From Sphingorhabdus sp. M41 (GTDB lineage: Bacteria; Pseudomonadota; Alphaproteobacteria; Sphingomonadales; Sphingomonadaceae): 64,000 nt of DNA. The position numbers and the translations under genes were made by a program. Every line of letters starts with the position of its first letter. The stretch's first letter is position 1. Location of the stretch: the NCBI RefSeq assembly GCF_001586275.1, contig NZ_CP014545.1:2320501-2384500 (forward strand), given 5' to 3'. This document shows, piece after piece, positions 1 through 64,000 of this stretch. The notes beneath the pieces are model-generated. The model was not told the origin of the DNA. It did no database searches and was given only the letters and a program-made list of their open reading frames with translations.

Positions 1-2
1 TC

Positions 3-3000
3 GTGGCACCGCGTATCGTTCAGGGCGGAACCGTGACAGTCGATGGTTCCGTTGCCTATGTGGCAGCTGAGCAAGCGGATCTGACAATCAACAACGGACT
101 GTTTGATATTGCCATCGGTGTGGGAACCTCTGATACCAATGGTGTTGTTCATACCGGAACGACAACCGGACCTGCCTTGACCCCGACAGTGAACGGGATG
201 GGCCAGGTTACAGATGCGGACGCGCAGACTATCTATATGGTCGCTGTCCCCAAAAATGATGCCGTGACCATGCTTGTTGGCGGTTCAGTGGGTTATCTTG
301 TCGCTTCCTCCGCCACGATTGACGATGGCAAAATCATCCTCAGCGCAGGCGGGGATGTTACCGCATCCGGGACGCTTGCGGCACCGGTCAATTCAATCGA
401 GGAAAATACGACCTCAACCGCTGCCACCAATGTTCAGATCGGCGGCACTTCGCCAACTGCATTCGGCTCGACGATCGAGATGTTTGCATCAAACGACATC
501 ACGATGTCTTCGCAATCAGCAACCAGCCGCATCCTCATCAGCAACTCGGATGGAGTGCAGGACTTGAATCTGACTGCCGGTAATCAGATCAATCTAAACA
601 CATCAGGCGGTGGTCAGATATTGGTCAACGGCGATGTGAATTTGACAGCCGGAACCGGCGCCACCGGCGGTGACATCAACCTGAATATTGATCGCACCGG
701 CTTTGCAACCGCGGTTGATACCGGGCTTCGCGTCAGCGGCAATCTGACCGCCGACAGCAGCGCATCTGGAGCGGATGATTTCGCCACCGTAAGAGACAAT
801 GGCAACACCGGGATCGGACAGGATGCGATCGGCGGCGACATCACAATCAATATCACCGAAGGAGGCGTGCTGGACGTCGGCGGCAACGGCATATTTTCAA
901 CCAGCGCCCAGGGTGGCAAGGGCGAGAATCAAAATGGCTCCGCACAGGCGGGCAATATCGCGTTTAACATGGACAGCGGCCCCGCGGATTTTGGAGGCAA
1001 TGCCAATTTCAATACGGCGGCACTGAATGCCGGAGAAGGTAAAGCTGGCGGAAATGGACCCGGCCTGGTGGGTAGCGACAGCACTGCTGGCGATATCAGC
1101 CTGAGCCTGTCGGGTGGCGAGATGACGGTGACCGGCAATCTCGGCCTGACAGGCGATGCGGACGGAACCAGCGGTTCGGACAGCGCAACGGCTCAAAATA
1201 ACGCGGCAGTGGCAGGCACAATCGATCTGACCATTTCCGGCGGAACCCACAGTTTCGGAAGCGTGGGGATCTCCAGCAAAGGAAATGGAGCATTTTCCTT
1301 TGATGCAGGCGGCAATGAGATTTTCGGGGACGTCAGCCGTGGTACCGTCAATCTTGCCATCAGCAGCGACGGCACCAATTTATCAATAACCGACAATATG
1401 GTGATCAGCACGGAAACAACGGGCAATATCATAAGTGATCCGACGGTGGATGCAGTAACCGTCAGCATTACCGATACCGGCGAAGGCTCGGGGCTGAGCG
1501 TGACAAATGCGCTATCTATCCAGACCGAGGCTGCCGATGGCCTGGCTGGCACTGGCCTTACCTCCGGATCGGTTTCGATAACGGCCGACAATGGTGACTT
1601 CACTTTCGGCAGTCTCAACGTCGATACCAGCGCCACAGTTGAATTTTCCGCGACCGAATTGAGCTCGCTGCTAACCGCGGGCGACGTCGATATCGTAGCG
1701 CAAAACGGCGGAACCATATCCGGCGGTAGTGTCAACATATATGCCAATGCCGCCACCCAGGCGACCGCGGGGGTCGATGCGAACGGCGGGAAACTGCTGA
1801 TCCACGCAAATGACGGCTTCATCGGATTTACCGGATTGCTCAATGCCGATGTCAGTGCACAGGCAGGCGCCACCGACGCGACGGCAGTGACCAATGCTCA
1901 GGGCGGTACTGTCAGAATATTGCTGGAAGGCACATCGCCAACAAACAGCAGCATCAATTTTGCCAACATTGACTTTGATTCAGACGGTTCGATCGATACC
2001 AATCTGGAAACAACCTCACCCTTTGAGGGTGATGGTGGCACCGGTAACGGCGGTAGCATTATCTTTGATCTTTTCGGCGGCACATTCGTCGCAGCTGATA
2101 TCGAAACCAGTGCCAGTGGCGCGGGCGGTCGGGGCGGAGACGTTGTGACATTGTCGAGCCCGACGGCAACGGCGCCATTCGCCTCAGCTTTCGCGGCGCC
2201 CCTGGACCTGACTGTGGTAAGCACAGCTTTGGCAGCAAGCGTTTCTGCCGGTGACGGCGGCAATGGTCAGGGCGGAAATGTAACCTTCAACCTGAATGGC
2301 GGCAACGCGACCGTAACCAACCTCACCATCGCAGCAAATGGTTTCGGCGGCGACGGAGCCGATGGCGACATAGACGACAGTACGTTGGGCGGATCCGGTG
2401 GCCGGGGTACTGGCGGCAGCGCGGTTTTCAATGCCCAGGCGGGAAGTTTGACCGTCACCAACACGCTTACCGTGTCTGCCGACGGCAATAATCAGAGCAT
2501 CGCGCCTTATGGATCCTATGGAAGGGGTGGTTTTGGCGATGGGACGGATGCCGGCGCCGGTGGTGAGGGAATTGGCGGAACCGCAACCTTCAATCTGGAC
2601 GGGACCGCAACCATTGCGGCTGGCACCGTTGTTATCAGCGCCAGAGCCGACGGTGGCTATGGTGGTTCTTCCACTTCCACAACCGACGGGGCTGGCACGA
2701 CACTTCTGGCCGGCGTGGGCGGCGCGGGCGGGAACGCAACGGGCGGCAACGCGACGTTCAACAACACCACTGGCACGATAAATTTTGCCCAGTTATCGGT
2801 AACGTCGGTCGGAACCGGCGGTCTTGGCGGCAATGTTTCAGGCCTGTCCTCCAGCGACGGGGACAATAGCGGCGGCGCTGGCGGCTCCGGCACCGGCGGC
2901 AATGCCACCATCAACATCAATCAGGACGATCTCAATAATGCGGTTTACGTAATCAATGCCAGCGGCATCGGCGGTGATGGCGGAGATGGTCTGGACGGAG

Positions 3001-6000
3001 GCAATGGCGGCGCAGCCGCAGGCGGTGTCGCTGCGATCAATATCAATAATGTTACGGCCCAACTGGACGATCCGACGATCATCGCCAATGCCACAGGCGG
3101 AGACGGTGGAGAGGGGCTGCGTAATTCGGCGAATAGTGCCACCGGCAATGCTGGTGATGGCGGCAATGCAACGGCGGGAACGGCCCGCTTGCAAGTCACC
3201 GGCGCCAGCGGCAATATCGACATTGCCGCCCTCACCTTGCAAGCCAATGCCAGCGGCGGAAACGGCGCGGAAGGCTTCTATCAATTCGGCGGCGGCATCG
3301 AAGCAGGCGACGGCGGATCGGGCGGTGACGCGACAGGCGGCACGATCGAACTGATCGCCCGGACGGGTGGAACGCTGTCCATCACATCCGACGATTTCAC
3401 CATGACCAGCACCGGCACTGGCGGAACTGGCGGAGATGGAGGCAATTCTTATGATAGTGCCGCCGGCGACGCCGGTGACGGCGGCGACGCCACGGGAGGC
3501 ACCAGCCGAATCTTGGCGCAAGGCGGCACCATTACCGGCAATAATCTGACGATAACCACAACCGGCCTGGGCGGTAATGGCGGAGCTCGCGGTCAATATA
3601 GTGTGTTCGGCACCGACGGGGCTGACGGAACAGGCGGAAACGGCTCGGGCGGAACCGGGATTATCGAGATTCAGGAAGGCAGCCCCGGTATCGTGACATT
3701 CACCGATGTTGCCATGAATGCCAGCGGTACGGGCGGCGGCGGCCCCACTGCCGGGACCGGCGCGGGTGGACGTATCGAAATTTCCGACAGTTCGACCGAT
3801 CCTGCGGGACTGATAAGCTTCGACAGCCTGACAGCGAATGCCTTTGATACCGCAATAGGTACCGGCACCGGCTCGAGTTCGGCCACTCTTGGTGGCTTCT
3901 TCACCACCGCCGACAGCGGAGCTATATCGATTCTCGGCAATCTGACCGTGAACATGGCGGGCAATATCTTATATGATCTCGATGGCACGGCCCAGATGAC
4001 GGTCGGCGGCAATGCCAGCCTGATCAGCGGCCAGAATATCCAGATCGACCATATAAATAATGCAACAGCGGTGAATTCCCTGGACATTGCGGGCACATTT
4101 TCCGCGACGGCGCAGGGCAATTTTGTCAGCACGGACGGATCGGTCATCGATGCGGCGGGTACCGCTTCGGTTCGCGCAGAACAAAATGCCACGGTTGCCG
4201 ACCTCTCCGGGGTGGACTCGGTAAATATTACCGCGCTGCAGAATGTGACCGTCGATAACGCTGCCGTCACCGGTACTCCGGACATTTTCTTGTCAGGTTC
4301 GCCACCCTTTGTTTTTACCCCGTCATTGACGATCAATGCTGGCTATAATCCGAACAGCTCACCCTCGCCGACCTTCGATCCCGTTTACAACGCGACCATT
4401 ACCGGCGACCTTACATCGACCGGGATCATCACGGTTGGCGCCGGCGGCAGCGCATTTTTCCGCACGGGAGCTGCCGTTGTATCGGACAATAGTCTGGCAG
4501 TTCGGACCGGTGATGATATTGTCATTGAGTCCGGTGCCAGCTTGACGGCAGCAAACAATCCGGGACTCGCCGCTGATCCTACCTTCACATTCACCAATCC
4601 GGGCAATCTGATCCTCCAGGCGGGCGACTTTACCGGCCTGTTCGGCTCACCCATCGGAACGCTTTCCACCACCATCCTGACGCCGATTTCCTCCATCACT
4701 GCGGCAGGGAATCTCGACGCCAACAGCTATGCGGTCGTGATGACCGCAAATGCGATCGACGGCCTTGGCGGAACGATCACCGCCAGTTCGATCAGCGTCG
4801 ACATCAATGATGCTCCCGCCAATGGTGTGATTCAGAGTAATGATGATGGGCTGCTGAGCGCGCAATGTGTCGAGGGCAATGTCTGTCTTGGCGCGCTGAA
4901 CGCGGACAATCTTGTTCATATCGGACAGGCGAGCAACAATGACGTGATTCAGGGCATCGTGGAATCGGGCACGGTTTCTGCCAACGACATATTGGTCACC
5001 ATCCGCAACGACATCATCATGGGTAGCGACGGCATTGCCACAGTGCTCGATGCGTCCAACCAGTTCCTCGTCGAAAGTACCGAAGGCGATGTCGATCTGC
5101 GCGATGCGTCGATCACCAGTGCGAGCGTGCAGGTCAGCGCGGTGAACGGCAGCCTGCTGGGCTCCGCGTCGCTGACCAGCGGGAATGATATCGGCATCAC
5201 CGTCGGGTCGGACATAGGCGCGGCATCGATCACGACCGGCGGACAATTGACGACCATTGCACTGGTCGGTGGTGCATCGGAAAGCCTTTATACCGTTTCA
5301 GGCAGCATCAACGTCGACGCCTATACGCAGGGCACCGCCCAGCGCTTCCGCGTGGAAGCGGGCAATGATATCTCATTTGGTCAGGTCACTGTCCCGGATA
5401 GCGCCATCGAGTTGATTGCCGCGCAAGCCGGATCGGGCGACGTGTTCCTGGGCACGACCAGCGGCGCCAGCAGCATCGTGCTAGAGGGCGACAACGCCGG
5501 TTACACAGATCTCGATGCCACCGTATCCGCAGCCAGCAGCATTAGCATAGCGGCGACCAACGGCGATATCAGCGGCGGCGATTCCGTCTCCAGCTCCACT
5601 ACAAATCTGGATGCAACAGGTGGAATCTCTTTCGGTTCGCTGACTGCAACTGGGGCGGTAACAACAGACGCTGGCGGAGATATTGATTTCACTGCCGTTG
5701 ACGGGGACGATACTATCACGATGACCGCTGGCGGCGGCATCAATGGCGGTGACCTGACGGCGGCCGATACGCTCAGTCTGAACGGCGGCAATATCACCAT
5801 CGGCGATGCAAGCGGCGGAAATGTCGGGATGACCAGCGATCTGGATATATTGTTCGACACCATCAGTTCGGCTGGTTCAACCACGATGACCGCAACCAGC
5901 GGGACCATAGGCGTGAACACGGCCGCAGGGGATATCACCGGGACGGGCCTCGGCTCGGGAATCAATCTGTTCGCAAATGATGTCACGATTGGCGCCATCA

Positions 6001-8591
6001 CGACCAATGGCGGCGATATCCTGATTTCAGCGGCACAGGACATAACGCTCGGTTCGGCTGCGACAGGCGCCGGAACCCCGACTGCTGCAACTATTGGCTT
6101 GCTGGCCGGAAACGATATTTCCGCAACGGGTTCGCTCAGCGCTGGCGAGGATGTTTCTATCCGGGCGCTGGGCGACCTTGCCCTGGGGACGATATCGGCC
6201 GGAGACGATTTCACGGTTCAGGCAGATGGCGCAATTACGCTGGACAGCGCCACGACCAGTGGAACCGGAGTTGACCTGTTTGCGCTATCGTTCAACTCCG
6301 CCAGTGCCGGTCAGGCCGGATCCATCGCCTTTGCTTCAGAAACCTCCACAGGCTCGAACATTCGATTGACCGGCTCAAGCGATGTGACAGCCACTGGTAC
6401 GCTTAACGCGAATGAAGCTATTATCATTGTCGCGACCGGTACGCCAACGCTGGCCAACGCCGTCAGTGGCGGCGACACCAGCATCACCGGTGCTGCGGTA
6501 ACGCTGAACAGCGGAACGATCAGCGGCGACCTGATTCTCAACGCAACCGCTGGCAGTCTCGATGGCAATGGTACGGTCACAGCCGGCGGCAGCATCGATC
6601 TCGACGCGACCAGCGATATCGGCTTTGGTGATCTTGACGCGCAGGGCGGCACATTCACGATCGACGCGGGAGGCAATATCAATTTCAGCCGCGCCGCAGC
6701 TAGCGACGATATAACACTCAACGCATTCGGCAGCATCGACGGCGGCGATATAGACGGAGCCGCTGCGGTGATGATCGACTCCGGCAGTGATATCATTCTC
6801 GACGATATCACTGGCAGCGGCGATATCGGGATCGTTGCCAATAACGTCAGCGATGTGACGGTCGGATCAGTGGATAGCGCGGCAAACATCAGCGTGCAGA
6901 TGCAGGGGATGTTTGTCGCCGACGAAGTGACCGCGGCACAAGCCGGCGGAGGACAGGTTGCAATCCTCGCCGATAATGGGATTGTCATGCGCAATGTCAC
7001 GGGCAACGACATCGACCTGCAAGCCATCAATGGCTTGATCAACGTAACCAACGATGTCGATGCCACTAACGTCCTTACCGTTTCCGGTGCAGCCATTTCT
7101 GTCGTAACGCAGCATGACATGCGGGTCAGCGCGGAAGCCACCGGTGGCAACATGATATTGTCCTCGACGGCAAATCTGGATATTCAGGGCGCGGAGGCGA
7201 GCGGAGATATTGTCCTGTCCGCCGGCGGTTCGGTAACGATCAACGACACGCTTTCCCTCACCACCTCTGAGCCGATCATCTTCACGGCACCGCTAAATGT
7301 CGCTTCAACCGGCGGGGACATTTCGGTCAGTGCAGCCAACGACGTTGCAATCAACAATCTGGTGAACGCAGCAAATAATTTGCAGATCACGGCAGGCAGC
7401 CTGATCAACATTGATGCCAGCACGGTGGCTAGTGATATTCGAACGGTGAGCGCGGACATGAATATCGGTTCATCAGGCAGTCTTGGCCAGAGCGCTGTGA
7501 CCAGCGATATCCGGATATCCAGCAACGGCACCACGCAGATGATGCTTGGCGACGGGACGGATTTGAGTGGAACCTTCTCACTCAGCAATGACGAGTTCAG
7601 CCGCATCCAGTCGGGCGGTGACTTGACGATCTACGCCGCCGAGACAGGTGTCGTAGGGTTTGACCTGACGGTTCAGGACCTTTCGGCAAGCGCCTTTTCT
7701 GACGGCAATTTCGGCACGGATGGAAACTTCAATCTCTCAGCAGACCAATCGATTAGAGTGAGCGGCAATTTGTCGGTCCAGGGTGGTCTGGACACAAACC
7801 TCAATCTCGCCGCTGGCGATGATCTGTTCGTCAATGCTACGACCGGCTCGATCGGAATGGGAAATGACAGCAGCCTGTCGGGTAATCTGTCCCTCACCGC
7901 TCGCAATATATATGCGATGACGGATCAGGCCTTTGACGATATTCAAGGTCTGAGCACCGCCGATATTGATGCGCGACTTTCCGAGAATGATGGCAATGTT
8001 CGAGACAGCGGTTTCATCATGGCGGACGCGATCAGCGTCACTCTGCTTGCCAGCCAGATCTACGTCCAAAATACGGGCAGCGGCACGGATTTCGATGCTC
8101 GGCGAGGCTTTGTCGCCGGCGCTGGCGGACTTGCCATCAATGCTGGTCCCAGTGGGATCACACCCATTGTGATCAATGGGACTGTCAATGGCGCAACGGG
8201 CATTTCGGCTATTCCAGCCACCACGATAACGGGATCTGGTTTTGACCAACAATCAACAATCAACGGCTGTGTAATCGCCAACCCTGCGAGTTGCGCGCCG
8301 ACACCGACGCCAACACCAACCCCGAGCCCGCCGACACCGAAAATCGACGATCCGGTTCAGGATGTGATCGAAGAAGAGGTGACGCCGGAAGAATATGCGG
8401 CCGACCCATTCGCTTCCAATCCGATCGAGATTAAGGAGAATGAGGACTTGGCCGAAGAACCGATAATCGACGAGCCGGTAACCGGCGCAGGTAATGATGA
8501 CCTGTGGGCGGGCGGATCAGAATGCGAGCTTGATGACAGTGGCAAATGCCTGAGCGATAAAGACGAGGAAGTGCTCGAACCAGCAGAATGA
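3..8591 (+). CDS. Giant secreted beta-strand-repeat adhesin, 5'-truncated
   Basis: The reading frame is open to the left edge, so at least 2862 C-terminal residues of a larger protein are visible. The sequence is low in Cys and aromatics and rich in Gly, Ala, Asn, Asp, Ser and Thr, with endless short beta-strand-like units such as GGDITINITEGG, as in filamentous-hemagglutinin-type (TpsA) or other beta-helix exoproteins. Roughly residues 640-1290 are a Gly-rich block (GGDATGGT, GGNATGGN types). Near the C-terminus is a TP/PTP proline linker, then an acidic tail ending EVLEPAE. There is no autotransporter barrel at the C-terminus, so export by a two-partner (TpsB) or other route is inferred; the expected N-terminal secretion domain and any transporter lie outside the window. 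Three close Cys pairs (CVEGNVC mid-protein, CVIANPASC and CELDDSGKC near the end) recall the C-terminal Cys anchor of HMW1-type adhesins. Family is fairly sure; ligand unknown. Confidence 0.8.
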   Translation: MAPRIVQGGTVTVDGSVAYVAAEQADLTINNGLFDIAIGVGTSDTNGVVHTGTTTGPALTPTVNGMGQVTDADAQTIYMVAVPKNDAVTMLVGGSVGYLVASSATIDDGKIILSAGGDVTASGTLAAPVNSIEENTTSTAATNVQIGGTSPTAFGSTIEMFASNDITMSSQSATSRILISNSDGVQDLNLTAGNQINLNTSGGGQILVNGDVNLTAGTGATGGDINLNIDRTGFATAVDTGLRVSGNLTADSSASGADDFATVRDNGNTGIGQDAIGGDITINITEGGVLDVGGNGIFSTSAQGGKGENQNGSAQAGNIAFNMDSGPADFGGNANFNTAALNAGEGKAGGNGPGLVGSDSTAGDISLSLSGGEMTVTGNLGLTGDADGTSGSDSATAQNNAAVAGTIDLTISGGTHSFGSVGISSKGNGAFSFDAGGNEIFGDVSRGTVNLAISSDGTNLSITDNMVISTETTGNIISDPTVDAVTVSITDTGEGSGLSVTNALSIQTEAADGLAGTGLTSGSVSITADNGDFTFGSLNVDTSATVEFSATELSSLLTAGDVDIVAQNGGTISGGSVNIYANAATQATAGVDANGGKLLIHANDGFIGFTGLLNADVSAQAGATDATAVTNAQGGTVRILLEGTSPTNSSINFANIDFDSDGSIDTNLETTSPFEGDGGTGNGGSIIFDLFGGTFVAADIETSASGAGGRGGDVVTLSSPTATAPFASAFAAPLDLTVVSTALAASVSAGDGGNGQGGNVTFNLNGGNATVTNLTIAANGFGGDGADGDIDDSTLGGSGGRGTGGSAVFNAQAGSLTVTNTLTVSADGNNQSIAPYGSYGRGGFGDGTDAGAGGEGIGGTATFNLDGTATIAAGTVVISARADGGYGGSSTSTTDGAGTTLLAGVGGAGGNATGGNATFNNTTGTINFAQLSVTSVGTGGLGGNVSGLSSSDGDNSGGAGGSGTGGNATININQDDLNNAVYVINASGIGGDGGDGLDGGNGGAAAGGVAAININNVTAQLDDPTIIANATGGDGGEGLRNSANSATGNAGDGGNATAGTARLQVTGASGNIDIAALTLQANASGGNGAEGFYQFGGGIEAGDGGSGGDATGGTIELIARTGGTLSITSDDFTMTSTGTGGTGGDGGNSYDSAAGDAGDGGDATGGTSRILAQGGTITGNNLTITTTGLGGNGGARGQYSVFGTDGADGTGGNGSGGTGIIEIQEGSPGIVTFTDVAMNASGTGGGGPTAGTGAGGRIEISDSSTDPAGLISFDSLTANAFDTAIGTGTGSSSATLGGFFTTADSGAISILGNLTVNMAGNILYDLDGTAQMTVGGNASLISGQNIQIDHINNATAVNSLDIAGTFSATAQGNFVSTDGSVIDAAGTASVRAEQNATVADLSGVDSVNITALQNVTVDNAAVTGTPDIFLSGSPPFVFTPSLTINAGYNPNSSPSPTFDPVYNATITGDLTSTGIITVGAGGSAFFRTGAAVVSDNSLAVRTGDDIVIESGASLTAANNPGLAADPTFTFTNPGNLILQAGDFTGLFGSPIGTLSTTILTPISSITAAGNLDANSYAVVMTANAIDGLGGTITASSISVDINDAPANGVIQSNDDGLLSAQCVEGNVCLGALNADNLVHIGQASNNDVIQGIVESGTVSANDILVTIRNDIIMGSDGIATVLDASNQFLVESTEGDVDLRDASITSASVQVSAVNGSLLGSASLTSGNDIGITVGSDIGAASITTGGQLTTIALVGGASESLYTVSGSINVDAYTQGTAQRFRVEAGNDISFGQVTVPDSAIELIAAQAGSGDVFLGTTSGASSIVLEGDNAGYTDLDATVSAASSISIAATNGDISGGDSVSSSTTNLDATGGISFGSLTATGAVTTDAGGDIDFTAVDGDDTITMTAGGGINGGDLTAADTLSLNGGNITIGDASGGNVGMTSDLDILFDTISSAGSTTMTATSGTIGVNTAAGDITGTGLGSGINLFANDVTIGAITTNGGDILISAAQDITLGSAATGAGTPTAATIGLLAGNDISATGSLSAGEDVSIRALGDLALGTISAGDDFTVQADGAITLDSATTSGTGVDLFALSFNSASAGQAGSIAFASETSTGSNIRLTGSSDVTATGTLNANEAIIIVATGTPTLANAVSGGDTSITGAAVTLNSGTISGDLILNATAGSLDGNGTVTAGGSIDLDATSDIGFGDLDAQGGTFTIDAGGNINFSRAAASDDITLNAFGSIDGGDIDGAAAVMIDSGSDIILDDITGSGDIGIVANNVSDVTVGSVDSAANISVQMQGMFVADEVTAAQAGGGQVAILADNGIVMRNVTGNDIDLQAINGLINVTNDVDATNVLTVSGAAISVVTQHDMRVSAEATGGNMILSSTANLDIQGAEASGDIVLSAGGSVTINDTLSLTTSEPIIFTAPLNVASTGGDISVSAANDVAINNLVNAANNLQITAGSLINIDASTVASDIRTVSADMNIGSSGSLGQSAVTSDIRISSNGTTQMMLGDGTDLSGTFSLSNDEFSRIQSGGDLTIYAAETGVVGFDLTVQDLSASAFSDGNFGTDGNFNLSADQSIRVSGNLSVQGGLDTNLNLAAGDDLFVNATTGSIGMGNDSSLSGNLSLTARNIYAMTDQAFDDIQGLSTADIDARLSENDGNVRDSGFIMADAISVTLLASQIYVQNTGSGTDFDARRGFVAGAGGLAINAGPSGITPIVINGTVNGATGISAIPATTITGSGFDQQSTINGCVIANPASCAPTPTPTPTPSPPTPKIDDPVQDVIEEEVTPEEYAADPFASNPIEIKENEDLAEEPIIDEPVTGAGNDDLWAGGSECELDDSGKCLSDKDEEVLEPAE

Positions 8592-8649
8592 TGCTGCCGG
8601 CCAATTGATCTGTTGACCTTTTGCGCGGAAAGCCATTAGGCGATGAGGG

Positions 8650-10101
8650 ATGAATGACACTGCCGCACATCCGCTGAAACTGTTCAACAGCCTGACTCGC
8701 CAGATGGAAGAGTTCGTGCCTGTCCATGCAGGCGAAGCGCGCGTCTACACCTGCGGTCCGACCGTCTATAATTATCCCCATATTGGCAATATGCGCGCTT
8801 ATGTGTTCGCCGATCTTCTAGGGCGAACATTGAGCTGGAAGGGTTACAAGCTCACCCATGTCATCAACATCACCGATGTCGGACATCTGACCGACGATGC
8901 GGACGCTGGCGAAGACAAGCTCGAAAAAATGGCGGCCGAGAAAGCCCAGTCGATCTGGGAAATCGCGAAACATTATACCGAAGCCTATTGGCAGGACATC
9001 AAGGCGCTGAATATCCGGCAACCGGCCCACTGGTCAATTGCCACCGATTATGTTCCGGCGATGATCGAATATGCCAAGGGCATCGCCGAAAAACATTGCT
9101 ACGAGCTCGACAGCGGCCTCTATTTCGACGTGTCGACCGTGGCAAATTACGGCACCCTCGCCCGCGCATCGACCGACGATGGCGAAGGCCGGATCGAAAC
9201 GGTAGAGGGCAAGCGCAACGCCGCCGATTTCGCGATCTGGCGCAAGACTCCGCCGGGCGAGAAACGGCAAATGGAATGGGACAGCCCCTGGGGCAAGGGC
9301 GCGCCGGGCTGGCACCTGGAATGTTCGGTCATGTCGGAGGCCTTGCTCGGTCTCCCGTTTGACATCCACACCGGCGGCATCGACCATCGCGAGATTCACC
9401 ATCCCAACGAGATCGCCCAGAACCAGGCACATAGCTGCTCCGATCATTCGGGCGCAAAAATCTGGATGCACAATAATTTCCTGATCGACCGGACCGGCAA
9501 AATGTCCAAATCGTCTGGCGAATTTTTGCGGGTGCAGTTGCTGATCGACAAGGGCTTCCACCCCCTCGCCTATCGCCTGATGTGCCTGCAGGCCCATTAT
9601 CGCAGCGAGCTGGAATTTAGCTGGGACAATCTGGTCGCGGCGCTGACTCGGCTGAAACGGATCGTGATGGGCGTCGAACGGCTGCGGGAGAAAGCGGATG
9701 GACAGACAGCGACGATAGAACATCCAGCCCTCCTGCAATTGCGGGACAAGTTCGATGCCGCCCTCAGCGAGGACCTGAACAGCTCGAAAGGCCTGCCGCT
9801 GCTCGAAGAATTGCTCGGGCTGAAGAAAATTCCCGCTGACCAAAGACTCGCTCTTCTCACAGAAATGGATTCAGTTCTGGGTCTTCAGCTATCATCCCTG
9901 ACGCGCAGTGAATTACGGGTTCGCCCCGCAGATGCATCAATCGACGAAAGCAGTATCGAAGCGAAACTTGACCAGCGCCAGCAAGCGAAAGCCGAAAAGG
10001 ATTTCGCAACCGCCGACGCGATCCGCGATGAACTGACCGCGAAAGGCGTGGAATTGATGGACGGCGACCCGCTACGCTGGGACTGGAAGATAGAGATATA
10101 G
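8650..10101 (+). CDS. cysS: Cysteinyl-tRNA synthetase
   Basis: Class I aminoacyl-tRNA synthetase charging tRNA-Cys with cysteine in the cytoplasm. At 483 residues it has the normal family length. Visible landmarks are the zinc ligand region YTCGPTVYN, the HIGH-type ATP site NYPHIGNMRAY near residue 40, the zinc-binding block HTGGIDHREIHHPNE near residue 240, and the KMSKS signature KMSKSSG near residue 284. The C-terminal helical part (KAEKDFATADAIRDEL) is typical of CysS. It begins 58 nt after the adhesin gene and is followed by an intergenic palindromic repeat. Nothing is broken or unusual. Confidence 0.98.
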   Translation: MNDTAAHPLKLFNSLTRQMEEFVPVHAGEARVYTCGPTVYNYPHIGNMRAYVFADLLGRTLSWKGYKLTHVINITDVGHLTDDADAGEDKLEKMAAEKAQSIWEIAKHYTEAYWQDIKALNIRQPAHWSIATDYVPAMIEYAKGIAEKHCYELDSGLYFDVSTVANYGTLARASTDDGEGRIETVEGKRNAADFAIWRKTPPGEKRQMEWDSPWGKGAPGWHLECSVMSEALLGLPFDIHTGGIDHREIHHPNEIAQNQAHSCSDHSGAKIWMHNNFLIDRTGKMSKSSGEFLRVQLLIDKGFHPLAYRLMCLQAHYRSELEFSWDNLVAALTRLKRIVMGVERLREKADGQTATIEHPALLQLRDKFDAALSEDLNSSKGLPLLEELLGLKKIPADQRLALLTEMDSVLGLQLSSLTRSELRVRPADASIDESSIEAKLDQRQQAKAEKDFATADAIRDELTAKGVELMDGDPLRWDWKIEI

Positions 10102-10114
10102 CCCAATTTATAAG

Positions 10115-10228
10115 CCCCTCCTCTTCAGAGGAGGGGTTGGGGTGGTGGCTTACCTCAAAAAAATTCAGAAAGCGGCATCGAGCCACTTTCATCATATTCC
10201 ACCCCTTCCCCTCCCTTGAAAGGGAAGG
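10115..10228. repeat. Structured intergenic palindromic element
   Basis: A perfect 10-bp hairpin (CCCCTCCTCT, 2-nt loop, AGAGGAGGGG; 10115-10136) is followed by GGAGGGGTTGGGGTGG-type sequence at 10130-10145, which pairs with 10199-10214 with two mismatches. A last small hairpin TCCCTT/AAGGGA lies at 10212-10225. The nested inverted-repeat layout resembles REP/BIME-like elements. The first hairpin could end cysS transcription, but no T-run follows it. Confidence 0.7.
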
Positions 10229-10251
10229 ATAAAAAAGGAAGAGATGACTTT

Positions 10252-11202
10252 ATGACCGTCAAACCAAAAGCCGCCATGGCTTCCCTCGTCCGTCCCTTGG
10301 TCGAACCGCATTGCGGCGATCTGGATGTGACATGGTTCAACACCACCGAGGAAGCGATGGAAATCGCGCCGCATGCCGAGATCGGCTGGTTCGACATGTA
10401 TGACAAGGACAAGATGGCGGAGATCATCGGTGCTGCAACCAGCCTCAAATGGCTCAACAGCATCTATGCCGGAGTCGAGCATTTCCCGCTCGAGCAGCTC
10501 AAGAACCAGGGCACGATCCTGACCAACGGCGCTGGCCTGAACAGCGCGCCCATCGCCGAATTTGCGGTGATGATGATGCTGGCCGCCGCCAAGCGCAGCG
10601 ATATCATTCTCGACAACCAGCGCCAGCACAACTGGCTGGAAACGCCCCCGGGAACGGCAGAGATTGACGACAGCAAGGCGCTGATCATCGGCTATGGCGG
10701 CATCGGCCAGCAGATAGCCCAGAAGCTGTCGGGCTTTGACGTCGCCGTAACCGCTGTCCGGCGCACCGCGACCGGCGAACCCAATGTCATCGGGCTGGAC
10801 GACTGGCGCGACCGGCTCGGCGAATTTGACTGGGTCTTCGTTTCCGCCCCCGCAACCAGCGACACGAAACATATGTTCGGAGCGGACGAGTTCGCCGCGA
10901 TGAAATCATCTGCCTGGCTGGTCAATGTCGCGCGCGGGTCTCTGGTCGATCAGAATGCCTTGCTGGCAGCGCTCAATGACAAGGCAATCGGCGGCGCCGC
11001 TCTCGACGTTGCCGATCCCGAACCTTTACCGGCTGACCATCCATTATGGGACGCGCCCAATTGCATCATCACCATGCATTTGTCGGGGGTAGCGCAAACC
11101 CGGATGTTCCAGCGTGCAGCGGCCCGCTTCGTCGAAAATCTGAAACGCTACAGGAATGGCGAGACGATGATTGCCGTCGCGGACTTCGACCGCGGATATT
11201 GA
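10252..11202 (+). CDS. D-2-hydroxyacid dehydrogenase family oxidoreductase
   Basis: NAD(P)-dependent oxidoreductase interconverting a D-2-hydroxyacid and a 2-oxoacid. The Rossmann motif GYGGIGQQIA (about residue 146) and the catalytic trio are visible: Arg in NVARGSLVDQ, Glu in DVADPEPLP and His in ITMHLSG. Length (316 aa) is normal. ATG 10252 is preferred over an in-frame ATG at 10216 because AGGAAG lies about a dozen bases ahead of it and the extra 12 residues (MKGKDKKGRDDF) come from repeat DNA. The next genes on the same strand are a ThDP enzyme and an aldehyde dehydrogenase, suggesting a shared 2-oxoacid/aldehyde route. The substrate cannot be read from sequence. Confidence 0.9.
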   Translation: MTVKPKAAMASLVRPLVEPHCGDLDVTWFNTTEEAMEIAPHAEIGWFDMYDKDKMAEIIGAATSLKWLNSIYAGVEHFPLEQLKNQGTILTNGAGLNSAPIAEFAVMMMLAAAKRSDIILDNQRQHNWLETPPGTAEIDDSKALIIGYGGIGQQIAQKLSGFDVAVTAVRRTATGEPNVIGLDDWRDRLGEFDWVFVSAPATSDTKHMFGADEFAAMKSSAWLVNVARGSLVDQNALLAALNDKAIGGAALDVADPEPLPADHPLWDAPNCIITMHLSGVAQTRMFQRAAARFVENLKRYRNGETMIAVADFDRGY

Positions 11203-11347
11203 GGGCGTGACTTTCCGCCTAATTTGACTTATCAACCAAGAACATAGGGGTAGAGTGAGTCTCGTTCTTGAGGGGGATTGAGGGTCATTGGGGTCGTTGC
11301 CATTTACTCGCACAAACACTGGTCCTCGCGATCAGGGAAGGACCCAC

Positions 11348-12994
11348 ATGACCAAAGCATCCGATCTGTTCGTAGAATGTCTCGAGAATGAAGGCGTTGA
11401 ATATCTGTTCGGCGTTCCCGGCGAAGAAAATCTCGACATGCTCGACAGCCTGTCGCGCTCCAAGAAAATCAAACTCATTCTCACTCGCCACGAACAGGGT
11501 GCAGGCTTCATGGCGGCAACCTACGGACGGCATACCGGCAAGACCGGCGTCTGTATGGCGACACTCGGCCCCGGCGCCACCAATCTGGTTACTGCTGCGG
11601 CTTATGCGCAGCTCGGCGGCATGCCGATCCTGATGGTCACCGGCCAGAAACCGATCAAGAAATCCAAACAGGGCCGGTTCCAGATTCTCGACGTCGTCGA
11701 CATGATGGGCCCGATCACCAAATTCACCCACCAGCTGGCCTCGGCGGACAATATCCCGAGCCGCGTGCGCGAAGCGATCCGTCTGGCCGAGGAAGAAAAG
11801 CCCGGCGCCACCCATATCGAATTCCCGGAAGATATTGCCGACGAGGAAACGGATTCAACCCCGATCACACCCAGCCTCGCCCGGCGGCCTGTCGCAGAAG
11901 CAAAAGCCGTGCGCGCGGCAACCAAGAAAATCGAAAATGCCAAATCCCCGATCATCGTCGTCGGCGGCGGTGCCAACCGCACCACCACCGGACGCATGCT
12001 CACCCAATTTATCGAGAAGACCGGCATCCCCTTTGTCACCACCCAGCTCGGCAAGGGCGTGGTCGACGAAACCCACAAGGAATTCATGGGCTGCGCAGCG
12101 CTGTCGGCCAATGACTTCGTCCATCGCGCGATCGAATCCGCTGACCTGATCATCAACGTCGGTCATGACGTGATCGAAAAGCCGCCCTTTTTCATGGCCA
12201 CCGGCAGCACCGAAGTGATTCACGTGTCGATGAACAGCGCGGAGGTTGATCCGGTCTATTTCCCGCAGATCGAGGTGATCGGCGATATCGGCAACGCGAT
12301 CTGGCAGATGAAGGAAGATATTGTTCCCTCCGGCAGCTGGAATTTCGACGCCATGTACAAGGCGCGCCGGGCCGAGGAAGAGCATACGGATTCGATGGAC
12401 GACGATGTCCGTTGTCCGATCTATCCCCCTCATCTCGTGAAGGTTGTTCGCGAAGCGATGCCGGCCGACGGCATCATCTGTCTCGACAATGGCGTTTATA
12501 AAATCTGGTTTGCCCGCAACTACAAGGCTCGCCAGGCCAATACCGTATTGCTGGACAATGCACTGGCCACGATGGGCGCCGGCCTACCCTCTGCCATGGC
12601 TTCGGCGATGGTCTATCCCGACCGCAAGGTCATGGCGATTTGCGGCGATGGCGGGTTCATGATGAACAGCCAGGAAATGGAAACCGCTGTTCGGTTAAAA
12701 CTCAATATCACCGTGCTGGTTCTCAACGACAACAGCTATGGCATGATCCGCTGGAAGCAGGCAAATATGGGCTTCAAGGACTGGGGACTGACTTATGGCA
12801 ATCCGGATTTCGTCAAATATGCCGAAGCTTATGGTGCCAATGGCTACCGGATCAGCAGCGCCAAAAACCTGCGGGAAACAATCGACAAATGCCTTAACAG
12901 CGAAGGCGTGCATCTGATCGAAGTGCCGGTTGATTATTCGGACAATGATCGGATCTTGAATCACGAGATCAAGGAACTCAGCGCAAAGGTTTAA
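11348..12994 (+). CDS. ThDP-dependent acetolactate synthase large-subunit-like enzyme
   Basis: Thiamine-diphosphate enzyme of the acetohydroxyacid synthase/2-oxoacid decarboxylase superfamily, 548 residues. Seen: the catalytic Glu of the N-terminal pyrimidine domain (RHEQGAGFMA, about residue 47), the central domain (VVGGGANRTT), and the ThDP/Mg motif starting CGDGGFMMNSQ near residue 432 and closing with LNDNSYGM. ATG 11348, behind AGGGAAGG, is preferred over an upstream frame start at 11288. No small regulatory subunit (IlvN) is adjacent, and the neighbours are a 2-hydroxyacid dehydrogenase and an aldehyde dehydrogenase (11 nt downstream). A catabolic role (lyase or decarboxylase acting on a 2-oxoacid) is therefore as likely as branched-chain amino acid synthesis. 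Family certain, reaction open. Confidence 0.9.
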   Translation: MTKASDLFVECLENEGVEYLFGVPGEENLDMLDSLSRSKKIKLILTRHEQGAGFMAATYGRHTGKTGVCMATLGPGATNLVTAAAYAQLGGMPILMVTGQKPIKKSKQGRFQILDVVDMMGPITKFTHQLASADNIPSRVREAIRLAEEEKPGATHIEFPEDIADEETDSTPITPSLARRPVAEAKAVRAATKKIENAKSPIIVVGGGANRTTTGRMLTQFIEKTGIPFVTTQLGKGVVDETHKEFMGCAALSANDFVHRAIESADLIINVGHDVIEKPPFFMATGSTEVIHVSMNSAEVDPVYFPQIEVIGDIGNAIWQMKEDIVPSGSWNFDAMYKARRAEEEHTDSMDDDVRCPIYPPHLVKVVREAMPADGIICLDNGVYKIWFARNYKARQANTVLLDNALATMGAGLPSAMASAMVYPDRKVMAICGDGGFMMNSQEMETAVRLKLNITVLVLNDNSYGMIRWKQANMGFKDWGLTYGNPDFVKYAEAYGANGYRISSAKNLRETIDKCLNSEGVHLIEVPVDYSDNDRILNHEIKELSAKV

Positions 12995-13005
12995 ACGAGA
13001 CACGT

Positions 13006-14445
13006 ATGACAAAGTTAAAAGACGTCTATCCGCTTTATCTGAACAACGAAGCGGTCCAGCCCAATACCGATCTGGAAGTCACCGACAAATATACCAATGA
13101 AGTCGCCTTCCGGACCGCATTGGCGACACCCGATGTGATAGAAGAAGCGATTGCGGGGGCCGTAGCCGCCACGGAACCGATGGCCAGGATGGCCAGTTAC
13201 GAACGGCAGAATGTGCTGCAACATTGTGTTGACCGGTTCAAGGAGCGGTTCGATGAACTCGCTTATTCGCTGTGCATCGAAGCCGGCAAACCGATCAAGG
13301 ATGCAGAAGGTGAAGTCGGACGTCTGATTGATACATTCCGGATCGCCGCCGAAGAATCCGTGCGCAATTATGGCGAAGTGCAGCCGCTGGACATTTCGGC
13401 GCGGGCCAAAGGCTATATGGGCATGTGGAAACGTGTGCCGATCGGCCCGTGCAGCTTCATTTCTCCGTTCAACTTCCCGCTGAATCTGGCCGCGCATAAA
13501 ATTGCACCAGCCATTGCCGTGGGATGTCCGTTCGTCATGAAACCGGCCAGCAAGACACCGCTGGGCGCGATCATCATGGGCGAGATATTGGCAGAGACCA
13601 ATCTGCCGAAAGGCGCCTTCTCGATTCTGCCCGCTAGTCGGGACGGCGCCGATTTGTTCACGGTCGATGAACGCCTGAAGCTGCTTTCCTTCACCGGTTC
13701 GCCCGGGGTTGGCTGGGATCTGAAAGCCAAGGCCGGCAAGAAACCGGTCATCCTGGAACTGGGCGGCAATGCGGCTGTCATCGTCGATGCGGATGCCGAT
13801 CTTGACGATGCGCTCGAACGGATTGTCTTTGGCGCCTTTTATCAATCCGGCCAAAGCTGCATCGGCGTGCAGCGGATCATCATTCACGAGCGCATCTACG
13901 ACAAGTTCAAGGACATGCTGGTTGCCAGGACCAAGACGCTGGTCTCCGGCGATCCGAAAGATCGCGACACGTTCATCGGCCCGATGATTTCCGAAGGCGA
14001 AGCCAGCCGCCTGCACGGCTGGATCGAAAGCGCCGTGGCCGGCGGCGCATCGCTGCTCTGTGGCGGCAATCGCAAAGGCAATATGCTCGAAGCCACGCTG
14101 CTGGAAAATGTCGACACCAATGCGGATGCCTATCGCGAAGAAGCGTTCGGCCCACTCGCCCTGCTTTCCAAATTCAGTGATTTCGGCGCAGCGCTGGACG
14201 AGGTGAATGACAGCAAATTCGGTCTGCAGGCCGGTATCTTCACGCGGGACCTGTTCAAGACACTCGATGCCTGGGATCATCTCGATGTCGGCGGCGTGGT
14301 AATCAATGACGTGCCATCCTACCGGGTTGACAATATGCCTTATGGCGGCGTCAAGGACAGCGGACTGGGCCGTGAAGGCATCCGTTTCGCGATGGAGGAC
14401 ATGACCGAAATCCGCAATCTGGTGATCCGGCGCAAGCCGGGCTAG
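13006..14445 (+). CDS. NAD(P)-dependent aldehyde dehydrogenase
   Basis: Aldehyde dehydrogenase superfamily enzyme oxidising an aldehyde to its acid, 479 residues, full length. The catalytic Cys is in SGQSCIG (about residue 284), the general-base Glu in ILELGGNAAVIV (about 250), and the cofactor-region motifs FISPFNFPLNL and FTGSPGVGW are visible. The end (PYGGVKDSGLGREG) is typical. It starts 11 nt after the ThDP enzyme, so the two are almost surely co-transcribed; the simplest reading is that it removes an aldehyde released by that enzyme. Specificity is not predictable by eye. Confidence 0.92.
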   Translation: MTKLKDVYPLYLNNEAVQPNTDLEVTDKYTNEVAFRTALATPDVIEEAIAGAVAATEPMARMASYERQNVLQHCVDRFKERFDELAYSLCIEAGKPIKDAEGEVGRLIDTFRIAAEESVRNYGEVQPLDISARAKGYMGMWKRVPIGPCSFISPFNFPLNLAAHKIAPAIAVGCPFVMKPASKTPLGAIIMGEILAETNLPKGAFSILPASRDGADLFTVDERLKLLSFTGSPGVGWDLKAKAGKKPVILELGGNAAVIVDADADLDDALERIVFGAFYQSGQSCIGVQRIIIHERIYDKFKDMLVARTKTLVSGDPKDRDTFIGPMISEGEASRLHGWIESAVAGGASLLCGGNRKGNMLEATLLENVDTNADAYREEAFGPLALLSKFSDFGAALDEVNDSKFGLQAGIFTRDLFKTLDAWDHLDVGGVVINDVPSYRVDNMPYGGVKDSGLGREGIRFAMEDMTEIRNLVIRRKPG

Positions 14446-14565
14446 CTACCTGGCCGACAAACGTGGCCGATCTGCCACACCATGGCTCCGGTGCTGCATG
14501 CTTCCGTTGGCAAGGTCCTAGAAAATAGAAGAAATCGGTCCTTTTTCCTTTGCATTAGGGGTCGG

Positions 14566-14595
14566 TTGGCGGATAGGTAATCAGACCGTTATGAT
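14566..14595 (+). promoter_or_regulatory. Candidate sigma-70-type promoter of the cytochrome cluster
   Basis: TTGGCG (14566-14571) and TATGAT (14590-14595) are separated by 18 nt and lie about 60 nt before the start of the first cytochrome gene. This is the best -35/-10 pair seen in the 211-nt gap after the aldehyde dehydrogenase gene. No regulator site was recognised. Confidence 0.35.
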
Positions 14596-14656
14596 AAACG
14601 GCAAGGGTCGCGTCGCGCTGAACGAGGGGCCGGTTTGAAAACCGGATTGGCCAACG

Positions 14657-16063
14657 ATGCAAATGGGGGATAAAATTTTGTGGGTGCCTAGCTGGTCCGT
14701 ACTGGCCGCTAGCCTGTTCTGTTCGGCACTGGTCGCAACGGCATTTTTCCTCTCGACCATGGTAAGCCCCGCTCCGGTGGAGGCCGCCACCGACCTTCCC
14801 GGCGGAACCTATCTGGGCGTCGCGACCTGCGGCGGATCCACATGCCACGGGCGACAGGAAGCCGATGGCAAGATTGTCCGGCAGGACGAAATCATGCGCT
14901 GGCAGGAAGATTCCACACCCGGCGGCGCCCATAGCCGCGCTTTCCGGGTCCTGCGCGAACCGCGCAGCATCGCGATAGCCAAGCGTCTCGGCATCAAGGA
15001 TGCAGCGTCTGCTTCCGAATGCCTCGGCTGCCACAGCACCGCGGCGGCGAGCAAGGGGCCGCGGTTCCAGACCAATGACGGTGTCGGCTGCGAATCCTGT
15101 CATGGTGCTTCGTCCGCCTGGCTCTCCAGCCATTATGCGGTTGGCGCCAGTCACGCCCGCAATGTTTCGCAGGGTCTGGTACCGCTCGACAATCCCAAGG
15201 CCCGCGCCAGCGTCTGCCTCGACTGCCATTTCGGCAGCGCCAAGAAAGGCCAGTTCGTCGATCACCGGATCATGGCCGCCGGCCATCCCCGCATCTCGTT
15301 CGAGATGGACCTGTTCTCGACCCTGCAGCAGCATCATGACGAGGATGTCGACTATATCCGCCGCAAGGGCCGGACCAACAGCGTCCAGTTCTGGGCCGTC
15401 GGTCAGGCGATGGCGCTGGAGCGTTCGCTCAATCTGTTCACCAAACCGGCTCTCGCCACCGAAGGCATATTCCCGGAATTTTACTTCTACGACTGCCACA
15501 GCTGTCACCGCCGGATCTACGACGACGCGTCCGCCCGTCCGACGTCCGTCGCCAATCCCGGACGTTCGATCCCCGAAGGCATGCCGCCCTATAATGACGA
15601 GAATATGATCATGCTCAGCGCCGCAATCAAAGTGGCAGCGCCGGACATTGCGGGTGAATTCGACGGCCGGTCGAAGGCATTTCATGCCGCCATGGCGCAA
15701 GGCCGCGGTCCTGCGGTCGAGGAAGCCGCCCGTTTGCGGCAATATGCTACCAGGCTTGCGGACCGTTTCTCCCGCGCCAGCTTTGGCCGCGACCAGACCT
15801 TCCAGATCATGGAAACCATCGCCGGCCAGGCAATCTCGCCGCGCTTCACCGATTATGAAGGCAGCGTACAGGCGGTCATGGCGATCGACACATTGCTCAA
15901 CGGACTGGTCAATAGCGGTCAGGTCAGCGAAGCCGCAGCCGCCAGCCTGCGCGGCCAGATCAATGTCGCTTATGCTGCGGTCGCCGAACCCAATGGTTAC
16001 GAGCCGCTGAAATTCCGCCGCGCGCTGGGCAGCGCCGTCCGCACGATCCGGTCGCTCAGATAA
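14657..16063 (+). CDS. Multiheme cytochrome c (c554-like, five heme motifs)
   Basis: Exported c-type cytochrome of 468 residues. An N-terminal hydrophobic segment (about residues 13-37, ending APVEA) acts as signal peptide or membrane anchor. Four canonical heme sites are CLGCH, CESCH, CLDCH and CHSCH; a fifth, CGGSTCH, has four residues between the cysteines and is atypical. Heme spacing and extra histidines (AGHP, HSRAFRV) recall the cytochrome c554 family, in which closely packed hemes relay electrons in the periplasm. The last ~170 residues are helical and lack Cys. A start two codons later (14663) is possible. It is first of four co-directional genes with gaps of about 11 nt or less, so it is probably the periplasmic electron carrier of this unit. 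Confidence 0.88.
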   Translation: MQMGDKILWVPSWSVLAASLFCSALVATAFFLSTMVSPAPVEAATDLPGGTYLGVATCGGSTCHGRQEADGKIVRQDEIMRWQEDSTPGGAHSRAFRVLREPRSIAIAKRLGIKDAASASECLGCHSTAAASKGPRFQTNDGVGCESCHGASSAWLSSHYAVGASHARNVSQGLVPLDNPKARASVCLDCHFGSAKKGQFVDHRIMAAGHPRISFEMDLFSTLQQHHDEDVDYIRRKGRTNSVQFWAVGQAMALERSLNLFTKPALATEGIFPEFYFYDCHSCHRRIYDDASARPTSVANPGRSIPEGMPPYNDENMIMLSAAIKVAAPDIAGEFDGRSKAFHAAMAQGRGPAVEEAARLRQYATRLADRFSRASFGRDQTFQIMETIAGQAISPRFTDYEGSVQAVMAIDTLLNGLVNSGQVSEAAAASLRGQINVAYAAVAEPNGYEPLKFRRALGSAVRTIRSLR

Positions 16064-16074
16064 GGGATTTGGTG

Positions 16075-18114
16075 ATGCGCAAACCCTTTTTTACATCTGC
16101 CATTTCTGCCGCAGCACTGCTGCTGACCTCATGTGGCGGCGGTGGTGACAGCAATGATTTTGGCGGCACACCGGCACCTTCCCCAGCACCGTCTCCAGCC
16201 CCTGCCCCGCCGCCGACCGGAACCGGCGGCCTGTTCGCGGCACCGTTACAGAGGTCGCTGACGGTAACCGATGTACAAACAATCATTGCGCAGGCCGTTG
16301 GCGAAGCCCGGGCCCGTAATTTGCCTTCGGTGATCGCCGTGGTCGACCGGGTTGGCAATGTGCTGGCCGTATTCGACATGAATGGCTCGAACAACGGATC
16401 GACCGAGATCACGATCAGCAACAGGCAGATTGGCGGCCTGGCCGGTCCGACGGACCTTGTCGGGCTGCAGGGCCAGCAAGTCCCGGCTGCAGCAGCGGCA
16501 ATCGCCAAGGCGGTAACCGGTGCCTATCTGTCCAGCGGTGGCAACGCATTTTCCAGCAGGACGGCCAGCCAGATCGCCCAGGAACATTTCCCTCCTGCAC
16601 CAACCACAGTCGGACTCGAGAGCGGACCATTGTTCGGCGTCCAGTTCAGCCAGCTCCCCTGCTCGGACCTGTCGCAGCGTTTCAGTTCCATGGGCGGTAC
16701 CGGAGCGCTGATCGGTCCGAAAAGATCGCCGCTCGGACTCGCCGCTGATCCCGGCGGACTGCCTCTGTACAAGGACGGTGTCGTCGTCGGTGGCATCGGC
16801 GTCATGGGCGACAGCGACTATGGCTTCGACCCCAATATACTTGATGTCGATGTCGATAACGAGGAAGCCATTGCTCTGGCTGGAATGCAGGGCTTTGCCC
16901 CGCCTGCATCTATTACCGCCAACCGGATATCGGTCGATGGCACATCCTTGCGCTTCAGCGACATGGTGGTCTCCGACCTGTCACCGCTGCAGAATAATTT
17001 TGCCGCCATCAACAATATCGCCATCGGCCAGCTGATAGCCGTCACGGGCTATACCAATGGCCCGATCATCGCCGGCACCGCTTATGGAACCGAAGCGTCC
17101 GGCATCCGGGCCTCCAGTGCAGCCGAATTCAAGAATAGCGATGCCTTTGTGCTGACCGACGGCACTGGCGCCAATCGCTATCCGATCCGCGGCGGCACAG
17201 ATGCTGCTGCAGTGACCACGCCGCTGTCGGAAGCCGAAGTGCGCGCCATATTGGAAGAAGCCTTCATCGTCATCAGCCGGGCAAGAGCGCAGATTCGCCA
17301 ACCGCTGGACAGCCGAATGCAGGCCACCGTCAGCGTGGTCGATACCCATGGCCAGATATTGGGCATCGTACGGACACCCGACGGTCCGATCTTCGGTACC
17401 GACGTGTCCCTGCAAAAGGCAAGAACGGCGGCCTTTTTCTCGAACACAGTCGCAGCCCAGCAATTGCTTGCAACACCGGTCTTCGCTCCCTTCGCCAATG
17501 TGCCGGTCCATGTCCAGCGGGTACGCAATTTTCTCGGCGACCCCAATGCCCTGACCGGCACTGTCGCTTTCGCCGATCGTTCCGGCGGCAATCTGTCCCG
17601 GCCCTATTTTCCCGATGGTGAAATCGGCCGTCCTCCCGGGCCGTTGTCGATCGATCAGTCATCCAGATTCAGCCCGTTCGCGGTTGGCCTGCAGCTTGAC
17701 CTGGTCTTTCCCAATATTGTCCAGCATGTCGGCTTTGTCCGGTCCAACGGTGCCAGCGCCGACACCGACCAGCGCTGCACGCAATTGCCGGCCATAGCCG
17801 GAACCGGCGGACAGAACCGTCTCTCCAACGGCATCCAGATTTTCCCGGGCAGCGTGCCAATCTATCGCGGTGACAAGCTGATCGGCGGCATCGGCGTCTC
17901 CGGCGACGGTATCGATCAGGACGACATGGCCAGCTTCCTCGGCCTTAATAACGCCGCTGTCCGGCTGGGGACTATCAGCAACGCACCAAAAGCGATCCGC
18001 GCTGACAATGTCGTTGTCGATCTGGGCAATGCCAATGTCCGGCTGCGCTATGTAAACTGCCCCTTCGCGCCGTTCCTCGACAGCAACGAACAAAATGTCT
18101 GCGAGGGGCTGTAG
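16075..18114 (+). CDS. Lipoprotein with two GlcG/HbpS-like heme-binding domains
   Basis: A lipoprotein signal (ISAAALLLTSCGGG, lipobox LLTSC about 20 residues in) is followed by a Pro/Ala linker (APSPAPSPAPAP). Two copies of a GlcG/HbpS-type (formerly DUF336) domain follow: one from about residue 60 (LTVTDVQTIIAQAVGEA, GLPLYKDGVVVGGIGVMGD), the second from about residue 385 (LSEAEVRAILEEAF, SVPIYRGDKLIGGIGVSGD). Single-domain relatives are about 140 aa; at about 680 aa this is a duplicated, enlarged form with an extra insert in each half. HbpS-type proteins bind heme; a heme-binding or scaffold role beside the cytochromes is inference. ATG 16075 follows AAGGGA; TTG and GTG codons just upstream are less likely starts. 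The next gene begins 5 nt after its stop. Confidence 0.85.
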   Translation: MRKPFFTSAISAAALLLTSCGGGGDSNDFGGTPAPSPAPSPAPAPPPTGTGGLFAAPLQRSLTVTDVQTIIAQAVGEARARNLPSVIAVVDRVGNVLAVFDMNGSNNGSTEITISNRQIGGLAGPTDLVGLQGQQVPAAAAAIAKAVTGAYLSSGGNAFSSRTASQIAQEHFPPAPTTVGLESGPLFGVQFSQLPCSDLSQRFSSMGGTGALIGPKRSPLGLAADPGGLPLYKDGVVVGGIGVMGDSDYGFDPNILDVDVDNEEAIALAGMQGFAPPASITANRISVDGTSLRFSDMVVSDLSPLQNNFAAINNIAIGQLIAVTGYTNGPIIAGTAYGTEASGIRASSAAEFKNSDAFVLTDGTGANRYPIRGGTDAAAVTTPLSEAEVRAILEEAFIVISRARAQIRQPLDSRMQATVSVVDTHGQILGIVRTPDGPIFGTDVSLQKARTAAFFSNTVAAQQLLATPVFAPFANVPVHVQRVRNFLGDPNALTGTVAFADRSGGNLSRPYFPDGEIGRPPGPLSIDQSSRFSPFAVGLQLDLVFPNIVQHVGFVRSNGASADTDQRCTQLPAIAGTGGQNRLSNGIQIFPGSVPIYRGDKLIGGIGVSGDGIDQDDMASFLGLNNAAVRLGTISNAPKAIRADNVVVDLGNANVRLRYVNCPFAPFLDSNEQNVCEGL

Positions 18115-18119
18115 GACTG

Positions 18120-20225
18120 ATGGCGGGACTTTCAGCCTCCTTTGTACCGATCCTGGCGGTGATGTCCGGTCAGGCCGAGCAGATGGAGTCCCAGCGTGCC
18201 TCAGTCGAGGATATGGAAGCGTCATTGGCTGCTTTGCTGGCAGGGGAAAGATTTGCCTGGATTCGTTCAAATTCTGCCGATTTTGGTACAAAATTTGGCA
18301 TGGGCGGACCAGATCCGGACGAAGAAGAGGCAGAAAAGGACGAAAAAACCGCAGCGGACCCTACGGCCCTGAAACATGCCTCCAATTCTTCCAATCCGGA
18401 GCAATCCGAAACCCCGGATCAGCTGGAAATGGACTTTGACAGCCTGGCTGCCGATGACGCCCTGATCGACGGCCGACGCCGGCCCGGTGTCCAGAAAAGC
18501 CTGCCCGATCCGGTGACCCAGAATAATCCGGGTGCCGTCAATGCCCCGCCGCCCGAAGCTTTCCCCACCGACGAATTTCCGGTCCCCGACCGCTGGCGGA
18601 TCATGCAAAGCCTCTGCCCCGCCAAGGGCGGCGACCAGTCGATCTACACCCTGTTCGGCGCCTTGCGGAACAACTGCCAAAGCACGCTCAATCCCTATGC
18701 CCAGAATGTTCTGAAAGGCGACAAGCCGATCCCGGCGGACAAAAAACCCGGCTTTCTCAAGGGCGATGACTGGTTCTTCGTCGCCAATCTTATTTCCGAT
18801 ACGGTCGTCGAACCCCGCAGCTTTCCTATCCCGGTCGGCGTCCAGACGACAGAACGCCCGAACAGTATCGACGTGTTCGGACGCTCCGGTTCGGAAGTCT
18901 ATGCCCAGACTTTCATCACCGGATTTGCCCTGATCAAGGGTTCCACCGCTTATAAACCGCCGGACGTGGAATATCGCCTGACACTGGCAACCCAGGTCAA
19001 TCATGTGAATGTGCCGGAACGCCGGGTCCTGTTCGTCGAACCATCCAAATCCTCGCACCGCACCGACTGGTTCGTCGGCGTGCAGGAGGCGTTTTTCGAC
19101 TATCATATCCGCAACACTTCGGCGCGTTATGACTTCGACAGTTTCCGCATCGGTATCCAGCCGATGCAGGCGGATTTCCGCGGCTTCCTGTTCCAGGACA
19201 ACCAGCTCGGTTTCCGCCTGTTCGGTACCCGCGACAACAACCGGATCCAGTATAATCTCGGTGCCTTTGTCCAGCTGGAAAAAGACACCAATTCCGGTCT
19301 CAACGACATCACCCAGACCCCGCGCGAAAGCTATATTTTCTTCGCCAATCTATACCGACAGGACTTGCCCTTTGTCGGCCTGACCAGCCAGTTCAGCCTG
19401 ACCTATAATATGAACCGCGAAAAGTCCGACGTCGAAATTGACGACAACGGTTTTCCGGTCCGTCCCGCATTGCTAGGCGACCTCAGGGGCCGGGCCTATG
19501 ATGTCGTCTATCCCGGCTATGCCTTTGATGGCCGGATCGGGCGGATCAATCTCACCGGGCAGGTTTACGGCGCCTTTGGCGAGGACCGGAACAGCTTCTT
19601 CACCAGCGAACCGGCGAAAATCGAAGCCTATTTCGGCGCGCTGGAAGCCAGCTATGACTTCGATTTCCTGCGCTTCCGCGCATCCGGCCTGTTCGCCAGC
19701 GGCGACGGCAATCCCTATAATAATACCGAAGCCGGCTTTGATGCGATCTTCGAGAATCCCATCTTTGCCGGAGCCGACACCAGCTACTGGATCCGCCAGA
19801 CCATTCCGTTCGCCGGTGGTGGCCGGGTGATCTCGATCAATGGCCGCAACGGCATTCTCAACAGCCTCCGTTCCTCCAAGGAACAGGGTCAGAGCAATTT
19901 CAACAATCCCGGCACGATATTGACCGGCGTTGGCGTCGACGCTGATCTGACCCCCGATTTCCGGCTCTCCGGCAATGCCAACCATCTCTGGTTCCACAAG
20001 ACAGAAGGCCTCGAAGCCTTGCGCGTCGAAGGGTCGATTCCGAAGGATATCGGCTGGGATCTGTCGCTGGCTGCCATCTACCGCCCGAAAGCCACGCAGA
20101 ATATGGTATTTCGCCTCTCGGGCGCTGCTTTGATACCCGGAAAAGGATTCAAGGATTTGTTCGACCAGACCGATAAACGCGACTTCCACTATTCAATTTT
20201 GCTCAATGCGATACTGGCTTTCTGA
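18120..20225 (+). CDS. Probable outer-membrane beta-barrel protein of the cytochrome cluster
   Basis: A 701-residue protein I cannot place in a named family. A short hydrophobic N-terminus (MAGLSASFVPILAVMSG) is followed by a charged, low-complexity region to about residue 150 (PDEEEAEKDEK). From about residue 200 to the end, alternating hydrophobic/polar strands rich in Tyr, Phe, Asn and Gly (FRLFGTRDNNRIQYNLGAF) end in a terminal Phe (LLNAILAF), the usual signature of an outer-membrane barrel. No CXXCH is present. Size and position between cytochrome genes recall MtrB/PioB barrels of porin-cytochrome conduits, but no direct homology is claimed. ATG 18120 follows AGGA; its stop overlaps the next start by 1 nt (TGATG), implying translational coupling. 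Confidence 0.7.
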   Translation: MAGLSASFVPILAVMSGQAEQMESQRASVEDMEASLAALLAGERFAWIRSNSADFGTKFGMGGPDPDEEEAEKDEKTAADPTALKHASNSSNPEQSETPDQLEMDFDSLAADDALIDGRRRPGVQKSLPDPVTQNNPGAVNAPPPEAFPTDEFPVPDRWRIMQSLCPAKGGDQSIYTLFGALRNNCQSTLNPYAQNVLKGDKPIPADKKPGFLKGDDWFFVANLISDTVVEPRSFPIPVGVQTTERPNSIDVFGRSGSEVYAQTFITGFALIKGSTAYKPPDVEYRLTLATQVNHVNVPERRVLFVEPSKSSHRTDWFVGVQEAFFDYHIRNTSARYDFDSFRIGIQPMQADFRGFLFQDNQLGFRLFGTRDNNRIQYNLGAFVQLEKDTNSGLNDITQTPRESYIFFANLYRQDLPFVGLTSQFSLTYNMNREKSDVEIDDNGFPVRPALLGDLRGRAYDVVYPGYAFDGRIGRINLTGQVYGAFGEDRNSFFTSEPAKIEAYFGALEASYDFDFLRFRASGLFASGDGNPYNNTEAGFDAIFENPIFAGADTSYWIRQTIPFAGGGRVISINGRNGILNSLRSSKEQGQSNFNNPGTILTGVGVDADLTPDFRLSGNANHLWFHKTEGLEALRVEGSIPKDIGWDLSLAAIYRPKATQNMVFRLSGAALIPGKGFKDLFDQTDKRDFHYSILLNAILAF

Positions 20226-23200
20226 TGCGCTGGCGGAACCTCCTGACCGGCAATAGCAAATTGATCCTCGCAGGACTGGGCGCCTTGGCCCTGACCGTCA
20301 CTCCGGCATCGTTGTTGCTGGCGGCAGGCAAGGAAAAGCCGCAGAAAGTCGATTACAGTTTCACGCCCCCTGCCCCGCAAAACCAGACCTGGGACGAAGC
20401 GCAGGTCAAGAGCAGCGGCTGCCAGACCTGTCATACGGACAGCGACCAGAAAACCATGCACGAGACGCCAGCAGTGGTGCTCGGCTGCGTCGATTGTCAC
20501 GGTGGCGATGCTTCGGTTGTCGGTGACAACAAGTGGGGCAAGAACAGCCTCGCCTATATGGACGCGCTGACCAAGGCGCATGTCCTGCCCAAATATCCGG
20601 AAAGCTGGCACTGGCCCTCTTCCGCCAATCCCAAACGCAGCTATGGCCTGCTGAACAAGGAATCGCCGGAATTCGTGCGTTTCGTCAATCCGTCGGACTA
20701 TCGGGTTGCGCGCGAATCCTGCGGTGCCTGCCATATGGAAATCATCGAGGCTTCCGAGCGCTCGCTGATGGCAACCGGTGCGATGCTATGGGGTGGCGCT
20801 GCCTATAATAACGGCATTGTACCTTTCAAAAATTATGTCTTTGGCGAGGCTTACACCCGCGATGGCGAGGCCGCGACGATCAAGTCTCCGGGCAATCCGC
20901 ACGGCACCGTGACCGAGGCCGAGAAGAAACGCGGCGCGCTGCCGATCCTCTATCCGCTGCCGACCTGGCACACGGTTCCGCCGGGCGACATCTTCCGTGT
21001 GTTCGAGCGCGGTGGTCGCAATATCAACACCCAGTTCCCCGAGATCGGACTGCCCAATATCGGCGGCATCATCCAGCGGCTGGAAGAGCCCGGACGTCCC
21101 GATCTCAAGCAATCCAATCGCGGCCCCGGAACCGGCCTGCGCGTCGCCATTCCGGTGCTCAATATCCACAAGACCCGGCTCAACGATCCGTTCATGTGGT
21201 TCATGGGCACCAATGACCAGCCAGGCGACTATCGCCAGTCCGGCTGCGCCGGCTGCCACGTTGTCTATGCCAATGACCGCGAACCGCGGCACAGCTCGAT
21301 CTGGGCGAAATATGGCCGAGACGGCCAGACCCAGACCAGTGATCCGACCATAAGAAACCTGAAAGAGGGCGAGCATCGGTTCGGCAGCTTTGGCACTTAT
21401 GATGCTGCCCACGGTGCAAAAGGCGTCCATGGGGATGACAAGAAGCCAGCCGCAGATGGGCATGGCAAAGACACCGGCCATGGCGATGATCATGCCGATG
21501 AGACGGATCCCGCCAAGCGCGAAAAAGGCCATCCGATACAGCATGCCTTCACCCGCGCCATCCCGACCGCACAGTGCATGAACTGTCACATGCACCAGCC
21601 GAATATCTTCCTGAACAGCTATCTTGGCTATACCATGTGGGATTATGAATCGGACGCCCCCTATATGTGGCCGGGTCCGGACAATCTCACTCCAAAGCCA
21701 GAGGGAATGAGCGACGAGGAATATCAGAAGAAATATAAACAGCAGAAATATCCCGATGCCGAGGAAGTCCGCAAGGTGCTCGACCGCAATCCCGAAGGCG
21801 CCGCACCAAAGGGCCTCTGGGCGGATATCGACTTCCTGCGCAACGTCTATGACCTCAACGGCGATGCGAAGGACACGCAATTTGCCGACTATCACGGCCA
21901 TGGCTGGAATTTCCGGGCGATCCTGAAACGGGACCGCGACGGCAATCTGCTCGATGCCGAGGGCAATCAGGCAAGCTACGGCACCGATGCCGACAATATC
22001 GTCGCCAATGATGACCCGGAAAAATTCCGCAAGGAAGGCGAAGGGAAATTTGTCGAACCGGGTATAAATCCGGGAAAATCCGTCCATATGATGAGCATCC
22101 ATGCCGAAGTCGGCATGCAGTGCGCTGACTGCCATTTTTCGCAGGACAGCCACGGCAACGGCCTGATCTACGGCGAAGTGGCCAATGCGGTCGAGATCAG
22201 CTGCAAGGATTGCCACGGCACCGCCGACGCTTATCCGACCCTGCGGACCAGCAATCTGGCGGCACGACCAAAAGGCAGCAATCTTGGTCTGTTGCGCAAC
22301 GCCAATGGCGAGCGGCGCTTCGAATGGTTCGAGAACCCCGAGGGCAAGCGGGTGCTGATCCAGCGGTCTATCGTCGATCCCGAGCTCAGCTGGCAAGTCA
22401 GTCTGGTCAAGGATAGCGTCGATCGTTCGCATCCCGACTTTAATCTCAAGGCGGCGCGGGCGAAGCTTATGTCCAAAAGCGGAGCAGAAACGGGCAAATA
22501 TGCATTCGGAAGCGGCGTTCCGAAAGAAGAACGGGCGCATAAAGACGAGAATATGGTCTGTTTCACCTGTCATCTCAGCTGGACGACAAGCTGCGGTGGC
22601 TGCCATCTGCCAATCGAAGCCAACTGGCAGGCCGACAGCCACAAATATGAAGGGGGTACGACAAGGAACTACGCAACCTATAATCCGCAGGTCGCCCGCG
22701 ACCAGATGTTCCAGCTCGGTCGCCACCAGACGAGCAAAGGCAATGTCATCGCTCCGGTCCGCTCGACATCGGCCCTGATCCTGTCCTCGACCAATATCAA
22801 CCGAGAACGCATCTACGTCCAGCAGCCGCCGATTTCCGGTATCGGCTTTTCATCGCAAGCTTTTGCGCCGCATTTCCCGCACACCGTGCGCAAGAACGAA
22901 ACCAAGCAATGTTCCGATTGTCACGTCAGCGAGGCTAATGACAATAATGCGATCATGGCCCAAACACTTCTGCAGGGTACGAATTTCGTGAATTTCATCG
23001 GCCTTCACGCCTGGGTCGGGCTGGAAAAGGGCTTTGAAGCGGTCCGGGTTACCGAATGGGATGAACCGCAGGCCGTCATCGGCTCCTATCTGCAGAAATA
23101 TGCCTATCCGGACTATTGGAAGATGCATGTCGAGAATAACAACCGCGAACTGATCGACTGGGTACGCGGTGAACGGCTCGACAAGAATCTGTCCGGCGAA

Positions 23201-24421
23201 ACCAAGGCGCTCGAAGAGTTCAAAAATGTCGTTCAGGGCACCAGCGATGCCGTTCGCTGTCTACAATTGCGCGGCGAATATATGTTTGTTGCCGAAGGCA
23301 AAGGCGGTTTCCGCGCCTATGATGTCGCGTCAATCGGCAACAAGGGATTCTCGGAACGCATCGTCAAGGCGCCCTTCTCGTCGCTTGGTCATGACACGCA
23401 TGTAGACACCAAGAACGCCACCTGCATGGCACTGGCCACCAACCAGCCGATTGCACCAACCCGCAACACCAAGGAACTGCGGGAGGTCAACGAGGAACAG
23501 GCTTTCCATCCGATCTATAATTATGCAGTGATCACCGACAGCGAAGAAGGCCTGATCCTGGTCGATATCAACACATTGGCCGATGGCGAATTCCGCAACA
23601 ACTTCTTCAAGCGCAGCCTGACCTGGAACGAAGGCGGAGTGCTTGACGGAGCACAGCATATCACGCTGGCCGGTCATTATGCCTATATTACCACGGTTGC
23701 AGGATTGACTCTGATCGATCTCGATGACCCGCTGAAACCGCGGCATATCATCACCATTCCGATGACCGATGCCAGAGCCTCGGCGCTGCAATTCCGCTAT
23801 CTATGGGTTACCGATGTCGACGGCGTGAAACTCTTCAATGTTACCGACATGGAAAAGCCCGTTGCAGTGCCTTCAGGGACGATACCGCTGCGCAACGCCC
23901 GGCGTCTCTACCTCGCCCGTACCTATGCCTATATTGCGGCGAAGGACGAAGGTCTGGTGATCGCCAATATCACGCGGCCGGAAGCACCTACCGTTTACCT
24001 GAAGGAAACCTTCGGCGGTTCCATGAATGATGCAGAGGATGTGATCGTCGGGTCGACCAACGCCACTCTGTTTGCCTATGTCGCCGATGGACGCAATGGC
24101 CTGAAGGTGGTCCAGTTGACCACGCCCGACAGTCAGAAAAACTTCTATGGCTTCTCACCCGCTCCCAAGCCGGAACTGATCGCCTTTGCCCGTACTCCCA
24201 AACCGGCACTGGCCTTGTCCAAGGGTCTGGACCGCGACAGGGCGGTGGATGAGACAGGCGGACAGATGGCGGTCTTCGGCCGGCTCGGTTCGCGACCATT
24301 CACCCGCAGCGAGATGCAGCGCTTCTACCTGAACAGCAAGGGGGAGCCCTATTTTGTGAGGGACGAGCCGGATCTGGCAGACTGGATCGGACCGGTTCCG
24401 CCGTTGCTTGCCAGACCATAG
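20225..24421 (+). CDS. Decaheme cytochrome c fused to LVIVD-like beta-propeller repeats
   Basis: Exported 1398-residue protein with a signal peptide (LILAGLGALALTVTPAS) and ten CXXCH heme sites: CQTCH (~66), CVDCH (~88), CGACH (~166), CAGCH (~340), CMNCH (~450), CADCH (~632), CKDCH (~659), CFTCH (~778), CGGCH (~789) and CSDCH (~895). A His/Asp/Lys-rich stretch near residues 400-430 (HGDDKKPAADGHGKDTGHGD) may bind metal. From about residue 1095 on there are at least five repeats of the type YNYAVITDSEEGLILVDI, HYAYITTVAGLTLIDL and TYAYIAAKDEGLVIANI, matching the LVIVD propeller repeat. The gene is translationally coupled to the barrel gene. The architecture suggests a large periplasmic or surface electron-transfer protein whose propeller docks a partner or substrate; the redox partner is unknown. 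All heme motifs are intact. Confidence 0.88.
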   Translation: MRWRNLLTGNSKLILAGLGALALTVTPASLLLAAGKEKPQKVDYSFTPPAPQNQTWDEAQVKSSGCQTCHTDSDQKTMHETPAVVLGCVDCHGGDASVVGDNKWGKNSLAYMDALTKAHVLPKYPESWHWPSSANPKRSYGLLNKESPEFVRFVNPSDYRVARESCGACHMEIIEASERSLMATGAMLWGGAAYNNGIVPFKNYVFGEAYTRDGEAATIKSPGNPHGTVTEAEKKRGALPILYPLPTWHTVPPGDIFRVFERGGRNINTQFPEIGLPNIGGIIQRLEEPGRPDLKQSNRGPGTGLRVAIPVLNIHKTRLNDPFMWFMGTNDQPGDYRQSGCAGCHVVYANDREPRHSSIWAKYGRDGQTQTSDPTIRNLKEGEHRFGSFGTYDAAHGAKGVHGDDKKPAADGHGKDTGHGDDHADETDPAKREKGHPIQHAFTRAIPTAQCMNCHMHQPNIFLNSYLGYTMWDYESDAPYMWPGPDNLTPKPEGMSDEEYQKKYKQQKYPDAEEVRKVLDRNPEGAAPKGLWADIDFLRNVYDLNGDAKDTQFADYHGHGWNFRAILKRDRDGNLLDAEGNQASYGTDADNIVANDDPEKFRKEGEGKFVEPGINPGKSVHMMSIHAEVGMQCADCHFSQDSHGNGLIYGEVANAVEISCKDCHGTADAYPTLRTSNLAARPKGSNLGLLRNANGERRFEWFENPEGKRVLIQRSIVDPELSWQVSLVKDSVDRSHPDFNLKAARAKLMSKSGAETGKYAFGSGVPKEERAHKDENMVCFTCHLSWTTSCGGCHLPIEANWQADSHKYEGGTTRNYATYNPQVARDQMFQLGRHQTSKGNVIAPVRSTSALILSSTNINRERIYVQQPPISGIGFSSQAFAPHFPHTVRKNETKQCSDCHVSEANDNNAIMAQTLLQGTNFVNFIGLHAWVGLEKGFEAVRVTEWDEPQAVIGSYLQKYAYPDYWKMHVENNNRELIDWVRGERLDKNLSGETKALEEFKNVVQGTSDAVRCLQLRGEYMFVAEGKGGFRAYDVASIGNKGFSERIVKAPFSSLGHDTHVDTKNATCMALATNQPIAPTRNTKELREVNEEQAFHPIYNYAVITDSEEGLILVDINTLADGEFRNNFFKRSLTWNEGGVLDGAQHITLAGHYAYITTVAGLTLIDLDDPLKPRHIITIPMTDARASALQFRYLWVTDVDGVKLFNVTDMEKPVAVPSGTIPLRNARRLYLARTYAYIAAKDEGLVIANITRPEAPTVYLKETFGGSMNDAEDVIVGSTNATLFAYVADGRNGLKVVQLTTPDSQKNFYGFSPAPKPELIAFARTPKPALALSKGLDRDRAVDETGGQMAVFGRLGSRPFTRSEMQRFYLNSKGEPYFVRDEPDLADWIGPVPPLLARP

Positions 24422-24546
24422 AAATGAGCGGGGGCCGCGCTATAAAACAGCACGACCCCCTGTCCCCCAATACGCAACTCGAGGGAATTAACGACCCTGC
24501 GCAACATGGCGCCGGATTTAGTTCAAAAAGTTGAAACGCAAAGGCG

Positions 24547-24951
24547 TCAGCAGTTGCCGTCGATCGCACGACCGGCCAATGCACCTACTGCACCGCCAAT
24601 GATCGCACCTTCGGTCTTGTCACCGCGACCGGCAATTTCATTGCCCAGCAGACCACCGGCTATCGCACCGATGATCGTGCCACCGGTTCCGCGGTCACAG
24701 CCCCGATAGCGACGGTTGCTGGAATAGCGATTGTCACGGTAGCGGCGCTGGTCCCGATAGTCTCGGCGATCACGATAGCGGTCGCCACGATAATAGTCTC
24801 CGCGCCGATATTCGCGATATCCGTCGCTACGCGCCTGCTCGTAATATCCGCCATTGTAATAGCCGCCGCGTGCTTCTGCAGGAGCGGCAAAAGCCATTGT
24901 TGCAATAGCTGCGGTTGAAATGGCTAGACTTCCCAAAATTTTGTTGATCAT
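24547..24951 (-). CDS. Glycine-zipper 2TM-domain envelope protein
   Basis: Small exported protein (134 aa) with a signal peptide (ILGSLAISTAAIATMAFAAPAEA), then a Tyr/Arg/Asp-rich low-complexity stretch (YRRGDYYRGDRYRDRR) and a C-terminal glycine zipper (GGTIIGAIAGGLLGNEIAG and AIIGGAVGALAGRAI) characteristic of the Rick_17kDa/glycine-zipper 2TM family. The two closing Cys (GCDRG and NC at the end) may form a disulfide. ATG 24951 has GGAG eight bases ahead; a GTG three codons upstream is too close to that site. It is convergent with the cytochrome operon and divergent from the SDR gene. Relatives are envelope proteins; the exact role is unknown. Confidence 0.85.
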   Translation of the reverse strand: MINKILGSLAISTAAIATMAFAAPAEARGGYYNGGYYEQARSDGYREYRRGDYYRGDRYRDRRDYRDQRRYRDNRYSSNRRYRGCDRGTGGTIIGAIAGGLLGNEIAGRGDKTEGAIIGGAVGALAGRAIDGNC

Positions 24952-25183
24952 TTTCTTCACTCCAAAAGGGTTCTCCCGGAACCCGAATCAATTGCTGCCT
25001 GACAAACATGCTTCTAGGAGCGCTGGCTTGACCAATTGCTGAATGCTGACTTTATCTAAGGTTCATATTTGACGCCGTTTTTATGAATATATTGAACCAA
25101 AGCATCAGGACTAGCTTTTTAATCCATTGTCGCCTGTCACCCCGTCCGATAGCAATTGGCCGATATAAAAAAAGGGAAGAGCG

Positions 25184-25960
25184 ATGAAATTGAACGGCAA
25201 GACAGCGGCGATTACGGGCGGCACGGCGGGTATTGGTCGCGGGATTGCCGAGGCTTTTCTGGCGGAAGGGGCCAATGTTGCCTTGATGGCGCGGAATTCG
25301 GAGAAAGGTGCCGAAGTTGTCGCGGAACTGGGGGTTGGGGATCGGGCGATTTTTATTGCGGGGGATGTGATGGAGCAGGATCAGGTTGAGGGGTTTATTG
25401 ACCGGACCATCGCGCATTTTGGCGCGATTGATATTCTTGTTAATAACGCGGGCGGCGCGGGGGATCTGGCCTCTCTCGTGGATCTGACCGACGAAGCCTT
25501 TGATATGGCTATGAAATGGAACATCTATTCTACTTTCTGGGCGACCCGCCGGGCGCTCAAGCCGATGATTGCGCAGCAATGGGGCCGGATCATCAACATC
25601 AGCTCGACCGAGGGCAAGATGGGCAAGCCGACCTTCGCGCCCTACACGATTGCCAAACATGGCATCAACGGCATGACCAAGGCAGTGGCCCAGGAAGTTG
25701 GCACTTCGGGTGTCACGGTCAACGCGATCTGCCCCGGCCTGATCCTGACCGACCTGATCATGCAGGGTGGCCCTGCGACGGCGGAAGGGCTCGGCATGAC
25801 GTTCGATGAAATGATCGACATGTTCTCGCAGGAGAGCGCGCTCAAGCGGCCGGGCAAGGTCGAGGAGGTCGCGGCGATGGCGGTGCTGCTGGCATCGGAG
25901 GCGGGCGGCGGGATTACCGGCGGGACGCTGAGCGTCGATGGCGGCACCGCGCAATATTGA
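25184..25960 (+). CDS. Short-chain dehydrogenase/reductase
   Basis: Classical SDR of 258 residues. It has the cofactor motif TGGTAGIGRGIA (about residue 11), NNAGG (about 88), the catalytic Ser in NISSTEG (about 143) and the YxxxK pair in YTIAKHG (about 156), and ends GGTLSVDGGTAQY. The FabG-like layout fits NAD(P)-dependent reduction of a 3-oxoacyl or other keto substrate, or the reverse alcohol oxidation. The start follows AAGGGAAGAGCG. It stands alone, divergent from the glycine-zipper gene, so no pathway can be assigned. Confidence 0.93.
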   Translation: MKLNGKTAAITGGTAGIGRGIAEAFLAEGANVALMARNSEKGAEVVAELGVGDRAIFIAGDVMEQDQVEGFIDRTIAHFGAIDILVNNAGGAGDLASLVDLTDEAFDMAMKWNIYSTFWATRRALKPMIAQQWGRIINISSTEGKMGKPTFAPYTIAKHGINGMTKAVAQEVGTSGVTVNAICPGLILTDLIMQGGPATAEGLGMTFDEMIDMFSQESALKRPGKVEEVAAMAVLLASEAGGGITGGTLSVDGGTAQY

Positions 25961-26003
25961 GGCGAGCTGCCTGAACCGGCGCTAGCATTCCCGACTTCAG
26001 GGC

Positions 26004-26222
26004 TCAGGGCAGCAGTTCTTTGCGCTTGCTGGCGACATCCTTCATGTCGGCCCAGGGATCGGCGGGCTTCCCGTCGGCTCGAGACACGGCCGCATCCGGC
26101 GCGGTCGCCACTTCGGCTGGCGGATCGGCGGCGACGCAATAAGCGGTGACCAGCACCATCGCTGACCACCACAGCGCGTTGCCGCGGCTGGCGAAGACTC
26201 GTGTGAGGCGGGGTCCGAACAT
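26004..26222 (-). CDS. Small single-pass membrane protein, unknown function
   Basis: A 72-residue frame with a basic N-terminus (RLTRVFASRG), one hydrophobic segment (ALWWSAMVLVTAYCVAA, about residues 16-32) and a polar tail with an Asp-Pro-Trp-Ala motif (ADPWADMKD) ending KRKELLP. The positive-inside signal-anchor layout and the lack of a better gene on the other strand argue that it is real. The ribosome site is weak (GGGGA lies about 15 nt upstream), so the start is uncertain. I do not recognise the family. Confidence 0.5.
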   Translation of the reverse strand: MFGPRLTRVFASRGNALWWSAMVLVTAYCVAADPPAEVATAPDAAVSRADGKPADPWADMKDVASKRKELLP

Positions 26223-26381
26223 GGCTTTGCCGATAGCATCCCCAGATTAACAACTTGTCGGCGTGAGCTCGCGAAATTGAATGCCAAATATTAGTATATT
26301 TCCCCATTATTCAGTTTCGGTTCATATTCGCCCGACTGCTAAATGTAGCTATCCACCTGTTATATATAGTTTTTCCAAAAC

Positions 26382-26397
26382 TGGCACGCCCTGTGCA
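26382..26397 (+). promoter_or_regulatory. Sigma-54-type (-24/-12) promoter upstream of the microproteins
   Basis: TGGCACGCCCTGTGCA has the -24 GG and -12 GC exactly ten bases apart; TGGCACG is perfect and the -12 half differs at one base from TTGCA. The predicted start is near 26408. A second sigma-54-type site at 53365-53379 suggests RpoN is used in this organism. An activator-binding site was not found. Confidence 0.65.
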
Positions 26398-26410
26398 ATG
26401 CTATTGGCAT

Positions 26411-26432
26411 CTTCGCAAGATAATTTGCGAAG
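26411..26432 (+). other. 5'-UTR hairpin at the head of the predicted microprotein mRNA
   Basis: CTTCGCAA (26411-26418), a six-base loop (GATAAT) and TTGCGAAG (26425-26432) form a perfect 8-bp stem starting about 3 nt after the predicted transcription start. Such a 5' stem could protect the transcript from decay. It lies well ahead of the ribosome site, so it need not block translation. Confidence 0.6.
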
Positions 26433-26462
26433 CAGCAGTTTAAACCAAAAAGGAAATTCAAC

Positions 26463-26585
26463 ATGACCAACGCAAACATCCAGAACCAAGTCGCCGCCGC
26501 TTTTGCCGCTCTTTTCACCGCCGCAATTTTCGTCAGCGCTTCGATCGCCCCCGCCATGAACAACGCTACCGCTCTGGTCGCTTAA
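26463..26585 (+). CDS. 40-residue hydrophobic microprotein, copy 1
   Basis: A short gene with a strong ribosome site (AAAAAGGAAATTCAAC then ATG). The product begins MTNANIQNQV, has a hydrophobic Ala-rich core (AAAFAALFTAAIFVSASI, residues 11-28), then PAMNNATALVA. It is the same length as the next gene and identical to it at 21 of 40 positions, which strongly supports both being translated. One membrane span or a signal-peptide-like segment (SASIAPA) is expected; location and function are unknown. It is first after the sigma-54-type promoter. Confidence 0.75.
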   Translation: MTNANIQNQVAAAFAALFTAAIFVSASIAPAMNNATALVA

Positions 26586-26609
26586 TCCACTGATAAAGGA
26601 ACCCCGAAT

Positions 26610-26732
26610 ATGTTGTCCTCCAAATTTCAAAACCGTCTCGCCGCAGCCTTTGCCTCTTTTGTTTCGGCTGCCATCCTGCTCAGCGCCTCGATCGGCCCTG
26701 CAGTGAACAACAGCGCATCTTTGGTGATCTGA
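26610..26732 (+). CDS. 40-residue hydrophobic microprotein, copy 2 (paralog)
   Basis: Begins 24 nt after copy 1 with its own ribosome site (AAAGGAACCCCGA then ATG). The product starts MLSSKFQNRL, then AAAFASFVSAAILLSASI and PAVNNSASLVI. Shared positions with copy 1 include QN at 7-8, AAAFA at 11-15, AAI at 20-22, SASI at 25-28, PA at 30-31 and NN at 33-34, an evident tandem duplication. N-terminal charge differs (more basic here), so the two may form a hetero-pair. Function unknown. Confidence 0.75.
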   Translation: MLSSKFQNRLAAAFASFVSAAILLSASIGPAVNNSASLVI

Positions 26733-26740
26733 TCACCGAA

Positions 26741-26758
26741 GATGCCCCGGGCGGCATC
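26741..26758 (+). terminator. Weak hairpin after the microprotein pair
   Basis: GATGCC (26741-26746) and GGCATC (26753-26758) form a 6-bp stem with a CCGGGC loop, 8 nt after the second microprotein stop, and a small GGTGA/TCACC stem overlaps the stop itself. No T-run follows, so this is at best an inefficient terminator or a 3' stabilising structure. Confidence 0.3.
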
Positions 26759-26837
26759 AACCGCCCACCTTTGTTTCTCCGCCATTCTGACCGCCAAGTT
26801 TAAGCTCTTTTAACATCTCCCCGCTATTTTCCAGCCG

Positions 26838-27308
26838 GTGAACAACATCCGCTGGCCCACCTTCATCCTGATCACCGTCGCCATGTGCACGGCGCTGTTT
26901 CTGGCGATCTTCCTCAGCGGCGGACCGGCCACCACCACAGCAGCGGTCGGCATCGATCCGAACCGCGCCAGCTTCGGCATCTGCTTTGGCCCGGACCGTT
27001 ACAGCTGCGTCGTCGACGGCGACACGATCTGGTTCGAGGGCCGCAAAATCCGCATCGCCGATATCAACACCCCGGAAATATCCAGCCCCGGCTGCGCCGC
27101 CGAAGAGCGGCTCGGCCAGCAAGCCAAGGTCAGGCTGCAGGCTCTGCTCAACCAGGGCGCTTTCTCGCTGCAATCGATCGACCGCGATCAGGACCAATAT
27201 GGCCGCGATCTGCGCATCATCACCCGCGACGGGCACAGTCTGGGCGAGACATTGGTCGCCGAGGGTCTCGCCGAACGATGGCAGGGCTATCGCCGCAACT
27301 GGTGCTAG
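26838..27308 (+). CDS. Thermonuclease (SNase-like) family protein, membrane-anchored or secreted
   Basis: A 156-residue protein with a GTG start. The N-terminal hydrophobic segment (FILITVAMCTALFLAIFL, about 8-25) directs export or anchors it. The SNase fold follows: CVVDGDTIWFEGRKIRI, the catalytic Arg/Glu region RIADINTPEISSPGCAAEE and the second Arg in DQYGRDLRII. These residues match the Ca-dependent phosphodiesterase site of staphylococcal nuclease, so degradation of DNA/RNA outside the cytoplasm is likely. Two or more Cys could form disulfides. Its stop codon overlaps that of the convergent next gene (CTAG). Confidence 0.88.
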   Translation: MNNIRWPTFILITVAMCTALFLAIFLSGGPATTTAAVGIDPNRASFGICFGPDRYSCVVDGDTIWFEGRKIRIADINTPEISSPGCAAEERLGQQAKVRLQALLNQGAFSLQSIDRDQDQYGRDLRIITRDGHSLGETLVAEGLAERWQGYRRNWC

Positions 27309-27661
27309 GCCGCCTGCCCCGCCTTGCGCGACACCAGCCAGGCCAGCGCGAACATAGCCATGAACAATCCGTCGACCATAGCGCCGAAAAATACCGGGCC
27401 CATCGCCACCCGTCCCTGCGTATAGAGGATGGTCACCGGCAGGAAAAAGGACAGCTTCTCCAGTATCGAGATCGGGATCAGCGCGCGATAGCGGCCGGGA
27501 TCGATGGCGATCAGGATGAAGATCAGCTGGAACACCAAAGCGATGCCGATGAAACCATAATAATATTCCGGTCGCGGACCGGCTTCGGCGAACAATCCGG
27601 GGACCAGCGCGAGGAAGCCCCAGGCGGCGGCGAGAGCAAAAATGATTCGGATGGATTTCAT
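27305..27661 (-). CDS. Integral membrane protein, unknown function
   Basis: 118 residues with about four hydrophobic segments: IIFALAAAWGFLALVPGLF, FIGIALVFQLIFILIAI, LSFFLPVTILY and VDGLFMAMFALAWLV. The start ATG has GGAG five bases upstream. It is convergent with the nuclease gene, sharing the stop region. The layout is that of small inner-membrane proteins of unknown function; no catalytic motif is visible. Confidence 0.75.
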   Translation of the reverse strand: MKSIRIIFALAAAWGFLALVPGLFAEAGPRPEYYYGFIGIALVFQLIFILIAIDPGRYRALIPISILEKLSFFLPVTILYTQGRVAMGPVFFGAMVDGLFMAMFALAWLVSRKAGQAA

Positions 27662-27885
27662 GGCGACTCCGGGTTGAACTTTACAAACTTTACAGTGTTA
27701 AAAGGAAAAATTCCTGCTCGCCCCAAAATCACGATTTATCGCATTTTTTCAAAAGGCTGGATCAAATTGGCGGCATAGTTTCTCATGACCCGGCCTTTAG
27801 CATAAAGGCCGGATGTAGGACAGAGCACGCGCCGGAAAATTGCCAACAGGATAGCAAATCCGGCGCGGCGTGATATTGGGCGTTC

Positions 27886-28251
27886 ATGGAAAAATATCGT
27901 CACATAATCGGCTGGGGCGCGATCGTCGTTGCGGCGCTCAACTTTCTCCCGCTGCCCCTGCCCGCGCTGCCACCGATGCTGACCGGCTCGATGCTGCTGC
28001 TGTTGCCCGGCCTTGGTCCGATCCTGATGATGCTGTCGCCGATGCTGCTCTTTGCCGCTGGCATCGGTCTGGTGAAAGGCTGGGATGGCGGGCGGAAGCT
28101 GTTTGTTGTCTGGTCGGTGATTGGCGGATTGTCGGCGCTTGCGGGGCTGGAATATGATCTGGTGCGGGCAGTGGTGGATCTGGCGGTGATTGGGGCTTCG
28201 CTGACTGTGGTGCTTTGGGGTGACTGGCGAAGGTTGTTGCCGCGGCGCTAG
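27886..28251 (+). CDS. Small integral membrane protein, unknown function
   Basis: 121 residues, almost entirely hydrophobic: IIGWGAIVVAALNFLPLPL, TGSMLLLLPGLGPILMML, LFVVWSVIGGLSALAGL and AVVDLAVIGASLTVVLWG suggest four membrane segments, with a basic C-terminus (WRRLLPRR). There is no recognised motif and no clear operon partner. It is followed by the 178-bp inverted-repeat element. Confidence 0.7.
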   Translation: MEKYRHIIGWGAIVVAALNFLPLPLPALPPMLTGSMLLLLPGLGPILMMLSPMLLFAAGIGLVKGWDGGRKLFVVWSVIGGLSALAGLEYDLVRAVVDLAVIGASLTVVLWGDWRRLLPRR

Positions 28252-28266
28252 GGATGTTCGGTTGAA

Positions 28267-28444
28267 ATTGCCCTCTCCCATAGGGAGAGGCAACGAAGAC
28301 TTCCCCGGATGAAATCCGGGGTTAGTCGTAGTCGATGAGGGGTTGTGCACTTCGGGAGGTTCCGACCCCTCACCGAGTTGCGCTAGTCAGACAAGCTGAC
28401 AAGCTGACAAGCTCCACTTGCCTCTCCCTATGGGAGAGGGCAAT
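28267..28444. repeat. 178-bp element with perfect 27-bp terminal inverted repeats
   Basis: The ends 28267-28293 and 28418-28444 are exact reverse complements, and each is itself almost palindromic (CCTCTCCC/GGGAGAGG). Inside are a hairpin CCCCGGAT-GAA-ATCCGGGG (28303-28321), the pair TGAGGGGT/ACCCCTCA (28336-28343, 28365-28372) and three tandem GACAAGCT octamers (28390-28413). No coding frame is present. It looks like a miniature mobile or REP/BIME-type element. Confidence 0.8.
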
Positions 28445-28477
28445 AATCCGGCCCGTTGTTCATTTTCAAATACCAGC

Positions 28478-28957
28478 TCACCGCCCGCGATAAGGTTCGC
28501 AGGCTATGCCGTCACCATCCCGATCCAGTTCGAACCGATAGCCTGGGTCACCAACATATAGCGGCGCAGCGCCGGCGCTACGGGCGGCGGTGCAATTGGG
28601 ATAATAGGCGCTGGATTGCGGCCGCTGGGCGAAACTCTGCACCATTTCGGCCTGCGCCGGTCGGGACAGACCGCCCGGCTCGTAAAAATAGACGCCGCAG
28701 AAGGTCAGGCCGATCAGCTGGATCATCGCGATATTCTGCAATCTGCCATTGAACGGTTGCTTGCGGGTCTTGTGGCGGAACAAAGCCCGGCCGGCATAAG
28801 CGCCCAGTGATCCGCCGAACAGCGCCAGTTTCAACAGCGTTGCCTCCGACACCCGCCACCGGAATTTTTCCGCCTGGATCTTGTCCCAGCCGAACAGGAC
28901 GAACGTCCAGGCGTTGATCAGGATGAAAGCCAGCAGAATGTTGGGCGCGGTCAACAT
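28478..28957 (-). CDS. DUF1294 membrane domain fused to excalibur calcium-binding domain
   Basis: 159 residues. The N-terminal two-thirds is a DUF1294-type membrane domain: ILLAFILINAWTFVLFGWDK, then ALFGGSLGAYAGRALFRHKT and IQLIGLTFCGVYFYEPG. The C-terminus is an excalibur domain: YYPNCTAARSAGAAPLY and the DxDxDGxxCE calcium loop in ELDRDGDGIACEPY. ATG 28957 (MLTAPNI) is chosen because the upstream frame extension runs through a non-coding repeat. Excalibur domains are often attached to nucleases and envelope proteins; a periplasmic calcium-sensing tail is inferred. Confidence 0.85.
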   Translation of the reverse strand: MLTAPNILLAFILINAWTFVLFGWDKIQAEKFRWRVSEATLLKLALFGGSLGAYAGRALFRHKTRKQPFNGRLQNIAMIQLIGLTFCGVYFYEPGGLSRPAQAEMVQSFAQRPQSSAYYPNCTAARSAGAAPLYVGDPGYRFELDRDGDGIACEPYRGR

Positions 28958-29032
28958 GATGCGAATGTATCGGGGGATGTTTAAAAACTGGTGAAAGGTG
29001 CGTTTGGGGTAAGAGGTCCGACAAGAGCAGTC

Positions 29033-29109
29033 GTCATCCTGAACTTGTTCCAGGACCTCCATCGGCAGCGCGCGAACCTTGAGGGATCCTGAAACGAGTT
29101 CAGGATGAC
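29033..29109. repeat. Intergenic inverted repeat, family A copy 1
   Basis: The arms 29033-29055 (GTCATCCTGAACTTGTTCC...) and 29087-29109 are reverse complements apart from two bases. A second copy in the same orientation lies at 30253-30330. Reading frames through it give spurious peptides of the type HPELVSGSL. Confidence 0.8.
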
Positions 29110-29148
29110 AAAGGATGGATGGCGAAGGATGGATGACGATATGTCGCG

Positions 29149-29532
29149 TTACGCTTTGCCCCGCTTGCCATCGACGCTCCAGATGCCGGCGCCGCGGGTG
29201 GCGATGTACAGGAAGAGGAAGCAGTAGAGCGCGATCGTCTCGCCGCCATTGGCGATCGGGAACAGGCCCTGCGAGCCGTGCGCCATCCAGTAGCCGACCG
29301 CGCACATGCCGCTGGCGATGAAGGCGGCGGGGCGGGTGAACAGGCCCAGCGCAATCAGCGTGCCGCAGATCACCTCGATCCCACCGGCGGCGTAGAGCAT
29401 CGGGTTCATCGGATATTCGAAGGCGATGGGAAAATTGAACAGTTTCTGGTCGCCGTGCATGGTGAACAACAGACCCGCGATGATCCGCAGCAGCGCGTAG
29501 CTATGCTCTTTATATCCATCCAGAAATTTCAT
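29149..29532 (-). CDS. DoxX family membrane protein
   Basis: 127 residues with four membrane segments: LLRIIAGLLFTMHGDQKLF, MLYAAGGIEVICGTLIALGL, FIASGMCAVGYWMAHG and TIALYCFLFLYIATRGAG. The RIIAGLLF...HGxQKLF opening is the DoxX signature. ATG 29532 follows a GGGGGAGA ribosome site; the longer upstream frame is repeat-derived. DoxX proteins have been linked to quinone oxidation, thiosulfate metabolism and redox stress; the exact role here is unknown. Confidence 0.88.
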   Translation of the reverse strand: MKFLDGYKEHSYALLRIIAGLLFTMHGDQKLFNFPIAFEYPMNPMLYAAGGIEVICGTLIALGLFTRPAAFIASGMCAVGYWMAHGSQGLFPIANGGETIALYCFLFLYIATRGAGIWSVDGKRGKA

Positions 29533-29597
29533 GATTATTCTCTCCCCCTGTTGATGGAGAAAGCTATGGCAGGCCTTTCGTAGCGTCAATGTGGTTT

Positions 29598-29679
29598 CGT
29601 CATTGCGAGCGCAGCGCGGCAATCCTGTGCGTCGCCCGCCGCCCTGGATTGCCGCGTCGCTTTGCTCCTCGCAATGACG
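29598..29679. repeat. Intergenic inverted repeat, family B
   Basis: CGTCATTGCGAGCGCAGCGC... on the left (from 29598) and ...CTCCTCGCAATGACG on the right (to 29679) form a long imperfect stem that includes GGCAATCC/GGATTGCC. This is the CGTCATTGCGAGCG type of repeat that I recall from many alphaproteobacterial intergenic regions. Confidence 0.75.
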
Positions 29680-29757
29680 GGGCTTCCCTCTGCAACCGCG
29701 CTTCACGGAACAAATCCCCCTCCGGGGTGTTGAAAGACCAACAGAAAGAGGAACAGC

Positions 29758-30096
29758 ATGACCGAAGACCAGAACAGCAACCAGTCCCAGCGTGACGATG
29801 CGCAGGCGCAGAAATTTGCCGAGAAGGCGCAGCAGCAGACCAAGGCCAAGCGCGAGGATGTCGCGCAGAGTCGCCATGGCGGCGAGCCCGACCCAGCGCA
29901 GATCATCCCCGACGACACGCAGGACACGGTCGACCATATGAAACAGATGGTCGAAAGCGGCCGCATCGAAGGCGGCGCCTTCGCCGGCGAGCGCAATGAT
30001 GATGACGAAGAAAGCGATCTCGGGATTTTGGACGAAGCCGAGGATGATGCGCCGTTGAGCGAGAAGGGTGGCGCGGATTTTGGGAATTCGGGGTGA
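29758..30096 (+). CDS. Small acidic, Gln-rich protein, unknown function
   Basis: 112 residues with no hydrophobic segment. The N-terminal half is Gln/Lys/Arg-rich and probably helical or coiled (RDDAQAQKFAEKAQQQTKAK); the C-terminal half is acidic (GERNDDDEESDLGILDEAED). The start has GAGGAACAGC just ahead. A soluble, partly disordered cytoplasmic protein is expected. I do not recognise the family; it is flanked on both sides by repeats. Confidence 0.65.
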   Translation: MTEDQNSNQSQRDDAQAQKFAEKAQQQTKAKREDVAQSRHGGEPDPAQIIPDDTQDTVDHMKQMVESGRIEGGAFAGERNDDDEESDLGILDEAEDDAPLSEKGGADFGNSG

Positions 30097-30125
30097 GGTT
30101 TTGAGGGGAGCTTTGGCGCTCCTTT

Positions 30126-30217
30126 GTCATTCCCGCGCAGGCGGGGATCCAGTTCAAAGAAAATGTCGCGCAGCGGCTTTGTTCATTCACTGGTTTCCCG
30201 CCTGCGCGGGGATGACA
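30126..30217. repeat. Intergenic inverted repeat, family C
   Basis: TGTCATTCCCGCGCAGGCGG on the left and CCCGCCTGCGCGGGGATGAC on the right are nearly exact reverse complements flanking a 49-nt centre. A half copy of the same type (CTGGATCCCAGCCTTCGCCG and following bases) occurs at 33056-33083 between nrdA and nrdB. Confidence 0.75.
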
Positions 30218-30252
30218 AGCAGGGAATTCGGGCACTGTCACGGCAGCGAATC

Positions 30253-30330
30253 GTTATCCTAAACTTGTTTCAGGACCTCCCGAGGGTGCGCGCTCTGTCG
30301 GAAGGGATTCTGAAACGAGTTCAGAATGAT
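30253..30330. repeat. Intergenic inverted repeat, family A copy 2
   Basis: The left arm 30253-30275 (GTTATCCTAAACTTGTTTC...) and right arm 30308-30330 match the copy at 29033-29109 in order and orientation, with a few changed bases. AT-rich DNA starts directly to its right and runs into the ATPase gene. Confidence 0.75.
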
Positions 30331-30388
30331 AAAAAAAGGAATTACTATCTGGAAATTAGTGTATTTATTAAACTGACTCCATAATTCC

Positions 30389-31918
30389 TTATATACCGAG
30401 ATCCGTTACAAATTGAGTGGCTTTGTCTAGAACATACTTTTTTATATGAGCTTCAGTGAGTGTATTCTGCGTTGCAACCATTTCACCTTTTATGCCCACA
30501 CCAGTTGTGCGCCAGGTTGGCTCCAGACAGATAAAATCATTCTCACCAATTTTAATCAATATATCTGGCTTCAATGAACTATTTGGCAAACTCTGCTTTT
30601 CTGATGTCACAACTAGAGTTGACGCGTCTTCTGCCAAACACTCCGCTAACAAGCCCCCAACGGCTTTGTTAAGCGGCTTATCGTTGGAAGAGGCGAGAGC
30701 TTGGATTCTTTGATATTCATCTGCCGTTTCCTGAACAAACTTTCCGCTACTCTTAAACGGAGTATTAGGTACATTTACCTCGGTCAATATAGCTTTATAC
30801 AGCCTACTTGCCCTTATGGCCTTCTTCGCGCCCTCCCGATTTGTAGAAGGCTGCTTTAGCTGCCCCTTTACATCCGGCGACCCCATCGATCTGATCGCAG
30901 CTAGACATACATTTGGTGGAAGCGGAAAGAGCCTAACGTCAATAGCCCGTAACAAATGAGCAAGACTAGTACGTCTCTCTCGCCATTCTTTAACATAAAT
31001 GCTATCATTTCCAGGCTGATCTATGAACTCGCCGATAAGGTCAATATCGACCTTATTGCGAGTACCTTGAGTTAAAGCAGAAGCGGTTGCATTTACCGCC
31101 TTTAGATCATCTCCTGGCAATACCACCCATAATCTAGCTCTAACTTTTTCTTTTAGAACGGACCAAGTGCTATCTCGGGTTTCATCTGCTATCTCATCCA
31201 GTTCAGCGAAATAATCAGATATTGTTTGACAGTTTGGAATGATTTCGTTTGCCGCAGCTCTAGTGATTCCGAAAGCTTCCAAGCCATCACCCGTTAAAGT
31301 ACGGCTAGTATTATCTGCTAAATCAAAGTATTTCTCTGAGGGCACACCTTTGAAATGAAAACGCCCCCTACTTTTGGCATCAACCATACTATCACGGCCG
31401 ATCTGCCAAGCAGTTTGAGCCACTTGGGTTGCCTTCTCGTCATCGGTAATAGGCCAAATAACTAGTACTTGCCCTTCTGGAATACGAAATGTTTCTAGAA
31501 GATCAGCAAACATTTCTTCAACTTCATCGAGATCACTAGGCTTAGGATTGTCACGCTTCTCAATAAGTATAATTCTTTGTTTCCGATCTTCAGCGAGGTG
31601 GTTTTGCTCAACAAACCTCGGCAAGTCCCGAATTGGCCTATCAGATGGGAAAGACTTTACTCGAATTTGTTCAAAGAATCGTGGCAGAGTTTTTAAGAAC
31701 GTTGTTTTTCCTGAACCAGACAGTCCATAGAAAACCTCAATCAGGCCACCGCCGCCAGTCCTTACACGACGAAGCAGTGAGTCAACTTGCTTCGCTGCAC
31801 TTTCTACCCTTTCAACAATTTGAGATGGGTCGATCTCTGCAATTTTTGCTTTTTGCTCTAAGAACTCCCATCGCCTTGGCAACTGCAGCTTTGGCAAAAT
31901 GTTCTCAGCATTATTCAT
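30389..31918 (-). CDS. P-loop ATPase of unknown function, coupled to nrdB
   Basis: 509 residues. The Walker A motif is YGLSGSGKTTF (about residue 67); RIILIEKRD (about 115) and VLVIWPITDDEK (about 150) are candidate Walker B/sensor strands. No membrane segment is seen. The C-terminal ~70 residues (LKPDILIKIGENDFICLEPT) have a PD...E arrangement resembling PD-(D/E)XK nucleases but lack the expected Lys, so a nuclease role is only a suggestion. The start lies 2 nt after the nrdB stop, and its ribosome site (GGAG) sits in nrdB's last codons, so it should be translationally coupled. Base composition is clearly AT-richer than every neighbour, with AGA/ATA/TTA-type codons, indicating transfer. It could be a defence or dNTP-linked gene; I cannot name the family. 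Confidence 0.75.
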   Translation of the reverse strand: MNNAENILPKLQLPRRWEFLEQKAKIAEIDPSQIVERVESAAKQVDSLLRRVRTGGGGLIEVFYGLSGSGKTTFLKTLPRFFEQIRVKSFPSDRPIRDLPRFVEQNHLAEDRKQRIILIEKRDNPKPSDLDEVEEMFADLLETFRIPEGQVLVIWPITDDEKATQVAQTAWQIGRDSMVDAKSRGRFHFKGVPSEKYFDLADNTSRTLTGDGLEAFGITRAAANEIIPNCQTISDYFAELDEIADETRDSTWSVLKEKVRARLWVVLPGDDLKAVNATASALTQGTRNKVDIDLIGEFIDQPGNDSIYVKEWRERRTSLAHLLRAIDVRLFPLPPNVCLAAIRSMGSPDVKGQLKQPSTNREGAKKAIRASRLYKAILTEVNVPNTPFKSSGKFVQETADEYQRIQALASSNDKPLNKAVGGLLAECLAEDASTLVVTSEKQSLPNSSLKPDILIKIGENDFICLEPTWRTTGVGIKGEMVATQNTLTEAHIKKYVLDKATQFVTDLGI

Positions 31919-31920
31919 AA

Positions 31921-32973
31921 CTACTCCGCAGCAACCCCTGCCTCTTCAAACATATCCGGCCCGTCATCGGCAACCGCTTCGTCCTCGTTCGCGACCTTGC
32001 CCTTGCGCTGGTCGAAGCTCGACCAGACGTCATTCCATTCGCCCTTGGTCGCCCCTTTGGAATATTCGGTGGCGCGGGCTTCGAAGAAATTGGCGTGTTC
32101 GACGCCGTTGAGCAATGGCGCGAGCCAGGGCAGCGGGTGTTCTTCGACCATGTAGATCGGCTGGAAGCCGAGCTGGCCGAGGCGCCAGTCGGCGATATAG
32201 CGGATATAGCGCTTGATTTCCTTGGCGGTCATGCCGGTGACCGGGCCATCGCTGAACGCGAGGTCGATGAAGGCATCTTCCAGCCGCACGGTTTTCTGGC
32301 AGCAGTCGATGATATCGTCGCGGACCGACTTGGTCAGGCAGTCGCGTTCCTGCACGAAGGTGTGGAACATCTTGATAATGCCTTCGCAGTGGAGGCTTTC
32401 GTCGCGGATCGACCAGGTGACGATCTGGCCCATGCCCTTCATCTTGTTGAAGCGCGGGAAGTTCATCAGCATGGCGAAGCTGGCGAACAGCTGCAGTCCT
32501 TCGGTGAAGCCGCCGAACATCGCCAGCGTCTTGGCGATATCCTCGTCATTCTCGACGCCGAATGTGCCCATATAGTCATGCTTGTCCTTCATCGCTTCAT
32601 ATTCGAGGAACATCGAATATTCGCTTTCCGGCATGCCGATCGTGTCGAGCAGATGCGAGTAGGCGGCGATATGGACGGTTTCCATGTTGGAGAAGGCGGT
32701 CAGCATCATCTTGATTTCGGTTGGCTTGAACACACGGCCATATTTGTCGTGATAGCAATCCTGCACCTCGACATCGGCCTGGGTGAAGAAGCGGAAAATC
32801 TGGGTCAGCAGATTGCGTTCGTGATCGGTGAGCTTCTGCGCCCAGTCACGGCAATCCTCGCCGAGCGGCACTTCTTCCGGCATCCAGTGGATCTGCTGCT
32901 GCCGTTTCCAGAACTCGTAGGCCCAGGGATATTCGAAGGGCTTGTAGGTTTTGCGTGCTTCCAGAAGTGACAT
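31921..32973 (-). CDS. nrdB: Ribonucleotide reductase beta subunit (class Ia/Ib-type)
   Basis: 350-residue radical-generating subunit. It carries the di-iron ligands and environment typical of NrdB: EVQDCYHDKY, NMETVHIAAYSHLL and RDESLHCEGI. The protein forms the tyrosyl radical that NrdA uses to reduce ribonucleoside diphosphates. The acidic C-terminus (PDMFEEAGVAAE) that docks on NrdA is present. It lies downstream of nrdA in the same orientation across a 207-nt gap holding repeat DNA, and is followed 2 nt later by the AT-rich ATPase. Confidence 0.96.
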   Translation of the reverse strand: MSLLEARKTYKPFEYPWAYEFWKRQQQIHWMPEEVPLGEDCRDWAQKLTDHERNLLTQIFRFFTQADVEVQDCYHDKYGRVFKPTEIKMMLTAFSNMETVHIAAYSHLLDTIGMPESEYSMFLEYEAMKDKHDYMGTFGVENDEDIAKTLAMFGGFTEGLQLFASFAMLMNFPRFNKMKGMGQIVTWSIRDESLHCEGIIKMFHTFVQERDCLTKSVRDDIIDCCQKTVRLEDAFIDLAFSDGPVTGMTAKEIKRYIRYIADWRLGQLGFQPIYMVEEHPLPWLAPLLNGVEHANFFEARATEYSKGATKGEWNDVWSSFDQRKGKVANEDEAVADDGPDMFEEAGVAAE

Positions 32974-33180
32974 GGTTACTCGTTCTCCGCTTTACTCGTC
33001 GCCCCGGCATTGGCTGGGGCCTAAATCAATCTTGTTTCACACACCATATTTTGGTCTGGATCCCAGCCTTCGCCGGGATGACAATTGATGTGCTGCGCGC
33101 GCCTTTACTTTCAAAAAACGGCCCCCTCCCAAAAGGAGCAAAGGGAGGAGGCAGTGGGCAAACTGCCTGTGCCGCGCCGC
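32974..33180. other. nrdA-nrdB intergenic region with repeat fragments
   Basis: The 207-nt spacer holds a GCCCCGGC/GCTGGGGC hairpin (from 33001), a half copy of repeat family C (33056-33083) and a CCCTCC/GGGAGG plus GGCAGT/ACTGCC stem region next to the nrdA stop. These may attenuate or process the nrdAB transcript. No gene is seen. Confidence 0.5.
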
Positions 33181-35253
33181 CTATTGGCAGGCGAGACATT
33201 CGTCATAGTCGGTGGTGCCGGCGGTGGTCATCAGTTCGACCGTTTTCGGATCGAGCGTATTGTCCGCCTCGACGCCCCCCGAGATATTGCCGGTTGCCGG
33301 TTCGCTCATCATCGTTTCGCCACCGGCAAAACCGGCGCGCTGGATCGATTTCGAGCGCAGATAGTAAAGCGACTTGATGCCCAGCTCCCAGGCGCGGAAG
33401 TGGAGCATCAGCAGGTCCCACTTGTCGACATCGGCGGGGATGAACAGGTTCAGCGACTGTGCCTGATCGATATAGGGCGTACGGTCGGCGGCGAGTTCGA
33501 GCAGCCAGCGCTGGTCGATCTCGAAGCTGGTCTTGTACGTGTCCTTTTCCTCGGTGCTGAGGAAATCGAGATGCTGGACGCTGCCACCCTTTTCGAGGAT
33601 CGAGTTCCAGATATTGTTGCTGTCCTTGCTCTTCTCCTGCAGCAATTTCTGCAGATGCGGGTTCTTGACCACGAAGCTGCCGGAGAGCGTCTTGTGGGTG
33701 TAGATGTTCGCCGGGATCGGTTCGATACAGGCCGAGGCACCGCCGCAGATGATGCTGATCGACGCGGTCGGCGCGATTGCCATCTTGCAGGAGAAGCGCT
33801 CCATCACGCCCTGATCGGCTGCGTCGGGGCAAGGGCCGCGTTCCTTGGCGAGCATCATGCTGGCTTCGGACGCTTTCGCCGAAACATGCTTGAAGATCTT
33901 GAAGTTCCACGATTTTGCCAGCGCGCTTTCGAAGCCGAGGCCGCGGGCCTGAAGGAAGCTGTGGAAGCCCATCACGCCGAGGCCGACGCTGCGTTCGCGC
34001 ATCGCGCTATATTTCGCCCGCGCCATTTCTTCCGGCGCGCGGTCGATATAATCCTGCAGGACATTGTCGAGGAAGCGCATGACGTCCTCGATAAAGCCCT
34101 TCTCGACCGACCACTCGTCCCATTTTTCGAGATTGAGCGAGGACAGGCAACACACTGCCGTCCTGTCCTCGCCCAGATGATCACGACCCGTCGGCAGTGT
34201 GATCTCGGAACAAAGATTGGAGGTGGACACCTTGAGACCCAGATCGCGGTGATGCTTGGGCATCATCCGGTTCACCGTGTCGCTGAAGATGATATAGGGC
34301 TCGCCGGTGGCCAGCCGTGTTTCGACCAGCTTCTGGAACAGGCTGCGCGCATCGACGGTGCCGCGGACCGAACCGTCTTTCGGCGACTTGAGATCAAATT
34401 CCTTGCCGTCGCGGACCGCTTCCATGAATTCGTCGGTCAGCAATACACCGTGGTGCAGGTTCAGAGCTTTCCGGTTAAAGTCACCGGAAGGCTTTCTGAT
34501 TTCAAGAAATTCTTCGATTTCCGGATGATTGACGTCAAGATAGCAAGCGGCCGAACCACGGCGCAAGGACCCTTGCGAAATCGCCAGGGTCAGGCTGTCC
34601 ATCACGCGGACGAACGGAATGATGCCGGATGTCTTGCCGTTGAGGCCGACCGGCTCGCCGATACCGCGAACGCTGCCCCAATAGGTGCCGATGCCGCCGC
34701 CGCGCGATGCGAGCCAGACATTTTCGTTCCAGGTGTTGACGATGCCGCCGAGACTGTCGTCGACGCTGTTGAGATAGCAGCTGATTGGCAGGCCGCGACC
34801 GGTGCCGCCATTCGACAATACCGGTGTAGCCGGCATGAACCAGAGCTTGGAAATCGCGTCATAGAGGCGCTGCGCATGTTCCTGATCATCGGCATAAGCG
34901 TCGGCCACGCGGGCGAACAGATCCTGATAGGATTCGCCGGGCAACAGATAGCGGTCGTTGAGCGTTTCCTTGCCGAAATCGGTCAGCAGATCGTCGCGGC
35001 TTTCGTCCTGCGTAATCTTGAAACGGCGTTTTTCAACACTGTGGCTGTCACGCTCGGCCTTCAATTCCTTTTCGTCATTGGCCTTGGCCGAAGCGGCCTC
35101 TGCGGCTGCCTTCTTGCTGACTTCCGGTTCGCTGGTTGGTCCTGTATTTTCGGTTTTGCTTTTTGGCGTATCCAATACTTCCGCGCCCATTTCACTCTCA
35201 CTCACATCTGTTCCCGACAAGGTCTCGTTGTCGCGGTTGTCTCTAAAATCCAT
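33181..35253 (-). CDS. nrdA: Ribonucleoside-diphosphate reductase alpha subunit
   Basis: 690-residue catalytic subunit that reduces NDPs to dNDPs. Visible: the active-site cysteines (PISCYLNS, SNLCSEITLP with the NxCxE loop, VCCLSSLNL), the substrate loop SIICGGASACIEPIPANIY, and the C-terminal redox pair CLACQ that is re-reduced by thioredoxin or glutaredoxin. The N-terminus is a charged, low-complexity extension of about 75 residues, and no ATP-cone is recognised, so overall activity control by ATP/dATP may be absent. ATG 35253 follows AGGGGG; a TTG one codon earlier is less likely. It heads the nrdA-nrdB-ATPase unit behind a promoter with NrdR-like boxes. Confidence 0.96.
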   Translation of the reverse strand: MDFRDNRDNETLSGTDVSESEMGAEVLDTPKSKTENTGPTSEPEVSKKAAAEAASAKANDEKELKAERDSHSVEKRRFKITQDESRDDLLTDFGKETLNDRYLLPGESYQDLFARVADAYADDQEHAQRLYDAISKLWFMPATPVLSNGGTGRGLPISCYLNSVDDSLGGIVNTWNENVWLASRGGGIGTYWGSVRGIGEPVGLNGKTSGIIPFVRVMDSLTLAISQGSLRRGSAACYLDVNHPEIEEFLEIRKPSGDFNRKALNLHHGVLLTDEFMEAVRDGKEFDLKSPKDGSVRGTVDARSLFQKLVETRLATGEPYIIFSDTVNRMMPKHHRDLGLKVSTSNLCSEITLPTGRDHLGEDRTAVCCLSSLNLEKWDEWSVEKGFIEDVMRFLDNVLQDYIDRAPEEMARAKYSAMRERSVGLGVMGFHSFLQARGLGFESALAKSWNFKIFKHVSAKASEASMMLAKERGPCPDAADQGVMERFSCKMAIAPTASISIICGGASACIEPIPANIYTHKTLSGSFVVKNPHLQKLLQEKSKDSNNIWNSILEKGGSVQHLDFLSTEEKDTYKTSFEIDQRWLLELAADRTPYIDQAQSLNLFIPADVDKWDLLMLHFRAWELGIKSLYYLRSKSIQRAGFAGGETMMSEPATGNISGGVEADNTLDPKTVELMTTAGTTDYDECLACQ

Positions 35254-35761
35254 CAAAGCCCCCTAAAATCACTCTACTAATTCAACAATCACAACGGCCT
35301 ACAGGCCAATTGACCACCGGGATTTCAATAGGGCATTTGTTCCTGTCTTGTTCGACTCGAGCCGAAGCCCTTATCCTAACAGTATTAACGCCTCAGAGGG
35401 CATTTATTTTGCTGCCCAAAACCCCGTTTTTTTCGTTGTCATTTGGCACAAAGGGAGACGTCCACCGAGTCGGCGTTCCATACGACTAATACTATAAGTT
35501 GGTGTGCCCCCTATGCCGAACCACAACCTATAGTGGCTGAATCGAAATTTTATGCAAGGGGGTAAATGACGTTTTAAGGACTCAGTTCGTCGTATAAATG
35601 AATCGCTTCGTCGAACAGCGATTCTTGCCGACAGGCCGCGACGCGTGGTCGCGCTAGGCCTCCCGCAATGTGCAATAGCAGATAGCAATATTTACAAAAA
35701 TAACTGTCCACCATTCATGCACAGGGGGTTGTTACGCAATTGTGGCACCATATCTGGTAGC
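35254..35761. other. 508-nt non-coding region upstream of nrdA
   Basis: No convincing gene is present. The centre holds the nrdA promoter with its NrdR-like boxes (35489-35536). The rest is AT-richer than average, contains short frames without ribosome sites, and probably forms a long nrdA leader of about 230 nt. Confidence 0.6.
35489..35536 (-). promoter_or_regulatory. Paired NrdR-like boxes around an nrdA promoter
   Basis: Read on the minus strand, CCACTATAGGTTGTGG (35536-35521) matches the NrdR consensus ACACWATATATWGTGT at about 12 of 16 positions, and CACCAACTTATAGTAT (35504-35489) at about 10. Their spacing is 32 bp, three helical turns, as in known NrdR operators. A candidate promoter TCGGCA (35519-35514), 17 nt, TATAGT (35496-35491) has its -10 inside the second box. 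Repression when dNTPs are plentiful is the expected logic. Confidence 0.5.
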
Positions 35762-36106
35762 TCACTCTTTCGCTCGCGTCTGGCCGAGCAACAATTTGCG
35801 CACATCACCATCCACCTGCCCTGCGACAATGAAAAGATAGACGGACAGAAACAACATCCCGCCCACCGATGCGATTGCGCCAAGCGCGAAGCCGGACGGC
35901 GAAAAATTATGGCGCCACGCTACCCAGAGCGCCGACAGCAGCAGAAAGCACATGAAGTCAAAGTTGAACTGGCCGGGCCAGCCCATCGCTACCATGTCAC
36001 CAAAGAAAATCGGGAGCAGGTTCCAGCCATGGGCGGAAATGGTGATTCCGGTATAGATCGTGATTGCGATAAAAATCATCGCCATGAAAATTCTGAATAG
36101 CGTCAT
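35762..36106 (-). CDS. Small integral membrane protein, unknown function
   Basis: 114 residues with three to four hydrophobic segments: LFRIFMAMIFIAITIYTGIT, FDFMCFLLLSALWVAW and LGAIASVGGMLFLSVYLFIV. The C-terminus is charged (GDVRKLLLGQTRAKE). ATG 36106 has GGAGAGGGGC just ahead, which rules out the longer frame. The loop GWNLLPIFFGDMVAMGWPG between the first two segments may be conserved in relatives. No function can be named. Confidence 0.75.
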   Translation of the reverse strand: MTLFRIFMAMIFIAITIYTGITISAHGWNLLPIFFGDMVAMGWPGQFNFDFMCFLLLSALWVAWRHNFSPSGFALGAIASVGGMLFLSVYLFIVAGQVDGDVRKLLLGQTRAKE

Positions 36107-36537
36107 GATTTGCCCCTCTCCAGGCTTGAATTTGATCGACATACTATAGGCCAGGAACATCCTGCCATAAATTGTCTGCCACATAAGCGGCGAAAATATC
36201 AATTCTTCCTCGCCAGCCCGACAATCGCTTGCCTATATCTAGCCGCCCTGACCAATTTTCATCTTCGCTGCAGGCTCCCCAATCAGACAGCATGATGAGC
36301 AGCTCGGCTGGTGGCCCCGTTGCAGAGATCGGCAATCACTCACTCAATATTATATCTGCCGGGCACCCGGTTGCTGCCATTCCAAGGTTCAAACCCACCT
36401 GCATCGCCAACGGTTATATTCCCGTTTCGTCTTCTACAACTTGCCCGAAGGCTCTAATGACTGTAGGACTTGCCACGCTTTTCGCGAACTATCCGATGCT
36501 TAAGCACCATCGCTCAATCAAGGAATAATGAACTCAG
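36107..36537. other. 431-nt gap without a recognisable gene
   Basis: Lies between two divergent genes. It contains a Ser/Pro-rich 99-codon plus-strand frame without a ribosome site, which I do not accept. Promoters for both flanking genes are expected here, but no clear -35/-10 pair stands out. Confidence 0.5.
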
Positions 36538-36864
36538 ATGCCGCCATTTTCAGAACCGACTTTTCAAGAACGCACTCAAATGGCGGCCAAAGCCAAACAG
36601 GCTGCACTCAAAAAATTGAAGGCAAAGGCGCCGCTCAGCCCGGAAGTCATAGCCGAACGCAAGGCAGCCCAGTTGGCACGCGAACAGAAGCAGGCGATCG
36701 CACGCGAGGAGAAACGTGCGGCATTCGAGCAGTTGAAGGCCGAACGGAAAGCCGCGAAAGAGCAAGCGAAACCGAAGCTCGCACTTGGCCTGACCGAAAC
36801 CGAGAAAAAAGCCGCCCGCGACGAGCGCTACGCGAAACGGAAAAAACGCAAGAGCAAGAGATAG
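36538..36864 (+). CDS. DUF6481 family protein
   Basis: 108-residue, strongly basic, almost wholly helical protein. FQERTQMAAKAKQAALKKLK near the N-terminus and a long Lys/Arg/Glu/Ala helix (EEKRAAFEQLKAERKAAKEQ) lead to a Lys/Arg tail (YAKRKKRKSKR). This is the DUF6481 pattern of alphaproteobacteria. The charge and C-terminal tail suggest nucleic-acid or ribosome contact, which is inference. The start is kept at 36538 because FQER lies upstream of an alternative Met at 36580. It precedes the fumarase gene by 218 nt. Confidence 0.85.
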   Translation: MPPFSEPTFQERTQMAAKAKQAALKKLKAKAPLSPEVIAERKAAQLAREQKQAIAREEKRAAFEQLKAERKAAKEQAKPKLALGLTETEKKAARDERYAKRKKRKSKR

Positions 36865-37082
36865 GCCGCGCAGGAATAGCCCTTTCGGTTTCGACAGGCT
36901 TTCGTAATTCGTCGTGATTGGATTTGCGGCTTCAATGCGCCGATCACGCAACTGCAGGGCCGCTCTCCTGTCTCCGCAATCAGACATGTCTGGTCGCGGG
37001 CTGTATCACAAAAACTTGCTCGGTCCGGTCATATCCGTCAATAGGCAGTCCGATCTACAATCGTCAGTTTTTCGGAGCCAAT

Positions 37083-38606
37083 ATGACCGTCACCATCAAG
37101 ACCGCCGATCTCATTGAAAGCGTCGCCGATGCGCTGCAATTTATCTCTTACTATCATCCGATGGATTATATCCGGGCGCTCGGCAAAGCCTATGACGCGG
37201 AGAAATCTCCGGCAGCCAAGGATGCGATTGCGCAGATCCTGACCAATTCGAAAATGTGTGCCGAGGGGCACCGGCCGATTTGTCAGGATACGGGTATCGT
37301 CAATGTCTTCGTCAAATGGGGCATGGATTGCCGGCTCGACGATACATCGCAATCGATGCAGGAAATTGTCGATGAAGGTGTTCGCCGCGCCTATCTCCAT
37401 CCGGAGAACAAGCTGCGCGCCTCGATCCTCGCCGATCCCGCCTTCACCCGGCGCAACACCAAGGACAACACGCCAAGCGTGCTGCATGTCGAGATGGTGC
37501 CCGGCGACAAGGTCTCCGTCGATGTCGCGGCCAAGGGCGGCGGATCGGAGAATAAATCCAAGTTCAAGATGATGAACCCGAGCGACAATATCGTCGACTG
37601 GGTGCTGGAAATGATCCCGCAGATGGGCGCCGGCTGGTGCCCGCCCGGCATGCTCGGCATCGGTATCGGTGGCACCGCCGAACGCGCCGTATTGCTCGCC
37701 AAGCAGAGCCTGATGGACCCGATCGACATGGGTCCGCTGAAGGAGCGCGGCCCGCGCAACGATATCGAGGAAATGCGCATCGAGATTTTCGACAAGGTCA
37801 ATGCGCTGGGCATTGGCGCGCAGGGACTGGGCGGACTGTCGACCATCCTCGACGTCAAGATCAACGACTGGCCCTGCCATGCGGCGGGCAAGCCGGTTGC
37901 AATGATCCCCAATTGCGCCGCCACCCGCCATGCCCATTTCACGCTCGATGGCAGCGGCCCCGCCTATCTCGAAGCGCCGAAGCTAGAGGAATGGCCGGAC
38001 GTCAACTGGACACCGTCATCGGAAGCCAAGCGGGTGCATCTCGACCAGCTGGACGCGGCAGAAGTCGCAACATGGAAGCATGGCGACCGCCTGTTGCTCA
38101 ATGGCAAGATGCTGACCGGTCGCGACGCTGCGCACAAGAAGATCAAGGATATGCTGGACGCAGGCGAAGAATTGCCGGTCGAATTCAAGGGCCGGGTCAT
38201 CTATTATGTTGGCCCAGTCGATCCGGTTGGCGAGGAAGTGGTCGGTCCGGCCGGTCCGACCACCGCAACGCGGATGGACAAGTTCACGGACATGATGCTC
38301 GAACAGGGCCTGCTGGCGATGGTCGGCAAGGCCGAACGCGGGCTGGACACGATCGGTTCGATCAAGAAGCACAAGAGCGCCTATCTGATGGCGGTCGGCG
38401 GCAGCGCCTATCTGGTGTCGCGGGCAATCAAGGGATCGAAGATTGTCGGCTTTGAAGAGCTCGGCATGGAAGCGATCTACGAATTTGAAGTACAGGACAT
38501 GCCGGTCACGGTGGCGGTCGATGCCGAAGGGCAAAGCGTGCACCATCTGGCCCCGCTGGTTTGGCAGGAGAAGATCAAGAAGGAAGGATTGCTCGAGAGC
38601 GCCTGA
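37083..38606 (+). CDS. Fumarate hydratase, class I (iron-sulfur)
   Basis: 507-residue oxygen-sensitive [4Fe-4S] fumarase catalysing fumarate + water to malate in the TCA cycle. Features: PICQDTGIVNVFVKWG with a cluster Cys, a second Cys in GAGWCPPGMLGIGIGG, IPNCAATRHAHF, and the C-terminal half with VVGPAGPTTATRMDKF and KSAYLMAVGGSAYLVSRAI. ATG 37083 fits the family N-terminus (IKTADLIESVADALQFISYY); a longer frame to 36918 reads intergenic DNA. It is followed by a strong hairpin. Confidence 0.95.
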   Translation: MTVTIKTADLIESVADALQFISYYHPMDYIRALGKAYDAEKSPAAKDAIAQILTNSKMCAEGHRPICQDTGIVNVFVKWGMDCRLDDTSQSMQEIVDEGVRRAYLHPENKLRASILADPAFTRRNTKDNTPSVLHVEMVPGDKVSVDVAAKGGGSENKSKFKMMNPSDNIVDWVLEMIPQMGAGWCPPGMLGIGIGGTAERAVLLAKQSLMDPIDMGPLKERGPRNDIEEMRIEIFDKVNALGIGAQGLGGLSTILDVKINDWPCHAAGKPVAMIPNCAATRHAHFTLDGSGPAYLEAPKLEEWPDVNWTPSSEAKRVHLDQLDAAEVATWKHGDRLLLNGKMLTGRDAAHKKIKDMLDAGEELPVEFKGRVIYYVGPVDPVGEEVVGPAGPTTATRMDKFTDMMLEQGLLAMVGKAERGLDTIGSIKKHKSAYLMAVGGSAYLVSRAIKGSKIVGFEELGMEAIYEFEVQDMPVTVAVDAEGQSVHHLAPLVWQEKIKKEGLLESA

Positions 38607-38630
38607 TATCGCGAGACAATCCCAGCCCGC

Positions 38631-38655
38631 AACCACGAACAATATTCGTGGTTGT
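38631..38655 (+). terminator. Hairpin downstream of the fumarase gene
   Basis: CAACCACGAA (38631-38640), CAATA loop, TTCGTGGTTG (38646-38655): a perfect 10-bp stem 24 nt after the stop. The trailing sequence GTTCGTCC is only partly T-rich, so it may be a weak intrinsic terminator or a 3' stabiliser. Confidence 0.5.
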
Positions 38656-38763
38656 TCGTCCAAAAAAGACGGAACGCGAAAATGCGCCGCCAATCAGAGG
38701 CGATTGAGCGGCAAGGGCCGAGCTGATCTGATTTGGCGGAATATCGCCCGATCGGTTACGGGT

Positions 38764-38988
38764 TTAAATGTCCCGGCGTGTTGTCGTGGTCGTCGTCTCT
38801 GCAACAGCGGCATCCGGCGACAGGTCGCGCGTACGGGTGCGGTTGGTTGCTGACATTAGCCCTATTCCAACCAGTATAACCGCTCCAACCGCGATATAGG
38901 TTGGCGGAGCGCCCAGCAAAAATGCGCCATAAGCCAGCCCGCCAACGAAAACGAAAAAGCCGATCATATAAAGTGAAAAAGACGACAT
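38764..38988 (-). CDS. Small membrane protein, unknown function
   Basis: 74 residues with two hydrophobic segments (LYMIGFFVFVGGLAYGAFLL and YIAVGAVILVGIGLM) and a Thr-rich tail (AETTTTTTRRDI). ATG 38988 has AGGAG eight bases upstream, so the longer frame is not used. Typical of small alphaproteobacterial inner-membrane proteins; no function assigned. Confidence 0.7.
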   Translation of the reverse strand: MSSFSLYMIGFFVFVGGLAYGAFLLGAPPTYIAVGAVILVGIGLMSATNRTRTRDLSPDAAVAETTTTTTRRDI

Positions 38989-39368
38989 CAACGATACTCC
39001 TGTTATACCAGGCACGCGCCCGGCATCATAGATACGCCGGACGCAGTCCGAGGTTGCACCAATGGCGAATTGTTATCGGGCCCTTTATTATCGGGTCCTG
39101 CCGGTTGGCCGCATGGGATGCGCCATTCCGATCGACCCGGTTTTCGAGTTTTGACCTCTAATATGGTCAGGCGGTACGTTGTTTTCATCATCGTCGCGGG
39201 GAGCCAATTTGCCTTACACCGCGTTTACACCGGGATCAGCCCCCCTTCCCTCCGCAAGACACTCAAGGGAGGGCCGGCCAGATAATTTCTGACCGCTTCT
39301 TCGTCCGTGACTGAAGGAATGTTCTGTCCGCGAATGACAATGGCTGCAAATGGGCTTATATTGAAGCC
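38989..39368. other. 380-nt gap without a recognisable gene
   Basis: Divergent promoter region for the two flanking membrane-protein genes. It contains a CCCTTCCCTC...CAAGGGAGGG stem-like repeat remnant around 39244-39275, similar in flavour to the repeats at 10.1 and 28.3 kb. Short frames on both strands lack ribosome sites. Confidence 0.5.
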
Positions 39369-39638
39369 ATGTATATTTTTATCATCTTCCTGTGCGGCAT
39401 CGGCAATTTCGCCATGCACAAGGCCATGCTCGAGAGCAACCATCCGATCATGGCTGAAGCGCGTGGCAGTTTCCGGAAAATACTCGGTCCCCATGGCAGC
39501 TATTTTCTGGAGTTTTTCATGCTCGTCGCGGCGATGATTTTTGCCAATATGGGTATGCTCACCGCCGTGATTTTCTATTTTATCTATACGCTTGCCAATT
39601 GCGCGGCAGCCTGGGTGCTTTTTTCTAACAAGCATTGA
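39369..39638 (+). CDS. Small membrane protein, unknown function
   Basis: 89 residues with hydrophobic ends and a polar middle: MYIFIIFLCGIGNFAMHKAM, the loop SNHPIMAEARGSFRKILGPHGS, then LEFFMLVAAMIFANMGMLTA and a third segment VIFYFIYTLANCAAAWVLF. Three spans are predicted. The ribosome site is weak. The pattern of spans and charged loop argues for a real gene; family unknown. Confidence 0.65.
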   Translation: MYIFIIFLCGIGNFAMHKAMLESNHPIMAEARGSFRKILGPHGSYFLEFFMLVAAMIFANMGMLTAVIFYFIYTLANCAAAWVLFSNKH

Positions 39639-39777
39639 GATTAGAGAGGCTTATCACCCAAGATGGGCAACGCTGTTTGTCCGACTACGAACGTAGTTTA
39701 TCGAAAGCCGGTATCGGCTGCAACCAATCGAGCATAGCAGCGCTCCATTCGAAACGAACGGCTTTTGGGGGAATATC

Positions 39778-41919
39778 TTGAACGACAGATTACGGGTTTT
39801 GACCGGCATTGCCACAGGTGCGATAATTGCGTCATCCCTCTTCCCCACTGCCGCGCAGGCCCAGACGGCAAGCCTTACTTCCTTGCAACCGCGCACGGAA
39901 AGCGGACGCCAGATATATGATGCAGGACAATTTTCCCGTTTCAATCCCCGCACGGCACTGGACATGGTCCGTCAGGTGCCCGGCTTCACCATTGATACCG
40001 GAGACAGCGATGAACGCGGCCTGGGTCAGGCCGACGAAAATGTCCTGATCAATGGCGCGCGTATCTCGGGCAAGAATAATGACGCCTTTACGTTTCTCGG
40101 CAGGATTTCGGCGGCGAATGTGGTCCGGATCGAAATTGTCGACGGTGCCACGCTGAGTATTTCCGGCCTGTCCGGGCAGGTGCTCAATCTCGTGACCAAC
40201 GTGAACGAAACCAGCGGCCCTAGTGGCAATTTCAAATGGGATCCGCGATGGCGGCGCTCGGGTAGCAACTGGTTTTCCGGAGAAGCGTCGGTCAGCAGCA
40301 AGCTGGGCAAAGGCGATTTCACCCTGTCGATCGAAAATGATGCCGCGCGAAATGGGGTCGAAGGGCCGGAACAGGTTACCGACCGATTTGGCAACCTGCT
40401 GTTCGAACGCGACGAGGTCGCCCGCTATTCTCAGGATCGACCGAAACTGAGCGCAGCTTATACCATTGCGAGTGCGGGCGGTTCGGTGTTCAACGCCAAT
40501 GCTGCCTATCAGCTGTTCCGGAAACGGGAAACGGTCGCCACTGATCGCACGCAGGCTGGCCAACCGGATATTTTCGAGCTCTATTCCAGCAGCGAGAATG
40601 AATGGAATGCCGAATTCAGTGCCGACTATGAGTTTTCTCTTGGCACCGGGCGGTTAAAGCTGATCGGTTTGCAGCGGCTGGAACATAGTCCGGTGAGTGA
40701 TTTTTTCGGTCAGACATTCTTTGACGGAGTCACGCCCGCCAAAAGCAGCCGGTTTGACCCGGTGACCGATGAAGGAGAGTCGATCCTGCGCGCCGAATAT
40801 GGCTGGAAAACTGCGGGCGGGACCGACTGGGGCGTCAGCGTCGAAGGCGCCTATAATTTCCTCGATAATCAAGCGGCGCTGGCGGTGCTCGATGCCCAGG
40901 GGATATTCCAGCCAGTCGCGCTGACCAACGCCAATAGCAAGGTCACCGAATATCGCGGAGAAATCATCGGCTCCTATGGGCGGCCACTTACAGACAATCT
41001 GAACCTCCAGGCAACTTTGGGCGGCGAATATAGCAAGATCAGCCAGAGCGGGGCAAAAGGCGAGAGCCGGTCCTTCATTCGTCCCAAGGGATCCGTCTCG
41101 CTGGCCTGGCGGCCGGAACCCGGGCTCGATGTCAGCCTGAAGGTCGAACGGTCGGTCGGTCAGCTCAATTTCTTCGATTTTGTCGAGTCGGTCGATGTGT
41201 CACAGAATAGCGGAAATGCCGGGAACCCGGGACTGGTGCCACCGCAAAGCTGGCGAGCGGAACTGGAGACGACGCAGAAGCTGGGGCCCTGGGGGTCGCT
41301 GACCGTCAACCTTTATGGCGAGAAGATCAGCGATATCGTCGATTCCATCCCGATCACCGCCACCACCGAGGCGCGCGGCAATCTGGACAGCGCGACCAGC
41401 TATGGCGTGGAAATGGTGACCAGCATATTGTTCGATCCCATAGGCTGGACCGGAGCAAAGCTGGATATCGAAGGCGAAGTTCGCAAGAGCGCGTTGCGCG
41501 ATCCGCTGACAGGCATCCACCGGCGGATCAGCGATGACAAGATATTCACCTATGAAGCCAGTTTGCGGCATGATATTCCCGGCAGCAACTGGGCATGGGG
41601 CGCCGGCGTTGAAGAATCCCGCTACTCGGATTTTCTGCGACTGGACCAGATCACCCGCTTTCGCACAGCCGCGCCCTATAGCTGGATATTTGTCGAGCAT
41701 AAGGACGTGCTGGGGCTGACCGTGCAGGCCAATCTGGGCAATCTCTTCGGTCGCGCCGAGAATTTCACCCGCACGGCCTTTGGCGATCTTCTGGGTCAGC
41801 CCGGGGATCTGGACCGTGGATTCATCCGGGGCCGGCGCAATGGCCCGATTGCCTTTGTCGAAGATCGCAGCCGCCAATTCGGCCTGATTTACCGGTTGAC
41901 CGTCAGCGGCAGTTTTTGA
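39778..41919 (+). CDS. TonB-dependent receptor-like outer-membrane protein
   Basis: 713 residues starting at a TTG preceded by GGGGGA. The signal peptide (GIATGAIIASSLFPTAAQAQ) is followed by a plug domain: ALDMVRQVPGFTIDTGDSDE, ENVLINGARISGKN and VVRIEIVDGATL. The barrel then runs to the terminal GLIYRLTVSGSF. TonB-gated uptake of a bulky nutrient (siderophore, glycan or similar) is the family role; no substrate-specific neighbour is present. No clear TonB box was picked out after the signal peptide, and the plug looks short, as in the smaller receptors of sphingomonads. Confidence 0.88.
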   Translation: MNDRLRVLTGIATGAIIASSLFPTAAQAQTASLTSLQPRTESGRQIYDAGQFSRFNPRTALDMVRQVPGFTIDTGDSDERGLGQADENVLINGARISGKNNDAFTFLGRISAANVVRIEIVDGATLSISGLSGQVLNLVTNVNETSGPSGNFKWDPRWRRSGSNWFSGEASVSSKLGKGDFTLSIENDAARNGVEGPEQVTDRFGNLLFERDEVARYSQDRPKLSAAYTIASAGGSVFNANAAYQLFRKRETVATDRTQAGQPDIFELYSSSENEWNAEFSADYEFSLGTGRLKLIGLQRLEHSPVSDFFGQTFFDGVTPAKSSRFDPVTDEGESILRAEYGWKTAGGTDWGVSVEGAYNFLDNQAALAVLDAQGIFQPVALTNANSKVTEYRGEIIGSYGRPLTDNLNLQATLGGEYSKISQSGAKGESRSFIRPKGSVSLAWRPEPGLDVSLKVERSVGQLNFFDFVESVDVSQNSGNAGNPGLVPPQSWRAELETTQKLGPWGSLTVNLYGEKISDIVDSIPITATTEARGNLDSATSYGVEMVTSILFDPIGWTGAKLDIEGEVRKSALRDPLTGIHRRISDDKIFTYEASLRHDIPGSNWAWGAGVEESRYSDFLRLDQITRFRTAAPYSWIFVEHKDVLGLTVQANLGNLFGRAENFTRTAFGDLLGQPGDLDRGFIRGRRNGPIAFVEDRSRQFGLIYRLTVSGSF

Positions 41920-41984
41920 CGGTCCGGCCCGCTGAAACTTTAGCCGGATAGACTTTATCGGCGGGCGGTCCTACATCCGGGGCC

Positions 41985-43793
41985 ATGCCACCTGATTATG
42001 CTACCCAGGGTCAGATCGACCCGCCGATGATCCCCACGCTCAAGCGTTTCCTGCCCTATCTCTGGCCCAAGGGTGAGCCGGGACTGAGGCTGCGAATCAT
42101 TGTGGCGGGATTGCTGGTCCTGTGCGCCAAGGCAGCGGTCCTCACCATGCCGTTCATCTACAAGGCGGTGATTGATGGCATGTCGGGCGATGCACTGGGT
42201 ACCGAACTGACGGTTTTGCTGTCGCTGGTCGCTGCTTATGGACTGGCGCGCTTTGGTCAGGTTATGTTCGACAATCTGCGGAACATCGTGTTTGAAAAGG
42301 TCGGCCAGCAGGCCGCGCGCCGCCTTGCCACCAATGTCTTCACGCACCTCCACAGCCTGTCGCTGCGCTTTCATCTCGGCCGGCGCACTGGCGAAGTCAC
42401 CAAGATCATCGAACGCGGCACAAAGAGCATCGATATCATGCTCTATTTCCTGCTGTTCAACATCGCTCCGACGGTCGTTGAACTGACTGCGGTGTTGATC
42501 ATCTTCCAGATCAAATTCGGCTTCGGTCTGGTCGCTGCGACGATGGCGATGGTCGCCATCTACATCACCTTCACCCGCAAGGTGACCGACTGGCGCAATG
42601 CGCTTCGGGCGAAAATGAATGACATGGATACGCGGGTGATTGGCCGCTCTGTCGATGCCCTGCTCAATTACGAGACAGTCAAATATTTCACTGCCGAACA
42701 GCGCGAGGCCGAGCGCTATGACAAGGCGATGAAAGACTGGGCTGCGGCGGCAGTAAAGTCGGAAAATTCGCTTGGCCTGCTCAATATCGGCCAGTCGATC
42801 ATCACCAATCTGACGATGATCGGCGCCATGGCGTTCAGCGTTTACGGCTGGCAACAGGGTGATCTGACGGTCGGCGATCTGGTATTGGTCAACGCGTTGC
42901 TGATGCAGCTGTTCCGGCCGCTCGACCTGCTCGGCATGGTCTATCGCACCATCCGGCAGGGTCTGGTCGACATGGACGCGATGTTCAAGCTGATCGACAC
43001 GGAGCAAGAGGTGGTCGACAAGCCGGGCGCGAAGCCGCTGCGGGTTTCCGACGGCACGGTGCGGTTCGAGAATGTTGTCTTCAACTATGACAAGGATCGC
43101 CAGATATTGCACGAGCTCGATTTCGAGGTACCACCCGACGGGACGCTGGCCATTGTCGGGCCTTCGGGTGCCGGCAAGTCGACGATCGCCCGGCTGCTGT
43201 TCCGTTTCTATGATCCGCAAGCCGGACGGATATTGATCGACGATCAGGATATAGCCGAAGTCACCCAGCACAGCCTGCGCGGCGCGATCGGCATTGTCCC
43301 GCAGGACAGCGTATTGTTCAACGACAGCATCGGCTATAATATCGGCTATGGCCGGGAAGGCGCAACCCAGGCCGAGATCGAGGAAGCCGCGCGCGGGGCA
43401 GCGCTGGACGGCTTTATCGCCAAGCTGCCCGACGGCTATGATACACAGGTTGGCGAGCGCGGGCTGAAATTGTCCGGTGGCGAAAAGCAGCGTGTGGCGA
43501 TTGCGCGGACCCTGCTCAAGAACCCGCCGATCCTCATATTGGATGAAGCCACCTCGGCGCTCGACAGCCGCACCGAGGATGAAATCCAGGCGACGCTGGC
43601 CAAGATATCGGAGCGCCGGACGACATTGATCATCGCGCACCGGCTCTCGACGATCACCCATGCTGACGAGATCATCGTGCTCAACGAAGGCCGCATTGCC
43701 GAACGCGGCAGCCACCGGCAGTTGCTGGTCAAGCGCGGGCTTTATGCCGACATGTGGAAGCGGCAGGCCGAGGACCAGCGGGAGAAGGCGTGA
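41985..43793 (+). CDS. Atm1-type ABC exporter (fused permease-ATPase)
   Basis: 602-residue half-transporter. About residues 25-330 form the six-helix permease domain; the nucleotide-binding domain has Walker A VGPSGAGKSTIARL (about 390), the Q-loop, signature LSGGEKQRVAIARTLL and Walker B ILILDEATSALDSRTE, with the H-loop in IIAHRLSTI. The N-terminal YLWPKGEPGLRLRI and RGTKSIDIMLYFLLFNI are typical of the Atm1/HMT1 (ABCB7-like) group, which exports glutathione-bound sulfur or metal compounds linked to Fe-S and heavy-metal balance. It acts as a homodimer in the inner membrane. It precedes recQ by 80 nt. Confidence 0.93.
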   Translation: MPPDYATQGQIDPPMIPTLKRFLPYLWPKGEPGLRLRIIVAGLLVLCAKAAVLTMPFIYKAVIDGMSGDALGTELTVLLSLVAAYGLARFGQVMFDNLRNIVFEKVGQQAARRLATNVFTHLHSLSLRFHLGRRTGEVTKIIERGTKSIDIMLYFLLFNIAPTVVELTAVLIIFQIKFGFGLVAATMAMVAIYITFTRKVTDWRNALRAKMNDMDTRVIGRSVDALLNYETVKYFTAEQREAERYDKAMKDWAAAAVKSENSLGLLNIGQSIITNLTMIGAMAFSVYGWQQGDLTVGDLVLVNALLMQLFRPLDLLGMVYRTIRQGLVDMDAMFKLIDTEQEVVDKPGAKPLRVSDGTVRFENVVFNYDKDRQILHELDFEVPPDGTLAIVGPSGAGKSTIARLLFRFYDPQAGRILIDDQDIAEVTQHSLRGAIGIVPQDSVLFNDSIGYNIGYGREGATQAEIEEAARGAALDGFIAKLPDGYDTQVGERGLKLSGGEKQRVAIARTLLKNPPILILDEATSALDSRTEDEIQATLAKISERRTTLIIAHRLSTITHADEIIVLNEGRIAERGSHRQLLVKRGLYADMWKRQAEDQREKA

Positions 43794-43873
43794 CCATCAG
43801 TCCGGATTACAATTTCGGTCAATTTTCGCTTTTGCGGTTTCACATAGTGCCGTCTCTGGCTAGGGAATAGTCC

Positions 43874-45652
43874 ATGACCGAAGCCCTCCTTCCCCTGCTC
43901 AAATCGACCTTCGGCTACAGCAGCTTTCGCGGCATGCAGGATCAGGTGATGGAGCGGGTGATGGCGAAGCAAAATACGCTGGCCGTGATGCCGACCGGTT
44001 CCGGCAAATCGCTCTGCTACCAGTTGCCCGCCATAGCCAATGAAGGCACGACCATCGTGATATCTCCGCTGATCGCGCTGATGCACGACCAGTTGCGCAG
44101 CGCCGAAGCGGTGGGGATCAGGGCGGCCACCCTCACTTCCGCTGACGACAATCGCGCCGAGACAATTGCCCGTCTGAAGGCCGGTGAACTGGACCTGCTC
44201 TACGCCGCGCCGGAACGCGCGTCGCAGTCGCATTTCCGCGAATTGCTCGAGCAGACCGATATTTCGCTCTTCGCCATTGATGAAGCGCATTGCGTTTCCG
44301 AATGGGGCCATGATTTCCGGCCCGACTACCGTTTGCTCCGCCCCCTTCTCGACCATTTTGCTTCGGTGCCACGGCTGGCGCTGACCGCCACGGCCGACGC
44401 GCATACACGCGACGACATACTGGTGCAGCTGGGAATCGAGCAAGACGGTCTGATCCTCGCCGGCTTTGACCGGCCCAATATCCGCTACAGCATGAGCCCG
44501 CGCAGCGGCTTGGCACGGCAGATCGGGGACTTGGTCGAGCGCGTTCCGGGACCAGGCATCGTCTATGCCCAGACCAGGGCAGCAACCGAAAAAATGGCCA
44601 GCCAGATCGCTGCCACCGGACGCAGCGCCCGTGCCTATCATGCGGGTCTGCCGCCGGAAGTCCGCCAGCAGAACCAGCATGATTTCGTCGCCTCCGAAGA
44701 TATGGTGATGGTCGCGACCATTGCCTTCGGCATGGGCATCGACAAGCCGGATGTGCGCTTTGTCGCCCATGCCGGACTGCCCAAGTCGATTGAGGCTTAT
44801 TATCAGGAAACCGGTCGCGCCGGCCGCGACGGCGATCCGGCCGAGGCCCATATGTTCTGGGGCGCGGAGGATTTCGCAAAAGCGCGGCAGCGGCTGGGAG
44901 AAATCGACGAGACCCGGCTGGAAAGCGAGCGGACAAGGCTGGCGGCGCTCGGCGGACTGGTGGAAACTCCGGGTTGCCGCCGTGCCGTGCTGCTTCGTCA
45001 CTTCGGCGAGAACCCGCCGGCGCAATGCGGCAATTGCGACAATTGCCTGAACGCCCCGGACACCCGAAATGTCACCGAACTGGCGCGCAAATTCCTGTCC
45101 GCCGTCTATCGCACTGGCCAGAGTTTCGGCGTCACCCATCTCGAGGCGGTACTCACTGGAAAACAGGATGAAAAAATCCTCTCGCGCGGTCATGACCAGC
45201 TTTCGGTTTTCGACATTGTTGGGGAAGAAGAAGCACAGCTGATCAAGCCGGTATCCCGCTCACTTTTGCTCCGCGATGCGCTACGCAATACCGAACATGG
45301 CGGCTTGATGTTCGGCCCCGAGGCGCGCAAGATTCTAAAGGGCGAACAGGAAATCGCCATTGTCGAACCGCCCAAGCGGACATCACGCAAAAGGCGCGGC
45401 AGCAGCGCGTCTCCCAATCCGTTTGGCGATCCTTTGTTCGAGGCGTTGCGCAAGAAACGGATGGAACTGGCCAAGGAACTGGGCGTCCCGCCTTATGTGA
45501 TCTTTCACGACAGCGTCCTGCGTGATATGACCGGCCTGAAGCCGAACAGCCTGACAGCGCTCAGCGAACTACCCGGTATCGGCGCGGCGAAACTCGAGAA
45601 ACATGGCGAAGCCTTTCTGGCAGTCATTCGCGATGTGACCGAAGCAGCGTAG
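43874..45652 (+). CDS. recQ: ATP-dependent DNA helicase RecQ
   Basis: 592-residue 3'-5' helicase of recombination repair. Visible: Walker A VMPTGSGKSLCYQLP (about residue 41), the DEAH box AIDEAHCVSEWGHDFRPDY (about 135), TATADAHTRDDI (motif III), YHAGLPPEVR and QETGRAGRDGDPAEA (motif VI). The zinc-binding RQC region uses Cys in GCRRAV and CGNCDNCLN (about 366-391), followed by a winged helix and a C-terminal HRDC domain from about residue 505 (LRKKRMELAKELGVPPYVIF). All core motifs are intact. The following DUF442 gene begins 8 nt after its stop. Confidence 0.97.
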   Translation: MTEALLPLLKSTFGYSSFRGMQDQVMERVMAKQNTLAVMPTGSGKSLCYQLPAIANEGTTIVISPLIALMHDQLRSAEAVGIRAATLTSADDNRAETIARLKAGELDLLYAAPERASQSHFRELLEQTDISLFAIDEAHCVSEWGHDFRPDYRLLRPLLDHFASVPRLALTATADAHTRDDILVQLGIEQDGLILAGFDRPNIRYSMSPRSGLARQIGDLVERVPGPGIVYAQTRAATEKMASQIAATGRSARAYHAGLPPEVRQQNQHDFVASEDMVMVATIAFGMGIDKPDVRFVAHAGLPKSIEAYYQETGRAGRDGDPAEAHMFWGAEDFAKARQRLGEIDETRLESERTRLAALGGLVETPGCRRAVLLRHFGENPPAQCGNCDNCLNAPDTRNVTELARKFLSAVYRTGQSFGVTHLEAVLTGKQDEKILSRGHDQLSVFDIVGEEEAQLIKPVSRSLLLRDALRNTEHGGLMFGPEARKILKGEQEIAIVEPPKRTSRKRRGSSASPNPFGDPLFEALRKKRMELAKELGVPPYVIFHDSVLRDMTGLKPNSLTALSELPGIGAAKLEKHGEAFLAVIRDVTEAA

Positions 45653-45660
45653 GTCGATAA

Positions 45661-46182
45661 ATGAAATTCCTGCCAGCCCTGATGCCCATTGCCCTGATCG
45701 GCTGCAGCGCAGCTACCGCCACCAATACAGAAATTTCGACACAGGAGACCCAGAACATGTTCCGTAAAATTAACGATAATATTAGCGTTTCGCCGCAAAT
45801 CACGCTGGAAGATGTCGCTGCGGCCAAGGCCGAAGGCGTCAGCCTGATCATCAACAACCGGCCCGATGGCGAAGACCCGACTGCGCCACAAAGCGCAGAT
45901 ATTGAAGCCGCTGCGCGGGAAGCCGGGATGAAATATATCGCGATTCCGATTAGCCACAGCGGCTTTTCCGGACCGCAGGTTGATGCCATGATCGCCGCGC
46001 TTGCCGATGGGGACAAGGCCCTCGCCTACTGCCGTTCCGGCACACGATCCACTTTGCTGTGGTCGCTGGCGCAAGCAAAACAGGGTGTCGAAGCGGACGA
46101 AATCGCCCGGCTTGCCGGTAATGCAGGCTATGACATCACCCCGGTACGCGCGATGGTAGATGCGCTTTCTGCCGGGACTTGA
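45661..46182 (+). CDS. DUF442/TIGR01244 phosphatase-like protein with optional lipoprotein signal
   Basis: 173 residues from ATG 45661. The first 32 residues look like a lipoprotein signal (PALMPIALIGCSAA, lipobox LIGC). From MFRKINDNISVSPQ onward it is the DUF442 (TIGR01244 sulfurtransferase/phosphatase-like) domain, with the Cys-x5-Arg loop YCRSGTRSTLLW as the likely active site. A second, internal ATG at 45757 has an excellent ribosome site (CAGGAGACCCAGAAC), whereas the first start has almost none. The short 141-aa form would be cytoplasmic and of normal family length; the long form would be exported. Which is made is not decidable here. It follows recQ directly. Confidence 0.82.
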   Translation: MKFLPALMPIALIGCSAATATNTEISTQETQNMFRKINDNISVSPQITLEDVAAAKAEGVSLIINNRPDGEDPTAPQSADIEAAAREAGMKYIAIPISHSGFSGPQVDAMIAALADGDKALAYCRSGTRSTLLWSLAQAKQGVEADEIARLAGNAGYDITPVRAMVDALSAGT

Positions 46183-46228
46183 TGCGGCAACTGGACAGCC
46201 ACTGACATTCGTGTAAATAGGCGCGGTC

Positions 46229-47128
46229 ATGGAAAGTCTACCATCCCCAACCGATTGGGCAGTCCCATTCTTCATCATCACGGTCGCCATGGAATGGCTG
46301 TGGAGCCGCAAGAATAAAAAGATCCGTTACGAGACCAAAGATGCCTTCACATCCTTGGCCCTTGGAACGGGCAGCGTTGTAGCGGGCATCCTTACCGGCG
46401 GCTTCGTCCTGGCGCTCAGCCTGTGGATCTATCAGTACCGGCTCCTAGATATCGAGATAAGCTGGCCAAGCGCTCTATGGATCGTGCCATTGGCCTTCGT
46501 GCTGGATGATCTGGCTTATTACTGGTTTCACCGCACGGCACACCGGGTCCGTTGGTTCTGGGCTGCGCATGTCACCCATCACAGTAGCCAGCATTATAAT
46601 CTCACCACGGCTCTGCGTCAGACCTGGACCGGTTTTTTTGCGCTCAGCTTCCTGTTCCGCATGCCGCTGTTTTTGATCGGCTTCCCGCCCGCACTGATTT
46701 TCTTCCTCGCCGGTCTCAATCTTATCTATCAATATTGGATCCACACCGAAGCGATTGACCGGATGCCGCGCTGGTTTGAAGCGGTGATGAACACACCTTC
46801 GCACCACCGCGTCCATCATGCGACCAATCCCCGTTATCTCGACCGCAATTATGCCGGCGTCTTCATCATCTGGGACAAGATGTTCGGTACCTATGAACCG
46901 GAAACAGATGGCGAAAAAATCCGATATGGCATCGTCAAAAACCTGACCAGTTACAATCTGCTGTGGGCCGCCTTCCATGAATGGGTCGGCATTGCCAGGG
47001 ACCTGTGGACGGCACCTTGGCGGCACAAGTGGAATTATCTCGTCAAGCCGCCGGGCTGGAGCCACGATGGCAGCCGCGAAAGCAGCGAGATGATCAAGCA
47101 GCGCTGGCAGGACAGTATCGAAAACTAG
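46229..47128 (+). CDS. Sterol desaturase / fatty acid hydroxylase family protein
   Basis: 299-residue integral membrane di-iron oxygenase. The His clusters of the family are all visible: HRTAH (about residue 95), HVTHHSSQHYN (about 114) and HRVHHATN (about 191), embedded between membrane segments (LWIVPLAFVLDDLAYYWF, LIGFPPALIFFLAGLNLIY). Oxygen-dependent hydroxylation or desaturation of a lipid (fatty acid, carotenoid, sphingolipid or hopanoid) is expected. Near a PAP2 lipid phosphatase it could belong to membrane lipid modification, but this is only positional. Confidence 0.92.
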   Translation: MESLPSPTDWAVPFFIITVAMEWLWSRKNKKIRYETKDAFTSLALGTGSVVAGILTGGFVLALSLWIYQYRLLDIEISWPSALWIVPLAFVLDDLAYYWFHRTAHRVRWFWAAHVTHHSSQHYNLTTALRQTWTGFFALSFLFRMPLFLIGFPPALIFFLAGLNLIYQYWIHTEAIDRMPRWFEAVMNTPSHHRVHHATNPRYLDRNYAGVFIIWDKMFGTYEPETDGEKIRYGIVKNLTSYNLLWAAFHEWVGIARDLWTAPWRHKWNYLVKPPGWSHDGSRESSEMIKQRWQDSIEN

Positions 47129-47344
47129 GCTGTTACAAGATTACATTTTTGTGACTATCCTTTCCCCAAGAAAAAGCGCAAGCGCGATTCAGAGGGTTGA
47201 GGACTCCTCCAGCCGTGCACGATTCGCACGCGGGTCGCACATTGGAATCAATTTGAAATTTTTGGGGGGAAGCAGCCGCGGTCAACGCGCGCTGGCGTAT
47301 AGATATATCTGGCCTGCTGATGCCTTTTGCCAAAGGGCCTGCTC

Positions 47345-48391
47345 ATGGACATGAGCGATCTACAGGATATTCACATCAACAATCAGGCGCCCACCTCGCG
47401 GATCGTGCCGACGGGCTGGATATTGGCCCTGCTGGCCTGCAGCCTGCTGATCGTCATCGCCATGATGGGCTGGGCCGGTCTTGGCATGGATTTCCTCAAG
47501 GCCAGCAATGGCAAATATTTTCTGGCGCTGACTCTGCTGGCCGCCGCCCGTTATCTGCTGCGCGATCATGTCGCCGGATGGCAGCGAGTGACCCGCGACT
47601 TCTGCGAATATGTCGGCTTCTTCCTGTTCATCAGCCTGCTCGGCGCGACCGCGACCTATCCCGCCGCTGCCGCCACCAGCGGATTCGTCGATCCGGCACT
47701 GGCGCGTATCGACGCATTGCTCGGGTTCGAGTGGATGGACTGGTATCTGCTGGTTGTTGCCAATCCATGGCTGCAAATCGCGGGGAGCCTTGCATATGCC
47801 AACATCTACATGTCCCCCGTACTGTTGCTTGGCGGCCTGGCCCTGAGCGGCGAGCGCGCCCTAGCGCAGCTTTTCCTGTTCACTTTCTGGCTGGCGGCGC
47901 TGATTACCATGTTGCTGTTCCTTGCCATGCCCGCGGTCGGTCCGCTGGCTTATATCTGGCAGGGTCCGATTCCCTATATGCCGACCAGCGCCCTCTACCA
48001 GGCCGAACTGCTCCCGCTATTGCGGGACAATCTGATCGGTACAGTCGATCTGGGCGCGCTTCAGGGACTGGTTTGCGCTCCCAGTTTTCACACCGCAGCC
48101 GCTGTCATCTATATCGCCATGGCCTGGCAGTGCCGATATTTGCGCTGGCCCTTGCTGATAATCAACGTCGCGATGCTGCTCTCCACACCGGTCGAAGGAA
48201 CCCATTATCTGGTCGATATGATCGGCGGCGCCCTTGTCGGCTTATTTGCTCTGTGCACGGCCGGTGCAATACAATATAGCCTCCCCAAAATACGCAAACA
48301 GCGAATATGGAGAGAGACAGGAATATGGCAGAATTTGACTTCATCGTCATCGGCGGCGGTTCCGCCGGCAGTGCCGTCGCAGGACGGCTGA
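47345..48391 (+). CDS. PAP2 / inositolphosphotransferase-like membrane phosphatase
   Basis: 348 residues with six or more membrane segments. The PAP2 motifs lie in the C-terminal half: APSFHTAAAVIYIAMAW (SxxH) and TPVEGTHYLVDMIGGALVG (the H-x3-D motif). The SFHT and GTHYLVD forms resemble the Aur1/Ipt1-like branch that acts on inositol-phosphate head groups of sphingolipids, which would suit a sphingolipid-making bacterium (inference). ATG 47345 follows AAAGGGCC; a TTG at 47327 is less likely. Its last 67 nt overlap the start of the next gene in another frame. Confidence 0.85.
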   Translation: MDMSDLQDIHINNQAPTSRIVPTGWILALLACSLLIVIAMMGWAGLGMDFLKASNGKYFLALTLLAAARYLLRDHVAGWQRVTRDFCEYVGFFLFISLLGATATYPAAAATSGFVDPALARIDALLGFEWMDWYLLVVANPWLQIAGSLAYANIYMSPVLLLGGLALSGERALAQLFLFTFWLAALITMLLFLAMPAVGPLAYIWQGPIPYMPTSALYQAELLPLLRDNLIGTVDLGALQGLVCAPSFHTAAAVIYIAMAWQCRYLRWPLLIINVAMLLSTPVEGTHYLVDMIGGALVGLFALCTAGAIQYSLPKIRKQRIWRETGIWQNLTSSSSAAVPPAVPSQDG

Positions 48392-49911
48392 GCGAAGACG
48401 GCAAGCGTAATGTTTGCCTGATCGAAGCGGGCGGGCGCAATAATAATTTCCTCGTCAAGACGCCGGGAATGATGCCTTTCCTGCTGAAAAACGCCAATTG
48501 GAAATTTGATACGGTGCCGCAAAAGGGCCTCAATGGCCGCACCGGCTATCAACCGCGGGGACGCGGTCTCGGCGGATCGAGCGCAATCAATGCGATGGTC
48601 TATATTCGCGGCAATAAATGGGATTATGACAATTGGGCGGCTCTTGGCTGCGACGGCTGGTCCTATGATGATGTCCTGCCCTATTTCAAAAAGTCCGAAG
48701 CCAACGAACGCGGCGGTGACGAATATCATGGTGGTGACGGCCCGCTTTCCGTCTCCGATCAGAAATGGCCCAATCCGGGAAGCGTTGCCTTTGTCGAAGC
48801 GGCGCGCAATCTGCAGCTGCCGATTCTCGACGATTTCAACGGTGAGAAGCAGGAAGGCATGGGCATTTATCAGGTCACGCAGAAAGACGGCGAACGCTGG
48901 TCTGCGGCGCGCGCCTATGTCGAGCCGGGCCGTTCCCGTCCCAATCTGACGATCAAGACAAAATCACTGGTCGAGAAGCTGATTGTCAAAGAGGGACGGG
49001 TTACCGGTGTGCAGATCAAGCGCGGTTCCAGCAGCGAGACGATTGCCGCCAAACAGGCTGTCGTCCTGTCGGCCGGTGCCTTTGGATCGCCGCATATCCT
49101 GCAGCTGTCCGGCATTGGTCCGGCAGCACATCTGAAGGACAAGGGTGTCGATGTCGTTCTGGACAAGTCCGAAGTCGGCGAAAATCTGAAAGATCATATC
49201 GACTTTGTTTCCGGCTATCAGACTGAATCCAAGGAACTGATTGGCGATTCACTGCAAGGTACGGTGCGCATGGCCAAGGCGATCCTGCAGCACCGTTTCA
49301 AGCGGACCGGGATCATGACAACCCCTTATGCCGAAGCCGGCGGGTTCTGGAGCAGCGGTCCGGATGTCCCTGCCCCCGATATTCAATATCATTTCGTTCC
49401 GGCGATGCTCGAAGATCATGGCCGCGAGGCCGTCAAGGGCCATGGCTTCAGTTGTCATGCCTGCGTACTGCGGCCGCATAGCAAGGGCACGGTCAGGCTG
49501 AATGACGGAAATCCGCAAGCGCAACCAGCGATTGACCCGAATTTCCTCGATGATGACCGGGATATCGCGACTCTGCGCAAGGGTGTCCGGCATATGAAAC
49601 GGATATTGGAAAGCCCGCCGCTGACCGAATATTCGCCGACCGACCGGCATCCGATCAACATGGACAATGATGCGGATCTCGACGCGCTGATCCGCGACCG
49701 TGCCGATACCGTCTATCACCCGGTCGGCACCTGCCGCATGGGCTCCGATGATGGGGCGGTTGTTGACGCGCGGCTGAAATTCCGCGGACTGGAAGGCCTC
49801 TATATTGCCGATGCGTCGATCATGCCGGAAATCATCAGCGGCAATACCAATGCGACGAGCATCATGATCGGTGAACGGGCTGCGGAATTTATCAAGGCGG
49901 ATTTTGGCTAG
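48325..49911 (+). CDS. GMC family FAD oxidoreductase (choline/alcohol dehydrogenase-like)
   Basis: 528 residues. FAD-binding GGGSAGSAVAGRLSED at the N-terminus; GMC signature 1 in GRGLGGSSAINAMVYIRG; signature 2 in AGAFGSPHILQLSGIGP; and the C-terminal catalytic region YHPVGTCRMGSDDGAVVD with GNTNATSIMIGERAAEF. This places it beside choline and aliphatic alcohol dehydrogenases, oxidising an alcohol to an aldehyde. ATG 48325 follows GACAGGA and lies inside the end of the PAP2 gene, so the two are likely co-expressed. A convergent aldehyde dehydrogenase follows, which could use the product. Confidence 0.93.
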   Translation: MAEFDFIVIGGGSAGSAVAGRLSEDGKRNVCLIEAGGRNNNFLVKTPGMMPFLLKNANWKFDTVPQKGLNGRTGYQPRGRGLGGSSAINAMVYIRGNKWDYDNWAALGCDGWSYDDVLPYFKKSEANERGGDEYHGGDGPLSVSDQKWPNPGSVAFVEAARNLQLPILDDFNGEKQEGMGIYQVTQKDGERWSAARAYVEPGRSRPNLTIKTKSLVEKLIVKEGRVTGVQIKRGSSSETIAAKQAVVLSAGAFGSPHILQLSGIGPAAHLKDKGVDVVLDKSEVGENLKDHIDFVSGYQTESKELIGDSLQGTVRMAKAILQHRFKRTGIMTTPYAEAGGFWSSGPDVPAPDIQYHFVPAMLEDHGREAVKGHGFSCHACVLRPHSKGTVRLNDGNPQAQPAIDPNFLDDDRDIATLRKGVRHMKRILESPPLTEYSPTDRHPINMDNDADLDALIRDRADTVYHPVGTCRMGSDDGAVVDARLKFRGLEGLYIADASIMPEIISGNTNATSIMIGERAAEFIKADFG

Positions 49912-49936
49912 ACGATCCGGATGCCTGACGCTGCGC

Positions 49937-51445
49937 CTAGAAGTCGAAATTGACTCCCTGGGCCAGCGGCAGGTCGGCGGAATAGTTGATCGTGTTGGTC
50001 GCTCGGCGCATATAGGCCTTCCAGGCGTCGGACCCGGATTCCCGGCCGCCGCCTGTTTCCTTTTCGCCGCCAAAGGCTCCGCCGATTTCAGCGCCCGACG
50101 TGCCGATATTGACATTGGCGATGCCGCAATCGGAACCGGCGGCTGACAGAAATTGTTCGGCTTCGCGCATGTTCAGGGTGAAAATGGCGGAGGACAGGCC
50201 CGCTCCGACCGCATTTTGCAGAGCGATGGCTTCGTCGAGATCCTGGTAGCGCATCACGTACAGGATCGGCGCGAATGTCTCGCGGCAGACGATCGCGGAT
50301 TGCTCTTCCATCTCGACCAGCGCCGGCTTGACATAATAAGCGCCGGCTCCACCCGTGTCATGGCGCTCACCTCCCGTGACAATTCCGCCCTGCTCGCGGG
50401 CCTGCATCAGCGCATCCTTCATGCCGTCAAAGGCTGGCTTGTCAATCAGCGGCCCGACCAGTGCATCTTGAGCAAGCGGATCGCCGACGGATATGCTTCC
50501 ATAAGCGGCTTTCAGCGGAGCCAGCAGTTCATCGTAGATATCGTCATGGACAAACAGCCGGCGCATGCTGGTGCAGCGCTGGCCTGCCGTGCCGACCGCG
50601 CTGAACAATATGCCGCGCACCGCCATGGCCAGATCAGCCGAAGGCGCGACGATACAGGCATTATTGCCGCCGAGTTCTAGGATTGACTTGGCAAAGCGAC
50701 CGGCGAGGCGCTGCCCCACTGCCCTGCCCATCGCGGTCGAACCGGTGGCAGAAACGAGCGGAACCTGTGGATGATCGACCAATATCTCTCCGACATCGCG
50801 GTCGCCGATAAGGAGGCCAGCGAGACCCTCGGGCGCTTCATCAAAATCGGCGGCCACGCGCGCAAAAATCGCCTGGCAGGCAATGGCGGTCAGCGGCGTT
50901 TTCTCCGACGGTTTCCAGACCACGCTATTGCCACAAACCAGCGCGATCGCTGTATTCCAGGCCCATACAGCAACCGGGAAATTGAATGCCGAGATCACGC
51001 CAACCACGCCGAGCGGATGCCAGGTCTCCATCATCCGGTGGCCGGGTCGTTCCGACGCGATGGTCAGGCCATATAGCTGACGCGACAGACCGACGGCAAA
51101 ATCGCAAATATCGATCATTTCCTGCACTTCGCCAGCGCCTTCGGACGGAATCTTTCCCGCTTCGATCGATACCAGTCGGGCGAGATCCTCCTTGTGGAGG
51201 CGCAGGGCATTGCCAAACAGCCGGACCAGTTCGCCGCGCCGGGGGGCGGGGACCGTGCGCCATTGCAGAAAGGCCCGATGGGCCTGATCGACCACCGCCT
51301 CAACTTCAGCCGGCTGGCTGGTCGGCACCGCAGCGATTTGCTCTCCGGTCAACGGAGAATGCACTGGCAAGTCCCCGGCGCCTGTCCTGTCGGCACCCAC
51401 ACCAAGCCGGTTCAGGATTTCGGATATTTGCTGTGGATATGACAT
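49937..51445 (-). CDS. ALDH7-type aldehyde dehydrogenase (piperideine-6-carboxylate dehydrogenase-like)
   Basis: 502-residue aldehyde dehydrogenase. Catalytic Cys in AGQRCTSMRRLF, Glu in ILELGGNNACIV, NAD region AFNFPVAVWAWN, and the C-terminal block GTSGAEIGGAFGGEKETGGG, which is distinctive for the ALDH7/AmaB (antiquitin) group oxidising alpha-aminoadipate semialdehyde in lysine catabolism. No other lysine-degradation gene is nearby, so specificity rests on the motif. Convergent with the GMC oxidoreductase gene (25 nt apart). Confidence 0.9.
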   Translation of the reverse strand: MSYPQQISEILNRLGVGADRTGAGDLPVHSPLTGEQIAAVPTSQPAEVEAVVDQAHRAFLQWRTVPAPRRGELVRLFGNALRLHKEDLARLVSIEAGKIPSEGAGEVQEMIDICDFAVGLSRQLYGLTIASERPGHRMMETWHPLGVVGVISAFNFPVAVWAWNTAIALVCGNSVVWKPSEKTPLTAIACQAIFARVAADFDEAPEGLAGLLIGDRDVGEILVDHPQVPLVSATGSTAMGRAVGQRLAGRFAKSILELGGNNACIVAPSADLAMAVRGILFSAVGTAGQRCTSMRRLFVHDDIYDELLAPLKAAYGSISVGDPLAQDALVGPLIDKPAFDGMKDALMQAREQGGIVTGGERHDTGGAGAYYVKPALVEMEEQSAIVCRETFAPILYVMRYQDLDEAIALQNAVGAGLSSAIFTLNMREAEQFLSAAGSDCGIANVNIGTSGAEIGGAFGGEKETGGGRESGSDAWKAYMRRATNTINYSADLPLAQGVNFDF

Positions 51446-51553
51446 GGCGGTTCCTCATTCGATCTATCCACCGTCAGATGACATCCAGCCAGGGTGATTG
51501 CAAATGAAACAGACCGGAACCCGGCCCTGCCTCCGTCAGGCGGCTGCCGGACG

Positions 51554-51587
51554 AAAAAAAGGCCGGGATGTTTTCACATCACCGGCC
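51554..51587 (-). terminator. Intrinsic terminator of the glnK-amtB operon
   Basis: On the minus strand GGCCGG-T-GATG, a TGAAAA loop and CATC-CCGGCC make a 10-bp stem with one bulged T, followed at once by seven T (plus-strand A-run 51554-51560). It lies about 80 nt after the amtB stop, as expected for a Rho-independent terminator. Confidence 0.88.
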
Positions 51588-51665
51588 ATGAAGTTTGTTG
51601 TTCGCAGGAGGAACAAGGTGAGGCGCCGACCGGATTTTGGGAGGAGAAGGCCGGCGCCAAACTGG

Positions 51666-52976
51666 TTAGCCTTTGGCAAATTCCGGATAGGCTTCGACAC
51701 CCACTTCGGCGATATCCATTCCGAGCATTTCCTGCTCTTCAGTCGGACGAACACCGATGGTATATTTAAGCGCAAACCAGACGATTGAGCTCGTGACCAT
51801 CACGAACACGCCAGTAGCAACAACACCGGTAAGCTGTGCAACAAAAGGCACTTCGGTGTTGGAGAAAGGAACGATCAGCGTACCCCAGATACCGGCCATG
51901 AGGTGGACCGGGATAGCGCCGACGACGTCGTCGATCTTCAGCTTGTCGAGCAGAGGAACAGCGAAGACGACAATTGCGCCACCGATACCACCGATCAGAA
52001 GGGCCTGCGGTACCGAAGGAGCCAGAGGCTCAGCCGTTATCGAGACCAGACCAGCCAGTGCGCCGTTCAGGGCCATCGTGACGTCGATCTTCTTGTACAT
52101 GATCTGGGTCAGGATGATCGCGACAACAACACCTGCTGCGGCAGCCATATTGGTGTTGACGAAGATCTTGGAGACATCGCTGACATCGCTGATCGTGCCC
52201 ATGGCAAGCTGCGATGCACCGTTGAAACCGAACCAGCCGAGCCACAGGATGAACGTACCCAGAGTTGCCAGAGGAATGCTAGAACCTGGCATGACTGTGA
52301 CCTTGCCATTGATATAGCGTCCGAGACGGGGACCGACGATCAAGGCACCAGCCAAAGCTGCCCAGCCACCAGTCGAGTGGACCAGGGTAGATCCGGCGAA
52401 ATCACTGAAGCCCATTGCATCGAGCCAGCCTGCGCCCCATTCCCAGCTGACAATCACGGGATAGATGAACCCGGTCAGCACGAACACGAAAATGAAGAAT
52501 GGAATGACCTTGACGCGTTCTGCAACGGTGCCTGATACAATCGACGCCGTCGTTGCACAGAAGACCATCTGGAAGAACCAGTCGGAGGCTACGGAATAGC
52601 CGGTGTCGACATCGGCTTCACCGACGCCCTGCATGGCATATGGGAAGTCGGCAATACCAAAATAGCCGCCTTCAAAGCCCGGATAGGCAATCGAGTAGCC
52701 GATGACCCAGAACATGATGCCGGCGATCGAATAGAGCCCGATATTCTTCAGGCATTGCATCGACACATTTTTCGACCGGACAAGTCCGGCTTCCAGCATG
52801 GCAAAACCGGCTGCCATCCACATGACCAGAAAGCCACCGATCAGGAAAAGCAGCGTGTTGAGGATATAAGCAGTATTGGCACTGGGGTCGGCTGCTTCAA
52901 CCGCCTCCTGCGCGAGCGCAGGAGCAGCGGCACCTATGACCGCCAATCCCGCAGAAATCGTCAAAAATTTTCTCAT
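51666..52976 (-). CDS. amtB: Ammonium transporter
   Basis: 436-residue ammonium channel. A cleaved signal peptide (LTISAGLAVIGAAAPALAQ) is followed by eleven membrane segments. The twin pore histidines are seen in GSTLVHSTGGWAALAG and IPVHLMAGIWGT; FAMLEAGLVRSKN and the gate region FWVIGY are typical. The cytoplasmic tail (VRPTEEQEMLGMDIAEVG) is the usual P-II-contact segment. It lies 15 nt after glnK, in the same operon, under the sigma-54-type promoter at 53365-53379. Confidence 0.96.
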   Translation of the reverse strand: MRKFLTISAGLAVIGAAAPALAQEAVEAADPSANTAYILNTLLFLIGGFLVMWMAAGFAMLEAGLVRSKNVSMQCLKNIGLYSIAGIMFWVIGYSIAYPGFEGGYFGIADFPYAMQGVGEADVDTGYSVASDWFFQMVFCATTASIVSGTVAERVKVIPFFIFVFVLTGFIYPVIVSWEWGAGWLDAMGFSDFAGSTLVHSTGGWAALAGALIVGPRLGRYINGKVTVMPGSSIPLATLGTFILWLGWFGFNGASQLAMGTISDVSDVSKIFVNTNMAAAAGVVVAIILTQIMYKKIDVTMALNGALAGLVSITAEPLAPSVPQALLIGGIGGAIVVFAVPLLDKLKIDDVVGAIPVHLMAGIWGTLIVPFSNTEVPFVAQLTGVVATGVFVMVTSSIVWFALKYTIGVRPTEEQEMLGMDIAEVGVEAYPEFAKG

Positions 52977-52991
52977 TATCTGTTTCCCCGA

Positions 52992-53330
52992 TTATATTGC
53001 TGTGTCGCCGGTTTCGCCGGTGCGGATGCGGACGGCGTCTTCGAGACCGAGCGTGAAGATCTTGCCATCACCGATCGATTCCGTACCCGCGGCCGTCTGA
53101 ATCGCTTCGACCGCCTGAGCCGCGACAGCGCTGCTGCAGGCAACCTCGATTTTCAGCTTCGGAACCATGTTGGTGGTATATTCCGCGCCACGATAGACTT
53201 CCGTCTGGCCCTTTTGCCGGCCAAAGCCTTTGACTTCGGTTACGGTCATGCCGGTCACGCCGACGCCGGTCAGCGCTTCACGAACATCGTCAAGCTTGAA
53301 CGGTTTGATTATGGCTATGATAAATTTCAT
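52992..53330 (-). CDS. glnK: P-II nitrogen regulatory protein
   Basis: 112-residue P-II signal protein. MKFIIAIIKPFKLDDVREAL opens it; the T-loop GQTEVYRGAEY carries Tyr51, the uridylylation site, and the nucleotide-binding IGDGKIFTL and end TGETGDTAI are standard. It senses 2-oxoglutarate and ATP/ADP and blocks AmtB when nitrogen is plentiful. ATG 53330 follows GGGGGCGTA; an upstream extension of 24 codons reads promoter DNA. Pairing with amtB supports calling it glnK rather than glnB. Confidence 0.96.
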   Translation of the reverse strand: MKFIIAIIKPFKLDDVREALTGVGVTGMTVTEVKGFGRQKGQTEVYRGAEYTTNMVPKLKIEVACSSAVAAQAVEAIQTAAGTESIGDGKIFTLGLEDAVRIRTGETGDTAI

Positions 53331-53364
53331 TACGCCCCCTATTGTTGTTACCGGGGAGCACCTC

Positions 53365-53379
53365 GCAAAGCTCGTGCCA
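53365..53379 (-). promoter_or_regulatory. Sigma-54 promoter of glnK-amtB
   Basis: On the minus strand TGGCACGAGCTTTGC: GG and GC are exactly ten bases apart and both halves match consensus. The predicted start is near 53353, giving a 5' leader of about 22 nt before the glnK ATG. Nitrogen control by RpoN is expected for this gene pair. Confidence 0.85.
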
Positions 53380-53444
53380 GAATCGGAAGGCCTTGGATTC
53401 AAGGGAATTTTAGGAAATTGCGGCTCTTAAGAAAGAGTAAATTT

Positions 53445-53470
53445 TGTGCATTGCAGCACAGATGCACAAT
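53445..53470. promoter_or_regulatory. NtrC-like activator palindrome
   Basis: TTGTGCAT (53445-53452), 10 nt, ATGCACAA (53463-53470): a perfect 8+8 palindrome resembling the TGCAC/GTGCA half-sites of NtrC. Its centre is about 105 bp upstream of the predicted glnK start, a usual enhancer distance, and it ends 3 bp before the patatin stop codon. Confidence 0.65.
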
Positions 53471-53472
53471 AT

Positions 53473-54303
53473 TTAGGCAGAGCGCTCAGCAAGTTTCGCC
53501 AATATTTCCGGGATGACTTTTTCCGTCTCGCGGCGGCCAATGTCGATCAGTTCCTCGGCGCGCGTGAAGTTCTGGATGTCGATATGGCCGACCGGCGGTG
53601 ACATCGCGAAATCGGGTGGGTCGAGCGCCAGCGAATAGCGACCGAGATTGCGTAAAGACAAGCCGATCGACGCCTTGACGACCGCAAGACTATTGGGTTC
53701 CTTGCTGCAATTTTCCGTAATTCCGGCGGCTATCGTGCGGTTGAGATAATCGTCCTGCAGGTTGACCGAGAGACACAAGGCCTCCGGAGCCAATGCGCGT
53801 ACCGGCGACACCGGAACCGGCAGCGCCGCACCACCGTCGACCAGCAGCCGCCCTTCATGCTGCACAGGCTTGAAGATACCGGGCAAGGACATGGATGCCC
53901 GGATCGCCGGCACCAGCTTGCCCGACTTCATCACGATCGTATCGCCGGTCCGCAGGTCGGCGGCAACCGCAGCGATCGGGAAAGCCAGATCCTCGAACGT
54001 AAGCTGTCCGAATTCGGTCTCCAGTTCTTTCTCGATATTGCGTGCGCCCATGACCGCACCGCGTTTGAAATGCGGGTCCATGAAGCGAAGCATGTTCCGG
54101 AAATTGACATTGCGAGCCATGTCCTCGAGATAATCGAGCTTGCCGACGGCATAGCTGGCCCCGGTAATTGCACCGATTGATGTGCCCGCGATCGCGGCGA
54201 TTTCCAGCGGTGAATCATCGATGGCCCGCAGCACGCCGATATGGGTCCAGCCGAGACCGGCTCCACCACCCAGCGCGAGAGAAATTTTTCCGGCACCGGT
54301 CAT
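53473..54303 (-). CDS. Patatin-like phospholipase (RssA-type)
   Basis: 276-residue acyl hydrolase. Oxyanion loop ALGGGAGLGWTHIGVL at the N-terminus, nucleophile Ser in AGTSIGAITGA (about residue 42), catalytic Asp in LLVDGGAALPVPV (about 160). No signal peptide, so cytoplasmic or peripheral. Ser-Asp dyad lipases of this group cleave phospholipids or acyl esters. Its start overlaps the DUF2007 stop by 4 nt, and it is last in a five-gene minus-strand run. Confidence 0.92.
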   Translation of the reverse strand: MTGAGKISLALGGGAGLGWTHIGVLRAIDDSPLEIAAIAGTSIGAITGASYAVGKLDYLEDMARNVNFRNMLRFMDPHFKRGAVMGARNIEKELETEFGQLTFEDLAFPIAAVAADLRTGDTIVMKSGKLVPAIRASMSLPGIFKPVQHEGRLLVDGGAALPVPVSPVRALAPEALCLSVNLQDDYLNRTIAAGITENCSKEPNSLAVVKASIGLSLRNLGRYSLALDPPDFAMSPPVGHIDIQNFTRAEELIDIGRRETEKVIPEILAKLAERSA

Positions 54304-54512
54304 AAAGATACGTCCTCTGCCAATATAGCCTGTGCTTCGGCCAAATCCTCCGCCAGCACCATCACTCGGGCGGGCAGCGCAATACCGGCGCCTTCGACGA
54401 TATTGACATTGCTGTCGAAACAGACCGCGCCGATGCCGGCGGATTCCAGGCGGCCACGGATGATCTCGGCTTCGACGCCGTGCATGTGCCGGGACAATTC
54501 GACCAGACTCAT
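54300..54512 (-). CDS. DUF2007 domain protein
   Basis: 70-residue protein matching the DUF2007 (putative signal-transducing) pattern: HGVEAEIIRGRLESAGIGAV, then VNIVEGAGIALPARVMVLAE and EAQAILAED. The alpha-beta fold resembles P-II-type or ACT-like small sensors; function unproven. It is translationally coupled to the patatin gene (ATGA overlap) and lies 3 nt after the flavin-oxidase-like gene. Confidence 0.85.
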   Translation of the reverse strand: MSLVELSRHMHGVEAEIIRGRLESAGIGAVCFDSNVNIVEGAGIALPARVMVLAEDLAEAQAILAEDVSL

Positions 54513-54515
54513 TGC

Positions 54516-55073
54516 CTATTGCTCGCCAAAATAGCGGTCCGACGGACGCGTCGGCAGATCGTCGATACTTTTGACCCGGCTGGCGGACTTGGCGACCCAG
54601 GCTTCCGGATCGGCCTGCCGGTGATATTTGACCAGAGTCTCGCGCTCGGTCTTCATTTCCATGCGCGGCACGCCCCAGCCGCAGCTGGTCTGGATATTGT
54701 CGAGCCTGATGTCAAAAATCTGGCGGGTGCCGGGCAGGATTTCGAAATGCGCCGCCAGTTCGTCCCACGCGGCATCCTGCGGCAGCACTGGCTTTCCAGT
54801 GCCATAGAGCCGCATGATCAGCGCCGGGTTGGCAAAATTGTTGAACATGATGGTGATCCGGCCATCAGCGACCAGATGGGCATGGGTTTCATTGCCCGAA
54901 CCGCCGAGATCCAGATAGGCGACGCGGTCAGGGCCGAGCACCCGGAATGCATCATAGCCCTTGGGCGAGAGATTGATCCGGCCGTCCGCCGCAGCGGTCG
55001 CGACAAAAAACATCGGCTGCTTTGCGATGAAAGCGACATGGTCATCATTCAGTGCATCAAAAAATTCTGCCAT
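54516..55073 (-). CDS. Pyridoxamine 5'-phosphate oxidase-like flavoprotein
   Basis: 185 residues with the split-barrel FMN-binding fold: FFVATAAADGRINLSPKGYD near the N-terminus, VAYLDLGGSGNETHAHL, ITIMFNNFANPALIMRLYG, and a conserved C-terminal stretch TSCGWGVPRMEMKTERETL. The family includes PNPOx-like enzymes and general FMN reductases; the C-terminal GWGVP form is typical of the DUF1697/PPOX-like group of unknown substrate. Part of the patatin run. Confidence 0.87.
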   Translation of the reverse strand: MAEFFDALNDDHVAFIAKQPMFFVATAAADGRINLSPKGYDAFRVLGPDRVAYLDLGGSGNETHAHLVADGRITIMFNNFANPALIMRLYGTGKPVLPQDAAWDELAAHFEILPGTRQIFDIRLDNIQTSCGWGVPRMEMKTERETLVKYHRQADPEAWVAKSASRVKSIDDLPTRPSDRYFGEQ

Positions 55074-55085
55074 ATTTCACCCTTC

Positions 55086-55604
55086 TCAGTAAAATGGCCC
55101 GCCAAATAACAGTTTCCAGCTCAGAACCAGCGACCAGTGAATCATTATCACAGGCCAAAGGGACTGCGAAACAATCCGGATATGGGTCAATACTATGCCC
55201 AGGATGAACGTAGCAAATAGAAACGAAGGCTGCAGGAAGATTGCTGACCATGATGGTTCGAAAATCAGCGCCTGCAACGGATGCCAGAGCACGAACAGTC
55301 CGATCGACAGCCAGTTGCCCCAGCGCTGCGAGAATGTTGCGAACCAGGACAACAGCAGGCCGCGAAAGACCAGCTCTTCGGCCAGCACCGGAATGAAGAA
55401 CAGGATGACGGCGGCGATCAGGCCAGACGGCAGATCGGTCAGCGGGTCAAAGCGGAGCCAGCCGCCCAGATATCCCGATAATGCGATAATCACAGCAGCC
55501 GGAAGCGCGATGGCCAAGTCTGCTTTCCAGCGACCGGCAGCGGGCCAGACTTTGAGCGCTCGCCAGGTCTGCTTTGCCGCACCGCCCGGCACCGCGACTA
55601 CCAA
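55086..55604 (-). CDS. CPBP family intramembrane metalloprotease
   Basis: 172-residue membrane protein of the Abi/CPBP (Rce1-like) family. Motif 1 is EELVFRGLLLSWF (EExxxR), motif 2 the WHP in FVLWHPLQALIF, and a third His lies in MIHWSLVLSWK; these are the metal and catalytic residues. Four or more spans are predicted. The family cleaves membrane-embedded peptides or prenyl-proteins, or acts in bacteriocin self-immunity. Its start overlaps the DUF924 gene by 7 nt. Confidence 0.87.
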   Translation of the reverse strand: MVVAVPGGAAKQTWRALKVWPAAGRWKADLAIALPAAVIIALSGYLGGWLRFDPLTDLPSGLIAAVILFFIPVLAEELVFRGLLLSWFATFSQRWGNWLSIGLFVLWHPLQALIFEPSWSAIFLQPSFLFATFILGIVLTHIRIVSQSLWPVIMIHWSLVLSWKLLFGGPFY

Positions 55605-56131
55605 CTCGCTCCTGCATCAATTGCAGCCTGTTCCTCGGCTCTGGTTTCCCGCCCAAGCACCTCGTTGCGATGAGGGAAACGGCCAAATTTCGCGATCACG
55701 TCGTGATGATCATTGGCAAATTTCTCGTTACTGCCAAGCTTGGTGAACAGGGTCACGGACCGATTTTGCAGCTGGATATCCTCCGCATGCATGAACGGCA
55801 TATAGAGGAAGGCGCGCCGATCCTCGGGCAATTGCGCGTCGAGTTCCAGATCAACCGCCTTTTCGGCAATCTGTTGCGCCAGATGATCGGTGGAATAGGC
55901 ATCGGCCCTGCCGCGGAACATATTGCGCGGAAACTGGTCAAAGAGGATCACGGCAGCCAGAGCAGTTTCCGGCGAATTCAGGAAATCCGGTGCAGTTTTC
56001 GATTTCTGCTCTTCCCATAGCTCCAGGAAACGCTTCTCGATCTCCTCATCGGTGGCATCATTCTTGGCCCACCAGTCCCTGGGGTCGAGTTCATCAAACC
56101 AGAAGGACAATATTTCAGCAGGCCAGTTCAT
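55598..56131 (-). CDS. DUF924 family protein
   Basis: 177 residues with clear DUF924 features: ILSFWFDELDPRDWWAKND at the N-terminus, ALAAVILFDQFPRNMFRG, and FLYMPFMHAEDIQLQNRSV, then FGRFPHRNEVLGRETRAEE. The fold is all-helical, TPR-like. Function unknown, although its wide conservation in proteobacteria is notable. It begins the minus-strand run that ends with the patatin gene. Confidence 0.93.
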   Translation of the reverse strand: MNWPAEILSFWFDELDPRDWWAKNDATDEEIEKRFLELWEEQKSKTAPDFLNSPETALAAVILFDQFPRNMFRGRADAYSTDHLAQQIAEKAVDLELDAQLPEDRRAFLYMPFMHAEDIQLQNRSVTLFTKLGSNEKFANDHHDVIAKFGRFPHRNEVLGRETRAEEQAAIDAGASW

Positions 56132-56167
56132 CGTGATAAGCTCGATTTTGTCATGCCAAATTCAGGC

Positions 56168-57604
56168 TTACGCCGTCCCTCCGACCGTCAGCGAATCCAC
56201 CAGCAAGGTCGGCTGGCCGACACCAGCCGGCACAGACTGGCCACCCTTGCCGCACATGCCGATGCCCTCATCGAGCGCCATGTCGTTGCCGATACCGGAG
56301 ACTTTGGTCAGCACGGTCGGACCGTCGCCAATGAGGGTCGCACCCTTGATCGGCGCACCGAGTTTGCCGTTTTCGATCTTGTAGGCCTCGGTGCAGGAGA
56401 AGACGAATTTGCCCGAGACAATATCAACCTGCCCGCCGCCAAAGCTTTTGGCGTAAATTCCGTTTTTGACCCGGCTCATCAGTTCGTCTGGATCATCCTT
56501 GCCGCCACGCATGAACGTATTAGTCATCCGCGGCATCGGCGCGTGAGCATAGCTTTCACGGCGCCCGTTACCGGTGGCGGGGACGCCCATCAGGCGGGCA
56601 TTGAGCCGGTCCTGCATATAGCATTTCAATATGCCGTCCTCGATCAGGACATTTTCCTGCGTCGGCGTGCCTTCGTCATCGATGCTGAGCGATCCGCGTC
56701 GTTCCTTGATCGAACCATCGTCGACCACGGTAACGCCGGGCGCAGCGACGCGCTGGCCGATTTTGCCGGAGAAGGCGCTGGTGCCCTTGCGGTTGAAATC
56801 GCCTTCGAGGCCATGTCCGATGGCTTCGTGAAGAATGATACCGGGCCAGCCGGGGCCGAGCAACACGGTCTGTTCACCCGCTGGCGCATCCACGCTTTCG
56901 AGATTGACCAGCGCTTGCGCCAGGGCTTCGTCGACGGCGCGGTTCCAGCGCGCTTCCTCGAACAGGTCGTCATAGAGATAACGCCCGCCCATGCCGAAGC
57001 TGCCGCTTTCCCGGCGGCCATTTTGTTCGGCGACGATCGATACGTTGAGCCGCACCAGCGGTCGGACATCGGTGGCGACAAAGCCGTCGGGCCGGACGAT
57101 TTCGACAACGCTCCAGCTGCCCGAAAGACCAACGGAAACTTGGGAAACGCGAGGATCGCGCGCGCGGGCGGCGGCGTCAATCTGCTGGCAGAGGGCTACT
57201 TTTTTCGCGAAGGGTATCGCCTCCAGCGGATTGGCTTCGCCATATAGATGACGGTTGTTGCCGCGGGGCGGCGGGGCTTTCTCCCCCTTGGCCGGGTCGA
57301 GCAGTTGCAGAGTCTGGGCAGCGCGTTTGATCGCCGCCTCGCTGATTTCATTGCTGTGCGAAAAACCGGTCATCTCGCCCGAGACGCCGCGCAGGCCAAA
57401 GCCGCTGTCGGTGCTGTAATCTGCGGTCTTCAGACGGCCATCGTCAAATCCGAAACTCTCGACCGCGCTATATTGCAGATAGAGTTCGCCATCGTCACAA
57501 GCGGACAGGCTGTTGGAAACAAGCGCTTTGGCGCGCTCCGGGTCCAGGCCATCGGGACGGTAGAGAAAGGAGCGGGGATCAAGATTTTCTATCATCCCAC
57601 CCAT
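56168..57604 (-). CDS. tldD: Metalloprotease TldD
   Basis: 478-residue subunit of the TldD/TldE (PmbA) heterodimeric protease. The zinc motif is LHEAIGHGLEGDF (HExxxH, about residue 256), followed by KGTSAFSGKIGQRVAAPGVT, the substrate-cleft region DDEGTPTQ, and the C-terminal Cys-containing KFVFSCTEAYKIENGK. TldD/E degrade unfolded peptides and help in modified-peptide maturation. TldE/PmbA is not in the window. The start could be the Met three codons later (57595). Confidence 0.95.
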   Translation of the reverse strand: MGGMIENLDPRSFLYRPDGLDPERAKALVSNSLSACDDGELYLQYSAVESFGFDDGRLKTADYSTDSGFGLRGVSGEMTGFSHSNEISEAAIKRAAQTLQLLDPAKGEKAPPPRGNNRHLYGEANPLEAIPFAKKVALCQQIDAAARARDPRVSQVSVGLSGSWSVVEIVRPDGFVATDVRPLVRLNVSIVAEQNGRRESGSFGMGGRYLYDDLFEEARWNRAVDEALAQALVNLESVDAPAGEQTVLLGPGWPGIILHEAIGHGLEGDFNRKGTSAFSGKIGQRVAAPGVTVVDDGSIKERRGSLSIDDEGTPTQENVLIEDGILKCYMQDRLNARLMGVPATGNGRRESYAHAPMPRMTNTFMRGGKDDPDELMSRVKNGIYAKSFGGGQVDIVSGKFVFSCTEAYKIENGKLGAPIKGATLIGDGPTVLTKVSGIGNDMALDEGIGMCGKGGQSVPAGVGQPTLLVDSLTVGGTA

Positions 57605-57643
57605 ATAGAAATGAATCGGAGGCCTTGCACCCCCTATGTCGGA

Positions 57644-57853
57644 TTATTCTTCGGGCTGCGCCGAACTGATGTCTGCGGGACCACCGACCAGAACGAATCG
57701 CCGGTCACAATAGCCGCAATCTACATAGCCTTTTTCGTCGATCTCGAGCCAAACACGCGGATGGCCAAGCGCTGCGCCGCCCGGAATACCGGTTGCGCCA
57801 TCGCAAGCATTGCGTTTCTTGGCTGTTCTGACAATTTCCGGAGCGTCAATCAT
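57644..57853 (-). CDS. Zinc-finger domain protein (NDUFS6-like)
   Basis: 69-residue protein with a Cys-His-Cys-Cys zinc site: NACDG, GHPRVWLEI and YCDRRF with CGYC. This is the small zinc-finger family related to mitochondrial complex I subunit NDUFS6, conserved in alphaproteobacteria, where it may assist or belong to NADH dehydrogenase. It stands alone 40 nt ahead of tldD on the same strand. Confidence 0.85.
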   Translation of the reverse strand: MIDAPEIVRTAKKRNACDGATGIPGGAALGHPRVWLEIDEKGYVDCGYCDRRFVLVGGPADISSAQPEE

Positions 57854-57899
57854 GCTAGGCGATTAGCAACGGATCGGACGCTGCGCAATCCCGCAAATA

Positions 57900-58448
57900 T
57901 CAGTAATAGTTCATCGTGATCGGGAAAGTGCCCTGATAGACGCCAGCTCGTTGATTGGCCCGCACGTCCAGAGTGCCGCCGATCCGCAGCGTGATCACAT
58001 TGGTCGACGCGATGCGGAACAGGCCGGGGAAATTGACCGGGGTCAGATTGTCCGCTTGCAGGGTCAGAGACCGCAACCGCATATTCCCGCCGCCACCGAC
58101 GCGGGAGAGCCGATAGCTCGACGAGGCCGTGCTAATAAAGACATATCGGTTTCGTGTGCCATATCCCTGAAACTCGGCGTTGCTGACCGTTCCACCGGCA
58201 GCTACGACCGATCCGGACACGGTTCGGCCACCGGCCGGACTGATCACTGCGGTTCCACCTGTATCGCCCGGAATCAGATTGCCGAAATTGAGATCCTCAA
58301 CCGGGACAAGCGAAAGCGGACTCACCACCACGGCATCCGTATCGCTATTATCAGCTTGCGCAAAGGCAGCGGGAGCGCTCGTCAGTAGGACAAGGGCAAA
58401 GAGGAGAGCGCCGATCAGGCGCGGGAGAATTTGGTGTCTGGTCATCAC
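57900..58448 (-). CDS. DUF4402 surface protein 1
   Basis: 182 residues. Signal peptide (LIGALLFALVLLTSAPAAFAQA) followed by a DUF4402 beta-sandwich: PLSLVPVEDLNFGNLIPGDT, AVISPAGGRTVSG, and the C-terminal GVYQGTFPITMNYY. DUF4402 proteins are exported beta-rich proteins, probably pilin- or surface-layer-like. ATG 58448 with AGGACA upstream is preferred over a start 12 codons earlier. Followed in the same orientation by a related gene. Confidence 0.87.
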   Translation of the reverse strand: MMTRHQILPRLIGALLFALVLLTSAPAAFAQADNSDTDAVVVSPLSLVPVEDLNFGNLIPGDTGGTAVISPAGGRTVSGSVVAAGGTVSNAEFQGYGTRNRYVFISTASSSYRLSRVGGGGNMRLRSLTLQADNLTPVNFPGLFRIASTNVITLRIGGTLDVRANQRAGVYQGTFPITMNYY

Positions 58449-58613
58449 AAAAATTGTCCTAGTGCAAACGTTGTAATTAAGCATGTACCCGCATGGTTAA
58501 TTTCACGGTAATCTTATGAAGTTGGCAATGCGGTCTTGTTGCGAAGCGATGTAGCTGTAGAGATTTCTCATCTCGGGCCACCCATCGCTTCGGGATTGAT
58601 GGAAAGGTTCTGA

Positions 58614-59168
58614 TCACTGAAAATCGATGGTGACATCAAATTCACCGACATAATCACCCGGCGCCTGGTTCGGAGCCACGACAAGGTCGCCCGAGGCGCG
58701 CATTTTGCGACGCCCCTGGCTGCTAAGGCGCTGATAGCCATGGAAAGTGAAATGTTCGACGGTCATCGTGTCCCCCGAACCATTGGTGAGTTCAATCGTC
58801 GGTAAACCAAAGTTGCACGAGACCCAGCCGTTCGGTGGACCGGTAATTTCAAAAGCCGCCTGGGCAATGCTTCCACCCAGATGCGTTGCCGTGCCCAGAA
58901 CGTCGATCGAACCATTGTTGCTCATCAGCAGGCGGCTTTCTCCGCTGCCCGGCGCCACATCACCAAAGTTCATGTCGTTCAGCTTCCGGATCGTCAGCGG
59001 CACTTCAATCTCGGCCGAAACCTGGCTGCGCGCGCTTCGTGCGCTGGCGGGGGCAATGCCGATCATGAGCGAGCCGACGCCCAGGGCAAATATAGCTGCT
59101 GCGCCCGAGACATGCCCGCAATCGGCTGAACGTTGGTTGTTCCACATTTCAGGCGGTCTAGCCGGCAT
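58614..59168 (-). CDS. DUF4402 surface protein 2
   Basis: About 184 residues from ATG 59168, or 177 from ATG 59147; neither start has a good ribosome site. The signal peptide (IFALGVGSLMIGIAPASA) is followed by the same fold as its neighbour: VPLTIRKLNDMNFGDVAPGS, NNGSIDVLGTATHLGGSIAQ, and the C-terminal APGDYVGEFDVTIDFQ, which parallels GVYQGTFPITMNYY. The two are diverged paralogs 165 nt apart. A Cys-containing middle (GWVSCNFGLP) differs. Role unknown, probably fimbrial or surface. Confidence 0.83.
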   Translation of the reverse strand: MPARPPEMWNNQRSADCGHVSGAAAIFALGVGSLMIGIAPASARSARSQVSAEIEVPLTIRKLNDMNFGDVAPGSGESRLLMSNNGSIDVLGTATHLGGSIAQAAFEITGPPNGWVSCNFGLPTIELTNGSGDTMTVEHFTFHGYQRLSSQGRRKMRASGDLVVAPNQAPGDYVGEFDVTIDFQ

Positions 59169-59341
59169 GCGTGAAGCAAATGGGTCGGTAAGATGGTTAA
59201 TGTGCAAAACACTGCTCTGCACAATCGATATCGCGACGGGGCAACAGTAGATTGATGGCGGAAGCAAAAGTCTTTTGCCGCTGCCACGATGACCCTGCCA
59301 AAGCCTTTGATTATGAGTATTAATATGGGTATGCCGCCGCA

Positions 59342-60280
59342 ATGAGTGATGCAGCAATTTCGATAAACAACCTGTCCAAAACCTACGCCGGCGGCAAACA
59401 GGCTCTCGATGACGTGACATTTGACGTGCCGCGCGGGTCGATTTTTGGTCTGCTTGGCCCGAATGGTGCCGGCAAGTCGACGCTGATCAACATTCTTTCC
59501 GGAATGGTCCGCAAGACCGGTGGCAGCGCCAGTATCTGGGGCTTTGATATTGATGACAGCCCGCGCAACGCCAAGGCCTCGATCGGGATCGTGCCGCAGG
59601 AAATCATTTTCGACCCCTTTTTCACACCTTCCGAGGCACTGGAAGTGCAGGCCGGACTCTATGGCGTCGCGAAAGCAAAGCGGCGGACGATGGAATTGCT
59701 GCGCGCGGTGCATCTGGAAGACAAAGCTGATGCCTATGCCCGCACCTTGTCCGGCGGTATGAAGCGGCGGCTGCTGGTTGCCAAGGCGATGGTCCACTCG
59801 CCACCGATTTTGGTGCTTGACGAGCCGACAGCGGGGGTCGACATCGACCTGCGGCAGCAGCTGTGGGAATATGTCGTGGATCTCAACAAAGCCGGGGTAA
59901 CCATCGTGCTGACCACCCATTATCTCGAGGAAGCCGAAAATCTCTGCGATCGAATCGCGATTATCAACCATGGCAAGCTGATCGCCAACAAGCCGACCCC
60001 CGAGCTGGTCGACATGGCCCGCGAAAAGCTGGTCGAACTGACGCTGGACCGCGATATCAGCGAGGCACAGGATGCGGTCTCCTTTGCGAATGAACTGTTC
60101 GAAAAAGCCGAGATCATCGGCCCGCGCACGGTGGCGGTCACTTATAACAAGGACCGGACCAACGCCGGCGGGGTAATGGCGGCGATCCAGGAACGCGGCT
60201 TTGCGATTGTTGAGGTCACCACCAAAGAAGCGGATCTCGAGGATGTGTTTCTCAACCTGACCCGCGCCAAAGCTGCATGA
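59342..60280 (+). CDS. ABC transporter ATP-binding protein (orphan)
   Basis: 312-residue nucleotide-binding subunit of a multidrug/CcmA-type exporter: Walker A GLLGPNGAGKSTLINIL, signature TLSGGMKRRLLVAKAMV, Walker B PILVLDEPTAGVDIDLRQQL, H-loop TTHYLEEAENLCDRIAI. The C-terminal extension of about 90 residues is usual for ABC-2 exporters. The matching membrane permease is not adjacent; the next gene is nadB. Divergent from the DUF4402 genes. Substrate unknown. Confidence 0.92.
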   Translation: MSDAAISINNLSKTYAGGKQALDDVTFDVPRGSIFGLLGPNGAGKSTLINILSGMVRKTGGSASIWGFDIDDSPRNAKASIGIVPQEIIFDPFFTPSEALEVQAGLYGVAKAKRRTMELLRAVHLEDKADAYARTLSGGMKRRLLVAKAMVHSPPILVLDEPTAGVDIDLRQQLWEYVVDLNKAGVTIVLTTHYLEEAENLCDRIAIINHGKLIANKPTPELVDMAREKLVELTLDRDISEAQDAVSFANELFEKAEIIGPRTVAVTYNKDRTNAGGVMAAIQERGFAIVEVTTKEADLEDVFLNLTRAKAA

Positions 60281-60282
60281 GA

Positions 60283-60348
60283 ATGTTGCTCGCCGCCAAT
60301 TCCGTTGGCGGTGAACCTGTCAAACCACGGCTGTCAGCGGAGCAACAT
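60283..60348. repeat. Nested inverted repeat between ABC and nadB genes
   Basis: ATGTTGCTC (60283-60291) pairs with GAGCAACAT (60340-60348), with an inner hairpin CCGCCAA/TTGGCGG (60294-60312). The trailing bases TTCGACACGCTCAGGACAAA also look repeat-like. It may end transcription of the ABC gene; no T-run is present. Confidence 0.5.
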
Positions 60349-60383
60349 CCTTCGACACGCTCAGGACAAACGGAATTTATCAA

Positions 60384-61976
60384 TTGAACCATGACGTCAT
60401 CATTGTCGGATCCGGCGCGGCCGGACTGAGCGCAGCAATCACCCTGGCCCGTACCCACAAGGTACTGGTGCTGGCCAAGGGCGAACTGACCGGCGGCTCC
60501 ACCGCATGGGCGCAAGGCGGGATCGCCGCCGTGCTCGATGCCGGTGACACGTTCGACAATCATATCAACGACACGATGGTCGCTGGGGCGGGCCTCAACC
60601 GCCGCGAAACCGTCGAATTTGTCGTGGAAAACGCACCAGCCGCGATTGAACGGCTGGAGGATATGGGCGTACCCTTCAACAAGGAGGCGGAAGTTCTGCA
60701 CCTCACCCGCGAGGGTGGACATAGTCACCGGCGCATCGTCCATGTCGATGATGCCACCGGCTGGGCGGTGCAAGAGGCGTTGCAGAATACTGCTGCGGCT
60801 CATCCGAATATCACGCTCAGACCGCATATGGTGGCGATCGACCTGATCGTAGACCGCCATGCGGAAACCCCGACGGGGGCAAAGAATGTCTGGGGTGTCT
60901 ACGCGCTCAACAATGCAAATGGCCGTGTCGAGACCCTGACTTCGCGCGCGACGATCATGGCCAGCGGCGGCGCTGGCCGGACCTATCTGTTCTCGACCGC
61001 CCCCCGCGGCGCGACCGGCGACGGCATCGCCATGGCCTGGCGCGCCGGCGCACGGGTTTCCAATATGGAGATGATGCAGTTCCACCCGACCTGCCTTTAC
61101 AATCTCGAGGTCAAGAATTTCCTGATCACCGAAGCGGTGCGCGGCGAAGGCGGGCATCTGAAACTGCCAGCCGATGCAGGCGACGAGGCAGGCGAGCGCT
61201 ATATGCAGCGCTTTGATCCGGAACGGATGGAACTGGCCCCGCGCGATATTGTCGCGCGCGCCAATGACCACGAGATCAAGCGGCTCGGGCTGGACTATGT
61301 CGATCTCGACATCTCGCACCGCGATCCGGAATTTGTGAAAGCCCATTTCCCGAATATTTATGAAAAGCTGATCGGACTGGGCATCGACATGACCAAGGGA
61401 CCGATCCCGGTGGTGCCGGCGCAGCATTATACCTGCGGCGGAATCCTGATCGATCTCGCGGGTCGCACCGACCTGCCCGGTCTCTATGCGGCGGGTGAAG
61501 CGAGCGAGAGCGGCTTGCACGGTGCCAACCGGCTGGCCTCCAACAGCCTGCTCGAATGTTTCGTCTTCGGCGATGCCGCCGCCCGGGATATTTCCGAACA
61601 TTGGGAAGACATGCCCGAGCCGCCTGCGATCCGCCCCTGGGATGAAAGCCGCGTCACCGACAGCGACGAAGAAGTCGTCATCAAGCAGACCTGGACCGAA
61701 ATCCGCCGCTTCATGTGGAATTATGTCGGCATCGTCCGCACCACCAAACGCCTCGAACGCGCCCAGCACCGGATCGACCTGCTGCGCGGAGAAGTGCAGG
61801 AATATTACGGCAATTTCCGCGTGACCCAGGATCTGATCGAACTGCGTAATCTGATCGAGGTCGCGGACCTGATCGTGAAGTCAGCGCTGGCGCGGAAGGA
61901 AAGCCGGGGACTGCATTATATTACCGATTATCCGGATTTGTTGGATGAGGCGGTGGATACGGTATTGGTGCCTTAA
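60384..61976 (+). CDS. nadB: L-aspartate oxidase
   Basis: 530-residue FAD enzyme oxidising aspartate to iminoaspartate, first step of NAD synthesis. Starts at TTG 60384 (NHDVIIVGSGAAGLSAAI); no in-frame ATG fits. FAD-linked region GELTGGSTAWAQGGIAAVLD, active-site motifs HTREGGHSHRRIVHVDDATG (LTREGGHS) and ASESGLHGANRLASNSLLEC, then the helical C-terminal domain. Related to succinate dehydrogenase flavoprotein but with NadB-specific C-terminus. NadA and NadC are not in the window. Confidence 0.95.
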   Translation: MNHDVIIVGSGAAGLSAAITLARTHKVLVLAKGELTGGSTAWAQGGIAAVLDAGDTFDNHINDTMVAGAGLNRRETVEFVVENAPAAIERLEDMGVPFNKEAEVLHLTREGGHSHRRIVHVDDATGWAVQEALQNTAAAHPNITLRPHMVAIDLIVDRHAETPTGAKNVWGVYALNNANGRVETLTSRATIMASGGAGRTYLFSTAPRGATGDGIAMAWRAGARVSNMEMMQFHPTCLYNLEVKNFLITEAVRGEGGHLKLPADAGDEAGERYMQRFDPERMELAPRDIVARANDHEIKRLGLDYVDLDISHRDPEFVKAHFPNIYEKLIGLGIDMTKGPIPVVPAQHYTCGGILIDLAGRTDLPGLYAAGEASESGLHGANRLASNSLLECFVFGDAAARDISEHWEDMPEPPAIRPWDESRVTDSDEEVVIKQTWTEIRRFMWNYVGIVRTTKRLERAQHRIDLLRGEVQEYYGNFRVTQDLIELRNLIEVADLIVKSALARKESRGLHYITDYPDLLDEAVDTVLVP

Positions 61977-61978
61977 TC

Positions 61979-62392
61979 ATGGGTACCGTTTCTGAAACGT
62001 CCGTAGGCCTCCGCTTTTTCGGAGATGATTTGAATCCGGATGAAATAACTATTAAGCTTGGGTGTGAAGCTACTATCGGAGTCCAGAAGGGTGGCACTTG
62101 GCTCACAGCAAAGGGAGCGACGAAGATTGCCAGAACCGGATCTTGGCGGAGGCACACACCTCGGCTTTCGCCAGGTGATTTAGACAGACAAATTGAATTA
62201 TTGCTGAGTCAAATGTCGGACGACCTCGGCATTTGGAACGATTTAACAAGTCGCTTTCAGGCTGACATCTTCACGGGACTGTTCCTCAAGGATCAAAATG
62301 AAGGTATCAGTTTAAGCCCTCTTACGCTGGTAGCCATAGGATCTCGCGGCCTAAAGCTAGATCTCGACATATATAGTTCCGAAAGGGAATAG
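61979..62392 (+). CDS. DUF4279 domain protein
   Basis: 137 residues beginning 2 nt after nadB. The DUF4279 pattern is clear: VGLRFFGDDLNPDEITIKLG, KGATKIARTGSW, and a C-terminal LTLVAIGSRGLKLDLDIY. No signal or membrane segment. Base composition is lower in GC than neighbours, suggesting later acquisition. DUF4279 genes are often found in toxin-immunity and defence surroundings, but no partner is here. Function unknown. Confidence 0.85.
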   Translation: MGTVSETSVGLRFFGDDLNPDEITIKLGCEATIGVQKGGTWLTAKGATKIARTGSWRRHTPRLSPGDLDRQIELLLSQMSDDLGIWNDLTSRFQADIFTGLFLKDQNEGISLSPLTLVAIGSRGLKLDLDIYSSERE

Positions 62393-62407
62393 TTGCTCTG
62401 GCGGGTA

Positions 62408-62503
62408 CAGAGCTCCGCATCAAGTGCGGAGCACAGCGTTTGTTCCAGCGACCGCTTGTGATAATGTGCTCCGCGCTTGACGCGGAGCCCTGCGGGCTAG
62501 GCG
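62408..62503. repeat. Direct repeat copy 1 flanking the GIY-YIG gene
   Basis: Two hairpin units: a 28-bp part (62408-62435) with GCTCCGCA/TGCGGAGC, and a 39-bp part (62465-62503) with GCTCCGCG/CGCGGAGC. Both parts recur without a mismatch at 62811-62838 and 62849-62887. The GIY-YIG stop codon lies inside the 39-bp part. Confidence 0.85.
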
Positions 62504-62787
62504 ATATCGTCGAATAGATCGCGCCACTCTGGATTTTGCTCTTCAATCAAAGCTATTTTCCATTCCCTGCGCCATTTCTTGAGTTTCCATTCTCTGGCTC
62601 TTGCTTCCTGGATATCATCATGGGCTTCAAACCAGACCAGCAAGGTACAGTCATGCTCCTTTGAATATCCCTCGATCAGCTTGGTGCGATGCTGATAGGC
62701 GCGCTGGACGAGATGGCTGGTGACGCCGAGATAGGTTTTTCCGCGTCGCCGGTTGGCCATGAGATAGACGTAGCCGGCTTTGGTCAT
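62497..62787 (-). CDS. GIY-YIG nuclease domain protein
   Basis: 96-residue single-domain endonuclease of the UvrC-like GIY-YIG superfamily. KAGYVYLMANRRRGKTYLGV provides the GIY (YVYL) and YIG (YLGV) strands; SHLVQRAYQHRTKLIEGYSK carries the Arg/His-containing helix, and ARAREWKLKKWRREWK the basic region with the family Glu. ATG 62787 (MTKAGYV) is preferred; the longer frame enters repeat DNA. It sits exactly between two direct repeats, and its stop is supplied by one of them. Small relatives are thought to be mobile or repair-linked; role unknown. Confidence 0.9.
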   Translation of the reverse strand: MTKAGYVYLMANRRRGKTYLGVTSHLVQRAYQHRTKLIEGYSKEHDCTLLVWFEAHDDIQEARAREWKLKKWRREWKIALIEEQNPEWRDLFDDIA

Positions 62788-62810
62788 GAAATTGCCATTT
62801 CGTTTGCCTC

Positions 62811-62887
62811 CAGAGCTCCGCATCAAGTGCGGAGCACAACTCCCTTCATGTGCTCCGCGCTTGACGCGGAGCCCTGCGGGCTAGGCG
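62811..62887. repeat. Direct repeat copy 2 flanking the GIY-YIG gene
   Basis: Second copy of the two-hairpin unit: 62811-62838 and 62849-62887 are identical to the parts at 62408-62435 and 62465-62503, but the spacer between hairpins is 10 nt instead of 29. It ends 10 nt before the acylase stop. Confidence 0.85.
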
Positions 62888-62897
62888 TGCCGGTCTG

Positions 62898-64000
62898 TCA
62901 GTTCATCCGCACAACCCGATCACTCGTCTTGTGCTTCTCCAGATCCGCCGGATCAAACCACACCGGCTTCAGCTTCTTGTCGACAAACAGCTGCATCTGG
63001 TCGGTATAATGCGGTGACCCCGGTCGCGTGGTTGCGGCGCCGAAAGGCTGGATCGAGCGGGAGTGGACCTTGCCGTCCTTCGCCCATTCCATGAACATGA
63101 TGAAACTGTCGCCGTGGCGCACCGATAGCCGCCCGTCCTCGTCGACATCCCAAAGGGTCGAAGCGCGGATCGTGTCATTGCCGCCATCGACCGGCAGATC
63201 GACCGTGCCCTGCCGCATCCGCAGCACATTCTTCATCGGCGGATCGATCTTGCCGAAATATTGGGTCAGATGGTCAACCGTTTCTTCCAGTATCTGCCGC
63301 GGATCGGGCATTTTGCCGCGGTTGTAATGCGACTTGTTCGCCGGACGCAGCACCATCAGGGCGAGCGCGTCTGCGGCGCCCTTGCCGTCGAGATTCCAGT
63401 CCCACTGGGCCAGCAATTGCTGCGCCTTCAGCAGTTTCGCGCTGTCCTTCAGGTTGAGTGCGGCAATCCTGTCGAGCCAGTTTTTCGCGTAACCCGCTTT
63501 CTCGTAGCCGGTGTCATATTTAACGGCCCACAATTCGGCATCGGTGATCTTGCCGTCGGCATTGGCCTTTTCCAGCAAGGCAATCGACCGGCGCGAGCGG
63601 TTGGTTTCGTCATTCTCAACGCCGAGCAGCGAAGAGAAATTGTCCGGCTTGAGCTCGTCGCCCGGCCCCGCTGCAATATAGGGCGTGTTGTTGGCATTCA
63701 TGACATAGCCGGAAGCCGGATTGACTAGCGCAGGCACGCGGGTGAACGGCAAGGTTCCTTGCCAGAGCGTATTGGACGTATCGCCGGGCAATATCGTGCG
63801 CCAGTCATAGCCCTCGGGCCGGTCGGGGAACATCGCGTTATAATACATTCCGATATTGCCCTTGGCGTCGGCATAGATGAAATTGGTTGCCGGAACCCCC
63901 TGCCCCGCCATCGCCGCCTGCCATTCGTCGAAACTGGTCGCCTTGTTGATCCGGTAATATTGGGTCAGCATGTCGAGCTCGTCGATACCGGCATAGCGAA
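62898..64000 (-). CDS. Penicillin acylase family enzyme, C-terminal part
   Basis: The frame is open past the right edge, so the N-terminal part with signal peptide, the alpha chain and the Ser nucleophile of the Ntn-hydrolase fold is missing. About 367 residues of the beta chain are visible: FIYADAKGNIGMYYNAMFPD (the conserved Asp-Asn/Gly region of acylases), ALVNPASGYVMNANNTPY, and the C-terminal DGRLSVRHGDSFIMFMEW. Family members hydrolyse amides such as acyl-homoserine lactones (quorum quenching) or beta-lactam side chains in the periplasm. Which substrate is used cannot be told. Ends 10 nt beyond the repeat copy. Confidence 0.9.
   Translation of the reverse strand, partial: RYAGIDELDMLTQYYRINKATSFDEWQAAMAGQGVPATNFIYADAKGNIGMYYNAMFPDRPEGYDWRTILPGDTSNTLWQGTLPFTRVPALVNPASGYVMNANNTPYIAAGPGDELKPDNFSSLLGVENDETNRSRRSIALLEKANADGKITDAELWAVKYDTGYEKAGYAKNWLDRIAALNLKDSAKLLKAQQLLAQWDWNLDGKGAADALALMVLRPANKSHYNRGKMPDPRQILEETVDHLTQYFGKIDPPMKNVLRMRQGTVDLPVDGGNDTIRASTLWDVDEDGRLSVRHGDSFIMFMEWAKDGKVHSRSIQPFGAATTRPGSPHYTDQMQLFVDKKLKPVWFDPADLEKHKTSDRVVRMN

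Follow-up and report, generated by a model that had tools for sequence, protein, structure and literature searches.

A candidate trans-envelope electron-transfer system with a predicted 18-stranded outer-membrane barrel in Sphingorhabdus sp. M41 and other Sphingomonadaceae

Four adjacent genes of Sphingorhabdus sp. M41, here called P1 to P4, may well encode that half of a trans-envelope electron-transfer system which serves the outer membrane; the system would probably carry electrons from NAD(P)H to the outside of the cell. Judging from sequences and structure models, we assign this reading a probability of about 0.6. P1–P4 are not the complete system but its outer half; an FAD/cNMP/4Fe-4S oxidoreductase, a b-type membrane protein and a decaheme cytochrome with an FHA domain (FHA-decaheme) are its probable electron-input half. 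More tentatively, and at somewhat less than even odds, the two halves would form a complete conduit from cytoplasmic NAD(P)H to the cell surface, gated by cyclic nucleotides, built with an 18-stranded barrel of the AlgE/OprD type and a decaheme LVIVD cytochrome, and found in about two fifths of the Sphingomonadaceae sampled and here and there in other Alphaproteobacteria. This putative wire is apparently undescribed, and its parts are unlike those of the known wires of metal-breathing bacteria. No paper on the cluster was found among the first titles listed in the open-access literature, and a search for six words within PMC11475568 gave no match.

The P1–P4 locus

The genes were located in the window, the whole stretch of 64,000 nucleotides analysed, and all four lie on its + strand. 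Their spacing, read off the sequence, was as given in the preliminary description: 11 nt between P1 and P2 (counted from the ATG at 16075), 5 nt between P2 and P3 and a 1-nt overlap of P3 and P4. The order P1-P2-P3-P4 on one strand was kept in 73 of the 80 sphingomonad-type loci fetched, with identities of 52–96% (best segment). In the other seven (L041, L052, L054, L079, L084, L090 and L099) the stretch ends inside the cluster, and P1 or P4 is missing there. This recurrence exceeds chance. The preliminary description had made its proposal depend on P3 folding as a barrel and on the gene order being conserved beyond this genome. Since the P3 model is indeed a barrel and the order is kept far beyond the source genome, the proposal withstood both checks.

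P1 (14657–16063, 468 aa) is a pentaheme c-type cytochrome whose profile is Cytochrome_C554-like. The five heme motifs claimed for it hold if one CX4CH is counted together with the four CXXCH; by CXXCH alone there are four. Of 72 sphingomonad-type orthologues whose ORFs are complete, 71 had the same 4+1 set and one had 2+0; the set was also present in all ten distant copies. The N-terminus looks by eye like a signal or anchor, which would place P1 in the periplasm. P2 extends from an ATG at 16075 to 18114 (679 aa), with alternative starts at TTG 16069 and GTG 16072. It belongs to the HbpS-like family PF03928, which matched in four stretches (83.6 bits, cut-off 25), and contains no CXXCH heme motif. 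A lipobox-like motif, searched with a loose pattern, precedes it in 71 of 75 5'-complete orthologues; among the four misses, L077 (ending ...LMACGGG) is lipobox-like as well, and the other three are not. The earlier assignment of P2 as a lipoprotein with GlcG/HbpS domains is borne out by these data, and P2 is probably a lipoprotein.

P3 (18120–20225, 701 aa) is a predicted outer-membrane beta-barrel without heme motifs. Its model is of middling quality, with a mean confidence of 55.3 and much of the first 160 residues not resolved. It places 18 strands within residues 218–701, after an N-terminal domain at 110–217, and the chain ends in Phe. Of the barrel of 20 or more strands suggested before, the fold stood and the strand number did not. 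In Foldseek/VIA-align comparisons the model was of the AlgE/OprD kind, superposing on AlgE with Z 24.5 (rmsd 3.0 over 354 residues) and on OpdQ with Z 24.0 (rmsd 3.3 over 328 residues), at 8–14% identity to the AlgE and Occ entries. An MtrB/OmbB-like barrel, considered for P3, is unsupported in view of the 18 strands and the AlgE/OprD matches; MtrB was not among the Foldseek matches listed, which by itself excludes nothing. The Pfam search returned no family up to E 0.1 (only PAXIP1_C at E 0.34), and no solved-structure sequence matched up to E 1. The Alginate_exp family was absent from the P3 of the window, which does not support membership with AlgE, and appeared as a weak match in two of 37 orthologues (best E 0.0058). 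The signal peptide of P3 is atypical, a positive n-region being absent, by eye, in most of the orthologues listed. In ordinary porins the outer loops are not as conserved as the strands. In P3 the putative outer loops had 106 invariant columns of 205, against 92 of 237 in the strands, and the long loop 527–598 was highly conserved. Loops at least as conserved as the strands are as expected of a surface bound to a partner.

P4 (20225–24421, 1398 aa) is a decaheme c-type cytochrome with a Sec-type N-terminus, judged by eye, and a C-terminal LVIVD-repeat (propeller-like) region (PF08309, 48 bits, cut-off 20.2). The motif count confirmed the ten CXXCH reported before; likewise, 63 of the 66 sphingomonad-type orthologues that are complete had ten, the outliers having 9, 7 and 5, one each, and so did all 20 distant copies. 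Within residues 30–1010, 16 further His were invariant among 35 sequences. They could give distal ligands for all ten hemes, which would leave no obvious open catalytic heme. A lipobox pattern was seen in only two of 79 orthologues and no known surface anchor was recognised, so P4 may be periplasmic. The model of residues 30–1010 was too poor for use (mean pLDDT 33.8), and solved-structure sequences gave no match up to E 1.

The electron-input module and its distribution

The preliminary description had taken the four genes for the whole conduit unit. This part has to be given up: the probable electron-input half is encoded elsewhere in the source chromosome, at about 564.7–569.9 kb, and adjoins P2–P4 in many relatives. 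The lead to this inner-membrane module came from annotated plasmid regions, raw ORF clusters being blurred by spurious long ORFs. Distant loci were sampled from 20 of the 27 clear P4 genomes outside the family (G352, G449, G590, G626, G654, G670 and G720 were left out). In 17 of the 20, the genes for a b561-like protein, the FHA-decaheme, P2, P3 and P4 were co-directional and in that order, and the FAD/cNMP-binding/4Fe-4S oxidoreductase was in view in 13 of these 17. As to the exceptions, P1 intervenes between FHA-decaheme and P2 in L168, the contig of L155 ends earlier and L167 has no FHA-decaheme within 20 kb.

The FAD protein matched Pyr_redox, cNMP and Fer4 models, with two cNMP domains. 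A gene for an SpdA/CpdA-like metallophosphoesterase adjoins that of this input enzyme. The b561-like protein stayed under the Pfam cut-off (24.9 vs 30.1), and its His 95, 109, 119, 268 and 282 were invariant in 14 of 14 sequences; two pairs of them are 14 residues apart, which we take to be the pattern of stacked b hemes. FHA-decaheme carried ten CXXCH in all 19 copies, 17 of them distant, and did not match TIGR03508 up to E 0.001.

P4 and FHA-decaheme were both present in 119 of 298 Sphingomonadaceae genomes, and neither occurred without the other in any of the 298. They were less than 12 kb apart in 58 genomes, on one contig at 17 kb to 2.2 Mb in 25, and on different contigs in 36, which are drafts where the distance is not readable. 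In the class draw (n = 387), all 27 clear P4 genomes had FHA-decaheme, counting G352 with a 162-residue piece of P4 only and G720 with a weak FHA-decaheme match (1e-19). Seven of the 387 had FHA-decaheme without P4, two of them with weak matches that may be other cytochromes (G447, 3e-20; G533, 9e-12). We took a P4 match in G363 (28% over some 170 residues, E 6.5e-11) for another cytochrome and excluded it, and did the same with those of G813 and G897 from the phylum draw (n = 397). That draw retained 13 clear P4 matches, of which G985 alone lies outside the class. Among 60 relatives, G002 and G014 had FHA-decaheme but no P3, and G008 had P3 but no FHA-decaheme; each of these assemblies is less than 90% complete. 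The compared genomes are related, and these co-occurrence counts take no account of the tree. Full-length P4 records were also plasmid-borne, 12 in Sphingobium and one in Sphingopyxis.

A possibly associated neighbour is a giant gene for a two-partner-secretion exoprotein (TpsA-like), whose 3' part occupies 3–8591 on the + strand of the window. Its product is similar (7e-40) to a TpsA-like protein encoded directly before P1 on the Sphingobium plasmid pMSHV; here four metabolic genes, assigned by eye, stand between it and P1. Just beyond the upstream edge of the window are TpsB, FecR-like, CHASE2-cyclase and CHAT genes. We rejected this locus as a core part of the system: TpsB (E up to 1e-30) was found in 31 of 60 relatives, and G033 has P3 and FHA-decaheme but no TpsB.

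Proposed electron path and alternatives

In the path that we propose, NAD(P)H would be oxidised in the cytoplasm by the FAD protein with its two cyclic-nucleotide-binding domains and 4Fe-4S clusters. The b-type diheme protein would then carry the electrons across the inner membrane to the membrane-anchored FHA-decaheme, which would receive them on its periplasmic side and hand them on to pentaheme P1. The outer membrane would be crossed at the P3 barrel, where P1 or the N-terminal domain of P3 could serve as plug, and the electrons would arrive at P4, kept on or near the outer surface together with P2. At the likely end of the path an acceptor outside the cell would be reduced, for example Fe(III), Mn oxides or humics. 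The FAD protein may be gated by a cyclic nucleotide, as suggested by its two cNMP domains, the adjoining metallophosphoesterase and the CHASE2-cyclase of the linked exoprotein locus.

The best fold matches of P3 (AlgE and OprD/Occ, Z about 24) are solute channels of its size and also suit a reductase, respiratory or detoxifying, that works in the periplasm and is served by a porin of its own. P3 would then import a small soluble substrate (an oxyanion, an aromatic or a metal complex) to be reduced in the periplasm by P1, P4 and FHA-decaheme, and no electrons would cross the outer membrane. The lack of a lipobox in P4 is in line with this, as is the best NCBIfam match of P4, ExtM (NF040943), at 65.6 bits far under the cut-off of 800 and too low for membership. 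ExtM belongs to a Geobacter selenite/tellurite operon, where loss of the porin ExtI lowers reduction, for which the authors, in the available part of PMC5877670, suggest a role in uptake. We nevertheless regard such a reductase as unlikely, since the conservation of the putative outer loops of P3 is like that of an interface, the invariant His of P4 could fill the distal sites of all its hemes, lipoprotein P2 is within the unit, and a Pfam search of P1–P4 gave no substrate-specific enzyme domain.

Less probable still is an extracytoplasmic ferric or heme reductase for iron acquisition, in which the same path would reduce surface Fe(III) or heme for uptake and not for respiration. The HbpS-like domains of P2 would suit it, as would the likeness of the inner-membrane protein to small b-type electron carriers and, on a Sphingobium plasmid, a gene of two-partner-secretion transporter size, annotated as heme:hemopexin-binding protein, that precedes the cluster on its upstream side. 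However, in the annotation of three plasmid regions, many genes of which are unnamed, there is no TonB receptor and no gene for siderophores or heme uptake, and the system has 25 c-type hemes; to our knowledge, assimilatory ferric reductases carry far fewer.

Known outer-membrane electron conduits belong mostly to metal-respiring specialists. If electron transfer to the outside is the correct reading, it would be widespread among bacteria regarded as plain aerobes. Bacteria that abound in soil, in the sea and in biodegradation settings could exchange electrons with their surroundings through a barrel smaller than MtrB, with an NAD(P)H-type input possibly under cyclic-nucleotide control. The P3 barrel would also make the minimum size of a heme-wire barrel a testable question.

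Comparison with known systems

The view of P1–P4 as a conduit-like unit keeps the modelled barrel and the conserved order, while the four genes are not the whole of it; that no recognised conduit family is matched also holds for the curated families. With MtrCAB, MtoAB and PioAB the locus shares a barrel encoded beside a smaller and a larger multiheme cytochrome. The MtrB barrel has 26 strands, whereas 18 were modelled in P3, which has no MtrB-type Pfam match. P1 scored 19.5 bits against the MtrA/DmsE family TIGR03508 (cut-off 192.2) and has five instead of ten motifs. P4, in which a lipobox is rare, had no match listed up to E 1 with the MtrC/OmcA family TIGR03507, and the Pfam MtrC/MtrF domain PF22113 was barely at its cut-off (30.6 vs 30). 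Membership in MtrCAB is not established by these sequence comparisons.

AlgE/OprD channels share the barrel fold of P3; from AlgE it differs in the low identity and the absence of Alginate_exp, and the annotation of the three plasmid regions lists no alginate gene. P2 resembles HbpS/GlcG domain proteins in its PF03928 match, but has repeated domains, is a probable lipoprotein and is encoded within a cytochrome operon.

The ext conduits of Geobacter sulfurreducens differ in that no NCBIfam ext model was reached at its cut-off, P4 lacks a lipobox and P2 a c-type heme. The passages on the ext conduits in PMC6148476 mention neither HbpS or LVIVD parts nor a cNMP/FAD input. The working definition of an outer-membrane conduit in the same text names a multiheme periplasmic cytochrome, to which P1 corresponds by its heme motifs and, by eye, its signal; an integral outer-membrane protein with transmembrane beta-strands, as predicted for P3; and an outer-membrane lipoprotein with redox cofactors, traits here divided between a lipoprotein-like P2 without CXXCH and a P4 with hemes and no lipobox. 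As described there, the ext conduits comprise a multiheme periplasmic cytochrome, pentaheme and larger multiheme partners, lipoproteins and, in ExtB, a published precedent for a conduit protein of the outer membrane with 18 predicted transmembrane segments. By prediction P1–P4 share these parts, P3 resembling ExtB as the latter is described.

The four genes and the modelled P3 barrel

The window (positions 2,320,501-2,384,500 of the complete 3.34-Mb chromosome G000) carries on its forward strand P1 (14657-16063), P2 (16075-18114), P3 (18120-20225) and P4 (20225-24421). These four open reading frames, their spacings and the number of their heme motifs agreed with the preliminary description. 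Among named relatives, strains of Parasphingorhabdus and Sphingorhabdus came nearest in the P3 comparison (93-94%). The five heme motifs previously noted for P1 were indeed present in number, but one of them is CX4CH and the other four CXXCH. In profile searches P1 matched Cytochrome_C554 (39.3 bits, cut-off 20.8), P2, a probable lipoprotein, matched HbpS-like (83.6 bits, cut-off 25) and P4 matched LVIVD (48 bits, cut-off 20.2) as well as several cytochrome c3/c7 models. The family search with P3 returned a single chance-level match and nothing else.

By eye, the start of P3 resembles a signal peptide, the positive n-region being absent in most of the orthologues printed; in-frame CTG codons lie 5' of it at 18099 and 18117, and a start at 18099 would add an arginine. 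An inverted repeat of 14 pairs directly 3' of P4 (24430-24460) has a T-rich tail when read on the minus strand; it may be the terminator of the convergent gene at 24547-24960 (minus strand) and perhaps terminates P4 as well. This gene encodes a 137-aa protein with Gly-rich repeats that resembles, by eye, 17-kDa-antigen-like small outer-membrane proteins.

A barrel of at least 20 strands in the 701-aa P3 had been named as support for a conduit. The model, based on 37 sequences, was a barrel, but of 18 strands between residues 218 and 700 (mean pLDDT 55.3, pTM 0.55), the last of which stopped one residue short of the C-terminal Phe. Its best PDB match was AlgE (Z 24.5, rmsd 3.0, 354 residues; Foldseek E 3.9e-15), in a tie with OprD/Occ channels at a Z of about 24 and MOMP at 24.3 (rmsd 4.8), and two of the 37 orthologues showed a weak sequence match to Alginate_exp. 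The assignment of outer and inner loops presumes a periplasmic N-terminus, which places the long stretch 527-598 outside, as a loop with 46 invariant columns out of 72. Over all putative outer loops, 106 of 205 columns were invariant (60/133 without 527-598), against 92 of 237 in the strands. Loops of ordinary porins are variable, whereas those of P3 are conserved and therefore probably point to the lumen or to a constant partner.

Inheritance with an inner-membrane module

A P3 pattern scan over 84,980 species genomes gave 149 confirmed relatives, 80 of which were kept; 78 of these loci carry Sphingomonadales or its genera in their titles, and L041 and L078 a broader group name only. The gene order is kept beyond this genome: P1-P2-P3-P4 occurred in identical order and strand in 73 of the 80 loci, and in the remaining seven one gene was absent, at the end of the fetched stretch. 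Ten CXXCH motifs were found in 63 of 66 complete P4 copies and the 4+1 motif set in 71 of 72 copies of P1. In L091 (Sphingopyxis sp. PET50), P1, P2 and P4 were each split into several tblastn pieces, possibly by frameshifts in that record.

On the Sphingobium plasmid pMSHV, P1-P4 are followed by two small genes, a metallophosphoesterase and a divergent trio, adjoined by a CcmH-like TPR gene. The trio encodes an FHA-domain cytochrome with ten CXXCH motifs (FHA-decaheme), a small membrane protein and an FAD/cNMP/4Fe-4S oxidoreductase. The window's own chromosome holds the same module at about 564.7-569.9 kb (G000:C1); the metallophosphoesterase 3' of it bears a resemblance to SpdA (138 vs 400 bits) and CpdA (80.8 vs 225), with both scores under the cut-off. 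The FHA domain scored above its cut-off of 20.7 in the chromosomal copy (23.5) and below it in the plasmid copy (17.6). The membrane protein matched cytochrome b561 weakly (24.9 bits, cut-off 30.1), with five histidines invariant in 14/14 copies and two pairs at a spacing of 14 residues. The match of the FAD protein to Pyr_redox_2 (104.3 bits, cut-off 26.1) suggests that it uses NAD(P)H; none of its NCBIfam matches listed reached the cut-off (best YpdA, 121.8 vs 339.9).

Among 298 Sphingomonadaceae genomes of at least 90% completeness, P4 was present in 119, from 37 of 91 genera, and FHA-decaheme in those same 119, counts that ignore kinship between genomes that are not independent. The two genes lay within 12 kb in 58 genomes, on different contigs in 36, and on one contig yet separated by 17 kb to 2.2 Mb in 25, which belong to 14 genera, that of the window among them. 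Some genera were mixed: both g46 and g54 contained genomes with the two genes and genomes with neither. A draw of 387 genomes from the class gave 28 P4 matches, one being a weak match to another cytochrome; all 27 others (three of the own family) had an FHA-decaheme match. Seven further genomes matched FHA-decaheme without P4 (G387, G394, G434, G447, G533, G558 and G662, two of them weakly); there it may supply another outer-membrane partner. The phylum draw (397 genomes) left 13 clear P4 matches: ten within the own family, two elsewhere in the class and one, G985, outside it.

From 27 genomes with a clear P4 we took 20 distant stretches of up to 20 kb, 19 from the window's class and one (G985) from another. 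In 17 of them the order b561-like gene, FHA-decaheme, P2, P3, P4 was kept on one strand. The FAD protein was visible in 13 of these 17, 5' of the b561-like gene in 11 and 3' of P4 in two; the remaining four stretches break off about 120 bases or less from the b561-like gene. In 8/17, P1 was visible. Heme motifs were constant, with ten in 19/19 FHA-decahemes (17 distant, the own and one plasmid copy), ten in 20/20 P4 copies and 4+1 in 10/10 P1 copies.

Exoprotein and signalling genes

Directly upstream of the window, at about 2,311,834-2,319,736 of G000:C1 (L141:6334-14236), a CHAT-TPR protein, a CHASE2-cyclase, a FecR-like protein and the two-partner-secretion transporter TpsB are encoded consecutively, and the giant TpsA-like exoprotein gene after TpsB extends into the window, to 8591. 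On pMSHV the exoprotein locus lies immediately 5' of P1, and all these kinds of gene except CHAT precede P1 there. TpsB was found in 31 of 60 relatives and is absent from G033, a genome with P3 and FHA-decaheme; the locus is probably an associated system rather than part of the core. The joint presence of a cyclase, a cNMP-binding oxidoreductase and a metallophosphoesterase hints that a cyclic nucleotide may control the system.

Proposed electron path and relation to known conduits

The most likely path would lead from NAD(P)H to the cell exterior. Electrons would enter at FAD and 4Fe-4S of the oxidoreductase, pass to two inner-membrane b hemes and on through the ten hemes of FHA-decaheme to P1, and then cross P3 to P4 and the exterior. 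The genomes show these components and their joint inheritance; the order and direction of flow, passage through P3 and a surface position for P4 are our inference. The chief alternative is that the reductase works in the periplasm and P3 is the porin admitting its substrate, a role in substrate entry that has been suggested for the Geobacter porin ExtI (PMC5877670). Barrel size alone does not decide between conduit and porin, since ExtB of Geobacter, described in PMC6148476 as a putative conduit protein, has 18 predicted transmembrane segments.

The system would resemble porin-cytochrome conduits in its way of working, but its cytochromes failed the cytochrome-family tests for Mtr, and it missed the ExtM cut-off for Ext. 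P3 may or may not be of the MtrB kind; it matched no Pfam family up to E 0.1, and the Foldseek matches listed did not include MtrB. No paper listed in full-text searches of open-access literature described the system. We assign it a conduit function with fair though not strong confidence.
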